From Sanderia malayensis (Eukaryota; Cnidaria; Scyphozoa; Semaeostomeae; Pelagiidae): DNA of 64,000 bases. The stretch spans positions 2,088,888-2,152,887 of the forward strand of contig RQOL01000519.1 in the NCBI GenBank assembly GCA_013076295.1. Direction: 5' to 3'. Below the pieces are notes generated by a model. That model was not told the origin of the DNA and ran no database searches. It worked only from the letters and a program-made list of their open reading frames with translations. Shown here in pieces: positions 1-64,000 of this stretch. Each line of letters starts with the position of its first letter. The stretch's first letter is position 1. A program made the position numbers and the translations under genes.

Positions 1-156
1 CAATAACTTTTGTAAATTTCAAACGTCCAAATTTTATTAACATTGTTCAGAAGGCTCAAAAACTCTATCAAAATTCTTGTGCAAATTGTTTTTTCGACCA
101 CATTTGGTCATTTCCCTTGTACACTTTGTGCCACGATCATATTTTCTCATGCACAG

Positions 157-744
157 TTGATAAACTTGTAGGCTACAAGAAAATTGGCTGCTACATAGAC
201 AGAGGCATTGTGAATAACAGGAGACCGTTCCCGCAGTACATCGACTTTAGATACCGAATCGACTGGGGAAACATGGAAAAAACTATCGACGAATGTGCAC
301 AGAGAGTAAAAAAGCTGAAATATACCGTGAGTTTCGTTGTTTATCGTTAAAGAGCCCATTAGCACTGTGACATTGTATTGGGCATACCCTTGGAACCAGG
401 ACCACATTTCAGATGTGTCGAAATGCTCGTTGTATACAGGTTGAATGTAATCACAACTTAATATCGATGGATAGACCGCCACAATTTCCTTGTTGTACAG
501 AAGTGTCCCTTGTATAAAAAGATGTCCATATAATAAAGACTCTACTATAACATACACTGTACTACACTACACTGAGAATTGAGGAATTTTTTATTGATTT
601 TTACAGCTATTTGCGATCGAGTACTATGGAGAATGCTGGTTCGGCTCAGAAGACAACGTCAATTATGTAAGAGATGGAAAAAGCACCGACTGTTGGAATG
701 GCGTTGGAAAAGAAAACACAATGTTCGTATATCAATGGCAATAA
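157..744 (+). CDS. 3' end of a gene with a secreted lectin-like Cys/Trp domain (partial)
   Basis: Two exons, 157-326 and 607-744, with acceptor gcacag, donor gtgagt and acceptor ttacag; phases agree. The 5' exons lie left of the window. The joined product has a G-C-Y-x-D start (KKIGCYIDRG), a conserved R-P-F-P, an E-C-A-Q-R-V-K-K-L-K helix, then FAIEYYGECWFGSED and a final DCWNGVGKENTMFVYQWQ before TAA. This pattern (GCY...R.lp...C..A...y..f.i...geCw.g...C..g.G....vY) is a small extracellular cysteine-rich domain common in cnidarian and sponge secreted proteins and sometimes described as WSC- or lectin-like. Function is unknown. The domain ends exactly at the C-terminus, so it is the last module. 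No polyadenylation signal was identified. Confidence 0.7.
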
Positions 745-1301
745 GCACTGTTTTGCAACATGTTAAAAATAATCCATTATTCAACCTATCCTATACAAAT
801 CACTGTTACCATAATGCAAGTCAACATTTGTGATGTTAAACATCTATTTAAAAGCATTTATTTCTAATACCAGAGAGAACTTGAGGTTGTGTCAAATATC
901 CTTACAGGTTTTCTTGTATTGTCCTTTGCCGGGACCTATTGCGCAGACATGCAAAGAGATACTCTGTAGGTTGTGTGCAGATTGTGTATAGAGAATACTC
1001 TGAGCACGCATACTGCTATGCAGTCTTACTCAGTATCGTGCGTGATAGATTTAAAGATAAATACATTCGATGTAACATAGGCATGATTGATCATGCCGTA
1101 TAGTCCTCGTGCATAGTAGGAGAAATGCTGCTTGTGGGGATACGCAGCGCATTCATTGCATGAACAGACTGCATTGACTATTTTACTATCCAACATACCA
1201 GATGCAGATGATCTTGCGCAAGCGCATACTCTCCGAACGTCAAACGTTTTAAGTGCGTACAACAAAACGCTGCCTTTCTGCATGGACCTTACGTCTGTTC
1301 C
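745..1301. other. Intergenic spacer
   Basis: This lies between the end of the lectin-like gene (+) and the end of the channel gene (-), so it holds two convergent 3' ends. Open frames here are short and show no family resemblance or splice support. Nothing else was recognised. Confidence 0.5.
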
Positions 1302-4300
1302 TCACCTATCGTGCTCCTCCGTACTTTCCAGACATTCAATCAGACGCGCATCTTGACTTACGTCACTTGTTGGAGCAGTAGCAACTGTTTGTTTCTCCTC
1401 CTCGCTCGTCGACAATCCACCAGCGAGTTCATTTAGGCCCTTCTTTCCGACCCGGCCGTGATTGTTCTCCCTAATATCTCCAGTGTAAAGAGACGTGTTA
1501 TTCATCTCCAGTTGTTTCTGACGAATCTTCTTCTGTCTATCCAGCTCAGTCTGCTGTGTGAGCATTCTGACTTTCAACCAAATTGGCACACCGGCCATGT
1601 GTTTGTTCACGACGAACCATTGCAACACACTTTTCTGTTGCTTCGCGCAAATTTCGTCGATTTTTCGTTCGATATCTGCGAGCGATTTCTCGTACGACAG
1701 AAACAATTCTCTTTCTGAATCCACCGTGGAGCTGGGCGCTTTTAAGTAAACAATAACTGTCAGATTTATCGGACGTAGTGGTTCATTTAAAGCACACTGA
1801 AACTACCCACTAACCGTCCTATCTCAAACAACCATCGAGATCCTTGGTACAAGAAGAGGGATGCCGTTGCCACACTCATGAGATAACCACGGAAAATCAA
1901 CAGTGACAAACTCAACAGTGACAAACTGCTACGCGAGTCGTAAAGTAAAAAAATATATAGAACCATAGCGAGCAACTTAATGACTACAGTATTTCCAGTG
2001 AACATTAGTTATTTGCTAAAAGTAATCATTCAGTCTTATACATTATTGCAAAAGACCTCAGACAACTATTGTCAATGATGGTTGCGGATATGACACTAAC
2101 AACAAGCAACCAATATTCCCCCTGAGCATAGTAAAAACCACTTGTTTAGCTCTCAGATTAGTACCCAGACATACACTGATACTACCGTCAATACTGATAA
2201 TAATTGGGCCTCAGTCAATCCTCCAACCAACGTAGCCAACACATACTTAAGAAATAAATAAACGTTTCGCTTACCTTGCGATGCGAGTGGTGCCACCTTC
2301 TTTCTTTTCAAAATACGACCAATAAATCGCGCGGAGAATTTCAAAACCAAGACAACAGCCGTTAGTATTCCAAATACAAGAATCGAACTGACGAATAAAT
2401 TATTCTTTATTGACAGCATGCTCTCAGAGTCGCTTGTTGTCGTAACTGTGAGCTGGAAAAAGATTTGCTGTTAGATGCAGTTTCTTTGCATAAGTAAGGT
2501 CTTTTATTAATATAATAGTATATGAGCAAAGCTTGAATGGTTTAAGACAATTGGACGCGCCGGAGGAGGTTGTGCCAGAACAGAGTATATAGACCATGCA
2601 CGTCGAAGTGAAAATATAGAGTGTGAACAGAAAAACACGTGAAGAAGATAAGTAAATGAGCAGCCGGAAGAAGAAGATGGAGTGTCTACATTAAAAAAGG
2701 ACACAACGGAAGAATCAACTGGACATCTAAAGAAAAAGATACATTGCTTATAGCAAAAGAAGGAGCTATAACCAAAATATCGAAAGAAGAAGATAGAGCT
2801 TCAACATTCGAAGAAGAAAAATAAAGTGTCTACAGCAAAAGAAGAAAAGGATGTAGTGTCTACAGCAAAAGAAGGAGAGGGCACAACATGCCCAGGGAAA
2901 AAGAAGAAGTTGCAATATGTCTTCATCAAAAGAAGAAGACAGACTCAAGAAAAGCATTTATTCATATTAAAAAAAATTACCTTGACCACGCCACGATATT
3001 TGGTAACAAAATCATTAATTGAGTTTTTGTTAACTGTGAGGTAAGATAGAAGGTCTCCTTCAAGCGGAATCAGGTCAGATGATAGCACCAAGCCGTATCC
3101 ATCGATTTGTTCAAATCTTTGAGCCACAACTAGTTGGTTGGCGTTGATTTCATTCTGCAAATTAGCAGCAGATAATGTGTTGATTAGAGCGCCCTTCACG
3201 TGGTCTTTAATCAAAGCATCCACAACAGCCTTGTCATCAGAGAGAGCAGCTGTAGAAAAAATATGAAACTTATTGAATTGAATTCAATATTGAAGATTGA
3301 ATATAAAGACAAATACACCTCGATTCTCTAATGCTTTCTGTACTTTACTAAAAAGATAGCAATACTACATGGCTGGGTATCACTTAAAAACACCACGATG
3401 CTCAGCTCCAACGAACAACGGAGAGCATAGCGTACCGTCTGCTATGTGGAGGTTCCATCAAGTATCTCCAATTATTGTGAATGCATTTCTGCAAATACGG
3501 CATTATATTTTTTTAAATAAACTCCCACATACAAGAATAATACCTTTTAATTCGGCATTTCTCCTTATTGCAAGGTAATACTCTGAAGAATTTACCTTCA
3601 CAGCAACCTACAAATTAAAACATACACACATGATTACCTGCTATTGCATTTAGAAAGTATTTCACGTGGAAAATAGAAAAGGTAAAAAATCTATGTTTAC
3701 CGAAGTACCATAAAGCATAATATTCTTTTTGACATGTATGCTAGTCATTGCTGTAGTGATGACACCAATTACCATGGAGTTCATGATTGGACCAATCAGC
3801 ATCCAGGCCATTGCTATCGATCTGGCAAGATTCGATCTTGGCGTGAAGTCACCATACCTGGTTTGAAGATTCAAACACATCGAATTATAATCTGCATTGT
3901 ATACTTCATGGAAGGACACGTTGGAGACGTTGGCAGCCTAATGCTTTTTTCCGTTGTACATGGACTCAGACAACTGAATTAAACACACGCACAGTTCTTC
4001 TTTCGAAATTATTCACATAAAAAAAGCTGGGGGCATAGTACATACACTTACCCAACAGTTGTCATGGTAACGATTCCCCACCAGAAGCCTGAAAGAGTTC
4101 CACGAACGAAGCTGCCGTAATTAAACTCTTCAGGGTTTTCACGTCTGTCCTGGAAAAGAATTCAAAAGTATAAAGCACTATACTACACTACAATATTACG
4201 ATCACCCCGCCACTGAAAAACCGACTTATAAGAGCCTGGTACATTTCTGGAAACAATAGATAGAACAATAGTCTATTGTTTTTAAACAATACCCAGTGGT

Positions 4301-7300
4301 ATCAAAGACCGATTTCTAAGTGGCAGGATAATACTGTATATATAGACTACTCACTGTAAACCAGACCATTGTGCCGAACAACCACGTTAAGAGCACAGCT
4401 ATTGCCATAGGAGGCCAGCAAGAAAATGCCAAGCTAGAAATTTGATCTCCAACTGTTGTCGTCTTCTTCTTTGTTAGCAAAACTGAACCAGCACTTTCAA
4501 GAACCATCAAAAATTTGTAATCCTTTAAGAAGACGTCAACCCCTTGTCTTCCATTCACAGGGACAAATATGTGTGCGTTTTGTGCCACTTTTCCTTTCAA
4601 CTGCTCTTCATCTAAAGTACATGAACACGGGGCAATGTCATTATTAGAGAAATCCCATTGGGTTATTGAGACGTAACGGTCAAGAAAACGAAGAGCTCAA
4701 GTTAAAAGGAAAAAAATTATCGAGATTGAACAACATCAAAGGAGTATACAAAATAAAACGTTGCCTTATTATGTATTACTGAGGGTCGTATAGGGGGAGT
4801 CATGTTCCCCTGTTCCCTTATAGAAATTGCATATGTTCCCTCATTGTTCTACGAAGAAATTTCCATTTTTGTGTTCCCTGATCCCTGTTTGCTATCAATG
4901 TTCCCTTGTTTCCCGTGTAATTTTCTCATGTTCCCTTGTTCCTTTTTTAATTTTGGGCATGTTCCCCTGTTCCCTGGAACCCCTATATGACCCTCATTAC
5001 TGAACAAAGCAGAGGGTACTGCACGAACAAGCAAAGAAAGTGATACTCCATGTACAACAAGCAATGTAAGACACAATATCACAGAGACTTCACTACTTGC
5101 GACAATAAGTTCAAACTCACTTTCAAATACAGCTCGTCTCCCATCCTTTGTTTTGTTGAAAAACAGATTGACATTGCCAAAGGAATGCTCCGTTGAGCCG
5201 TCACAAATTCTGCATATCTCTGCCGTACAATTTCTGATATATTCAGCAAAAACGCCCTCGGGCCCAGCCGCATTGCCATGTATCAAAGGCTTGTTTGGGT
5301 ACCACGAGACGTAAATGCTTCTTGGACACCGACACGTTTCTAAAAACACAAAATTAACAAAAATCATTAAATCAAAATAGGAGCATATTATGTCATTAAC
5401 AGGAGTGTTTATGAGGGTGACATTTTGTGAGATGCTTCATAAAACTCGATAATGAGAGAAGTATCTCTCAAAATTTCGAACTCATAAACACTCCTGCTCA
5501 TTGCATGAAAAACTTCCATCCTGATTATGACAATAACTGAACAAACAAGCAGAAGCATATTTACTAACGTTCTGGTAAACAGATAAATCCACTAGAAGCA
5601 GTCCCAATACCATGCAACCAAGACCATAGAATAGGTATCTATCAGTAACCATGTGCATTAATTACATGAGCATTATCACATAAACTGATTCATTAACATA
5701 CCAACATATACAGGTGCACTCTTTGGTCCTTCTCCCACCACCGTAGAAACGGATACTTTGATTTCAACTTCTGTATACGACTGAAATCCACGGAGAATTG
5801 TTCCGTTAGTATACTGAGACACGGCAATCGATTTCTCGATTAAACTCGCATCTTGAACATTACCACGTCTGGTTACCCTGTAGTAGACTGTGTATTGAAT
5901 GGGGATTCCACCAACCCCGTGTTGGGACATCGTGGTCCAAGTGACGAATATCTCACCGTCCCGGGACAGCAGTTTCGCAGCAACATTGCTTGGGGCTGTT
6001 GACGGCACTAAAAAGATCCAACAGCAATACATCAGCACGGAAACCTTGCAGATAATTAAACATTGTTACTATTAAATTACTAAATACTGTTCTTATTTTT
6101 ACAGTGGACTTTACAGTGATTCAGGGAATGACTCTGGCACATACAATTGCTATTTTCCAAGGCATGGGTATATGTGCTGAACCCAGTGATGGACACTGAA
6201 TGGCCAAAAGCTAATCTAAACATCCTTTCTGATCCTTTCTGCCTCATGTGAGAAATTCCAGGAATATTTTTATATATATATGTATATATATAGATTCTTA
6301 CTGTCTATACTGGCATCACAGTGCTCGATGTACAGAAGTACAGAGCAATAATAGAATAAAAGCAAGAAAGTAGACTAGTTCTCTGTTACTCGGAATTTCA
6401 TGCTTTCGCAATCATCAGACTGACTCTATTCTATATATATATATATATATATATGTATCTTGTATATATATCTTGCATGGATATCTCACTGCAAGTCACA
6501 TACTAACCATCCTGGTCGGTTTTGCAATGCTGCCAAGCAAATGGTCCATTTCCAGCACCAGTTGACGCAGCCAAGTTAATTTCGTATCGCGTAAACGGTC
6601 TTAATCCAAGCCCCAGAGTAAAATACGGAGAAACACTCGACACGGAAAGATTTCTCCATTCATGCATTGAATTGTACTCCCTGTAAAACACCGTATATCC
6701 CGCCATGGCTCCATGCCAGCGATTGCTAGGCAAAGGAAGCCAACCCAGATTCAGTGATCGAGCTGAGGAAGGTGTGCAGACGAAGTTATCAGGAGCCATG
6801 TCAGGAACTGAAAAAGAAAGGACATTGACATCTTAGAAGGAGGGGATGCAGGATACATGGAAAGCTTGCAAAAATGTGTTCCAGGACTTTTGTCCCTATT
6901 GTAACTCTTTTTGTTTGCAGTCAAATCTTGAATCAGGATTGGTTCATGAGTGAAGCTTGACGGGATGAGGGAACACGCTACATGTTAACATAACATGTAT
7001 AGTTCGTATTTGGTCAAGTCCACCGCAAGTTTATTACTTACCACCTTGCATTGTCACACAGTCGACGTATTGACTAGCAATGCCATTGCCATGCATGGTA
7101 GATGCTGCAACTCTGATTGTATACAAAGTATACACGCGCAGCCTGGTGATCACGTGATGCCTTGCAGAAGATCCATTCACGGCCTCTCTGTGCCAGGAGT
7201 CGTTACCAAACTCCTTGTAGAAAACAATAAATCCAGTGGTGCCAGTTTTAATGGTGGCGACTTTCCAGTGAACACCGATGCTTGATGAAGAGATTGCGCT

Positions 7301-10300
7301 TGCGTTTGTTATCACTGGAGCTCTAGGTACTGGAAATATGAAAAATGCGTATAGTTAAAAATATTGTTTTTCGGGGCTATTGGCGTTAGCCCCTGAAAAT
7401 CGCATTCAATGTTTGATATTTCTGAGTAGATTTATGAGAAATCAATGGACGAGTCAGGGGGGTTGATAATTGCCAGGGTTCGAGTTGGGAGCAATTGAGT
7501 TCATTTCAATCGATTTGTAAACAGCAACCATCGCTTTAAATGACATAATTATTGATCATAACCAATGTCAATAACACAACTGAAATTAACATGAAAAATA
7601 TTGCTATTGCATTCAACCTGTAAATACCAGACAATGCCATTACCTGGTCCCATTGTGTTCACTGCATGGAAAGCTACGATTTGTCGTACCATCATAAGAA
7701 AAATAGAAATGCAGATGGGTAAACTAAATTACCTGTTGGAGAGAAGACTCCATAAGGTTGTATTGGCATTGTATGCAGGGCTCCAACATCTTCAATAGCA
7801 TGTAGGAACAGGACAATTTCATCGCTGGAACTTTGACGAAATGTGATGGTAAAGCTGAATGTGCCGTTAACACTAGAGACACAAATAAACAAACAACATA
7901 AATAACAAAAAAATCAAAGTAAATCGAATAAACCTCAGGGGCTTATACAATGTACATTGGTTAATTCATTGACGGTTTGTTATGATTTGCATTCAGTTGA
8001 AGCTAAGCTCAACAAGTCGACAAACATTTATGTTGAACTTCTCGATGTGTCCAGCATCTTTTTGTCTCCCCTGACTGGTCATAGATAGACCTTATGTTTC
8101 ACCCTCGATAACTTCAACTCTCGTTAACTCGAACATATTTCTCATTCATTTGGATGTTTGATTTGTCGAGATTCAGCTGTAAATGTCTGTATGCAAAACT
8201 TCATTGCTTAAAACCCAATGTGCACCCAACTGTCGCATGGTTGTGTTGCAATCACATACCTGATATAATGCAGAGTAACGCCCAGTACAACATTCGGTCT
8301 ATTCTCATACAATGCATCGATCTGAAAAAGGATTCATCTCAAAATAGAATTAAAGCGATATTATTAAGCATCCGCAAATAAGAAACTACTTCTGCTGAAT
8401 TGAACCCTCAAACGTTTATTAATTAAGGAAACGTTTTCAGAATCAGGGTAAAAGTTTCTTATACATAGTTATTTGTCATTCGTTTTTGAGAAACCTACGT
8501 TGTATGACAGTATTTCATTAGAAAATTAGTTAGCATAGACGAACAAAATAAGAAAAATTTTAATTTCAGACCCAAAATAATTTCTTATAAAATGAACCCT
8601 TACTAAAGATAATGAGACCTGTTTCTTATACAAGGAGGTTATTTATCTCTATTCCTTTGGCATGCAGTTACAAACATGCTATTAGATTAAGATCGGAGCC
8701 TTTAGGCCTCAAAGAAGAGGGTAGTGACTTATTAATCAAGAATTGCGAAAGCAATGTGTCCAAAGTATTAATTAATATCATACAAAAGCATTAGATACTA
8801 CAGCATAAAATAGAATAGAGTGCCATACAATGCCATATGGTTCTTGGATAATGGAAAGAAAACACATAAACAAGAGGAAATTGTCGACAGCATGGTTAAC
8901 GTACGTTTTGTCTCAATTTGTTTTCGAAAGCAATTTGCGAAGAGCTGCCATTATACCAAATAGAAGAGTTGATTAATTCATTTTTAAATCTTCCTTCTGT
9001 TGTTAGGTTGAGGGCTGAAAAGGAAAAACAAGCGAGAATTTAAAATTTGTTGTTTTCATGTTTTTAAACAAAATTACAAGCAAATACCCATTCGATACAA
9101 CTTAAAAATAAGCCAGTTTGCATGAAATTTATTTCTTGTGCATACCTTTGCAAGAATGCGTGTTGCAAGTTCGATACACCAGCATTGCTCCTTCGCAGAG
9201 CCGTCCACCAAACGCAGGGGCTGGTGAATTGCATTCTCTGTAACTCCGCTTTCTTCCAGCGTCACAAGGCTGGTCACAATTCGACCATTGTGACCAGCCA
9301 CTAAACCCACCATCAACTAAGGAAAATAATTTGAAAAAGGAATGAGTGAGTCTTGGTAGGTCTGACATTTGTCAACGGAAGAAAACATTGCATAACAACA
9401 GTTAACAACTTGGATACCTCGAGCACAAAAGAAAAAAGGAATTTTCTCGAGTTAGAGAGTGACTAATAAATTTAACCCTAGCAGACGAGAGTCAAAGCAT
9501 ATACCTTTACAGCGCTGAAATTTGCACCCGTTGAGCTCCTCAGTTATACCAGTACAACTGAGACCCCCATTCTGTGGAGGGGGGTTCGAACATGTTCTAT
9601 TTCTCGTTCGAACTCCCCCGTTGCATGATTGGCTACAGAGCGACCACATTGACCAGGAAGACCATGCACCATCGACTGAAATTTAATGAAATTATAATTT
9701 AATTAATTTAATTTAAAACACTGATTAATTGCAGAGTGTATGATGTAAATATAAAACTGACCCTATCATTAACCTGGGACAAAATAAAAAATAGTGCAGT
9801 ACAACCTTGTTATGATTAACTATACAATCTGGTTTACAGGTATATAACTTGCGCACACACTAGTATACTATATTGTAAGTGTACAGCTATAGAGCAATAT
9901 CGAACGACAACGTGCGTTATGCTCGTAATCCTCGTACTTTCAGGTTAATTATCATGGTTCTAGAAGCAACGTTGGATGCAAATAGCTATTCGATGCAAGA
10001 TGCTGTTCAATGTGAATAATTGCTTGATGCAAAGAGCTATCCAAGGCAAAGAGCTGTTCAATGCATTGGTTCATTTGTTGTGACAAGTGAAATTTGTAAC
10101 GACAATATCAGTTACTAAAATTCGCTTACCTTTGCAAGGAATAAAAGGACACAGTTGCTCTTCTTTGCGAATCTCTTCGTCGCAGCGGGGGTCATTGCTA
10201 CAAATAAGGTATCTCACCCTATGCGATACCCCACACGTACTTGAACACTCACCCCAGTTTGTGAATTTCCTTCCACATTTCTCTAGATGAAAGAAACCAA

Positions 10301-13256
10301 AAAATGCGTTGAATGCAAATGCAAAGGAATAAATGTATGTTGTATGTTGTGCCGTGTGGCATTTGCTACTTGTTATATATCGCATGCTTCAGTATTATGA
10401 TAAGAATGGACAATAATATGCTGAATGTGACCAATAGTATGATCAAAGTGGCTAATTTTGCGCTGTCCATTGTGTCGTGTTGTATTTTAGTTGTGTTGTA
10501 CATAGCGTGTATTGTGTATTGTGTATTGTGTAGTTGAGCAAAGAATGATAAGCTCAAAAAAGGTAAGGAATTATGTCCAGCCATCTAAACATAACAAAGT
10601 CATTAAACAATTTCAGCTCTGAATACGTTGAAGAAACAGGATCATGCGCAATAGCAAGATTATATAGCCCTGTTTCTTAAGAGAACCTGGTTCTCGTATG
10701 CTATCTCTTGACTATACATAGCGATACATGAGTGAATGTATTCGTATAACAATGTATTCTTATTACCGATACATGCTGCTTTGATTGAGGAATTTGTTGA
10801 CGGCTGTCTTGTTGATAAAGAATTGATCACTGTAGCAATAATCCAGGAGTAAGTATTATTTGACGCAGCAATAGTTGATGAGACATTAGTTGACGTAGCA
10901 ATGGCTGGTGAGGTAATAGTTGACGTAGCAATGGCTGGTGAGGTAGTAGTTGACGCAGCAATGGCTGGTGAGACATTAGTTGACGTAGCAATGGCTGGTG
11001 AGACATTAGTTGACGCAGGAATGGCTGGTGAGACATTAGTTGTCGCAGCAATGGCTGGTGAGATATTAGTTGACGCAGGAATGGCTGGTGAGACATTAGT
11101 TGACGTAGCAATGGCTGGTGAGACATTAGTTGACGCAGGAATGGCTGGTGAGACATTAGTTGTCGCAGCAATGGCTGGTGAGATATTAGTTGACGTAACA
11201 ATGGCTGGTGAGATATTAGTTGAAGTAACAATGGCTAGTGAGGTAGTAGTGTTTGTAATTGTACTTGTCATGCTACTAGTCTTCGATATGGTAGAATCAA
11301 TATCACCAAACTCTGTGACGTATTCGGTAGTAATAAGATCTACAAGCGCAAGCACAATCTCAATCATCTTCTTGGAATAACATGCACTGTGTTCATTAAC
11401 AAGAGTCGAAAAGACATCTGCAAACACAAATGGCATAAATAAGAAAAAAACATATTTCACCTGTAAGTGTGCAGGTTCTTGTCATTTGACTTTCTCCTTG
11501 ACAATAATTACTTGGTACCATAACACTACTGCTATTACAAGACCTTTCTCTCTGCTCTAAGCAAGAATAACTATCGACGTGCAAAGACCATTGTGACCAC
11601 GTAGTCCATTGTGTATTGCCTGGAAAAAGACATAATGTTGGCATAAATCAATAGACATCCATCTTGCCAGTCGATAAGCAATAGACAAGCATACCTAAGC
11701 AATCGATAAGCAATCTACGAGTATACCTAAGCAATCGATAAGCAATCGATAAGCAATAAGCAAGCATACCTAAGCAATTGATAAGCAACAGACAAGCATA
11801 CCTAAGCAATCGATACGCAATCGATAAGTATACCTAAGCAATCGATAAGCAATCGATAAGTATACCTAAGCAATCGATAAGCAATAGAAAAGCAGACCTA
11901 AGCAATCGATAAGCAATCTACGAGTATACCTAAGCAATCGATAAGCAATCGATAAGCAATAAGCAAGCATACCTAAGCAATTGATAAGCAACAGACAAGC
12001 ATACCTAAGCAATCGATACGCAATCGATAAGTATACCTAAGCAATCGATAAGCAATCGATAAGTATACCTAAGCAATCGATAAGCAATCGATAAGCAATA
12101 GACAAGCATAACCAAGCAATCGATAATCCCCACCTTCGATATCAGCAGCGATTCTCAACTGACCGGTGGTTTTCTCTTTGGTGTTTTCCTGCAGAATGTC
12201 TGACGTGTAAATAACTTTATGGAAAATGACTATCTCGGATGTGTTCTCGTACCTTGGAAACATGTTCTTCGCTGCAATAACTGCCACAGAGTCCTTGGGA
12301 GCGAATGCAGAGTCGATCGAAACAGGAAAAGTGAAACTTTCCCAATTGGCCTGGACGGAATATTCATCCATAAAAACCACTTTGTAATTTCCAGAGCCAG
12401 GAATTGGTCGCACAATGCCAATTTGAATGGAACCTTGAGATTGCGGAGAAACGTGCCAATTCGTAATGCGACCGTAACAAGTAAATTTCAAATCAATGAG
12501 AATCATGACAATGTTATACGTGCCATCTGTTGGAAACAACACTGATCCTGGAGTCAACGTTCCCCAACGAGAGGGGCATTGGTCTAGAGGAAAGACGAAA
12601 TGAAAATCGCATTCAATACCGAGAGAGATTACACAGTTAATAAGTCAAGTAACCATCCAAAAAATACGAAATTTAATACAGGGGTTCTAGTTATCAAAGA
12701 GCAAATTATACCGTAATTCATACAGGGGTTCTAGTTATTTGAGGTCAAATTATACCGTAATTCATACAGCGGTTCCAGTTATCTAAGGGAAAATTATACC
12801 ATATTTCATACGGGGGTTCTAGTTATTCGGGGTCAAATTTTACCATACTTCATACAGGGGTTCCAGTTATCCAAGGTAAAACTAAACCGTATTTCATCCG
12901 GGGGCTCTAGTTACTAAGAGTCAGAGCTGACTGTATTTGGAGAAAAGAACAAAATTAAGGAAAACAAAAACAAAACCAGCATTAGACAGATCAAAGTGTT
13001 TAAAATTAAACACATGATCAAGCTTATAGTAAACTAATGATCAAAGTATTGATGTAATGATAACGATTATATGAGGTACTAACCTGCATGACACACACTA
13101 ATAAATTCGAAAGTTGCCAAGATGGAAATCCAGAGAGTCTGAAACGAAAAAACGTTGAAGTTAATGTTGAGAAAAATGAATTTGAACAACAGCACGAATT
13201 AGAGTGAATGTAATGCGTAGAAAACTCACTCTTACGTTCGAGTTACATGACATCAT
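1302..13256 (-). CDS. Modular receptor-channel: TSP1/SEA/FN3 ectodomain fused to a glutamate-receptor-like K+ channel
   Basis: Hand-spliced from 22 exons whose phases all chain (4722 nt, 1573 residues): 13230-13256, 13084-13138, 12134-12583, 11461-11619, 10767-11417, 10130-10282, 9505-9675, 9146-9316, 8905-9014, 8260-8321, 7733-7872, 7042-7329, 6508-6807, 5702-6007, 5121-5339, 4355-4611, 4052-4149, 3701-3857, 3544-3607, 2981-3249, 2275-2452, 1302-1738. Domains: signal peptide 1-27; unrecognised domain 28-177; TSP1 178-230; Thr/Ser/Asn repeats 231-447; TSP1 x3 448-612; SEA 613-716; FN3 x3 717-1014; S1 1015-1150; M1; pore; M3; S2 1259-1369; M4; tail to 1573. The membrane order S1-M1-P-M3-S2-M4 is that of ionotropic glutamate receptors, but the pore FWWGIVTMTTVGYGDFTP is a potassium-channel filter. 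Predicted role: ligand-gated K+ channel at the cell surface with a matrix-binding ectodomain. Ligand unknown. An in-frame ATG at 13364 exists, but the signal peptide favours 13256. Confidence 0.82.
3701..4149 (-). other. Pore loop with TVGYGD filter and M3 of the receptor-channel
   Basis: Exon 4052-4149 ends in phase 2 inside the filter (GTT GG, donor gtaag) and exon 3701-3857 completes it (G TAT GGT GAC after acceptor aaccag). The junction spells FWWGIVTMTTVGYGDFTP, which matches the canonical potassium-channel pore. M3 follows (SIAMAWMLIGPIMNSMVIGV then ITTAMTS). M1 (PPMAIAVLLTWLFGTMVWFT) is in exon 4355-4611. Animal glutamate receptors normally have a cation-pore M2 and a SYTANLAAF-type M3; neither is seen here. 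Confidence 0.85.
4781..4995. mobile_element. MITE-like element with GAGGGTC termini and TGTTCCC-rich interior
   Basis: Terminal inverted repeats of 16 bp (4781-4796 and 4980-4995, one mismatch: GAGGGTCGTATAGGGG / GAGGGTCATATAGGGG) flank an interior made of degenerate TGTTCCC/TGTTCCCTTG repeats. The six bases ATTACT occur on both sides (4775-4780, 4996-5001), consistent with a target-site duplication. It sits in the intron between the S1 exons of the channel gene and has no coding capacity. Confidence 0.65.
5400..5496. repeat. Inverted repeat, 16-bp perfect arms
   Basis: Arms CAGGAGTGTTTATGAG (5400-5415) and its reverse complement (5481-5496) enclose a 65-bp loop. It lies in the intron between the last FN3 exon and the first S1 exon of the channel gene and is probably a small non-autonomous transposon remnant. 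Confidence 0.55.
10767..11417 (-). other. Coding minisatellite: Thr/Ser/Asn-rich repeat tract of the receptor-channel
   Basis: One 651-nt exon, phase 1 at both ends. After a short non-repetitive lead (DVFSTLVNEHSACYSKKM) it carries about a dozen 10-residue repeats of the type xxSTNVSPAI, encoded by a 30-bp tandem repeat at roughly 10860-11250. Each unit offers Ser/Thr for O-glycosylation and an N-V-S or N-I-S sequon followed by Pro, which usually lowers N-glycosylation. It is probably an extended mucin-like stalk between two TSP1 blocks. Copy number is likely to vary between individuals. The opposite strand is also open through the repeats (a long frame over 10901-11380), but that is a by-product of the 30-bp period. 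Confidence 0.75.
11680..12125. repeat. AAGCAATCGAT minisatellite with higher-order structure
   Basis: An intron of the channel gene, just 3' of its N-terminal domain exon, is filled with about 32-bp units built from cctaagcaatcgataagcaa words. A larger block of about 210 bp appears to occur twice (starting near 11700 and 11910), so the array grew by duplication of multi-unit blocks. The repeats come within about 10 bp of the 12134 splice donor. Confidence 0.75.
12134..12583 (-). other. N-terminal unrecognised extracellular domain of the receptor-channel
   Basis: One exon of 450 nt (150 residues), phase 1 at both ends. It begins DQCPSRWGTLTPG and contains FPTDGTYNIVMILIDLKFTC, GRITNWHVSP, VQANWESFTFPVSI and FPRYENTSEIVIFHKVIY. 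Alternating hydrophobic residues and a Cys pair suggest a beta-sandwich. I do not recognise the family. The donor is a weak gtgggg at 12133. Confidence 0.6.
12677..12914. repeat. 44-bp tandem repeat, five full units
   Basis: Units begin at 12677, 12721, 12765, 12809 and 12853, with a partial unit at 12897. Each starts tacaggggttctagttat and ends accgtaattca with moderate divergence. It lies in the second intron of the channel gene. Confidence 0.8.
13084..13256 (-). other. Signal peptide exons of the receptor-channel
   Basis: Exon 1 ends at 13230 before gtgagt and exon 2 (13084-13138) begins after ttcgtttcag. Together they read MMSCNSNVR then TLWISILATFEFISVCHA, a short polar start, a hydrophobic core and a small-residue cleavage site (VCHA). 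The next exon opens with DQCPSRWG. Exon 1 is the last channel-gene sequence inside the duplicated block, so a second orphan copy sits at 28602-28628. Confidence 0.75.
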
Positions 13257-14827
13257 TTTTGAAAAGCGACTCGAACTAATGCTGCAAAACTCGTACAACT
13301 CGCAAGAGAAGGCTGAAAGAGAAACTCCGTGTGTCTTGTGTTGAGATTCGAATTCCAAACGCATGTGAAAAGTCGAGTTTAAAGCTTAAAATATTGAATA
13401 AATCCGCAATCAATTATTAATACCTCAAATAATCGGAAACAATATTGGAAGCATTAAAAAACGACTTTAATGATAAATCAATTAAACTAAAGCACTGCAA
13501 GTGTGATTTATACTGCATTGGACAATTGCCTTGCGAATGAAACACTCTTGATATCAAATCATGTTGATGTTAGAAGACATAATGGTTCTAAAGAATCAGC
13601 ACAATAATATAGGGAGAACGGCTTTATTGAATTTTGCACAGGGGCTGGCCGAAGAACAATGCAAGCACTGTCAATGAAAAAATTCCTATTGCACAAAACT
13701 AATTAAAAGAACATCTGGGTAGGAGAAAAAATTGCTCAATGATCCTCACTAGATAATAGATTTATAATTCTCTTCAAGTATATAGTTAAATGAATAAGAA
13801 AAGGGCAAAAAATTTGATTGAACTTGCGAGGTTTCGATTTAGCGGCGGTGCTACTTGGAGCACAAACAAAAGGTACGTGCAAATCAAGGAAATATATTAT
13901 TTCTTTTGAAATGCCAAATTATCAAGGTTGAGGAGCATAGATTAGAGAATGGAGGTTTTCAATAACACCTGCACGCAGATCAAGAACATTTAATAGCATA
14001 AACATGTCTATGTTGAAATAGCATTACGTTTATATGATCAGATGCAGGCAATAAAAGAGCTACGCAGAAGAAAGCTGTAGAAAGAATTTCGTCGTGGAAT
14101 GGCCAATGCTTGTCATATTTGCATGCGCGAAAATGTACAAATCAAAGCACAGCTTCAGAGCGGGGTTGAAGCTGTGTTTGAAAGAAGAGATGAGAGATAT
14201 ATTGGACAAACTAAACAAGCACGTGGAGACTCTAGATCTAAAAACTTCAATTACTTCTTAGGATATAAATCAATGTTCAATTAACATAGTAAAATCAATG
14301 TTTTTCTGTTGCCCACAGGGATTTTCTTCATAATTGCGTTTTTACTTGACTTGTGCAATATATTTTCGTTGGCAAAGGAAAATAAACTACTTCCATCAGT
14401 AATTTAAATCAGATGTTAATAAAATAATTTATTAAAGTCCAGCTATCAAGAATGATCGGAATCAGAGGGTCGAAAATTAGCAAATAAAAATCAATTTTTA
14501 GAACAACAGGCAGACAGATAGAAGTTCCTTTGGATTCAGTAAGGGTCTCACAAATTCTGAGCTTAATAAAGATTAAAATATTGTATAACTAGTTCATAAA
14601 CTCACATAATCACATCAAATTCTCACAAATGCTTTAACCACAAAAATATTATATTGAAAGCCTCATCAGAGGCATCTGCTTAAGAAATTCAATTCTGAAT
14701 TTCATAAATCAATGCATGAATTCAGAAGAAAATTTTCCTTTCAAAAAAGTCTCAGAAATAAATATGTTCTACCTGTTGCCATGTTTGTATTGAAAAGTAA
14801 TTCTCATTTCTCCAACCTCAAACCTGA
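13257..14827. other. Intergenic spacer between channel gene and SLIRP-like gene
   Basis: This holds the channel gene's upstream region and the 3' side of the SLIRP-like gene. A plus-strand open stretch at 14099-14284 (MANACHICMRENVQIKAQLQ...) and a short exon-like piece ending at a gtacgt donor near 13870 were seen, but no coherent gene could be built. The segment recurs at 28629-30197 because of the assembly overlap. Confidence 0.45.
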
Positions 14828-15838
14828 TCACTGATTTGCCACATCTCCACTAACCTTCACACTTGGATCAGAAAATACGGCACTTATCTACAATGAAAAA
14901 CAGCTTTATCAATTAACCTGCTAAGAATGTGTGGGTATATAAGCAGCCATGCATAGTTCAATACAGCTCAATAAATATCTCCATTGATTCTAGAGATCCA
15001 TTGCAAAGGAAGCGCATTGAAGTCTGTGGCCCATGGAGCTTTTAAAGCGATATTAAACTTGTAAGAAAATGTAGCAATGTCTGATAAACCTGACCTCTTT
15101 TCCGTCAATAAAATGTGGAGCAGATTCTACAGCTTTTTGTGCATCTTCCGAACTTTTAAATGTGACAAAGCCAAACTTCTTTGATCTACCAGTGTTCAAA
15201 TCCTGAGAAAAACAAAATAAGCTCATAGAGAATTTGACTTTATTTTTATTTACAAAGCTTTTCCTTTGGCAATGACATGCCAGTTAACTTTTACATAGCT
15301 GGACAAGGATAACTTTGAAGAGAGTTTCAAATCACTTTTTCTGTATCTTTAGCTTGAGAAATCTTACTAAAAAGTCTTCATTGGGTTATTTTAATTTGCA
15401 AAGAGCACAGTATAGTAGCACCAATATACCAACCAAGGCAACTTTTGTATCCTTCAAAGGTCCAAATTGTCGAAAATGGCTCCATAGGGAATCTAAAATG
15501 AAACAATATTAGCATTATCTTCAACAAAAACAAAACTGTATGCAAAAGCCATGAAACAAAAAATAAAATACCAGACGTGACAATATTGGCTGTATTATGG
15601 GCCACCCACGTGGTGTTCGTGTTCCAAGAAAAGAAGACAGATAGAACAAAAAGCTTTGATTTGTTGATTAGTTGATTTGCCTGTCTAATTATATATAATT
15701 TGCAATAAATATGCACTGTTTATAGAACAAACATTATAGATATAACTGCCATTGCCTAAAACACTCACCTTTGCAAGCAATCCATGGAAGTCTTGCCACA
15801 AAAAGTCTTGTTGTAGACACAGTCCTCGTGGTCGCCAT
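14828..15838 (-). CDS. SLIRP: SLIRP-like mitochondrial RNA-binding protein (single RRM), copy 1
   Basis: Four exons, phases consistent: 15769-15838, 15434-15492, 15095-15202, 14828-14887, giving 98 residues. It starts MATTRTVSTTRLFVARLPWI, a basic hydroxylated N-terminus typical of mitochondrial import, running directly into RNP2 (LFVARL). RNP1 is KKFGFVTF. Between them lies SLWSHFRQFGPLKD, and DAQKAVES...HFIDGKE completes the RRM. Length, the lack of other domains and the LFVARLPW start match SLIRP, which in mammals binds mitochondrial mRNAs with LRPPRC. That function is inferred from the family. The start codon lies 404 bp from the MAPK15 start on the other strand. A generic mitochondrial RRM protein remains possible. 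Confidence 0.75.
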
Positions 15839-16242
15839 TTTTCAAAAAGGAAGTAGCCTTCTGTTCATTCATTCATTTTTGCAAAAAATCTAAATCGAGG
15901 CTCAATGTCTGATTTAAAGGTGGGAGGTATTGTCTTCGCCAATTTCTTCAACGGCAAAGAAAAAAATATAATAAAATCAAGACACGTAATCAAATTAATA
16001 CGCGTGCATTCATGGTACCCCCACGACTAACAGACGACAGATGAAAATTTAATTTCCTTTTCACTGAAGAATAAACTGATGAATATTTTAGCGGTTGCTA
16101 TTGATTGTATTACCATGGAAAACAATGCACAAGGATCACGCATGCGTAATAGATGCGAATCGAATATAATATTTGATTTTCTGCTAAAGCCAAAGAGATT
16201 TGAAACAGTTTATTCAGCAGAAAATTACCCCACATCTCCAAA
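15839..16242. promoter_or_regulatory. Shared head-to-head promoter region, SLIRP-like / MAPK15
   Basis: Only 404 bp separate two divergent start codons (15838 minus, 16243 plus), so the two promoters must overlap or be shared unless either gene has a distant 5' non-coding exon. No obvious TATA box. The same interval is repeated at 31207-31610. Confidence 0.55.
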
Positions 16243-19200
16243 ATGAGTACAGAAATCGAGGGGCAAATTTTACAGAAATATGAGATAAAGAAACGGCTAG
16301 GCAAAGGCGTAAGTTTCTATGAAATCTCTCTGTTTGATTATGTTATGTATCAAGCGCGAAGTGATTTTGATCCTTGGGCCTATTATTTGCGTTTATGTTG
16401 TTGACAATTTGACATGCAGTTTATTTTTGCAATCTGTTTTGCAGGCTTATGGTATTGTCTGGAAAGCGATAGATAGAAGGACGAACCAAATAGTAGCCTT
16501 GAAGAAAATCTTTGATGCCTTTCGTAATCAAACAGACGCTCAGGTAGATCACTGGAAATTTTTTGTAGCATAACAATCCTGAACTGAAATTAAAACCACA
16601 TATTGTGAATAATATGATGTTTTGAGATCCTGTGGGAAGAGTGGCATACATGTAATCTTTTCTATTTTTGCAGAGAACATTCAGAGAAATATGTTTCCTG
16701 CAGGTACCTATACAAACTTTATTTGGTTTATGTTCTATTCAAACACTTCCTCTAATTTCTTATGTCTTTTGCTATATGCATAAGCTATGCTTCTGTTTCA
16801 ATGCAATTATGTTCCAAGGATGAAAATTGGTCAGAGAAAACTTTGTTTTCCAGGAATTCGGTAATCATGACAACATAATCAAACTGCTGAATGTCATGAA
16901 AGCTGAGAATGATAAAGACATTTATTTGGTTTTTGACTTCATGGGTAAGCCTGTCCATATATATCCACATATCTTATGACCATGCACATTTAGCTTTAGT
17001 TAATTAACATCTGTCAAATTGGAATTTTTTTATGCAGACACTGACTTGCATAATGTGATAAAGAAGGGGAATATTTTGAAAGATGTTCACAAAAGATATG
17101 TCATGTATCAGGTATGATATTTGCACTAAATGTGCTGATTATTCTGAACATTGTTGATTGATTAGCTAATTGGTTCTTTGATTGATTAGCAGGTGATTAA
17201 CTGATTGAATGATCAATTAATCACTTGATCTGTCTGCTGATTAATTGATTGATATTACCATACTTTTATTTTTGACAGTTACTTAAAGCTATGAAATATA
17301 TTCATTCTGGAAATGTGATTCATAGAGACATCAAGGTAAATCATTTTAAATCATGTAAAAATTTCAAGAAATATATTCCTTTGGTTAACATTTGGAATAA
17401 AATAAAATTTTCTCTTTCTCCTCATTTCAGCCAAGTAATGTTTTATTGGATGCTGATTGCTTTATTAAGGTACCCAGCTATTTGGCTGCTTCACTTGGCT
17501 TTCTTGCTATTAAAAATACCATTATGTGATTTTATCATCTATCTATTAACTCAAACTAAGTCTCAATATTACTATTTTGCTCACTAGATCTGTGATTTTG
17601 GATTGGCAAGATCAATTTCAAGTTTGAAGTTTGAACCAGGAGATCCGAGTTTGACCGATTACGTAGCAACAAGATGGTACAGAGCCCCAGAAATATTGTT
17701 GGCATCCCCAGTGTGAGTATCAAAATTCGGTCAGATTTCTCTACGATTTCTCAACACTATGAATACTTGCTTCATCACATTTACCAAAGCTTAGCTTGAT
17801 GTTTGTCATTAACAAGCCATTGTATGCTTTTTGCATTCCTGTCTGATAGCATATAGTTAGTTGACTGTTACATTATTAGCATTGTAATATTGTTGTTAGT
17901 AATATCTCAGTGATACCTGTGTTTCATGGCTTTATGTCTCCTTTCAAAATTATATTTCATGTACATCCATTATTCTCTATTTGGTCTGGCTTGTCTTCAT
18001 ATTTCTTTCACTGATTGATTTCACAACCCTTTCATCTCTGGAAAATAAGGAGACAAATAAGTCTTGATCTATTAATGTTTCTCTGGCATTTTTCTAGGTA
18101 CACAAAAGGTGTTGACATGTGGTCCATTGGATGTATACTTGCAGAAATGCTTTTAGGTACAAGTTTTCCCATTGCATAATAAACTCACTGTATTATTAGT
18201 TTGCTAGTAGCTCCAATGCTGTATGTCTTACTCCATGCTTATTCTAAGCTGACACCTGGCCTCTTTTGCAGGAAAGCCTCTATTCCCTGGATCTTCAACT
18301 CTTGACCAAATAGAGAGAATTATGTCGACCATACCATCACCTACTGCAAAAGGTATATTTTTGCAATGTTACCTTTCTCTTATTGGCATCATATTTTACA
18401 CTGTTATACCTATGCAATTAATACCTCTGTATTGAAATGGACAGGGCGAGCTCAACTCTGTTCTAATACCACAACTTCAATACCAAACATGCACTATCAA
18501 CAACTTCATCCAAACATGTACTATCAATAACTTCAATACCAAACATGAACTATCAACTTCAAGAAATTGATAAAAACACTACAAGTAATCGCATATAGTT
18601 GGATAATCAACTACAGTTGAGCCACTCAAATTTCAATTATCATAATCAAGCATATTTAACCTGCATCATTCTTTTGACATATCTCTGAAACGTTTCTTTA
18701 ACTCTTTGCAGATTTGGATAGCATCAAATCAGCATACAGTGGCAGTTTATTTGACAAATCGACACATCACAGGCCAAAACGTCCGATTGAAGACATTATG
18801 GCTAGCGCGCCATCCGACGCAGTGGATTTACTGAAGAGATTTTTGCAGTTCAATCCGGAGAAACGGCTGACAGCAGAAGAGGCACTGAGTCATCCATACG
18901 TGGCAAAATTTCACAAGCCAGCTGACGAAACTTTTCTCCTGTATGATATTGTACCGCCCGTTAATGACGATATACAATTAACTGTTAACGAATACAGGGA
19001 TAAACTCTACGAGGTATGTGTGCGTATTACTCAATATCTTTATTTTGAACTCCCATTCCAATCTACAATAGTGGACAAAAGTTTTGGGACACTTGCTTTC
19101 GCAAATTTTGCACGTTTCCTTCGCCCCCTTCCTCCTCCAAGCAATGTCACCTCTAGAGATAATCTTTTAAAATATTAACAATACTCATTTTGCTCGATGA

Positions 19201-20881
19201 TCACATGCTGATTGTGGGAACAGCATTGTTTTAGTGGTAGTGGGGGGAGGGGGTGAATAAGGCTCACAAAAAAAAAGTTTCAATTGTCAGTCACTAATCA
19301 TCATCACTAATCATTGTTATCAATCATTATCATCACAAGTGATCCCAATGAATCACTATACGATGACTCTAACACGTAAGCTGTTTCTTGGCAGAGCATA
19401 ATCAAACGCAAGGCAGAAGTTCGACGACAAAGAAAAGAACTATCCTACCAAAGGGAACAGAGACCCGCCGATGAAGCAAGACAGTATGCACCAGCTACTG
19501 CTTCCAAAAGCAGACCAGCTAACCCAGGTGCCAAACCAGTTAAAAGCGAAGCTTCCGTGACGTCAAATGCAACAACGACAGCCGTGGCGAATCCAGCAAG
19601 TCCGAATGCAAAAGGTGCGCATTCGTCTCCTGTTGGCAATAGATCGTCACCTCATGTTGCAGTTGCGTTTGGACGCACCACGCACCAGCTTCCTCCATCT
19701 CCGGCGCGTGCGCAGCGACCTTCCAAATCTGCCCCGTTGCATCGTGCAAGAGCTGGCAGTGCAGAGAATCTTCATGTAAGACCGGTCTTCTTTACCTAAG
19801 CACTACTTTATCGATCCCCTTAGAGCCTCTGTCCTTTGAGTTAGATTATAAATCATATTCTTTTAAACAGTTTGAGTTTTATGCAACTATAACAACATCT
19901 CCTATTACTTTGCTTCCTCGTAAAGTCCCCTTACTACGGAATAAGCTCTTTATCTTGGACATTTGTTAATTGCGCTAGCATTTGTCACTGTGTAATCAAA
20001 TCACTCCTTTACTAAATTCTGTTTCTATTTCAGTCCTACGGAGCACCAAAGCCCAGTCCCACACTGAACAGATCACGTCCGATATCAAATCAAGCGAATA
20101 ATAATAAAAATAATTCTATTTTAATGCGTTCATCTTCCATGGATAAAATTGGATCTCTTTCTGTCACAAGTGCAAGAATGGTAAGCATTCGATACTGAAA
20201 CGTAAATAGTTAAGCCTCGATATAGCTATTTACCATCTGGAGAATGTGAAATTTTCCTGTTGATTGTTAGTGTATACACGGTTACACTAAGAAATGGGGG
20301 GATTCAAGTCCATTGAATGGTCGAAATACACAGTGGTCCAACTGTTATCTGAATTTTCTGTACTTTTGACTTCACCATTTGCCTACCATGCTAAACCATA
20401 TTATACTTTGATATACATTACTGTTCTATACTATTTAATACCATACTATGCTATGTTATGCTATGCTATGCATACTCTACATACCATACTAAACTATACT
20501 ATGCTATACTATATCTTGTCATACTATACTATAGCATACTATATTATGTTATGCTAGCTATACAACAATCCTATACATCTATACTATACTATAACATACT
20601 ACTATACTGAACAGTACCATGTTATACTATGATTTACATACAATACAATGCTAGTGAGTAAAGCATTCATAAGATGTGGTTTCTTCCAGGTGCCACATCA
20701 ACGTCAACCACAGCAACAACAACAACAACAACAACAACATGAGAAGAGTCCGGGCTTTAAGCCCGGTCGAAAGCCGCGACCAGGCAGCGGACCGAACCAA
20801 TATGCTGCGGGCAGCTACACCCAAACGCACGCCACAGTCACCAAGAACATGTTATCATCTTTACAAACGAAACTTTATTAG
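16243..20881 (+). CDS. MAPK15: MAPK15 (ERK7/8) atypical MAP kinase, copy 1, intact
   Basis: Fourteen exons: 16243-16308, 16445-16543, 16674-16703, 16854-16944, 17038-17111, 17279-17335, 17431-17469, 17588-17712, 18098-18156, 18272-18352, 18712-19013, 19395-19775, 20034-20180, 20690-20881. They give 580 residues with all phases chaining. Kinase features: glycine loop [18 protein letters not shown] lysine, HRDIKPSN catalytic loop, DFGLA, activation loop [33 protein letters not shown]. The [18 protein letters not shown] stretch is typical of ERK7/8. The dual-phosphorylation motif is TDY, not the TEY of human MAPK15. The roughly 240-residue C-terminal tail is basic, Ser/Pro-rich and has nine consecutive Gln, as expected for this long-tailed family. 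Known roles elsewhere are ciliogenesis, autophagy and autoactivation. Confidence 0.92.
20385..20600. repeat. CTATACTATA-type simple repeat
   Basis: Degenerate five-base periodic sequence (ctata/ccatacta words) in the last intron of MAPK15. The counterpart lies at about 35740-35960. It resembles the longer array at 44650-45440. Confidence 0.7.
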
Positions 20882-21427
20882 CACATGCACATAACTCAAT
20901 TGGTAGTAGTAAATAAAAGTCGTGAAATACTTTTTAGGATAAAGCTATTTCTTTCAGCTTTATTAATGAAAACTCTTGTGTGTCCCATTGGGATTGATGA
21001 ATGACTTTCCACGTGGTATGCACATTGCGTGCATATTATTGGCTAGTTGTTCATTAACTGGGCTTGTGATTGGTCGAAATTGCACGGAACAATAAAAAAC
21101 AGGGTCGAATTTTCCCCGTTGGCGAAAGGTTTTATTCGTGTTTTAGAAAAACATTAGGTAACCCAAATTGTTTTGAAATAGGTCCAAGAGCAATAACTGA
21201 TAAAACTTGACATTCTAGTTGTATTCAGTAATGTTTTGTTTTAAACTTGCGAAATACCAGATATGGAGAAGAGTTTTACTTGCAGTTTTTAATGAATATA
21301 TATTAACTGTAAATTTTGGAATTAATTTCAAGTAAACCATGTACGTAAATTAGCTTGTAATAATAAGATAATAAAAGTTGGTTTTAATTATTAAAGGTGT
21401 AATGAACTGATACACGTGGTTTTTCTT
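20882..21427. other. Spacer 3' of MAPK15
   Basis: AT-rich, no supported coding frame. It would carry the MAPK15 3' UTR (aataaa-like words near 20912 and 21094). Repeated at about 36249-36792. Confidence 0.4.
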
Positions 21428-22089
21428 TCAGAGTTTTGTTTGAGCTGCAGTAAAGGCTAACGTGTACTGAAACTTTATGATTTAAAAAATCACGAGTGTC
21501 AAAAAATTGCACGCATTTCAAAATAATATTATAAGAAGGTTTGGTTGTTATTTACACTGAACTTGGGATGACAAATGCAAAATGAAAACATAAGCTTACT
21601 TGTGACTTTGATGAAACAGCAACATTGCTTCGAAGTGGTAGAACGCAGGGGCTTCTCAAAAGCTATGAAGGCTTCCAAAGTTGATGTTTTAATCTTTCCA
21701 CGAGACAGAACTATGTCGGAGGACAATAATATTATCGAATGAAGACTTTAAGAATTTGCTTTCTCTTCTCATAGGCCTGGAAATTTAAGACAAAGCCTCT
21801 GTAATTCTCGTTCAAAATAAAATGGATGATTTAATTTGGCCATGCTATTCAAATACCTGCTACGCTGATTATTGTCCCAAGAGACAACAACTTTGTCTCC
21901 GAAAAACTCTCTAAAATATGATTGGCTGGTGTCGAACATTTCAAGGTTGACGAGCCAATCAAATCCGCAGGAAAATGTATCTTGATTATCTTGAAATTTG
22001 GGATGATATCATAAAAGCGTGCTGCTAATTTGGCAAACTTGATTTGGTTATATCTGACAAAGAGTCGCAAGGAATTTTTGAAGAGACAA
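21428..22089 (-). CDS. C-terminal three exons of an unrecognised gene, copy 1 (one-base indel)
   Basis: Exons 21857-22089, 21600-21745 and 21428-21444 chain in phase to TGA at 21428-21430. The product includes FAKLAARFYDIIPNFK, CGFDWLVNLEMFDTSQSYF, FGDKVVVSWDNNQ, LSRGKIKTSTLEAFIAFEKP and ends KVTTQTKL. I do not recognise the family. In this copy exon 21857-22089 lacks one C (in ttatcttgaaa) that the second copy has, which breaks the frame. Upstream exons were not found with confidence. It lies between the convergent 3' ends of MAPK15 and peroxidasin, so it could also be a nested gene or a spliced 3' UTR with chance coding look. Confidence 0.4.
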
Positions 22090-22710
22090 CTAGAAAGACA
22101 ATCTATCTAAAATTAAGCATACAAACTATCCATGATAAAACTTTGTTAACAATACATAGGTATAAAATATATCAAAAATCTCTTTGTTTACTAAGTACAC
22201 GAAAGACAAAAATAACAATAACACGTTGTGTCAATTGCTTACGTCAGCATTTATCATGCCAGATTTGCAGAACTTTGAAATTTTACGGTTAAAAAATTGA
22301 TACGTATTATAGTGTAGACGTTCGAAATTAAAAAAAATGTCCAGAAAGTGCTTACCTACGAGAGCCAAAATAACCAGATAGTTATAAAAGACAATACTTA
22401 TAAAAAATAAAATAAAATAAAAATATCTGTGAATTTAAAAAACTTTACGATGCAATGAAAATGGCAATAAAGACATTAGCACTTTCACCCCGGCATGTAC
22501 CATATTGCGATTCATATACTTTCTGATAAGTAAAGGTTTTAGTTGGTGCCTAAATTTAAAGCATTGAGACTTTAATTCCCTAAAAAAATGATTTTGTATT
22601 GCAATCAATTGGCTATACAGAAATTCCCCGGGTGAAAGTTCGTACCAACTAATACATATGGTGTTTGTATAAATGGTTAGATCTTACCTAAAATTTCTTT
22701 CAGCTTTAGG

Positions 22711-25700
22711 CTATTCTTTGCATTGTGTGCTTCCATCCTTAAAAATAAATTCCCTGCGTTAAAAATTTGCATGCTTTTGAAACGAATTTAATGGCCAAAC
22801 TTAAAGTAAAAAGAACACATAGGACCCGAGATTTAAAATGCAAAGAGAAAGACAATGAGACAGTTGCATGGGCATGTTACCAACTATTAATATTTTGTCA
22901 ACATCATAATAAATTTCAAAAACATGTTTCATACCACACAGTAGCAGAAAATTCCTTTCTTTGTCATCCAGAACTCGCCATCTTGTTTCGTTTTTCCATT
23001 TTCATCCTTGCATTCGGTCTTAACCTCTGGGTCTTTGCAATGCTACTCTTTATATCAGACAGCTGTTGGTACAGGAAACAAAATACATAAAATGTCATGC
23101 AATTGGTCTACACTAAAACCCGCAAATAAGAACCGATGGATTAAGAACCTCAATGATGGTATTCTACTCAAAACAATAGAAGAAATAATAGCCTATTGTC
23201 TTTAACAATAAGTCGGATGCAAAATGTGCAGGTTGCTACATGCGCGCTTTTATACTGTATTCAAGAATGTGGCAGAGATCATCTAAGTGATTGGTTCTCA
23301 ATAACTTGACGTCACGTCACGCTAACTAGGGCAAGTTTCTACTTTCTGAGGTATTTCAAGGTTCCTTAACTATACAACCAAAACAAACCTCGTAAATTTG
23401 GATGCAGGAAGCAGAAATCAATGAATAATAATATAAAAGAACCGAATAGCAAACCTCTTTTCTCAGGTAATTTATGTTAGTTGCCATGTCAAGTAGAACT
23501 TGTTCCAACTTCACCACCCTTGATCCTATATCATCCTTGCTTTTCCTCTTTTCCTCCATCTTCTCATCGTCCTTCGTTTCGTCTTGGGTCTCTTCTTCCT
23601 TTACCATTTTTTTTCCAGCGTCAGCCCTTTTACCTTCAATTGCAACTTCCTCCTGAACTTTCTCCAATCTCTCGTGGAAAGCAGCTGTATCTTTGATATC
23701 AGTTTCATCATGTTCACGGGCAATCTCTGGTGCTTCTAACTCCAGTGAATCTGACTCTGGTGATCCTGACTGTGGCGATTCTGATTCCGGCGATCCTGAT
23801 TTCGGTGATTCTGACTCCGGTGATTCTGACTCCGGTGATCCAGACTCTTGTGATCCTGACTCCTGTGATCCTGACTCTGCAGCCAACGTTGAATTTTCTG
23901 GCTCTGGTTCTGACGCCACAGATCTCCTGCTTCGTTCATGCAAGAAATTTGTGATGGTGTAAGACGTATCTCTACTTGAACAAGAATCTGCATAAATTCA
24001 AGACAAGAATAATAGCAAGCGACTGACAATAATAAAACAAAGTATAGCCTTAGTTCTATGACGTCGTAAGATGCTCATTACACACTGTTTTAATACGGTG
24101 GTACCGTAATGCTTCGATTAAACGCCTCCCTCTTTTAAACGCCCCCCTCAAATAGAATCTCCCTTAAAATATCAAAAAATAATAAACGCCCCGGGCGTTT
24201 AATCGAAGCATTACGGTATACTGTTTGATGAGAATAATGTTGATAAGTGTACCGAAGCTTAGCATTGCCTAAAAACAATAGAAGCTTGAAAATAACAATG
24301 GAAAGCCTCAAAGATCGGAAGAACTTTTAGCACTCGTGAAAAAGGTGCAGAAAAAGCTACAAATTATGCAAAATTCCTCAGCTCGTTAAGTCATACAGGA
24401 TTGAGCATGAGAACTCAATGTGCAAACTAAATCTCTCCCACCTTTATCAGGGCAGCAGTCCTTCCAGAAACTGAGATCCAAACCGGGTATCGAACCGCAG
24501 GGTCGATACTCAGCGTGGCTTTGAACTCTTCTGAACACATCTCTTTGCACGTGTTGAATGTTGTCACTATTATCGCAAATTACTCTGGCCAAAGACACCT
24601 TAAAACGACAAAGACATTTGGTATCATTAGCGAGGGGTTGTTCTGATCGCTAAACACTACAATCATGGGTCTGAAGGTCATGTCGTCGTGGGGTCCGGCG
24701 ATTAAAACAACCCATTGACGATACGACTACCAAACTGGCCAGCTGCATTGTTACAGATGATGTCAACGTAATACTGTAAAACTTGTGAAGTCAGTAGATC
24801 ATTGCATGACTGTGGCATCTTTAATATACACTAGATTATATCTATAAACAAGTGTTGGAGACGGCTTCAACCATTACCCCTGAAAGTTTAATCTATGGCA
24901 TGATCCAATATAGGTTATATTATATATAAGTGATGTTGGGATGATATTAATATAAAAAGCTACCTGTTTTATCTGAGTTAGCTGCTCCGGTTTGAAAACT
25001 CCAGGATTCTCATACCAGAACCGATCACCATCTCTTAATTTCTTGAACTGCGTAGTAAGCAGGCACATGAAAACGGGACCGAGTTTTGTGCCGGGTATCG
25101 TATTCTCCACCATTCCACCCAGGAACAAATCGACGTTGTCGGGATGCAAGTAAAGCTCCTTCATTTTCTCCCGAATCGCCGGGTTCTGGATCTCGCCTGC
25201 CAAGTCTTCGAACGACTTGGCTGAAGTCAGATTGCAGAACTGCCGCCAATCGTTGTATCCGGGCAGCGCGTGGTCCCTGCCGCGCTGGATGTTGAGCGCG
25301 GCCAAATCCAACGCGATTTCATGTGCCATCTCGAACAATCTCTCGGTGATTTCCGAGTTCATCACTTGATCCGTGGTCAAGCGGCTTTTCGCCGCCGTGC
25401 CGAACAATCCGCGCAACAACGGATCAACGCCGCCTTCGTAGATGAGCCGGTACGGCGAGAAGAAAGCTTTGTGAAGCGGCAACGTGCCGTGCACCGTTGG
25501 CAGAAACGACGCGTTCAAGCGAGCCATGAACGGCTGGATCAACGAGTGACCGAATCTGAATGCCGCCGTTGCAAAAGCGTTGAACACCGACGCGTCCGTA
25601 TTCGGGTTGTAACGCTCGTACTTGCCAAGCCGTTTCATGCCGACCTCGCCAAGAATTTTCGGCAGCCATGCGTCGTACATGATGTGCTGCATTTCGGCGC

Positions 25701-28419
25701 CGACGATTTTTCGCGCGGTGTGATATGTTTCGTTGCTTGTCCAGTGCGGATTGAGTGACCTCAGCTTTAAAGCGATGCGATTGTGCTCCCTGAGCCATAT
25801 GGTGTGCATTGACAACAAGCCAAGCTGTTCATTAGCACGGTGATCACCCGTTAAGAAGCACGGCACTTTGCTTTCCGACTTATTCACTTGGCAGTCAATG
25901 GGGATATCAGTGCCGCTGTGGGTGGGCGGGTAGGGTTTGCCGCTTGGTCCACGCAGTCCCGTCTTAAGCAGGCCTTTGCTGTTGCTCAAATCTCGCAGTG
26001 CCATCGCCTCGTGCTCCGTCGAGCCGTATACGTTCGAAGCATCGATGTACGACGTGATCTGGTTGATCTGTTGACGCGGCGTGATGACGTCGAAAAACAC
26101 AGACGTCGGGCCGCTGCCACACACGGCACTGGAGCGTGTGAAATCCATGCATTTCTTGCGCTTGATGCGCGGATCGTTGGGCGGTATCGGTATGGGGTAG
26201 CAGGGGTGCTCGTTTTTACAGGTCGTGTCGCAGCTGCCCTCATCGGAGAATCGCGTGCTACTCGGGGTGGTGACTTGGAACGTGAAATCGTGGTCCATAA
26301 ACTGTCCCCATTGCATCGCCATGTGCGTCAACTCGTCATCATCCGTGACTTCGACTGTTGAGAGGATTTTCGTCGATAGCAATCTCGGACTCGGTTTGCC
26401 TTCCGTTCTGCTCCAACCGACTGGCGTGTTGAACCCGTTTTCGTAGATCGGGCTGAGCAGGCGCGCGAAAGGCGTCAACGCAGCGCCCCACATTGGATGC
26501 TTGAGATTGTTGCACGAGCTGTCGTACGTGCGAAACCGCATGTGGAAACACAGGTCGGAACAACTCGCCGATTGTGGATGCGCCGTGCAACCGGACAAAT
26601 TGGCCAGCATTGCAATCTGCTCCGGTGAAACTAGATTGTTCAAGTTCGGCTGCAAGTTACTTGTCATGTTCCCATCTAGCTCGAGGCTTTCGAATTTCAC
26701 TTTCTTGCGGATGAAATTCAGCGCGGTTTCGAAAATCTCCGCCGCGCGGCCCAATTTGATGGCCTCCGGTGAAGGGAATCGGAACAGCGCGAGAAGATCG
26801 CCCGGCGTGCGCGCTACAAACGTGGCGAGGCGCTCTTTCGTCTTCTCTATCGCCTTGTCAATCTCGTTCTTCGCTCGCTCCACCGAGTTCTTGACGAATT
26901 CGTCGCCCTTGTAATTACCACTGACTAGGCCTATAAACCAAAACAAAACAACAGTATTAACGTCACGTTGATGTATTATCAAGTCAGACAAATATCAAAT
27001 ACTTGTATAGTCTTGACTAAGACAATGCAGTGAACCAACTTTCGGCCGTAATGTTAGGAACCGAACCACAGTCTGATCAAGATAGCTCAAGCCACTAATA
27101 AATCGAATATTCGTCTATTTGAAATGACGTAAGAAACTTTATATTCAGATGCATTTAACAAATAACTGTTTGATGTCCAAAAAACGAGATGGAATCTATT
27201 TGTATGAATTTTGTCTGCTCTACTCGACATATTTTATTTAATACTGTATTTTTTCTAAATAAAATCATGTTATGGTAAGCTTCTTTCTTGATCTTTGTAT
27301 TTTGGATATTTTAATGAAAGGTATTATCGTGTATAAATATATGGCAATAATAATAATATCTATGTATGCATGTATGTACGTATGCATGTGTGTACGTATG
27401 TAACAAACAAAAGGTAATAGATATAAGCAATCTGACAAATCAGAAGGAGCTAGGAGAAGAACAAGCAAACTTCTTACCAATTACTCGCAGTTCGAACACT
27501 TCAGATGCGAAACCAATACTGTTGCGTGCAGCGCACTCCCAACGTCCCTCATCCTCTTTCCCAATGTCCCTGATTTCAAACATGCCGGTACTCGAATTGA
27601 CATGGAATCTATTGCCACTGATCACTTGAACGCCATTCTTGATCCAGCTGATTACTGGCTTCGGTGCGCCAGTCGCCTTGCACTGGAAGACGATCGTGTT
27701 GCCCGACCGCACTGTCGTGTCTTCGGGTCTCGTGATAATTCTCGGCGGAACTGCACGATAAAATGAAACAAGTCATAAACAACAGATGCCGCACGGTACT
27801 GAAAAAAGTGGGCGCAAATAAGCGCCTCCTAAATTAATAATAGCCCCGGAGCGCATCGATGAAACGCCGCATGGACATACAAGGGCTGATTACAATATAG
27901 CAAGGTCTTGTTAATTTGAATATGCTCACTTCTCTATGAATTTTTGATTTCCGATAATTATTGGTCTCCGGTGACTATAACCCGCTTCCCGTCTGCCTCT
28001 GCATCGTGTATTGCTGAAGCCATTAAATAAAAACAGTGTTTTCCTTGTTTGGTAACATGCTGATAGCTGGTCGGTAGTTGTTTTAAATAATGTTAAAACA
28101 ACAAAGCATAAAAAACACATAATGGAATAACCAGAATACACACGTACCTCTATCATTGACTGTGAGTTGGGCGTTTGTGACATTCACACCGATGACGTTA
28201 ATTGCTTGGCACTCGTAGACGCCCTCATCCAGCTCCTTCACAAGAGGATGCGCAGCGTCCCAGAAGGAAGGACGAAGTGTCGTCCGTCCGAAGGCAAGCG
28301 GTCGCCGTCCTTATGCCACGCGATCGTCGGCTGAGGATATCCCGATGCTACACATTCCAGTGCCACCGTTTCGCGTCAAGAACGGTTTGGTCTTTAGGCC
28401 GCGGACAAAAGATGGGGTG
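22711..28419 (-). CDS. PXDN: Peroxidasin, 3' part, copy 1 (truncated at the contig end)
   Basis: Exons in order: Ig3 28148-28419 (four bases short of copy 2), Ig4 27478-27750, peroxidase 24964-26930, 24442-24598, Glu/Ser repeat plus coiled coil 23455-23987, VWC 22935-23062 (one base short), 22711-22737. The gene is cut at the left contig's end, so LRRs, Ig1 and Ig2 are missing here. The large peroxidase exon is open for its whole 655 codons. It shows [19 protein letters not shown], the distal His in [36 protein letters not shown] and the proximal His in [11 protein letters not shown]. Downstream come [16 protein letters not shown] and a dibasic [10 protein letters not shown] site like the proprotein-convertase site of vertebrate peroxidasin. 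This copy gives the best reading of the catalytic domain. It is probably the same locus as 38073-43782. Confidence 0.85.
23109..23259. mobile_element. MITE-like element, 'CCGCAAATAAGAACC' family
   Basis: Left end tacactaaaacccgcaaata and right end tgcgcgcttttatactgta form imperfect inverted termini, with an internal aatagcctattgtctttaac hairpin. It lies in a peroxidasin intron. Related to 45812-45969 and 58187-58335. The duplicate lies at about 38469-38619. Confidence 0.55.
24102..24218. mobile_element. MITE, 117 bp, TACCGTAATGCTTCG termini
   Basis: About 25-bp inverted termini: TACCGTAATGCTTCGATTAA at the left and its complement TTAATCGAAGCATTACGGTA at the right, followed inward by a CGCCC/GGGCG core. 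The ends are compatible with a TA target duplication. It lies in a peroxidasin intron. The assembly duplicate is 39462-39577. Confidence 0.75.
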
Positions 28420-28488
28420 CTGGGAAAAGAAATACTTTATCATCAAAAGATTAAATTAAAAAATCAAAGTGAATTCAATTTTCTAAGG

Positions 28489-28588
28489 NNNNNNNNNNNN
28501 NNNNNNNNNNNNNNNNNNNNNNNNNNNNNNNNNNNNNNNNNNNNNNNNNNNNNNNNNNNNNNNNNNNNNNNNNNNNNNNNNNNNNNNN
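28489..28588. other. Assembly gap, 100 N
   Basis: Exactly 100 N, a conventional unknown-size scaffold gap. The 48 bases before it match 43802-43849 and the bases after it match the region from 13219, so the gap joins two contigs whose ends overlap. Confidence 0.98.
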
Positions 28589-28601
28589 CGTAGAAACTCA
28601 C

Positions 28602-28628
28602 TCTTACGTTCGAGTTACATGACATCAT
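28602..28628 (-). pseudogene. Orphan copy of exon 1 of the receptor-channel gene
   Basis: Matches 13230-13256 (start MMSCNSNVR, donor gtgagt). No other channel exon follows because the gap intervenes. It is a by-product of the contig overlap, not a real second gene. Confidence 0.8.
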
Positions 28629-30197
28629 TTTTGAAAAGCGACTCGAACTAATGCTGCAAAACTCGTACAACTCGCAAGAGAAGGCTGAAAGAGAAACTCC
28701 GTGTGTCTTGTGTTGAGATTCGAATTCCAAACGCATGTGAAAAGTCGAGTTTAAAGCTTAAAATATTTGAATAAATCCGCAATCAATTATTAATACCTCA
28801 AATAATCGGAAACAATATTGGAAGCATTAAAAAACGACTTTAATGATAAATCAATTAAACTAAAGCACTGCAAGTGTGATTTATACTGCATTGGACAATT
28901 GCCTTGCGAATGAAACACTCTTGATATCAAATCATGTTGATGTTAGAAGACATAATGGTTCTAAAGAATCAGCACAATAATATAGGGAGAACGGCTTTAT
29001 TGAATTTTGCACAGGGCTGGCCGAAGAACAATGCAAGCACTGTCAATGAAAAAATTCCTATTGCACAAAACTAATTAAAAGAACATCTGGGTAGGAGAAA
29101 AAATTGCTCAATGATCCTCACTAGATAATAGATTTATAATTCTCTTCAAGTATATAGTTAAATGAATAAGAAAAGGGCAAAAAATTTGATTGAACTTGCG
29201 AGGTTTCGATTTAGCGGCGGTGCTACTTGGAGCACAAACAAAAGGTACGTGCAAATCAAGGAAATATATTATTTCTTTTGAAATGCCAAATTATCAAGGT
29301 TGAGGAGCATAGATTAGAGAATGGAGGTTTTCAATAACACCTGCACGCAGATCAAGAACATTTAATAGCATAAACATGTCTATGTTGAAATAGCCATTAC
29401 GTTTATATGATCAGATGCAGGCAATAAAAGAGCTACGCAGAAGAAAGCTGTAGAAAGAATTTCGTCGTGGAATGGCCAATGCTTGTCATATTTGCATGCG
29501 CGAAAATGTACAAATCAAAGCACAGCTTCAGAGCGGGGTTGAAGCTGTGTTTGAAAGAAGAGATGAGAGATATATTGGACAAACTAAACAAGCACGTGGA
29601 GACTCTAGATCTAAAACTTCAATTACTTCTTAGGATATAAATCAATGTTCAATTAACATAGTAAAATCAATGTTTTTCTGTTGCCCACAGGGATTTTCTT
29701 CATAATTGCGTTTTTACTTGACTTGTGCAATATATTTTCGTTGGCAAAGGAAAATAAACTACTTCCATCAGTAATTTAAATCAGATGTTAATAAAATAAT
29801 TTATTAAAGTCCAGCTATCAAGAATGATCGGAATCAGAGGGTCGAAAATTAGCAAATAAAAATCAATTTTTAGAACAAGGCAGACAGATAGAAGTTCCTT
29901 TGGATTCAGTAAGGGTCTCACAAATTCTGAGCTTAATAAAGATTAAAATATTGTATAACTAGTTCATAAACTCACATAATCACATCAAATTCTCACAAAT
30001 GCTTTAACCACAAAAATATTATATTGAAAGCCTCATCAGAGGCATCTGCTTAAGAAATTCAATTCTGAATTTCATAAATCAATGCATGAATTCAGAAGAA
30101 AATTTTCCTTTCAAAAAAGTCTCAGAAATAAATATGTTCTACCTGTTGCCATGTTTGTATTGAAAAGTAATTCTCATTTCTCCAACCTCAAACCTGA
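28629..30197. other. Intergenic spacer, duplicate
   Basis: Second copy of 13257-14827 with small indels (for example one G fewer in cacaggggct and one A fewer in ctaaaaacttc). Nothing new is seen in it. Confidence 0.6.
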
Positions 30198-31206
30198 TCA
30201 CTGATTTGCCACATCTCCACTAACCTTCACACTTGGATCAGAAAATACGGCACTTATCTACAATGAAAAACAGCTTTATCAATTAACCTGCTAAGAATGT
30301 GTGGGTATATAAGCAGCCATGCATAGTTCAATACAGCTCAATAAATATCTCCATTGATTCTAGAGATCCATTGCAAAGGAAGCGCATTGAAGTCTGTGGC
30401 CCATGGAGCTTTTAAAGCGATATTAAACTTGTAAGAAAATGTAGCAATGTCTGATAAACCTGACCTCTTTTCCGTCAATAAAATGTGGAGCAGATTCTAC
30501 AGCTTTTTGTGCATCTTCCGAACTTTTAAATGTGACAAAGCCAAACTTCTTTGATCTACCAGTGTTCAAATCCTGAGAAAAACAAAATAAGCTCATAGAG
30601 AATTTGACTTTATTTTTATTTACAAAGCTTTTCCTTTGGCAATGACATGCCAGTTAACTTTTACATAGCTGGACAAGGATAACTTTGAAGAGAGTTTCAA
30701 ATCACTTTTTCTGTATCTTTAGCTTGAGAAATCTTACTAAAAAGTCTTCATTGGGTTATTTTAATTTGCAAAGAGCACAGTATAGTAGCACCAATATACC
30801 AACCAAGGCAACTTTTGTATCCTTCAAAGGTCCAAATTGTCGAAAATGGCTCCATAGGGAATCTAAAATGAAACAATATTAGCATTATCTTCAACAAAAA
30901 CAAAACTGTATGCAAAAGCCATGAAACAAAAAATAAAATACCAGACGTGACAATATTGGCTGTATTATGGGCCACCCACGTGGTGTTCGTGTTCCAAGAA
31001 AAGAAGACAGATAGAACAAAAAGCTTTGATTTGTTGATTAGTTGATTTGCCTGTCTAATTATATATTTTGCAATAAATATGCACTGTTTATAGAACAAAC
31101 ATTATAGATATAACTGCCATTGCCTAAAACACTCACCTTTGCAAGCAATCCATGGAAGTCTTGCCACAAAAAGTCTTGTTGTAGACACAGTCCTCGTGGT
31201 CGCCAT
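30198..31206 (-). CDS. SLIRP: SLIRP-like RRM protein, copy 2
   Basis: Same four exons as 14828-15838, shifted by 15368-15370 bases. The two-base difference I found is in an intron (atatataatttgc versus atatattttgc). The coding sequence appears unchanged. It should not be counted as a second gene. Confidence 0.7.
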
Positions 31207-31610
31207 TTTTCAAAAAGGAAGTAGCCTTCTGTTCATTCATTCATTTTTGCAAAAAATCTAAATCGAGGCTCAATGTCTGATTTAAAGGTGGGAGGTATTG
31301 TCTTCGCCAATTTCTTCAACGGCAAAGAAAAAAATATAATAAAATCAAGACACGTAATCAAATTAATACGCGTGCATTCATGGTACCCCCACGACTAACA
31401 GACGACAGATGAAAATTTAATTTCCTTTTCACTGAAGAATAAACTGATGAATATTTTAGCGGTTGCTATTGATTGTATTACCATGGAAAACAATGCACAA
31501 GGATCACGCATGCGTAATAGATGCGAATCGAATATAATATTTGATTTTCTGCTAAAGCCAAAGAGATTTGAAACAGTTTATTCAGCAGAAAATTACCCCA
31601 CATCTCCAAA

Positions 31611-34600
31611 ATGAGTACAGAAATCGAGGGGCAAATTTTACAGAAATATGAGATAAAGAAACGGCTAGGCAAAGGCGTAAGTTTCTATGAAATCTCTCTG
31701 TTTGATTATGTTATGTATCAAGCGCGAAGTGATTTTGATCCTTGGGCCTATTATTTGCGTTTATGTTGTTGACAATTTGACATGCAGTTTATTTTTGCAA
31801 TCTGTTTTGCAGGCTTATGGTATTGTCTGGAAAGCGATAGATAGAAGGACGAACCAAATAGTAGCCTTGAAGAAAATCTTTGATGCCTTTCGTAATCAAA
31901 CAGACGCTCAGGTAGATCACTGGAAATTTTTTGTAGCATAACAATCCTGAACTGAAATTAAAACCACATATTGTGAATAATATGATGTTTTGAGATCCTG
32001 TGGGAAGAGTGGCATACATGTAATCTTTTCTATTTTTGCAGAGAACATTCAGAGAAATATGTTTCCTGCAGGTACCTATACAAACTTTATTTGGTTTATG
32101 TTCTATTCAAACACTTCCTCTAATTTCTTATGTCTTTTGCTATATGCATAAGCTATGCTTCTGTTTCAATGCAATTATGTTCCAAGGATGAAAATTGGTC
32201 AGAGAAAACTTTGTTTTCCAGGAATTCGGTAATCATGACAACATAATCAAACTGCTGAATGTCATGAAAGCTGAGAATGATAAAGACATTTATTTGGTTT
32301 TTGACTTCATGGGTAAGCCTGTCCATATATATCCACATATCTTATGACCATGCACATTTAGCTTTAGTTAATTAACATCTGTCAAATTGGAATTTTTTTA
32401 TGCAGACACTGACTTGCATAATGTGATAAAGAAGGGGAATATTTTGAAAGATGTTCACAAAAGATATGTCATGTATCAGGTATGATATTTGCACTAAATG
32501 TGCTGATTATTCTGAACATTGTTGATTGATTAGCTAATTGGTTCTTTGATTGATTAGCAGGTGATTAACTGATTGAATGATCAATTAATCACTTGATCTG
32601 TCTGCTGATTAATTGATTGATATTACCATACTTTTATTTTTGACAGTTACTTAAAGCTATGAAATATATTCATTCTGGAAATGTGATTCATAGAGACATC
32701 AAGGTAAATCATTTTAAATCATGTAAAAATTTCAAGAAATATATTCCTTTGGTTAACATTTGGAATAAAATAAAATTTTCTCTTTCTCCTCATTTCAGCC
32801 AAGTAATGTTTTATTGGATGCTGATTGCTTTATTAAGGTACCCAGCTATTTGGCTGCTTCACTTGGCTTTCTTGCTATTAAAAATACCATTATGTGATTT
32901 TATCATCTATCTATTAACTCAAACTAAGTCTCAATATTACTATTTTGCTCACTAGATCTGTGATTTTGGATTGGCAAGATCAATTTCAAGTTTGAAGTTT
33001 GAACCAGGAGATCCGAGTTTGACCGATTACGTAGCAACAAGATGGTACAGAGCCCCAGAAATATTGTTGGCATCCCCAGTGTGAGTATCAAAATTCGGTC
33101 AGATTTCTCTACGATTTCTCAACACTATGAATACTTGCTTCATCACATTTACCAAAGCTTAGCTTGATGTTTGTCATTAACAAGCCATTGTATGCTTTTT
33201 GCATTCCTGTCTGATAGCATATAGTTAGTTGACTGTTACATTATTAGCATTGTAATATTGTTGTTAGTAATATCTCAGTGATACCTGTGTTTCATGGCTT
33301 TATGTCTCCTTTCAAAATTATATTTCATGTACATCCATTATTCTCTATTTGGTCTGGCTTGTCTTCATATTTCTTTCACTGATTGATTTCACAACCCTTT
33401 CATCTCTGGAAAATAAGGAGACAAATAAGTCTTGATCTATTAATGTTTCTCTGGCATTTTTCTAGGTACACAAAAGGTGTTGACATGTGGTCCATTGGAT
33501 GTATACTTGCAGAAATGCTTTTAGGTACAAGTTTTCCCATTGCATAATAAACTCACTGTATTATTAGTTTGCTAGTAGCTCCAATGCTGTATGTCTTACT
33601 CCATGCTTATTCTAAGCTGACACCTGGCCTCTTTTGCAGGAAAGCCTCTATTCCCTGGATCTTCAACTCTTGACCAAATAGAGAGAATTATGTCGACCAT
33701 ACCATCACCTACTGCAAAAGGTATATTTTTGCAATGTTACCTTTCTCTTATTGGCATCATATTTTACACTGTTATACACTATGCAATTAATACCTCTGTA
33801 TTGAAATGGACAGGGCGAGCTCAACTCTGTTCTAATACCACAACTTCAATACCAAACATGCACTATCAACAACTTCATCCAAACATGTACTATCAATAAC
33901 TTCAATACCAAACATGAACTATCAACTTCAAGAAATTGATAAAAACACTACAAGTAATCGCATATAGTTGGATAATCAACTACAGTTGAGCCACTCAAAT
34001 TTCAATTATCATAATCAAGCATATTTAACCTGCATCATTCTTTTGACATATCTCTGAAACGTTTCTTTAACTCTTTGCAGATTTGGATAGCATCAAATCA
34101 GCATACAGTGGCAGTTTATTTGACAAATCGACACATCACAGGCCAAAACGTCCGATTGAAGACATTATGGCTAGCGCGCCATCCGACGCAGTGGATTTAC
34201 TGAAGAGATTTTTGCAGTTCAATCCGGAGAAACGGCTGACAGCAGAAGAGGCACTGAGTCATCCATACGTGGCAAAATTTCACAAGCCAGCTGACGAAAC
34301 TTTTCTCCTGTATGATATTGTACCGCCCGTTAATGACGATATACAATTAACTGTTAACGAATACAGGGATAAACTCTACGAGGTATGTGTGCGTATTACT
34401 CAATATCTTTATTTTGAACTCCCATTCCAATCTACAATAGTGGACAAAAGTTTTGGGACACTTGCTTTCGCAAATTTTGCACGTTTCCTTCGCCCCCTTC
34501 CTCCTCCAAGCAATGTCACCTCTAGAGATAATCTTTTAAAATATTAACAATACTCATTTTGCTCGATGATCACATGCTGATTGTGGGAACAGCATTGTTT

Positions 34601-36248
34601 TAGTGGTAGTGGGGGGAGGGGGTGAATAAGGCTCACAAAAAAAAAGTTTCAATTGTCAGTCACTAATCATCATCACTAATCATTGTTATCAATCATTATC
34701 ATCACAAGTGATCCCAATGAATCACTATACGATGACTCTAACACGTAAGCTGTTTCTTGGCAGAGCATAATCAAACGCAAGGCAGAAGTTCGACGACAAA
34801 GAAAAGAACTATCCTACCAAAGGGAACAGAGACCCGCCGATGAAGCAAGACAGTATGCACCAGCTACTGCTTCCAAAAGCAGACCAGCTAACCCAGGTGC
34901 CAAACCAGTTAAAAGCGAAGCTTCCGTGACGTCAAATGCAACAACGACAGCCGTGGCGAATCCAGCAAGTCCGAATGCAAAAGGTGCGCATTCGTCTCCT
35001 GTTGGCAATAGATCGTCACCTCATGTTGCAGTTGCGTTTGGACGCACCACGCACCAGCTTCCTCCATCTCCGGCGCGTGCGCAGCGACCTTCCAAATCTG
35101 CCCCGTTGCATCGTGCAAGAGCTGGCAGTGCAGAGAATCTTCATGTAAGACCGGTCTTCTTTACCTAAGCACTACTTTATCGATCCCCTTAGAGCCTCTG
35201 TCCTTTGAGTTAGATTATAAATCATATTCTTTTAAACAGTTTGAGTTTTATGCAACTATAACAACATCTCCTATTACTTTGCTTCCTCGTAAAGTCCCCT
35301 TACTACGGAATAAGCTCTTTATCTTGGACATTTGTTAATTGCGCTAGCATTTGTCACTGTGTAATCAAATCACTCCTTTACTAAATTCTGTTTCTATTTC
35401 AGTCCTACGGAGCACCAAAGCCCAGTCCCACACTGAACAGATCACGTCCGATATCAAATCAAGCGAATAATAATAAAAATATTCTATTTTAATGCGTTCA
35501 TCTTCCATGGATAAAATTGGATCTCTTTCTGTCACAAGTGCAAGAATGGTAAGCATTCGATACTGAAACGTAAATAGTTAAGCCTCGATATAGCTATTTA
35601 CCATCTGGAGAATGTGAAATTTTCCTGTTGATTGTTAGTGTATACACGGTTACACTAAGAAATGGGGGGATTCAAGTCCATTGAATGGTCGAAATACACA
35701 GTGGTCCAACTGTTATCTGAATTTTCTGTACTTTGACTTCACCATTTGCCTACCATGCTAAACCATATTATACTTTGATATACCATTACTGTTCTATACT
35801 ATTTAATACCATACTATGCTATGTTATGCTATGCTATGCATACTCTACATACCATACTAAACTATACTATGCTATACTATATCTTGTCATACTATACTAT
35901 AGCATACTATATATGTTATGCTAGCTATACAACAATCCTATACATCTATACTATACTATAACATACTACTATACTGAACAGTACCATGTTATACTATGAT
36001 TTACATACAATACAATGCTAGTGAGTAAAGCATTCATAAGATGTGGTTTCTTCCAGGTGCCCACATCAACGTCAACCACAGCAACAACAACAACAACAAC
36101 AACAACATGAGAAGAGTCCGGGCTTTAAGCCCGGTCGAAAGCCGCGACCAGGCAGCGGACCGAACCAATATGCTGCGGGCAGCTACACCCAAACGCACGC
36201 CACAGTCACCAAGAACATGTTATCATCTTACAAACGAAACTTTATTAG
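31611..36248 (+). CDS. MAPK15: MAPK15, copy 2, frame broken in the C-terminal tail
   Basis: Kinase exons match copy 1 with an offset of 15368-15369. In the penultimate exon one base is missing in the A/T run near 35478 (aaaaatattc versus aaaaataattc), which shifts the frame to a TAA at 35490-35492. The last exon also has one extra C (gtgcccacatc) and one fewer T (atcttacaaac). As written this copy would lose the Gln-rich tail. The indels lie in short homopolymers, so uncorrected sequencing error is the likeliest cause. Use copy 1 for the protein. Confidence 0.8.
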
Positions 36249-36792
36249 CACATGCACATAACTCAATTGGTAGTAGTAAATAAAAGTCGTGAAATACTTT
36301 TTAGGATAAAGCTATTTCTTTCAGCTTTATTAATGAAACTCTTGTGTGTCCCATTGGGATTGATGAATGACTTTCCACGTGGTATGCACATTGCGTGCAT
36401 ATTATTGGCTAGTTGTTCATTAACTGGGCTTGTGATTGGTCGAAATTGCACGGAACAATAAAAAACAGGGTCGAATTTTCCCCGTTGGCGAAAGGTTTTA
36501 TTCGTGTTTTAGAAAAACATTAGGTAACCCAAATTGTTTTGAAATAGGTCCAAGAGCAATAACTGATAAAACTTGACATTCTAGTTGTATTCAGTAATGT
36601 TTTGTTTTAAACTTGCGAAATACCAGATATGGAGAAGAGTTTTACTTGCAGTTTTTAATGAATATATATTAACTGTAAATTTTGGAATTAATTCAAGTAA
36701 ACCATGTACGTAAATTAGCTTGTAATAATAAGATAATAAAAGTTGGTTTTAATTATTAAAGGTGTAATGAACTGATACACGTGGTTTTTCTT

Positions 36793-37454
36793 TCAGAGTT
36801 TTGTTTGAGCTGCAGTAAAGGCTAACGTGTACTGAAACTTTATGATTTAAAAAATCACGAGTGTCAAAAAATTGCACGCATTTCAAAATAATATTATAAG
36901 AAGGTTTGGTTGTTATTTACACTGAACTTGGGATGACAAATGCAAAATGAAAACATAAGCTTACTTGTGACTTTGATGAAACAGCAACATTGCTTCGAAG
37001 TGGTAGAACGCAGGGGCTTCTCAAAAGCTATGAAGGCTTCCAAAGTTGATGTTTAATCTTTCCACGAGACAGAACTATGTCGGAGGACAATAATATTATC
37101 GAATGAAGACTTTAAGAATTTGCTTTCTCTTCTCATAGGCCTGGAAATTTAAGACAAAGCCTCTGTAATTCTCGTTCAAAATAAAATGGATGATTTAATT
37201 TGGCCATGCTATTCAAATACCTGCTACGCTGATTATTGTCCCAAGAGACAACAACTTTGTCTCCGAAAAACTCTCTAAAATATGATTGGCTGGTGTCGAA
37301 CATTTCAAGGTTGACGAGCCAATCAAATCCGCAGGAAAATGTATCTTGATTATCCTTGAAATTTGGGATGATATCATAAAAGCGTGCTGCTAATTTGGCA
37401 AACTTGATTTGGTTATATCTGACAAAGAGTCGCAAGGAATTTTTGAAGAGACAA
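36793..37454 (-). CDS. C-terminal exons of the unrecognised gene, copy 2
   Basis: Exons 37221-37454, 36965-37109 and 36793-36809. Here the first exon is full length and in frame (234 nt), whereas the second lacks one T relative to copy 1 (gatgtttaatc versus gatgttttaatc). Taking the intact version of each exon gives a continuous frame. Family unknown. Confidence 0.4.
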
Positions 37455-38072
37455 CTAGAAAGACAATCTATCTAAAATTAAGCATACAAACTATCCATGA
37501 TAAAACTTTGTTAACATACATAGGTATAAAATATATCAAAAATCTCTTTGTTTACTAAGTACACGAAAGACAAAAATAACAATAACACGTTGTGTCAATT
37601 GCTTACGTCAGCATTTATCATGCCAGATTTGCAGAACTTTGAAATTTTACGGTTAAAAAATTGATACGTATTATAGTGTAGACGTTCGAAATTAAAAAAA
37701 TGTCCAGAAAGTGCTACCTACGAGAGCCAAAATAACCAGATAGTTATAAAAGACAATACTTATAAAAAATAAAATAAAATAAAAATATCTGTGAATTTAA
37801 AAAACTTTACGATGCAATGAAAATGGCAATAAAGACATTAGCACTTTCACCCCGGCATGTACCATATTGCGATTCATATACTTTCTGATAAGTAAAGGTT
37901 TTAGTTGGTGCCTAATTTAAAGCATTGAGACTTTAATTCCCTAAAAAAATGATTTTGTATTGCAATCAATTGGCTATACAGAAATTCCCCGGGTGAAAGT
38001 TCGTACCAACTAATACATATGGTGTTTGGTATAAATGGTTAGATCTTACCTAAAATTTCTTTCAGCTTTAGG

Positions 38073-41000
38073 CTATTCTTTGCATTGTGTGCTTCCATCC
38101 TTAAAATAAATTCCCTGCGTTAAAAATTTGCATGCTTTGAAACGAATTTAATGGCCAAACTTAAAGTAAAAAGAACACATAGGACCCGAGATTTAAAATG
38201 CAAAGAGAAAGACAATGAGACAGTTGCATGGGCATGTTACCAACTATTAATATTTTGTCAACATCATAATAAATTTCAAAAACATGTTTCATACCACACA
38301 GTAGCAGAAAATTCCTTTCTTTGTCATCCAGAACTCGCATCTTGTTTCGTTTTTCCATTTTCATCCTTGCATTCGGTCTTAACCTCTGGGTTCTTTGCAA
38401 TGCTACTCTTTATATCAGACAGCTGTTGGTACAGGAAACAAAATACATAAAATGTCATGCAATTGGTCTACACTAAAACCCGCAAATAAGAACCGATGGA
38501 TTAAGAACCTCAATGATGGTATTCTACTCAAAAACAATAGAGAAATAATAGCCTATTGTCTTTAACAATAAGTCGGATGCAAAATGTGCAGGTTGCTACA
38601 TGCGCGCTTTTATACTGTATTCAAGAATGTGGCAGAGATCATCTAAGTGATTGGTTCTCAATAACTTGACGTCACGTCACGCTAACTAGGGCAAGTTTCT
38701 ACTTTCTGAGGTATTTCAAGGTTCCTTAACTATACACCAAAAACAAACCTCGTAAATTTGGATGCAGGAAGCAGAAATCAATGAATAATAATATAAAAGA
38801 ACCGAATAGCAAACCTCTTTTCTCAGGTAATTTATGTTAGTTGCCATGTCAAGTAGAACTTGTTCCAACTTCACCACCCTTGATCCTATATCATCCTTGC
38901 TTTTCTCTTTTCCTCCATCTTCTCATCGTCCTTCGTTTCGTCTTGGGTCTCTTCTTCCTTTACCATTTTTTTTCCAGCGTCAGCCCTTTTACCTTCAATT
39001 GCAACTTCCTCCTGAACTTTCTCCAATCTCTCGTGGAAAGCAGCTGTATCTTTGATATCAGTTTCATCATGTTCACGGGCAATCTCTGGTGCTTCTAACT
39101 CCAGTGAATCTGACTCTGGTGATCCTGACTGTGGCGATTCTGATTCCGGCGATCCTGATTTCGGTGATTCTGACTCCGGTGATTCTGACTCCGGTGATCC
39201 AGACTCTTGTGATCCTGACTCCTGTGATCCTGACTCTGCAGCCAACGTTGAATTTTTCTGGCTCTGGTTCTGACGCCACAGATCTCCTGCTTCGTTCATG
39301 CAAGAAATTTGTGATGGTGTAAGACGTATCTCTACTTGAACAAGAATCTGCATAAATTCAAGACAAGAATAATAGCAAGCGACTGACAATAATAAAACAA
39401 AGTATAGCCTTAGTTCTATGACGTCGTAAGATGCTCATTACACACTGTTTTAATACGGTGGTACCGTAATGCTTCGATTAAACGCCTCCCTCTTTTAAAC
39501 GCCCCCTCAAATAGAATCTCCCTTAAAATATCAAAAAATAATAAACGCCCCGGGCGTTTAATCGAAGCATTACGGTATACTGTTTGATGAGAATAATGTT
39601 GATAAGTGTACCGAAGCTTAGCATTGCCTAAAAACAATAGAAGCTTGAAAATAACAATGGAAAGCCTCAAAGATCGGAAGAACTTTTAGCACTCGTGAAA
39701 AAGGTGCAGAAAAAGCTACAAATTATGCAAAATTCCTCAGCTCGTTAAGTCATACAGGATTGAGCATGAGAACTCAATGTGCAAACTAAATCTCTCCCAC
39801 CTTTATCAGGGCAGCAGTCCTTCCAGAAACTGAGATCCAAACCGGGTATCGAACCGCAGGGTCGATACTCAGCGTGGCTTTGAACTCTTCTGAACACATC
39901 TCTTTGCACGTGTTGAATGTTGTCACTATTATCGCAAATTACTCTGGCCAAAGACACCTTAAAACGACAAAGACATTTGGTATCATTAGCGAGGGGTTGT
40001 TCTGATCGCTAAACACTACAATCATGGGTCTGAAGGTCATGTCGTCGTGGGGTCCGGCGATTAAAACAACCCATTGACGATACGACTACCAAACTGGCCA
40101 GCTGCATTGTTACAGATGATGTCAACGTAATACTGTAAAACTTGTGAAGTCAGTAGATCATTGCATGACTGTGGCATCTTTAATATACACTAGATTATAT
40201 CTATAACAAGTGTTGGAGACGGCTTCAACCATTACCCCTGAAAGTTTAATCTATGGCATGATCCAATATAGGTTATATTATATATAAGTGATGTTGGGAT
40301 GATATTAATATAAAAAGCTACCTGTTTTATCTGAGTTAGCTGCTCCGGTTTGAAAACTCCAGGATTCTCATACCAGAACCGATCACCATCTCTTAATTTC
40401 TTGAACTGCGTAGTAAGCAGGCACATGAAAACGGGACCGAGTTTTGTGCCGGGTATCGTATTCTCCACCATTCCACCCAGGAACAAATCGACGTTGTCGG
40501 GATGCAAGTAAAGCTCCTTCATTTTCTCCCGAATCGCCGGGTTCTGGATCTCGCCTGCCAAGTCTTCGAACGACTTGGCTGAAGTCAGATTGCAGAACTG
40601 CCGCCAATCGTTGTATCCGGGCAGCGCGTGGTCCCTGCCGCGCTGGATGTTGAGCGCGGCCAAATCCAACGCGATTTCATGTGCCATCTCGAACAATCTC
40701 TCGGTGATTTCCGAGTTCATCACTTGATCCGTGGTCAAGCGGCTTTTCGCCGCCGTGCCGAACAATCCGCGCAACAACGGATCAACGCCGCCTTCGTAGA
40801 TGAGCCGGTACGGCGAGAAGAAAGCTTTGTGAAGCGGCAACGTGCCGTGCACCGTTGGCAGAAACGACGCGTTCAGCGAGCCATGAACGGCTGGATCAAC
40901 GAGTGACCGAATCTGAATGCCGCCGTTGCAAAAGCGTTGAACACCGACGCGTCCGTATTCGGGTTGTAACGCTCGTACTTGCCAAGCCGTTTCATGCCGA

Positions 41001-44000
41001 CCTCGCCAAGAATTTTCGGCAGCCATGCGTCGTACATGATGTGCTGCATTTCGGCGCCGACGATTTTTCGCGCGGTGTGATATGTTTCGTTGCTTGTCCA
41101 GTGCGGATTGAGTGACCTCAGCTTTAAAGCGATGCGATTGTGCTCCCTGAGCCATATGGTGTGCATTGACAACAAGCCAAGCTGTTCATTAGCACGGTGA
41201 TCACCCGTTAAGAAGCACGGCACTTTGCTTTCCGACTTATTCACTTGGCAGTCAATGGGGATATCAGTGCCGCTGTGGGTGGGCGGGTAGGGTTTGCCGC
41301 TTGGTCCACGCAGTCCCGTCTTAAGCAGGCCTTTGCTGTTGCTCAAATCTCGCAGTGCCATCGCCTCGTGCTCCGTCGAGCCGTATACGTTCGAAGCATC
41401 GATGTACGACGTGATCTGGTTGATCTGTTGACGCGGCGTGATGACGTCGAAAAACACAGACGTCGGGCCGCTGCCACACACGGCACTGGAGCGTGTGAAA
41501 TCCATGCATTTCTTGCGCTTGATGCGCGGATCGTTGGGCGGTATCGGTATGGGGTAGCAGGGGTGCTCGTTTTTACAGGTCGTGTCGCAGCTGCCCTCAT
41601 CGGAGAATCGCGTGCTACTCGGGGTGGTGACTTGGAACGTGAAATCGTGGTCCATAAACTGTCCCCATTGCATCGCCATGTGCGTCAACTCGTCATCATC
41701 CGTGACTTCGACTGTTGAGAGGATTTTCGTCGATAGCAATCTCGGACTCGGTTTGCCTTCCGTTCTGCTCCAACCGACTGGCGTGTTGAACCCGTTTTCG
41801 TAGATCGGGCTGAGCAGGCGCGCGAAAGGCGTCAACGCAGCGCCCCACATTGGATGCTTGAGATTGTTGCACGAGCTGTCGTACGTGCGAAACCGCATGT
41901 GGAAACACAGGTCGGAACAACTCGCCGATTGTGGATGCGCCGTGCAACCGGACAAATTGGCCAGCATTGCAATCTGCTCCGGTGAAACTAGATTGTTCAA
42001 GTTCGGCTGCAAGTTACTTGTCATGTTCCCATCTAGCTCGAGGCTTTCGAATTTCACTTTCTTGCGGATGAAATTCAGCGCGGTTTCGAAATCTCCGCCG
42101 CGCGGCCCAATTTGATGGCCTCCGGTGAAGGGAATCGGAACAGCGCGAGAAGATCGCCCGGCGTGCGCGCTACAAACGTGGCGAGGCGCTCTTTCGTCTT
42201 CTCTATCGCCTTGTCAATCTCGTTCTTCGCTCGCTCCACCGAGTTCTTGACGAATTCGTCGCCCTTGTAATTACCACTGACTAGGCCTATAAACCAAAAC
42301 AAAACAACAGTATTAACGTCACGTTGATGTATTATCAAGTCAGACAAATATCAAATACTTGTATAGTCTTGACTAAGACAATGCAGTGAACCAACTTTCG
42401 GCCGTAATGTTAGGAACCGAACCACAGTCTGATCAAGATAGCTCAAGCCACTAATAAATCGAATATTCGTCTATTTGAAATGACGTAAGAAACTTTATAT
42501 TCAGATGCATTTAACAAATAACTGTTTGATGTCCAAAAAACGAGATGGAATCTATTTGTATGAATTTTGTCTGCTCTACTCGACATATTTTATTTAATAC
42601 TGTATTTTTTTCTAAATAAAATCATGTTATGGTAAGCTTCTTTCTTGATCTTTGTATTTTGGATATTTTAATGAAAGGTATTATCGTGTATAAATATATG
42701 GCAATAATAATAATATCTATGTATGCATGTATGTACGTATGCATGTGTGTACGTATGTAACAAACAAAAGGTAATAGATATAAGCAATCTGACAAATCAG
42801 AAGGAGCTAGGAGAAGAACAAGCAAACTTCTTACCAATTACTCGCAGTTCGAACACTTCAGATGCGAAACCAATACTGTTGCGTGCAGCGCACTCCCAAC
42901 GTCCCTCATCCTCTTTCCCAATGTCCCTGATTTCAAACATGCCGGTACTCGAATTGACATGGAATCTATTGCCACTGATCACTTGAACGCCATTCTTGAT
43001 CCAGCTGATTACTGGCTTCGGTGCGCCAGTCGCCTTGCACTGGAAGACGATCGTGTTGCCCGACCGCACTGTCGTGTCTTCGGGTCTCGTGATAATTCTC
43101 GGCGGAACTGCACGATAAAATGAAACAAGTCATAAACAACAGATGCCGCACGGTACTGAAAAAAGTGGGCGCAAATAAGCGCCTCCTAAATTAATAATAG
43201 CCCCGGAGCGCATCGATGAAACGCCGCATGGACATACAAGGGGCTGATTACAATATAGCAAGGTCTTGTTAATTTGAATATGCTCACTTCTCTATGAATT
43301 TTTGATTTCCGATAATTATTGGTCTCCGGTGACTATAACCCGCTTCCCGTCTGCCTCTGCATCGTGTATTGCTGAAGCCATTAAATAAAAACAGTGTTTT
43401 CCTTGTTTTGGTAACATGCTGATAGCTGGTCGGTAGTTGTTTTAAATAATGTTAAAACAACAAAGCATAAAAAACACATAATGGAATAACCAGAATACAC
43501 ACGTACCTCTATCATTGACTGTGAGTTGGGCGTTTGTGACATTCACACCGATGACGTTAATTGCTTGGCACTCGTAGACGCCCTCATCCAGCTCCTTCAC
43601 AAAGAGGATGCGCAGCGTCCCAGAAGGAAGGACGAAGTGTCGTCCGTCCGAAGGCAAGCGGTCGCCGTCCTTATGCCACGCGATCGTCGGCTGAGGATAT
43701 CCCGATGCTACACATTCCAGTGCCACCGTTTCGCCGTCAAGAACGGTTTGGTCTTTAGGCCGGCGGACAAAAGATGGGGGTGCTGGGAAAAGAAATACTT
43801 TATCATCAAAAGATTAAATTAAAAAATCAAAGTGAATTCAATTTTCTAAGGTGCAAATATTTTCACTGTACTTTCAGTTAATTTCATTCTTTTCATGGAA
43901 ACGAATTTTTACATGATACTCCATTAGTACCGTAGATCCTCTAATAAGCCCCCGGGGGCTTATTTGCAAAAACGAAATTTTAGCTTGATTATTGTTCAAT

Positions 44001-47000
44001 ATTAAGCAAAATAAAAGCTACAGGATGCAACCAATCAATAAAGTCATTGGCTTAAATTTGCTGCTATTTGCAATACATTCACTAAACAACTTCAATATCT
44101 AGAAACTTGGGCTCAAGATCCTTGCAAATGATTATCAGGGTGGGGGCGTATTCAAGGATTTACGGTAGTTCCAAGTTAATCAACTGCATTCTGCATTCAA
44201 CTGTAACTACAAGAACTGCAAGCGTAAAACCACCCGCTTGCACACATTAAAAGAACATCACAAACCTTTAACAACAACCCGTGTCGTGTGTGAAATGCTT
44301 CCAATAGAATTCCTAGCTTCGCACGTGTAATATCCGTGATCTCTCGGCCGCACTGGCATTATCTCCAGATCGCCGTGCGGCAGAAATTTATGCCGCACGT
44401 CATTGCTTACGGTTGTCCCTTCTTTCTTCCAAGTGACGGTTGGTCGCGGATAGCCGTCAACGCGGCATTTCAGCTGTGCGGCGTTCCCAGATATGGCCTC
44501 CATGCTGTCGTATTTCTCAAGGAATTTCGGTAGGGCTAAAAATGGAGGGAGATTAATGCAGACAAAGGCAATGATTATGTAGATGCTAATGGCTATGTCA
44601 ATGACGGCTTATATTTTTGAATAATTCAGACTAACATTTCCGTATACGATACCAGACAATACTATATTTTTCTGTACAGTGCCATGCTATACTATTCTAC
44701 ACTATACTGTGCTATACTGTACTACACTGTTCTATACTGCACTATACTGTTCTATAGTGTACTATACTTTTCTATACTGTACTATACTGTTCTATACTAT
44801 ACTATACTATACTGTTCTATACTGTACTATACTGTTCTATACTGTTCTATACTGTACTATACCCATCTATACTGTACTATACTCTTCTATACTGTACTAT
44901 ACTCTTCTATACTGTACTATACTGTTCTATACTGTACAATACTGTAATATACTGTTCTATACTGTACTATATTGCACTATACTGTACTATACTGTACTAT
45001 ATTGCACTATACTATACTATACTGTTCTATACTGTAATATACTGCGCTATACTATACTATACTGTTCTATACAGTACTATACAGTACTATACTGTTCTAT
45101 ACTGTTCTATACTGTACAATACTGTACAATACTGTAATATACTGTTCTATACTGTACTATATTGCACTATACTGTACTATACTGTACTATATTGCACTAT
45201 ACTATACTATACTGTACTATACTGTTGTATACTGTAATATACTGTGCTATAATGTACAATACTATACTATACTGTTCTATACTGTAATATACTGCGCTAT
45301 ACTATACTATACTGTTCTATACAGTACTATACTGCTCTATACTGTAATATACTGTGCTATATTGTATTCCGATACTATACTATACTGTACAATACTGTTT
45401 TATACTGTATTACTGCACGATACTGTACTATATTGTACTTTGCTGTATTGTGTTGCATGCACAAGTACTTACATTCTCGATCAGCCAAAGTAAGCTTCAC
45501 TTTGACGATGACACTACCATAGCCATTCTTCAACAAGCACTCGTACACTCCGATGTCCGCGTGTCTGACAGAGAGGATCCTCAGTGTTCCGTCGTCTTTC
45601 ACGTTGAAACGTCGGTTGCGGGGCAGATTGAAACCGCCCCGCTGCCACGCCGCGTACCGCCGCCTTTTCCCTCCACAGGGAATCAAGACAGTCGAGCCTG
45701 GCGTCGCAATGACGTCACGGGTGACCTCGTTTTCAACGGGAGCGGCTGAAAAAAAATCGACAAAAATAAAAAATTATTCGAAAAATTCGGGCCATCCTTC
45801 TTATTCAGTGAACATCCGCATATAAGAACCTGTGAGTTCTATATCCAACCTATTGTTCAAACACAATCGCCTATTGTTCAAATACAATGGCCTATTGTTC
45901 AAATACAATAGCCTATTGTCTCTTCTATTGTTTTCAGCAGGGTTTTCACTGGTTCTTATATGCGGGTGTTTGCTGTACCTATTTAATTTATCTAATGATT
46001 GGTCATAATACTCTATACAAACTATCGAGAGATGCATGCTGCAAGATGGCATGGTAAGGAAGATCAAATTTGAATGGCACTGTGTATTGCAAAGACCGCC
46101 ATATTCTCTGGAATAGATACTCCAGCAAACTTACTGCAGTTGAGATCGCTTTCCGTCAGGGTCGATAGAATTCTCCCGCGTTTACTCAACGGTTTGAAGC
46201 AGGTGGCGACGACTTGCGCCGAAAACCTGCGCACGTAATCTTTTATTGTCGACAACAGCTTACAGTTGCAACGCAAATGATTGTTTTCAAGTCTCCTACA
46301 AACACAAACAGAGCAAAGCACGCATCAACTTACGACTTAATAATTCAAAACAAAACAATGCTTATTGAAGTACGGACAACAGTGGTCCGGGAATTGGCTC
46401 GAGTATCATTAGCTGCTCACGAACTCAAACACGATTGAGCGTTCTTAAACTCATATCTTAATTGGTCATGGGTTCGAGTCTAAAAATTGGATATAGGTTC
46501 GAGTCTAGTAATTGGATATAGGTTCGATTTCAATTATTTGGGTTTGGGTTTAAACCTGGTCCTGTGCCACAAACAGATTGACAGTATTACTATGCAAAAC
46601 ACGTCTGAAACCAGAGAGAGTCGAAGTGTGGGAAGGTCTACTTACAAATGCTCGAGGTTGACAAGCGGTCGCAACATGGCATTGTTCACTACTCTGATTC
46701 TGTTACTCCATAGATACCTGCAGAGACAAGTGGAAAGCGTGACGCTGGGAAACTAACATTCAAAGACTTTAGCATAACCAAACTAGCAAGTTTATAACAC
46801 AATTCCAGTATCAAGCAATCACATAAACAGAGCAACACAGTGAAAATGTAGATTATATTGATTCCGTGTTATGTGGGCGCTTATCAGTCATCGAGGCGTC
46901 TAAAAAGCAGTAAGAAGGACCCTTAATCTAAGCAATACAGGACATGTAGCCAGCCGCGTAAAGCATCGAACAGATACACGATATTAGCTACACTCACAGA

Positions 47001-49725
47001 CTTTTCAGCTTTCCAAGGTCAACAAAAGCATCGTCGGCGATTTTCTCAATTGTGTTGCGATAAGCATACCTGCAAAGAAACAGAGAATACTGCTTTCAAT
47101 TTAAAACAACAATCAGTGTGCTACCATTCCAGTTAATGGCTACACAATGGCTGAGCCATTTACATTCAATGGGGTAACTTCCAATTACTTTGGCCACTGT
47201 AAGGTTGAAATGAAGTAAGTATTAAAATGCTCACAGCTGCTCCAGGTTGAACAATCCAGAAAAAGTATCGCCGCTAATCCTCTTCAGGTTGTTGCCGTTT
47301 ATATACCTAAAGAGAATCAGGAAAATGAGTCTCAGGTTCGAATCGTAATCAAAGCCAGACTCGACAGGTCAGGATCAAGTTCGAACTCAAGCTGCTGATC
47401 GGATTTCACTTCCTGACAAGCTAAAGATGTATTATATGTAGCATGCAATACTCTTCTTGCTATATAAATGCTACCTATATGCAAAAGTCAAAGACGTTGA
47501 GGACGATTTGAGACCCGATTCATGTTCGAGTCCATGAATCGGGCTATGCCTCATACTGGCTATGGTTAACACTTGAACGCATTCAAAATCTTGTCGAGTC
47601 CCAGTCAGACCGGGTTCAAGTCCCAGCAACAGCCATGTTCGAACCCAGCTTAAGTACATGTAAAACGTGAAGCAATACTATTCATCAGTGGTTGATACTT
47701 ACAAATGCTCCAGATTCTTCGCGGGAAAAAATGCGCCTGGCTCGATATGTTGGATGGCATTATCGTTGAGAAACCTGGACAGAAATTGGATGATAGTTAA
47801 AGAGCAGTATACAGAACTCTCGTGGAGTCTTACAAATCTCACTACTTTGCGTCCCTGTGTCAAGCTCGCTTTTCTCGCTCAGCTTCAACCCACAGGGACA
47901 CAATGTAGTGAGATGCGACTAAAGACTAAATTCAACTTGTACGATTAGCCACCCTTCAATCTGTTTTGCAGGCTACTGCAACACATTGTGTTATGTCACT
48001 TTTATGTTACTTAGCACTACTTACAATCGTTTGAGTTTTGGCAAGTTCTTCAAATCGTCTTGTCTTATTCGTCTAATTTTGTTTCCACGCAAATGTCTGA
48101 AAGGAAGAAGAAGGAGCTATATACTTCGATGATGCAAAAATCAGACCCGAAACGGTGGACCCGAGGAAGAGAAAAGTGCAGCTTCGATGCAATTGTACTC
48201 CAAATCAAGCAGAATGAATAATTCAAGATAACGAGGCAGAATCTTTGTTGGCGAGATATCTTGATTGGATGGGGTCATAACACATGCGCACTTCGCGTTT
48301 GAATTGTAAATATAACATTGCGCATGTGTTATAGCCCCATCCCCGGGTAGTACCGGACAAGACTCTTGTCAACGGGTACGGAAGTCTCAAAGGCTCTGTT
48401 CAATGCTGTTCAAATATACACGCATACTCATTGCATTGCGTCCCTGTGGAATGAGCGAGAATCGAGGAATGAGGTATTTACCTTATTGGGATCGAGCGAA
48501 GCACAGGGACGCAATGTAGTCCGTCTAATCTGCAAGCGTTGGCGAGAAGTTCAATTCTTGCGCAACAGAATGTCTAAATCCCAAGGGATCTAAATCACAA
48601 ATAATCTAAATCCGAAATGATTTATAAATACTAAATCTTGATTGACCCAGAGGCCATCTTTGCAAAGAGCGGCAGACGAAGCAAGATTAACCCTCAGACC
48701 TCAAACCCCAGGCTGTGATATATTCTTAATGCAATACACTTCGAGATAATACGCTTAGATAACAATTTGTGAGCCAACAAAGACGTGCAGGTTGGAAGGG
48801 ACACTGTGCGGTTTCCAAATTTAGTCACATTGTTATCAGTATAGATATCAGAGAGAGGTGAGAAGATGGAAATATAAATAGATAGAAACTAGAAATATAA
48901 CACGCACATTGAAAAATATTATCCGCTTTATTTGCGCTTTCACAGCCCAGACAAAACAAAAGAAAATTAAACAATGTTCTTCGGTGTATACTTGTGAGAA
49001 AGTTGTGAGACGGACGAAAAATGTAGCGCTTCTCGGACGGGACTTTTTGCAATTTTAAGATATTTCTCAGCCACCGACACTTGACCCAGATAATTGAAAA
49101 AATAATGCGGGTATGTGAACTCAATCTTCAGCCCAACTGATAACGGAAAATCCAATTTGCTGATGGGTATGTGGCGATGTCAATTGTCTTGGCACACGTC
49201 CAAATAGATTCAACATAATGAATGACGAAGGAGTTGGAAAAAGATAGCATGATTCATGGTTTTAGTTGTTCGCGAAATTTTGCCGAAACTATTTGAAAAC
49301 ATGTTATGTGTTATGGTGAAATAACTTCAGTTTTAAAGCGAGAAAAGAACAAAATAAAACATGGCCACGACCGCCCCCCCTTTCGCAAACAATTCACACG
49401 TTCTTGTCTCTCCTCACGATGAATGCGCAACTGAAAATTCCCGCGGTGAAAATGATACATTACTACATGTTATACATCATTCGTTCAATTTTACTGCATT
49501 TCTTGTCCAATTTAATTATTAAAAACAATGAATAAATACTTCAAAAAAGCAAACTTACAAGGCAGTTGTACCCGGCGGGATTCCTACCCTTGGTATTTCA
49601 GTCAGGCCAGCGTCTGTGCACCTAACAATTTCCAAATAACATAAACAGCTTGGAGGACAGCAATAAACTTTGTAGCTCGAACATAAAATGACGGACAGAA
49701 AAAGGATATTTTCTAACACGGCCAT
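38073..49725 (-). CDS. PXDN: Peroxidasin (LRR-Ig-peroxidase-VWC), full-length gene model
   Basis: Exons: 49559-49725, 48025-48096, 47703-47774, 47235-47306, 46998-47069, 46646-46717, 46135-46295, 45473-45745, 44266-44535, 43507-43782, 42835-43107, 40322-42286, 39801-39957, 38815-39347, 38295-38422, 38073-38099. With indels settled from copy 1 this is about 1530 residues (human peroxidasin 1479). Order: signal peptide [40 protein letters not shown]; five one-exon LRRs; [14 protein letters not shown]; four Ig domains; animal heme peroxidase; Glu/Ser repeats; coiled coil ending [10 protein letters not shown]; partial VWC. It should be secreted to the basement membrane, where known peroxidasins form sulfilimine cross-links in collagen IV using hypobromous acid. 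The peroxidase exon has two one-base losses, near 40875 and 42090, that copy 1 lacks. Confidence 0.9.
39462..39577. mobile_element. MITE, TACCGTAATGCTTCG termini (duplicate of 24102-24218)
   Basis: Same element in the right-hand overlap copy, one base shorter in a C run (gccccctc versus gcccccctc). Confidence 0.7.
43928..44167. mobile_element. MITE, 240 bp, 'AATAAGCCCCCGGGGGCTTATT' family
   Basis: Bounded by TACCGTA (43928) and TACGGTA (44167). The left end is a near-perfect palindrome, aataagccccc / gggggcttatt. A second copy starts at 63788 and runs off the window, keeping the order gcaaaaac.aaattttagc, attgttcaat.ttaagcaaa and gaaacttgggctca. It lies in the peroxidasin intron between Ig2 and Ig3. 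Confidence 0.75.
44650..45440. repeat. TATACTGT-type array, about 0.8 kb
   Basis: Nearly continuous ten-base words of the form actgttctat / actgtactat with sub-blocks repeated (about 44930-45060 and 45110-45300 share order). It lies in the intron between Ig1 and Ig2 and reaches to about 30 bp from the Ig1 donor. Plus-strand open frames of Tyr/Cys/Leu through it are artefacts. Confidence 0.85.
45812..45969. mobile_element. MITE-like element, 'CCGCATATAAGAACC' family
   Basis: Nineteen-bp inverted termini, acatccgcatataagaacc and the complement of ggttcttatatgcgggtgt, one mismatch. The interior is repeated cctattgttcaaa/tacaat hairpin words. It lies in the intron between LRRCT and Ig1. Confidence 0.75.
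47841..47910. mobile_element. Short inverted-repeat element, TTGCGTCCCTGTG family, copy A
   Basis: Termini actactttgcgtccctgtg and cacagggacacaatgtagt, with a ctcgctttt/ctcgctc interior. In an intron between peroxidasin LRR exons. Confidence 0.65.
48269..48340. mobile_element. Inverted-repeat element, ATGGGG(T/C)..ATAACACATGCGCA arms
   Basis: Arms of about 22 bp (48269-48290 and 48319-48340) with one mismatch enclose a 28-bp loop. Peroxidasin first intron. Foldback or MITE remnant. Confidence 0.65.
48432..48520. mobile_element. Short inverted-repeat element, TTGCGTCCCTGTG family, copy B
   Basis: Termini gcattgcgtccctgtgg and gcacagggacgcaatgtagt. Same family as 47841-47910, different interior length. 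Confidence 0.65.
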
Positions 49726-51439
49726 GTTTTTGCTTGACTGTTAGCTTTGTGCGGCAGTAGAGTGATATATAACAGCATTAAACCAAACCACGATGACGAG
49801 ACAGAGCTTCACCGTAAACACAAGTGCATTCCTTCATAAAATCGATGGCCTAGACAAGATAAAATAGAGACGTCACTTCACTTCAATTCAAGCTGTCTGT
49901 CTCACAACACAAAAGGATAATATTGATAACACGAACTGAATAACAGTGGCAGTTTGTGAACTCACCTTCACACAAACAGAAGACCAACAGAAAATTGGCC
50001 GGCAAACAATGCTTTATTTCCAGCAGTGGTTTTTTGTTCTCGACCGGCGGATATCAAACCATTTCCGTTCCTCAGCAAGTGCTTTGAATGGACAGGAAGG
50101 AAGGCTCTAACAACAAACTTTCTCCAAAGAATCCTGTCGAAAAACTCTTTTACAATATAAAGGGGGCGGAGGGATAAAATCTTCCATTGCAAACAAAACA
50201 ATTAATCATCGTATTCGTGACAAATCTTTTTCGCGAAGGTTTAATTTCCTCGAAGCAAAATCAAAAATGATGCAATTGATGTTCCAACTTATTAAGCCCC
50301 CTCGAGGCCTCCTCAAAAATTAAACAGCCCCCCTGGGGTTTTAATAGATTTTACGATAAGCGTTTTTGATAAACTTTTCTGAGGAACCTGCATGTAAAAG
50401 GTCCAAAAAGTTAAAGAAATCATGCTACTACGGATAATATCCTTAAAAAACTTGATAAGGTTCTCAATTTTGAATGTTGTTATCACTGCAAATAGCTGAG
50501 AATAAGGAAGCCCTGACAATCAAAACTGATATGAATTGTGTGCTGTGGGTGTCCCCGCTTTCACTTGTGTCTCATCTCTTTGTATGGGAAGATACTCTTA
50601 GCCCATTAAATATGCAGTTAAATAAATATCTTTTAAGGAACTTTTGGAACAAAAAACTTAAGTCCAAAAAGAAGGAACATTTAGAACTTGGGCTGGAGGT
50701 AATTTCTTTATAAAATAATGCATGTACCTTAACTTTTATTGAGCATGGGTATTTTCAACATTATTCAAAAATTTCGTTATCTTGATCTTGGATATTATTC
50801 ACTATTCTTATAAAAATCTTCTTATAAACATATTCTTATAGATAGAAAAGAGTATGTGGAGGAGAAACAAAAGTATAGGTCGGTCGCATAAAAAACTTCA
50901 GAACTTCACTGAACGCATTTAACATTCTCTCCAAAATGAAATTTATTATTGATTAAACAATTTAAAAACTACTAATTATGCAGAACACCTATTCAAATTC
51001 TACGAAAATACACTAAATAGTAAGCCCGCACCACACGCCATACCAAAACTAGAAATATAAACAGGCCCCGAATTTTTTATCCCAATAAAGAGCCGAAAAT
51101 TATATAATAAACTGTACGATACTGTGCTAAATGAGTAACACCAATAAAAGGCACCAAACCCCATCCCCAGGAAATAGCTATGAGTACTAAAATACGGTGC
51201 AAAAATAAGTTCAATACATACATCACATTAGAGTATCCATTGTGTGCGTGTAATAAAGTCGTGTGTTGGTAACATTTGAATTCGCGTCCAAAAATCTCCA
51301 AAAAGTCTCCAGTTTAAAAATAGACACTTCTGGGGTAACTATGCACACTTAATACCTCTGCATACCTTATAGCTTGCATACTACTCTTCAGTACTGGAGC
51401 ACAATAAAGGAAGACCTTTTTCCGTGTAGCCGGCGGCCG
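49726..51439. other. Intergenic spacer, peroxidasin upstream region and MIB1 3' side
   Basis: Both neighbours are on the minus strand, so this holds the peroxidasin promoter (right of 49725) and the MIB1 3' UTR (left of 51440). G/C-rich patches near 50160-50340 stand out from the AT-rich background. No supported gene or RNA was seen. Confidence 0.45.
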
Positions 51440-54400
51440 CTAGAACAGAAGTATCCGCTTTTCTATGAGTTTGCGACACATGGGACATTCGCTGACGTGA
51501 TCACCACAATACTGACAAACGCCGTGACCGCACAAGAATACCAAATTTCGTCGCCGGTCCATGCAAACTGGGCATAAAGTCTGGACAAAAAGAGAGACAG
51601 TTGAAAAGCTTGAGGAACACGGGAAAAGAGGCGATACAGTATTACCCCGCCACTGGTTTTTGAGACCAGGGTATTGTTTAAAAACAATAGACTATTGTTC
51701 TATCTATTGTTGTTGGGTAATACTGTTGGTGAAGAGAGAATCAGTGTAGAAAACGAAGCTGCCTACTTGGTCACTTATGTCCTTGAGTTGCTCTTTCAAT
51801 TTCGTCAATTCGTCGTGGACAACGTCGCTCTCTTTGTCCAGATTGTTTGACTTCTCGATTAGGACAGCAGTTGCTAGAGACGTGTGCGCATGATCATGTA
51901 TTATAAGAACAAGATGGCGAATAGGGAGGGGGATGACACAGAGAGGGGGGCTGACAAACAAGCTGATAAAACAATAAGGACTAGCTGTGCTGAGAAAAAA
52001 CTAGGACATGTCAGCCAAGGCCGCAGAGACTGCATGGGCAATCAAGAAAACAGAGCTGGGATGGACCAGCTAAAGCGATAAATACTGGATGAGCCAAATA
52101 AAAGAAACAGTTAGGTTAGGCATTCAGCAAAGGCAATATCGATGGGCCAACCAAGAAAATTGGGACGGGCCAGATAAAGCAATAGACACAGGATGAACCA
52201 ACTATAAAGACACAGCTAGTATGGGTCAACTGAAGCAATAAAGATTGGATGGGCCAACTGAGACAATGCTTGGATGGGTTAGCTATAAATACGGAGACTA
52301 AATAGACCGGCCTTTAAAGAACAGAACAGGTTTTTTAAAACTAACTGACAACAGATTAAGAGAAATATTGAGATAGAAATAAAACAAATAGTGCCAGGTC
52401 GTAATCGTTAACCAATAGCACTAGAAAAACTAACAGATGAAGGGAAATATTGAGATAGGGGAAAAAATAGTACAAGGTGGTAATCGTTTCCGAAAATTCT
52501 TACAAAAATAAATGATTGGATACCTTTTGTTGAACCAGACAAGTGGGAGTATGGCACGACCTTTTCAATTGGCATCCTACACTGAACACATTTCTTCATC
52601 AACTGCGAACAACCTGTGAGTAACAGACACGTATACATTACATTACGGTGATACAAGACAACTGCATTACGTCCAACCCAGCAAGGGATTCAAATTCAAC
52701 ACAGTGCGCAATGTGGCTCACCTTGGCAAGCGCAGATGTGGCCGCAGGGCCTGAATAGGACACTTGCTTTTTCGTCAGAACAAACCACGCACTCTTCAAT
52801 CTGTAACATGCAAAAATGCGGCGCTTAAAACAGGTACAGGCGTCTATTAACAGTGCGTGGAACATAATAAAACAGGTATACCGTATTTCCTCTAATAAGG
52901 GCGCGGGCGCTTATTAAATATCTTGCAAAATTATTTGAACAAAACAGTGAAAATGTAAGAATTAGTTCACACTTGTTGATTTTAGAATGAGCGCTTATTG
53001 GAGGGGGCGGTCAAAAGAGGGTGGGGGCTAATTAGAGGAAATACGGTATGTAAACACGTAGATCAGAACTTTGCCAAGACCTACTTTTACTTACGGGCTG
53101 CAGGCGTCAATTGCCAAAGTATGGGCGCTTATAAATCGAGTACTGGTATTAAATGATACCGCATAGAAGTAAAGTGGAAGCTATCTACAATGGAACATTG
53201 ACTTCAATCCAGCAAGTGTACGAGCTGTCGTAATCAACCTTTAGGCAAGAAGCACCTATTCACAACCGGACATTAGAACTGCTCCTATAAATATCCATTA
53301 TATTGAGATTCCAATGTAGTAACTCATCTTAGTTATAATTCATACCTTAGTCTTTGACTGGACTGGTTCCTTGCATATCAAGCATTTCTTTACACGCGGC
53401 GAGCAGAGCGAACAGGTGGCAATGTGAAAGCACGGTGAGAATATCGTGTCACGAGGCTGGTCAGAACACACGACACAATCCAACGGTGGCTTGATCGATT
53501 TCGTGTTCGTGTTGTTAGCTCGTCTCTCCTCTTTTTCCAGGCTGCAAAAAGAGAACAGATACATATCAGAGTCTACAGCACTGAATTTCATAAACAATAC
53601 GTATGCATTCAGTGGAACCTCTACACAACGACCACTCCTCTACAACGCACAAGTATTTTTGTACCAACATCTTTCAAAGTTAAAAATCTCTTTGCAAACG
53701 CAAGCTGTACACAACAAACACCTCTCAAAACGTAAAAAAATAGATCCCACAGGTCTCCGCTATATCTATAATAGGGGACAAAAGTCCTGGGACATCGTTT
53801 GGGGGGGAGTGGGGGGTCGGATTCTGCTCACAGGGAACAAAGTGTGCAGAAGAACAGCATTATTCAATGAAATTTTCAGGTGTCCAGGGACTTTTGTCCC
53901 CTATTGTAGGTTACACTACATACAAAATCCTAGAGCCCAATAGAGCTATCCGTCCAGTAATTACTGTTGTAAGTCGATAAGTAAACATAGGTGAAATTCA
54001 ACTGTTCCCCCCTGTGTGGTACTGTAAACTAGGTCGAACAAATATACGAACCTCGGCTTCGCTTTATGGCACTTAGTTAATGCCTTGCAGAGGTTGGGGT
54101 CGGGACAAAGGTCGAGTGGTGTTTGATTTTTCTTGTTCTTCAATGCCAAATCTGCACCATGTGCAGCAAGAAAACAGGCAATTGATGCACTGCTTTTCTT
54201 CTCTGAACCGGGCATGCCGAATCCCATTAGCAACTAAAAGGCAATTACAAAGACGCATTGGTTAGAGGAATCAAGAAAAGTTCAATCAGGCTTCTTACAG
54301 TCCAAGACACGTGCTTGTGAGTGAACAACCCAGGGGGCGGGGGAGGGGGCGTCGGGCTCGTTCGAGTAATTCAGGGGGCATTGCATGATGCAAATCTAAA

Positions 54401-57400
54401 GCATGTAAACGAGGACAGACAATGTTTGAGGTATCTTTATAGTAATCGATGTGTCGTTTGTGAAGGTTCAGCTGTAATTACAACATCAGTACACAAGAAA
54501 GCGATGTGATCACGTTAAAGAGGCCCCTGTCCGAAGGATAAATACTGTATTCCAATACCAAGTTCCAGTATCGAAAGCAACCACATTCAAGCCAGAGCTT
54601 AATCGAGAAGTTACTGTCATGTTCAAAAACAATTGAACCAGCTGTTACTGTACGAGAACGTAAGATAAACTGCACGTCAATACCTTGCTGACATCTTTGA
54701 CATCTTGCAACTGCTTGAGTTGCAGTAGTGTGTGATATCGAAGTGCTTCATGTAACGGACTGTCACCGTCTTTGTCAGGAATGTCCAGCTTGGCTCCTTC
54801 TCTCACGAGGAGCTGAAAAAAAAACAAACGTAAGCGGCCGAACATGCGTACTGCACGAATCAAATACAACGCACAGAGCTTGTATCCCGAGAACTTGTGA
54901 TAGCTCCTCCTCAGGAGCACTTTGACTTGAGTTTGAGCGTCTAATAATTCAATTCAACAGCAAGCACAAGAATCAAGGTAATTGATCCAGTGTTTCACTG
55001 CCGTGCATTTCGAGTATTTCACAAGATTCGTGTACAACATAGGCCTACATAACTGACGTTGTCAGTATGATACGTTAAGAACTCGCATATAAGTGGACTG
55101 ATAACCTCTAGGCTGCTGATCAAAAACAACAGAAGAAACAATATCCTATTGTATTTGAACAATAGCCTATTGAATTTGAACAATATGGTGGATGCAACAT
55201 TTAAAGGTTCTTATGGCCGGTTAAGCATTGTAAGACAACTCACGCGAACAATCTGTGTGTGTTGTCGTTGAACAGACAAGTGCAACGGCGTTTGTAGATT
55301 CGCATTCTGAGCATCTTTGCTCGCTTTACCCTTGAATAAACGAGAATACCTTTAGCATTTAAGCTAACTTTAGCACAACAGTCTAGCATACAACGCTTTC
55401 AAGAAATGAGGTGACTAAAGCCTGGGGTTCATTGGAAAGAGGCATTTATTGAGAAAAAGGGTTTATTGGAGAGGGATGTTTATTGGAGATGAAAGAGTAT
55501 TGTAAAGAGAATTTATTAGAGAGAGGGCTTCATTGGAAAGGGAGTTTGTTGGAGAGGGGATTCGTTGGAGATGAGGGTTTATTGGAGATGAGGGTTTATC
55601 GGAAATGGGGTTTTGTTGGAGAGGGGGTTTATTGGAAAGGGAGTTTGCTGGAGAGGGGATTCGTTGGAAATGAGGGCTTATTGGAGAGGGGTTTATAGGA
55701 GATGGGGTTTTGTTGGAGATGGGGTTTTGTTGGAGAAGGGGTTTATTGGAGATAGGGGTTTATTGGAGATAAAGGTATATTGGAGAGAGGATTTATTTAT
55801 TGGAGATGGAGCTTTGTTGTAGAGAGGGTTTATTGGAGATAAAGGTATATTGGAGATGGGGCTTTGTTGGAGAGGGGAGATTATTAGATAAAGGCACTTA
55901 ATAGAGAGAGGGCGTTTAATAGAATGAGTATTTTGGAGTGTTTTGGAGCTTACCTGTTGTATAAGAAGCTCTGCGACTTCAATGTGGTTATTCAACGAGG
56001 CCAAATGAAGTGGCGTATAGCCATCATCTTTCTTCTCATTCACAAGCCATGCACGCGTGTTGGCAATCAGCATTGAACGCATTGCACTGCAAAATGCAAA
56101 GAATCCACAGCTGCTATCAATGACATCCAGATAGAAATGGTATAGAAATGATACCATGATATAATGTAACATATTGCGTAGCATTGCATATAAGCAAGCT
56201 CAAGTGTCTTGTCAAGTATACATAGAGGGACATCAGCATGTCAGTATAGTAGATACCTATTGCATGAATGCCTCTCTGTGTAAATGCCTCTGCTGTATAA
56301 AGGTTGCATACACTAGTTGCATGTGTGTCATTGCTGACAGAGATTGCATTGCATAGCAAAAGCACATGCCCAGACGGAAATTACTTACGGTGCATTTCCA
56401 CGCAATGAAGCGTGATGCAGGGAGTTGAAACCATTGTTGTTCGTCAACGAAATATCAGCTCCGTAATCAAGCAGCAATTTCACCATGTCCTCTCGGCGTT
56501 TTGTTATGGCGTCGTGCAACGGGCTGTCACCTTCTGAGTCCTGAAAACGAAAAACATGTAATTGACACAAAATCCTTTCATATAATCTAATAAATAGCAT
56601 TGGCTTTATATAATCGATTTTTAGCCAAATCCAAGCCTTTATTAACTAGTAAAGTACAGCGAAGCCTCCTTGCTTCATTGGACGGAGAATATTATTTTTC
56701 CACGTTCTATGTCCTATGCTGCATATCCTATCTCCTATCTTTTATGTCTTACACTGCATATCCTATCTCCTATCTCTCTTATGTCTTACGTTGCATATCC
56801 TATCTCTTGTGTCGTACATTCTACATATTACGTCGAGTATGTACTATGTGCAAACATACACACAATATTGGCTCTGACACAACGGTTAAATGTCTTCAGA
56901 TACAGCGATGGAGGATAATGTGATCTACACGATGTCAACAACGCATTTACAATCACAACTTAATTGTAAATCATCGGCTCCCTTAAAAGTACTTCGCATA
57001 ATGAACTACCAGCTGACTTCCCTTATGGTTCAGCATAACAAAAATGCACAAAGGTATATGTTCCCCTCAAACTTCATAACATGGGGACCAAATTGGACGC
57101 TTCTGCAACCAACAAAACAGAAAAACAAAGCTTACCTGCAAACATGCGTGGCATTTGAGATCGAGTAGGCATCTGACCGCCCCGGCGTGTCCCTTGTTCA
57201 CAGCAACGTGAAGCGGCGTCTGGCCCCGTTTGTTCCTCGGGTTCAAGTCGGCACCGGCTCTAGCCAAAAGTTCGAGAACAGATATTTCGTCACCAAATGC
57301 CGCGTGGTGGATTGCTCTGTCGCCGTCCTTATCCTGCAGGAAAACGCAATGGTTCATGAACACATATACCTGTAGCTATAGTTCTAAGCATGAGGACCAT

Positions 57401-60400
57401 AACTTCGTTTCAAGAATAGAGAACATAACTTAGTTCCAAGCATAGAGAACATAACTTCGCTCTAAACATAGAGAACATAACTTAGTTCCAAGCATAGAGA
57501 ACATAGCTTTGTTTCAAGCATAAAGAACATAGCTTCGTTCTAAGCATAGAGAACATAGCTTCGTTCCAAGCATAGAGAACATAACTTAGTTCCAAGCATA
57601 GAGAACATAGCTTCGTTCTAAGCATAGAGAACATAACATAGTTCCAAGCATAGAGAACATAGCTTCGTTCTAAGCATAGAGAACATAACATAGTTCCAAG
57701 CATAGAGAACATAGCTTCGTTCCAAGCATAGAGAACATAACTTCGTTCCAAGCATAGAGAACATAAATTCGTTCTAAGCACAGAGAACATCAATTCATGC
57801 ATGACTCAAATTAAAGCTGTGGCATTGCCATACAACAATACAACAAAGCATGCGTTGGGGCATTAAAGATGGGGGGACGTAAATTACCTACCTCGGTTTC
57901 CAAATCCGCATGATGATTAATGAATAGTTTGATGACTTCAACGCAGCCATTCTGACTCGCAGCTTGCAAAGCCGTATGTCCAGCGAAGACACCATTCACC
58001 TATTAAACGGCAATACACAGTTATCAGGGATATAGTTATCACTGATTTTCAATCAGTGATAACTATATCTGATATGATAGATAACTATATATCGATATAT
58101 ACGATATTACATCACTGATATCGTATTGTGCATGTGTTATAATCCCAGCAAGACTCAATTCGACAAACAGACAAGGAAGAGTTCACACAGTAAAAGCCCG
58201 CATATAAAAACCAATGGATTAAGAACCTTCAGGGTGATTTTGCTGCTCAAAACAAGAGACGAAACAATACCCTATTGTCTTGGAACGATAGGCTGGATGG
58301 AAATTTGCAGGTTTTTATGTGCGGGTTTCTACTGTATCAAAGCATGCAGTGTATGGTCACTTACCGGTAATTCCTTGCTATTAAGAAGCTCTTCGACTTT
58401 CTGGGCATCTCCTTCGGCGGCGGCCTTGACCAGCTCCTCCGTAGGGTCGCGAGAAATATGCGATTCGAACAACTTCTTCAAAAGTACAGACACGTGCTCT
58501 GGAGAAAAAACAGCAACAGACTCATAATTGCTCGTGGAGATGTGCTAACATCGACATTTAAAGCAAGCGTAAAATAAAAGTAACATTTCATTGCATGCTT
58601 CTCTTCAAGTGGATTCGATCACCACATGACCCCCTTCTCGACAGGACGTTTCATGCATGGATTGAGTGGTAATCATACCAAAACCAGGGGGTACTTTGAA
58701 ATGAAATCTCACCAGACGAATCGCCCTCGGTGGTGATCTTAGACAGGCATAACGGGTTGTACGTCCAACTTGTTCCCGCCACATTGACCTGATAACAAAA
58801 ATAAGCACACGATATTGTTACTTTATGCAGTATAATCGTATATACAACTGTGACGTAGCCAACAATTTTCAACCGGGGCCGTTAGCTAACGCTGATATAG
58901 CCAAACTATGATGAAAGAGCATTTGAGTGAGTGCAATCAATAAATGAAATCTGTTGCAAAGGGGGAAGCCGTGGCTCCCTGGCTCTCCCCTCTAGCTAGA
59001 TTCCTAGCATAGAAGACAAGTAAATAGCTAAGTGCTTATTCACAATCTCAGTTCTGAGTTCGTGAGTTTTAATTAGAGTACTACAGCAATTGTATATAGC
59101 TGGTTACTTATACAATCAGAATTTTGAATTGTCCATAGTAAATTGCTCAATGCATATAGACAAAGGGTAGTACACACATGGAGTTGGAAAAAATCAAACA
59201 ATTTTATCTGTCTGTTTCGCAATTGACTCACTCTTCGCGAGTTATTGATGTAGAAATGCTGATGTAATGTAATTTAGATCAACATCTCCCAAACCAGCTC
59301 AGTACTTATGTATAACGAGCGCAATTCGAGTACAATCGAAAGTCTTACGATTAATACAGCTGCCAGCAGCATTTAAACTTCTATCAACAGATACCTCTGC
59401 ACAAGAAGGGAGCTTTGAATTATTCTGACAGTGTTGCTGTTGTATTTTATTGTACCGTGACGCAGTTGGTCGATATAATTAGTTCGCCATACAGAGGGAG
59501 GCTACATAATTCGCCATAGCTATGTTTAGATTGCAAAGTATCGGATGGTTCAAAAAGAAATTTAATTACCTTCAAATCGCCGTCATGGTGCATCTGTTGA
59601 ATTCTTCCAATTTTTCCAAGAGTCTGAACGAAAATACAAAAAACATGGATAGAAAATATAAGCATCAATGTAAAATCAGAAGGATTAAGCAATTGCATAA
59701 ACAACGGTTAATTTTCCATTACCCAATAAGTTTGTTTTTGTGGAGATGGAGGATTGAATTATTACTTGGGAAGCAAAAGCCAATGAAGTGTTACGCAAGT
59801 CCCCCCGACAGTTGCAATAGCTTTGAGGGTAAATACAGTGAAGAAAAAGATTTCCAGGGGTAAGGCAACAAAATGTGCCAGAGACTTCTAATTTACGCAA
59901 CACCCGTGCAGCAGTGTAGTTTACGATGAGTTTCAACGGCAAACAGTAAAAACCCAGGGGGTAAATACATACAGGAATCATTGCTTCAGACCATTCGCCG
60001 TGGCCTCGTTGCAGCACTTTCACTCTTTCTACGTTGCTCGAAATCTGAACGACATCCCCGACTTGATAACTCGTCGCTGTCGTCTCCGCGGAGAAGGCTG
60101 GGGTCGATCCGGCAGGCGGTGATGGCGCGAAAATGTTGGCACTTGTTGCACCCAAGACGGTGACGTGATTTTCAGATGACGTGCTCCGGGAATGCCGGAG
60201 TCCAGGTTCGTTAGCTTCTGTTGTCATGGTTGCAGCGGTGGTGTCCGCCCTGGTCAAACTGCGGGGTTGAAGGTCCACCTGATTACGGAAAAATAAATCA
60301 ATAAAATAGTATAAAGCTAAAGACAAGCCTCGAAGGAAACCAAAAAGTTCTTCACACTTTCTATATGTAATACCAAGGTATCTAGCTAAGAGAGTTTGTA

Positions 60401-63400
60401 GCATGACAACCACCACAGAGTTTTTTACTTTGCTGAACCCGAAAGGTTCCCATCCTTATACGATGAAATAAAGCCAAGTCATGGTATCTATGTCATGGTA
60501 TGCGTAAGGTATAGCATAGCATGCTAGGCTATGCATAGTATGCTTGTTGAGTATGGTATGGTATTGAGTGATATAATGCAAAGCAGCTCATATCTGGGTG
60601 ACTATAGATGACTATACGCAATACGTTAATGCAAGCAAACTCACCTTGTCCCGATTGGGTATGTTACAATGACGTCATGGTCTTCGTCAAAGCCAGCCAC
60701 CGTACCGACATTGCATAGGGCCTAAATGCAAGAAAGCATTGCTAAGTAATTTGTTTATTACCTAAAGTTCGGTTAATTACAAAAGTAACTTCAACTGTTA
60801 TTAAATGCTTTATGTTCATAGCAAGATAATTTATGAAGAACTTCGTGGAATTATAAACTTGAGAAACAGATGGGTTATTTTTATTAGCAAAGCATTTTCA
60901 AAAATACAAGAAAAATTAGTTTGCTAATCAGACCAACCTCGTACATTCCGTAAGTCCAGCCTCCATGTCCTTCCTGCAATGACATCACGACTTCCAAATC
61001 GAGGTCGATCGTCACTTTATCTCCGATGTTCCACGGCGTTGATCTAGCGGACGATGACGTATGCGCGGGTTGATAAATGGGCATCCCCAACACTGGAATG
61101 TGGTCTCGATAAAAGGAGTAGCCTTTCGAGCTGTTGAGAATCTTTATGTCAACCTGCAGAGTAAAACCAGCATCTTTATTGGTTAACAGAAATTAAGCAA
61201 TAGCTACACCCGCAGAAAAGAGCAAGTGGATTAAGAACCTTCCAGGCTGATATTTCTGCTCGAAACAATAGAAGAAACAATGGGGTATAATGTATTTGAA
61301 GAATGGGTTGGATGCAAAACTCCAGACTATTTTATTTCTTATTTTATAGGAACTTACCTCGAGCCCAAGTACTAAAAATTCCTCAAATTTTCTATTGTTT
61401 TCTATTGTTAAAGGAAGCAGCAGAACAAGAGAATCCACTGTAGTTAACCAGAAATCCTAGTTCTAATTCCTTACAAACTGGTTTCTTACATAAAAAAAGC
61501 GTGTATCGACACTCAACGGTGCTTTTGGGGGTCAGGCATCTTCAAAAAAGTGGGAGGTATAAATCCGTGTAAAATATTAAGCAGCAGAAAGTTGCGGGAG
61601 AAAAGTTCAATCTCAGCATCCACTTCAACATCCAGTAAAGCCTCAACACCACACGTGCGAAGAGGGAATTCGAAAGCATGTCATGGGAAATTGAGACAAG
61701 CAAACATTTGTCAGGGTTATAAACACATGTTCTGCTGTGGCAAGCTCCCAAGTTGCCTCTTTGTGGCTGCACTGTTGACATAGAAGTAGCCAACGCGCGT
61801 CCTTGCATTTGGCGAGGTTCGCTTCGCTGTATCGAGGTTCTATTGTGACTTGCTGGGAAATATTGAATGAATGTATTCACGTACCATTCCCTCGAAACCC
61901 ACTCTGTATAGATTCTTTGTTCCACTGTCCCACAGTACATAGGCAGCACTTCTCGGACTGGACGCACTCCAATCTTGGATCTCTGTTATCTTCCCACGTC
62001 GACCTGGTTCTCCTACGAAACAAGATGAGAACTACTTCAAAACCATTTATGCTATAATTAGACTGCCCGATATCAGGGAATACAGTCAACTCTGTCTAAT
62101 TCGAAAACCCCGGGGAAGCGTGAAAATGTTCGAATTACAAAAAGTTCGAATTATAAAGCTTTGTTTTATAAGAATTGGTTCATTAGTGATCCTTGAAGGG
62201 GCAGAGAATTTTGTTCGAATTAGATAGAGTTCTAATTACACGAGTTCGAACTATGCAGATTTGACTGTATTAACAACTGTCATGATGATGAAAATGATGA
62301 TGGTAATTGTGATGGCTTTGATAACAATAAAATTAATAACGGTGATATTGATAATGATGACAATGATGACGATGATAATGATGATTGCAATAATAATAAT
62401 GACCAATAGCAGTCCCAGCCATAAAAAGTGGGAGGGGGGACAAAAGGAAATTACAGCCCCCTCACCAATCGTGGAATTCTATGCACCACACCTTATCCAC
62501 TCCCTGCCTTATACTTTCTTAAGTTACGAGATCCATCCTAGTAATAACCGAGAGGACACACCCCACCCTTTGTCCCCCTGTGATGTGACTGATGATAATT
62601 ATAATGGTTTTGATCTTGATTGCAATTGTGATAATGTTTATGACAATGGGGGTGATCTGCTTAGCATTGTGCAATGTAATCAGCCCCTCACCATCCTGGT
62701 GCTCCCATTGCCAATCAACTCCACGGATCACTCGTGCACCCGGGAAAAGCCCCCTTGCTGATATCTTCTTGCTTTTTCTTCTTGATTCACAAGGTGTTCT
62801 GCAATAAAACAGGAAAAAACGTTTCCAAATCAAAAGGGAAATGAATGGGAAAAGAAAATAGCCAGCAACTCTTCATTGGAACTCTGACATAGGGACATTA
62901 GCAGGGGCGGTCTGGCATCACAATTGCAGGGTGGCTGGCAAACCAAAGGGGCCCAGTTTAGGGTGGTCCAAGTCTTCGAAAAGGGCCCATAGTTTTAGTT
63001 TACGTTAAAAATCAGAAGACCCGGGTGGCGATCGCCACTTTGCCACCCGGGCCAGACCACCCATGGACACTAGAAATTGGTAGAGCTGATCACATTGTAA
63101 ATTATACAATGAAGTGATTCAGTAAAGTAGTTTCTAAAATCTGAAGGTAAATTCTGTTGTTAAACAATTTGATATAGCAGGTCTTAAACTGTGAAAGTTA
63201 TCTATCTATCTATTGGATACTGTACAAAGACCAAAAATGGGTATTACGCATAATTTGGTTAGTGGTTAGCAGTTGATTAACAAAATCTAGTGTTTTGCAA
63301 CTTTCTAGGAAACTATATTGCCAGAGATTTTCAAACAAAATGAGACTTAGCTTCACAATAAAGCAATTCAGGGGACAAGAAGTGTTCAGCATGCTATACT

Positions 63401-63632
63401 GGAAGAGATGTTAATCAAATCACATGAAGGGCATCTGTAATTCAGTTTCAATTGAATTACCTATCATTTTGAGGTGCTGCTATCACAGTGAAACTGTGAC
63501 GTAGATTGTGTTTGTCTGCATGATAACACGCAGAGCATAATTCACATTCAAAACACTCGACGCAAACCCATTTTGTTCCAAATATCGGCTGAATCCTGCA
63601 GCTCTTACACATCGAGCAATTGTGCTTGATGC
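51440..63632 (-). CDS. MIB1: Mind bomb E3 ubiquitin ligase (MIB1), 5' end beyond the window
   Basis: Twenty-one exons: 63461-63632, 62692-62798, 61885-62012, 60938-61153, 60645-60721, 59973-60278, 59570-59623, 58713-58788, 58365-58498, 57892-57999, 57136-57333, 56389-56540, 55954-56086, 55244-55330, 54684-54812, 54052-54233, 53346-53541, 52722-52800, 52524-52613, 51767-51873, 51440-51580. They give about 956 residues. Order: ZZ finger ([19 protein letters not shown]); second MIB/HERC2 domain ([18 protein letters not shown]...); MIB repeats ([22 protein letters not shown]); ankyrin repeats; three RINGs, the last [20 protein letters not shown]; ends KRILLF. Three RINGs indicate MIB1 rather than MIB2. 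In known animals it ubiquitinates Notch ligands for endocytosis. Exon 59973-60278 lacks one base in the run gcagtttgacc (expected PAVLTRAD), giving a false stop. The first MIB/HERC2 domain must lie right of 64000. Confidence 0.92.
51640..51725. repeat. Dispersed repeat shared with 4245-4295 (AACAATAGATAGAACAATAG)
   Basis: About 42 bp (complement of aacaatagatagaacaatag... through ...aaacaatacc) matches channel-gene intron sequence near 4250-4292, in opposite orientation. Both are next to accccgccactg words. MIB1 last intron. Confidence 0.6.
52879..53048. mobile_element. MITE, 170 bp, TACCGTATTTCCTCTAATAAG termini
   Basis: Left TACCGTATTTCCTCTAATAA and right complement (ctaattagaggaaatacggta) form roughly 21-bp inverted termini with one mismatch. 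TA-type ends. MIB1 intron. Same TACCGTA/TACGGTA signature as 24102, 43928 and 63788. Confidence 0.75.
53770..53907. mobile_element. MITE, ACAATAGGGGACAAAAGTCC family
   Basis: Left aataggggacaaaagtcctg and right cagggacttttgtcccctatt are inverted. A related half-element is at about 6880-6905 (ccaggacttttgtccctatt), and a weaker match lies near 19069. MIB1 intron. Confidence 0.65.
55430..55930. repeat. Purine-rich minisatellite (GGGTTTATTGGAGA words)
   Basis: About 500 bp of irregular 14-34 bp units such as ggtttattggagatgggg and ttttgttggagagg on the plus strand. It lies in a MIB1 intron and ends about 20 bp from the splice donor at 55953. Confidence 0.8.
57390..57795. repeat. 26-bp tandem repeat (GAACATAACTTCGTTCCAAGCATAGA)
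   Basis: About 15 units of 26 bp built from gaacatagcttcgttctaag, with C/T and A/G variants. MIB1 intron between ankyrin exons. Open frames of Cys/Ser/Leu repeats on the minus strand are by-products. Confidence 0.85.
58029..58069. repeat. Perfect palindrome, 18-19 bp arms
   Basis: gatatagttatcactgatt, a short ttc-containing spacer, then aatcagtgataactatatc. It lies in a MIB1 intron about 30 bp upstream of an ankyrin exon acceptor and would form a stable hairpin in DNA or pre-mRNA. Confidence 0.7.
58187..58335. mobile_element. MITE-like element, 'CCGCATATAAAAACC' family
   Basis: Ends acagtaaaagcccgcatata and tatgtgcgggtttctactgt are inverted. Interior ccctattgtcttggaacgatagg hairpin. Same family as 45812-45969 and 23109-23259. 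Less regular relatives lie at about 55078-55225 and 61205-61350. All sit in introns. Confidence 0.7.
62079..62271. mobile_element. Pogo/Tigger-like MITE, TA-CAGTCAACTCTG ends
   Basis: Begins aatacagtcaactctgtcta and ends gcagatttgactgtatt. CAGTCAA/TTGACTG termini flanked by TA, with ttcgaatta words inside, match the pattern of pogo/Tigger-derived elements. No transposase. MIB1 intron. Confidence 0.65.
62905..63062. mobile_element. Inverted-repeat element, GGGCGGTCTGGC termini
   Basis: Left gggcggtctggc (62905-62916) and right gccagaccaccc (63051-63062) are inverted with one mismatch. GC-rich inner parts (gggtggctggc, gccacccgg) are out of character with the surrounding AT-rich intron of MIB1. 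Confidence 0.6.
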
Positions 63633-63787
63633 CTGCAAAAACAACAATCAACAATGGCAATTTCTTCTTGATATTTCTTAAAAGTACATTCACATATTTT
63701 CTTTGAAAACTTAAGTTCTGCAGCCTTTTTGATGATAACACTAACATTAAAAACACTGGTTTAATTGAACTCAAAACATTACTAGCT

Positions 63788-64000
63788 TACCGTAAATCCT
63801 CAAATAAGCCCCCGGGAGCTTATTTGCAAAAACAAAATTTTAGCAGGATAATTGTTCAATGTTAAGCAAAATAAAAGCTATATGATGCAGCCAATCAATG
63901 AAGTTAATGGTTTAAACCTGCTGCTATTTGCAATACAATCACTGAACAACTTCAATGTTTGGAAACTTGGGCTCAATATCCTTGCAAATGATTATCAGGA
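63788..64000. mobile_element. MITE, 'AATAAGCCCCCGGG' family, second copy (cut by window end)
   Basis: Starts taccgtaaatcctcaaataa and runs colinear with 43928-44140 at an estimated 85-90 percent identity by eye. The right terminus would fall just beyond 64000. MIB1 intron. Confidence 0.75.

Follow-up and report, generated by a model that had tools for sequence, protein, structure and literature searches.

Glutamate receptors bearing a K+ channel filter have so far been reported, in the available parts of the literature searched, from bacteria and from one rotifer. PMC12332018 describes GluR0, with two membrane helices, together with the rotifer protein AvGluR1; the authors of an earlier paper (PMC2950845, from 2010), to the extent that they could establish, placed the combination of a glutamate site and a K+ filter in bacteria alone. 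The gene of Sanderia malayensis considered here is real and belongs to a real cnidarian family which, judged by its anatomy, would be a K+-selective channel of the ionotropic glutamate receptor (iGluR) type with an adhesive stalk. We found no description of this family in the literature searched, which omits most subscription journals and preprints, nor in the available portions of PMC12226733, PMC6307864, PMC12332018, PMC2950845 and PMC7305137.

The gene occupies positions 1302..13256 on the minus strand of the window, that is, the whole 64-kb stretch of DNA that was analysed; all of its features given below lie on this strand. Its 22 exons, running from 13256 to 1302, are joined in phase in one frame by 21 introns, all 21 of them GT-AG, and form a coding sequence of 4713 nt (1570 amino acids plus the stop codon). 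The original prediction had chained 22 exons in phase into about 1573 residues, and the strings which it quoted, FWWGIVTMTTVGYGDFTP from the pore, ALIKD and GYGLVLSSD, are all present in the translation. The end of exon 12 is ambiguous by one codon, the donor being either GTGGTA or, 3 nt later, GTAAGT, which adds one glycine (1571 amino acids). The latter, used in the public gene model P0001, may well be the right choice. P0001 is an independent model of 1102 amino acids which unites the last TSP1 repeat, the SEA domain, the three FN3 domains and the channel in a single protein. It matches our model exactly from residue 532 onwards, save for the extra glycine and a 40-residue insertion in S1 which arises from a later splice donor; homologues lack this insertion, and a paralogue on contig C655 has the same short donor as our model. 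The exons before residue 447, including the mucin-like one, are based mainly upon open frame and splice sites.

The protein begins with a start codon and signal-peptide-like segment recognized by sequence and hydropathy (residues 1–25, two exons, 13085..13256). It continues with an N-terminal domain of unknown family (residues 26–176, 11618..13084) which has no Pfam match and of which no other copy was detected in the genome at the sensitivity of the search. The first TSP1-like repeat (a, residues 177–228, 11462..11617) lies outside the three stretches found by Pfam and was recognized through a blastp match to a TSP1 repeat of the Nematostella protein P0012 (E 0.005 in a search against a limited set of proteins). 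It is followed by a Ser/Thr-rich, mucin-like segment of in-frame tandem repeats in an open exon (residues 229–444, 10771..11461) and by TSP1 repeats b, c and d, one exon apiece (residues 448–610, 9147..10277; Pfam TSP_1, three stretches, 60.5 bits). Three FN3 domains, again one exon apiece (residues 716–1008, 5712..7327; Pfam fn3, three stretches, 82.3 bits), precede the channel. The SEA domain between the TSP1 repeats and the FN3 domains (residues 609–715, 7328..9152) is clearly recognized by a profile of eight homologue segments (50.0 bits over residues 609–723, the best of 200 shuffles, 185 of them reported, reaching 4.5) as well as by the fold of the predicted model. The TSP1, SEA and FN3 ectodomain which had been read from the sequence is thereby borne out, and no LIVBP-type domain was matched in Pfam. 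The self-cleavage motif G-S-V-x-x-x is absent from the window SEA, which reads N-G-T-F in place of the G-S-V found in all eight homologue SEA segments and in all five of the other paralogues where SEA was detected. The window copy has lost the motif and is probably uncut.

The membrane part displays the order S1-M1-P-M3-S2 followed by M4, that of the iGluR superfamily, as judged by sequence, hydropathy and structure model. The S1 half of the predicted clamshell (residues 1013–1135, 4460..5337) was assigned by profile, fold and the family cysteine columns (CxC...CxxC), which are conserved at four positions in 12, 11, 12 and 9 of 12 rows. Hydropathy revealed three membrane segments, assigned to M1 (4144..4423, 1.73), M3 (3746..3835, 1.78) and M4 (2315..2395, 2.83), M1 and M4 also being helices in the structure model. 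The P loop (3848..4104) carries the K+ filter TTVGYGD (residues 1200–1206), so that a TVGYG filter lies between S1 and S2 as in GluR0-type proteins, and the iGluR order with a K+ filter originally described holds by domain order, hydropathy and the TVGYGD sequence. An intron interrupts the filter coding site, at a position confirmed base by base in the window gene and in C655; a guessed 23-base pattern for the filter gave no match. M3 is K+-channel-like, and both motif look-up and alignment of the window protein found no SYTANLAAF-like motif in it. The S2 half (residues 1249–1370, 2441..3721) is separated by M4 from a cytoplasmic tail assigned by hydropathy (residues 1413–1570, 1302..2314 including the stop codon).

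Of the Pfam families named in the original prediction, TSP_1, fn3 and Ion_trans_2 were matched above cut-off (the last with 45.5 bits against 22.5), whereas Lig_chan fell below it (18.8 against 30.8 bits) and SEA was not listed at E<=1. Among nine other proteins scanned, P0008 alone passes the Lig_chan cut-off (34.3 bits). The original prediction had named the likeness of S1/S2 to periplasmic binding proteins as a point on which it could fail. Per-sequence scores of S1/S2 are weak; the S2 profile matches that of 85 bacterial GluR0-type S2 segments, with a reversed control run, and by fold the S1/S2 model matches GluR0 as well as further binding proteins. Profile and predicted model together support a two-lobed, binding-protein-like clamshell, and the original prediction was not refuted on this point. 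A PDB search with the family profile A2 returned, among the 60 matches listed, only FN3 proteins and K+ pores, none informative for S1/S2.

VGYGD is present in 11 of the 12 aligned family rows, an alignment built without P0003 (partial, filter present) or P0001 (a near-copy of the window protein). The exception is P0013 from Montipora, in which the filter segment is missing and S1, S2 and M4 are present; this may be a gene-model gap, a true loss or a non-conducting member.

In glutamate receptors an arginine of S1 holds the carboxylate of the amino acid ligand. From the FPI strand up to the strand that follows it, no column of the 12 family rows contains more than two arginines. A strict arginine motif, [TS][IVL]T..R..DF, occurs in 67 of 85 bacterial relatives, in none of the 12 family S1 rows and in 5 of 1700 shuffles; for a looser form the counts are 84/85, 1/12 and 167/1700. 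Since the arginine has no conserved counterpart, the ligand is unlikely to be a classical alpha-amino acid; loss of the arginine speaks against activation by glutamate, and the ligand gating named in the original prediction is a possibility. The NSxE start of S2 is conserved in most of the 12 rows. The acidic residue of S2 is aspartate in 10 of 12 rows, proline in P0017 and asparagine in the window protein; inspected by eye across ten paralogue loci, it is aspartate in nine and glutamate in one. For the bacterial proteins a loose count of this acid gave 52 of 85, a figure on which nothing here is based. On these residues the window copy may have lost ligand binding altogether.

Protein searches with the channel part (6225, 7989 and 7993 candidates scored, in the latter two a capped portion) identified four relatives in Nematostella, P0002, P0008, P0011 and P0012, all with the order TSP1, SEA match, FN3 and channel, so that the same domain order, for which a homologue search had been proposed, exists in other cnidarians. 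Among these four, Pfam places SEA above cut-off only in P0008 and P0011. A single relative apiece came from Exaiptasia (P0009), Stylophora (P0010), Actinostola (P0003, partial), Montipora (P0013), Clytia (P0014) and Dendronephthya (P0017), and P0015 and P0016 were found as well. The gene model of P0010 has the same domains in permuted order, and in P0014 a SEA-like segment lies between TSP1 and FN3. P0016 has an Ig-type domain, not FN3, ahead of the family channel. Database names of family members include “phosphatidylinositol phosphatase PTPRQ” and “Protein sidekick-2.” No sponge protein appeared among the named-source matches of the candidates scored; beyond these candidates, relatives in sponges, ctenophores, placozoans or bilaterians may exist. 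By eye, P0104 and P0105 have K+-filter pores followed by S2-like segments.

Searches of the S. malayensis genome gave 55 exon matches with the channel part and 70 with the Nematostella part, other K+ channel exons being included in both. Ten further loci mapped in detail, 11 more candidate places and the window gene make a total of 22. The full order of TSP1, SEA, three FN3 domains and channel is displayed by six: the window gene, C655, C464:241k, C478 and two on C777. The TSP1 profile used for the loci was built with the window gene's own repeats, TSP1a included. Seven places show FN3 but no SEA within the fetched stretch: C809, four on C859 and two on C815, of which one also has a TSP1. Since the stretch often starts inside FN3, additional domains upstream are possible. 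At the remaining nine (C405, C815:3.89M, C817 and six on C829) no such ectodomain lies in the fetched stretch. The half-exons of the filter read TVG + YGD in 19 of the 22 places and THG + YGD in the two C777 genes; for one C859 copy only the second half was detected. The C777 genes (2962044-2964374 and 2977786-2979782) are tandem paralogues with THGYGD in place of TVGYGD, a natural filter variant. On C829 (5226829-5263335) there is an array of six family pore exon pairs with three weak S1 matches and no ectodomain or S2 detected; from their sequence these six are candidate family members. The genome also yielded 20 exon matches to the canonical glutamate-binding domain PF10613, and at the canonical iGluR loci L036 and L038 the arginine is present, the M3 reads TTYTA/MTAYTA and there is no K+ filter, so both kinds of receptor coexist. 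A search for COX1 in this genome gave no match, and a search for homeodomains gave 89 matches, against 101 homeobox genes reported in PMC7305137.

Within the window, a search for a further copy of the channel part matched no more than the gene's own exons, its TSP1 and FN3 domains also matching one another, and a second copy there was rejected. Two blocks of 15.29 kb (13216-28488 and 28589-43851), 99.7% identical, flank a gap of 100 N, and the second carries a copy of the first exon of the channel gene at 28628. This repeat was probably created in error where scaffolds were joined. It suggests that assembly duplicates are possible among the paralogues as well, and near-identical copies, above all those of C859, may be of this nature. 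Both blocks contain long peroxidase-like frames with Ig-type exons nearby (24874-26994 and 40232-42213, minus strand), peroxidasin-like by eye, and a kinase-like frame, also by eye (18702-19178 and 34071-34547). No tRNA or Rfam match was found in the window.

A tree of 32 rows, in which a single C859 copy and 10 of 85 bacterial relatives were used and the 11 further candidate places were left out, split 21 animal and metagenomic rows from the 10 bacterial rows and P0104 (99/99). P0104 itself lies outside the animal family and the bacterial group alike; long branches lead to five rows, and a program warning concerns the join of P0104 to the bacteria. The window gene pairs with C655 (100/99). 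Clytia is nested in a group of five rows whose other four are S. malayensis loci (98/98) and, if this group holds, duplication is older than the split from Clytia. Rows with the full architecture require four changes on the tree, being clustered and not one clade. The family may have originated by old retention, transfer or a pore swap.

The original prediction thus stands in part: the iGluR order, K+ filter, binding-protein-like S1/S2, ectodomain and, for the literature searched, the want of an earlier description are upheld, whereas the single fusion gives way to an expanded cnidarian family with homologues and five paralogous loci of the same order. The likely explanation as a whole is that the gene encodes a subunit of a K+-selective iGluR-type channel with an adhesive stalk. 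One such subunit would take its place in a tetrameric channel at the cell surface, its extracellular S1/S2 clamshell mounted on an inverted pore of the K+ channel type (M1, re-entrant P loop with TVGYGD, M3) and accompanied by a fourth helix in the membrane, the arrangement of glutamate receptors. The stalk of TSP1, mucin-like segment, SEA and three FN3 domains replaces the usual amino-terminal domain, and might meet an adhesion partner or couple the channel to the matrix. A K+ conductance would open, and the cell hyperpolarize, either when the clamshell closes on a ligand, probably one other than a classical alpha-amino acid, or when the stalk comes under strain. Where relatives carry SEA, self-cleavage of this domain would leave the outer TSP1/mucin part held non-covalently and able to be pulled off.

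The order of domains in this fused gene, as first observed, is confirmed, and since homologues and five paralogous loci share it, chance is excluded. The gene model was predicted from genomic sequence alone, and separate ectodomain and channel genes could have been joined by the reader and the gene predictors alike; since five other loci and further cnidarians keep this order and the introns are phase-compatible, we reject this as extremely improbable. Nor is it at all probable that we deal with a plain K+ channel whose S1/S2 resembles binding proteins by accident. Ion_trans_2 is indeed the strongest membrane match and the per-sequence S1/S2 scores are weak, but the fold matches, the profile match with its reversed control and the membrane segment after S2 argue otherwise, and among the candidates scored in the profile search GluR0-type proteins outrank other K+ channels, P0019 apart. 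Accidental likeness was rejected on these fold and profile controls.

It is possible, though we lean against it, that the window protein is a silent or auxiliary subunit whose clamshell no longer binds a ligand and which serves adhesion or anchoring in heteromers with its paralogues. The asparagine in place of the family aspartate in S2 and the loss of the SEA motif, among the six loci of full architecture only in the window copy, would fit such a role, and the 21 other candidate places offer a possible source of partners; against it, the pore, filter, M4, S1 cysteines and long frame are all intact. A channel gated by force or contact, in which tension from matrix or neighbouring cells travels along the stalk to reach either the clamshell or the pore, with the clamshell as a mere coupling element, appears rather unlikely. 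The long stalk directly ahead of S1, the G-S-V SEA of the homologues and other paralogues and the absence of the conserved ligand arginine speak for it, but most rows keep the S2 aspartate (10/12) and the NSxE start of S2, as expected for a binding site, and some places have FN3 alone, or lack any stalk in the fetched stretch. Our preferred reading remains the K+-selective iGluR-type subunit.

More speculatively, and with low confidence, we might suggest a class of cnidarian adhesion-type channels in which a self-cut SEA stalk couples TSP1/mucin contact or tension to a GluR0-like K+ pore as an inhibitory contact-to-voltage switch, the window gene being a member without the cut. If so, contact or tension outside the cell would be turned directly into an inhibitory change of voltage, by a logic comparable to that of adhesion GPCRs and Notch. 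A family expanded across several cnidarian classes would mean that this pore type was retained or reacquired in animals and combined there with adhesion modules, and bears on how K+ channel pore and glutamate receptor clamshell were united in evolution. Its members are testable candidates for rapid inhibition, by chemical signals or by contact, beyond the classical receptor families, whereby an outside contact or unknown ligand may quiet a cell.

Compared with known systems, the family shares with GluR0 and its prokaryotic relatives the S1-M1-P-M3-S2 order, the TVGYG filter and the binding-protein clamshell, but differs in its M4, adhesive ectodomain and family cysteines and in having no conserved S1 arginine. 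AvGluR1 of the bdelloid rotifer is not known to carry a TSP1/SEA/FN3 ectodomain. With MUC1/MUC16 and adhesion GPCR F1, surface proteins with a cleaved SEA, the family has in common the SEA fold and, in the relatives of the window gene, also the G-S-V motif; in this family, however, SEA is placed on the stalk of an ion channel, and the window copy is without the motif. Animal iGluRs (AMPA, kainate, NMDA, delta, epsilon and the sponge lambda class) share the M4 topology and the fold, whereas the family has a K+ filter and neither SYTANLAAF nor a conserved S1 arginine. Because two defining features of classical iGluRs, the S1 arginine and M3 motif, fail, we do not class the family among glutamate receptors but place it beside GluR0 and AvGluR1.
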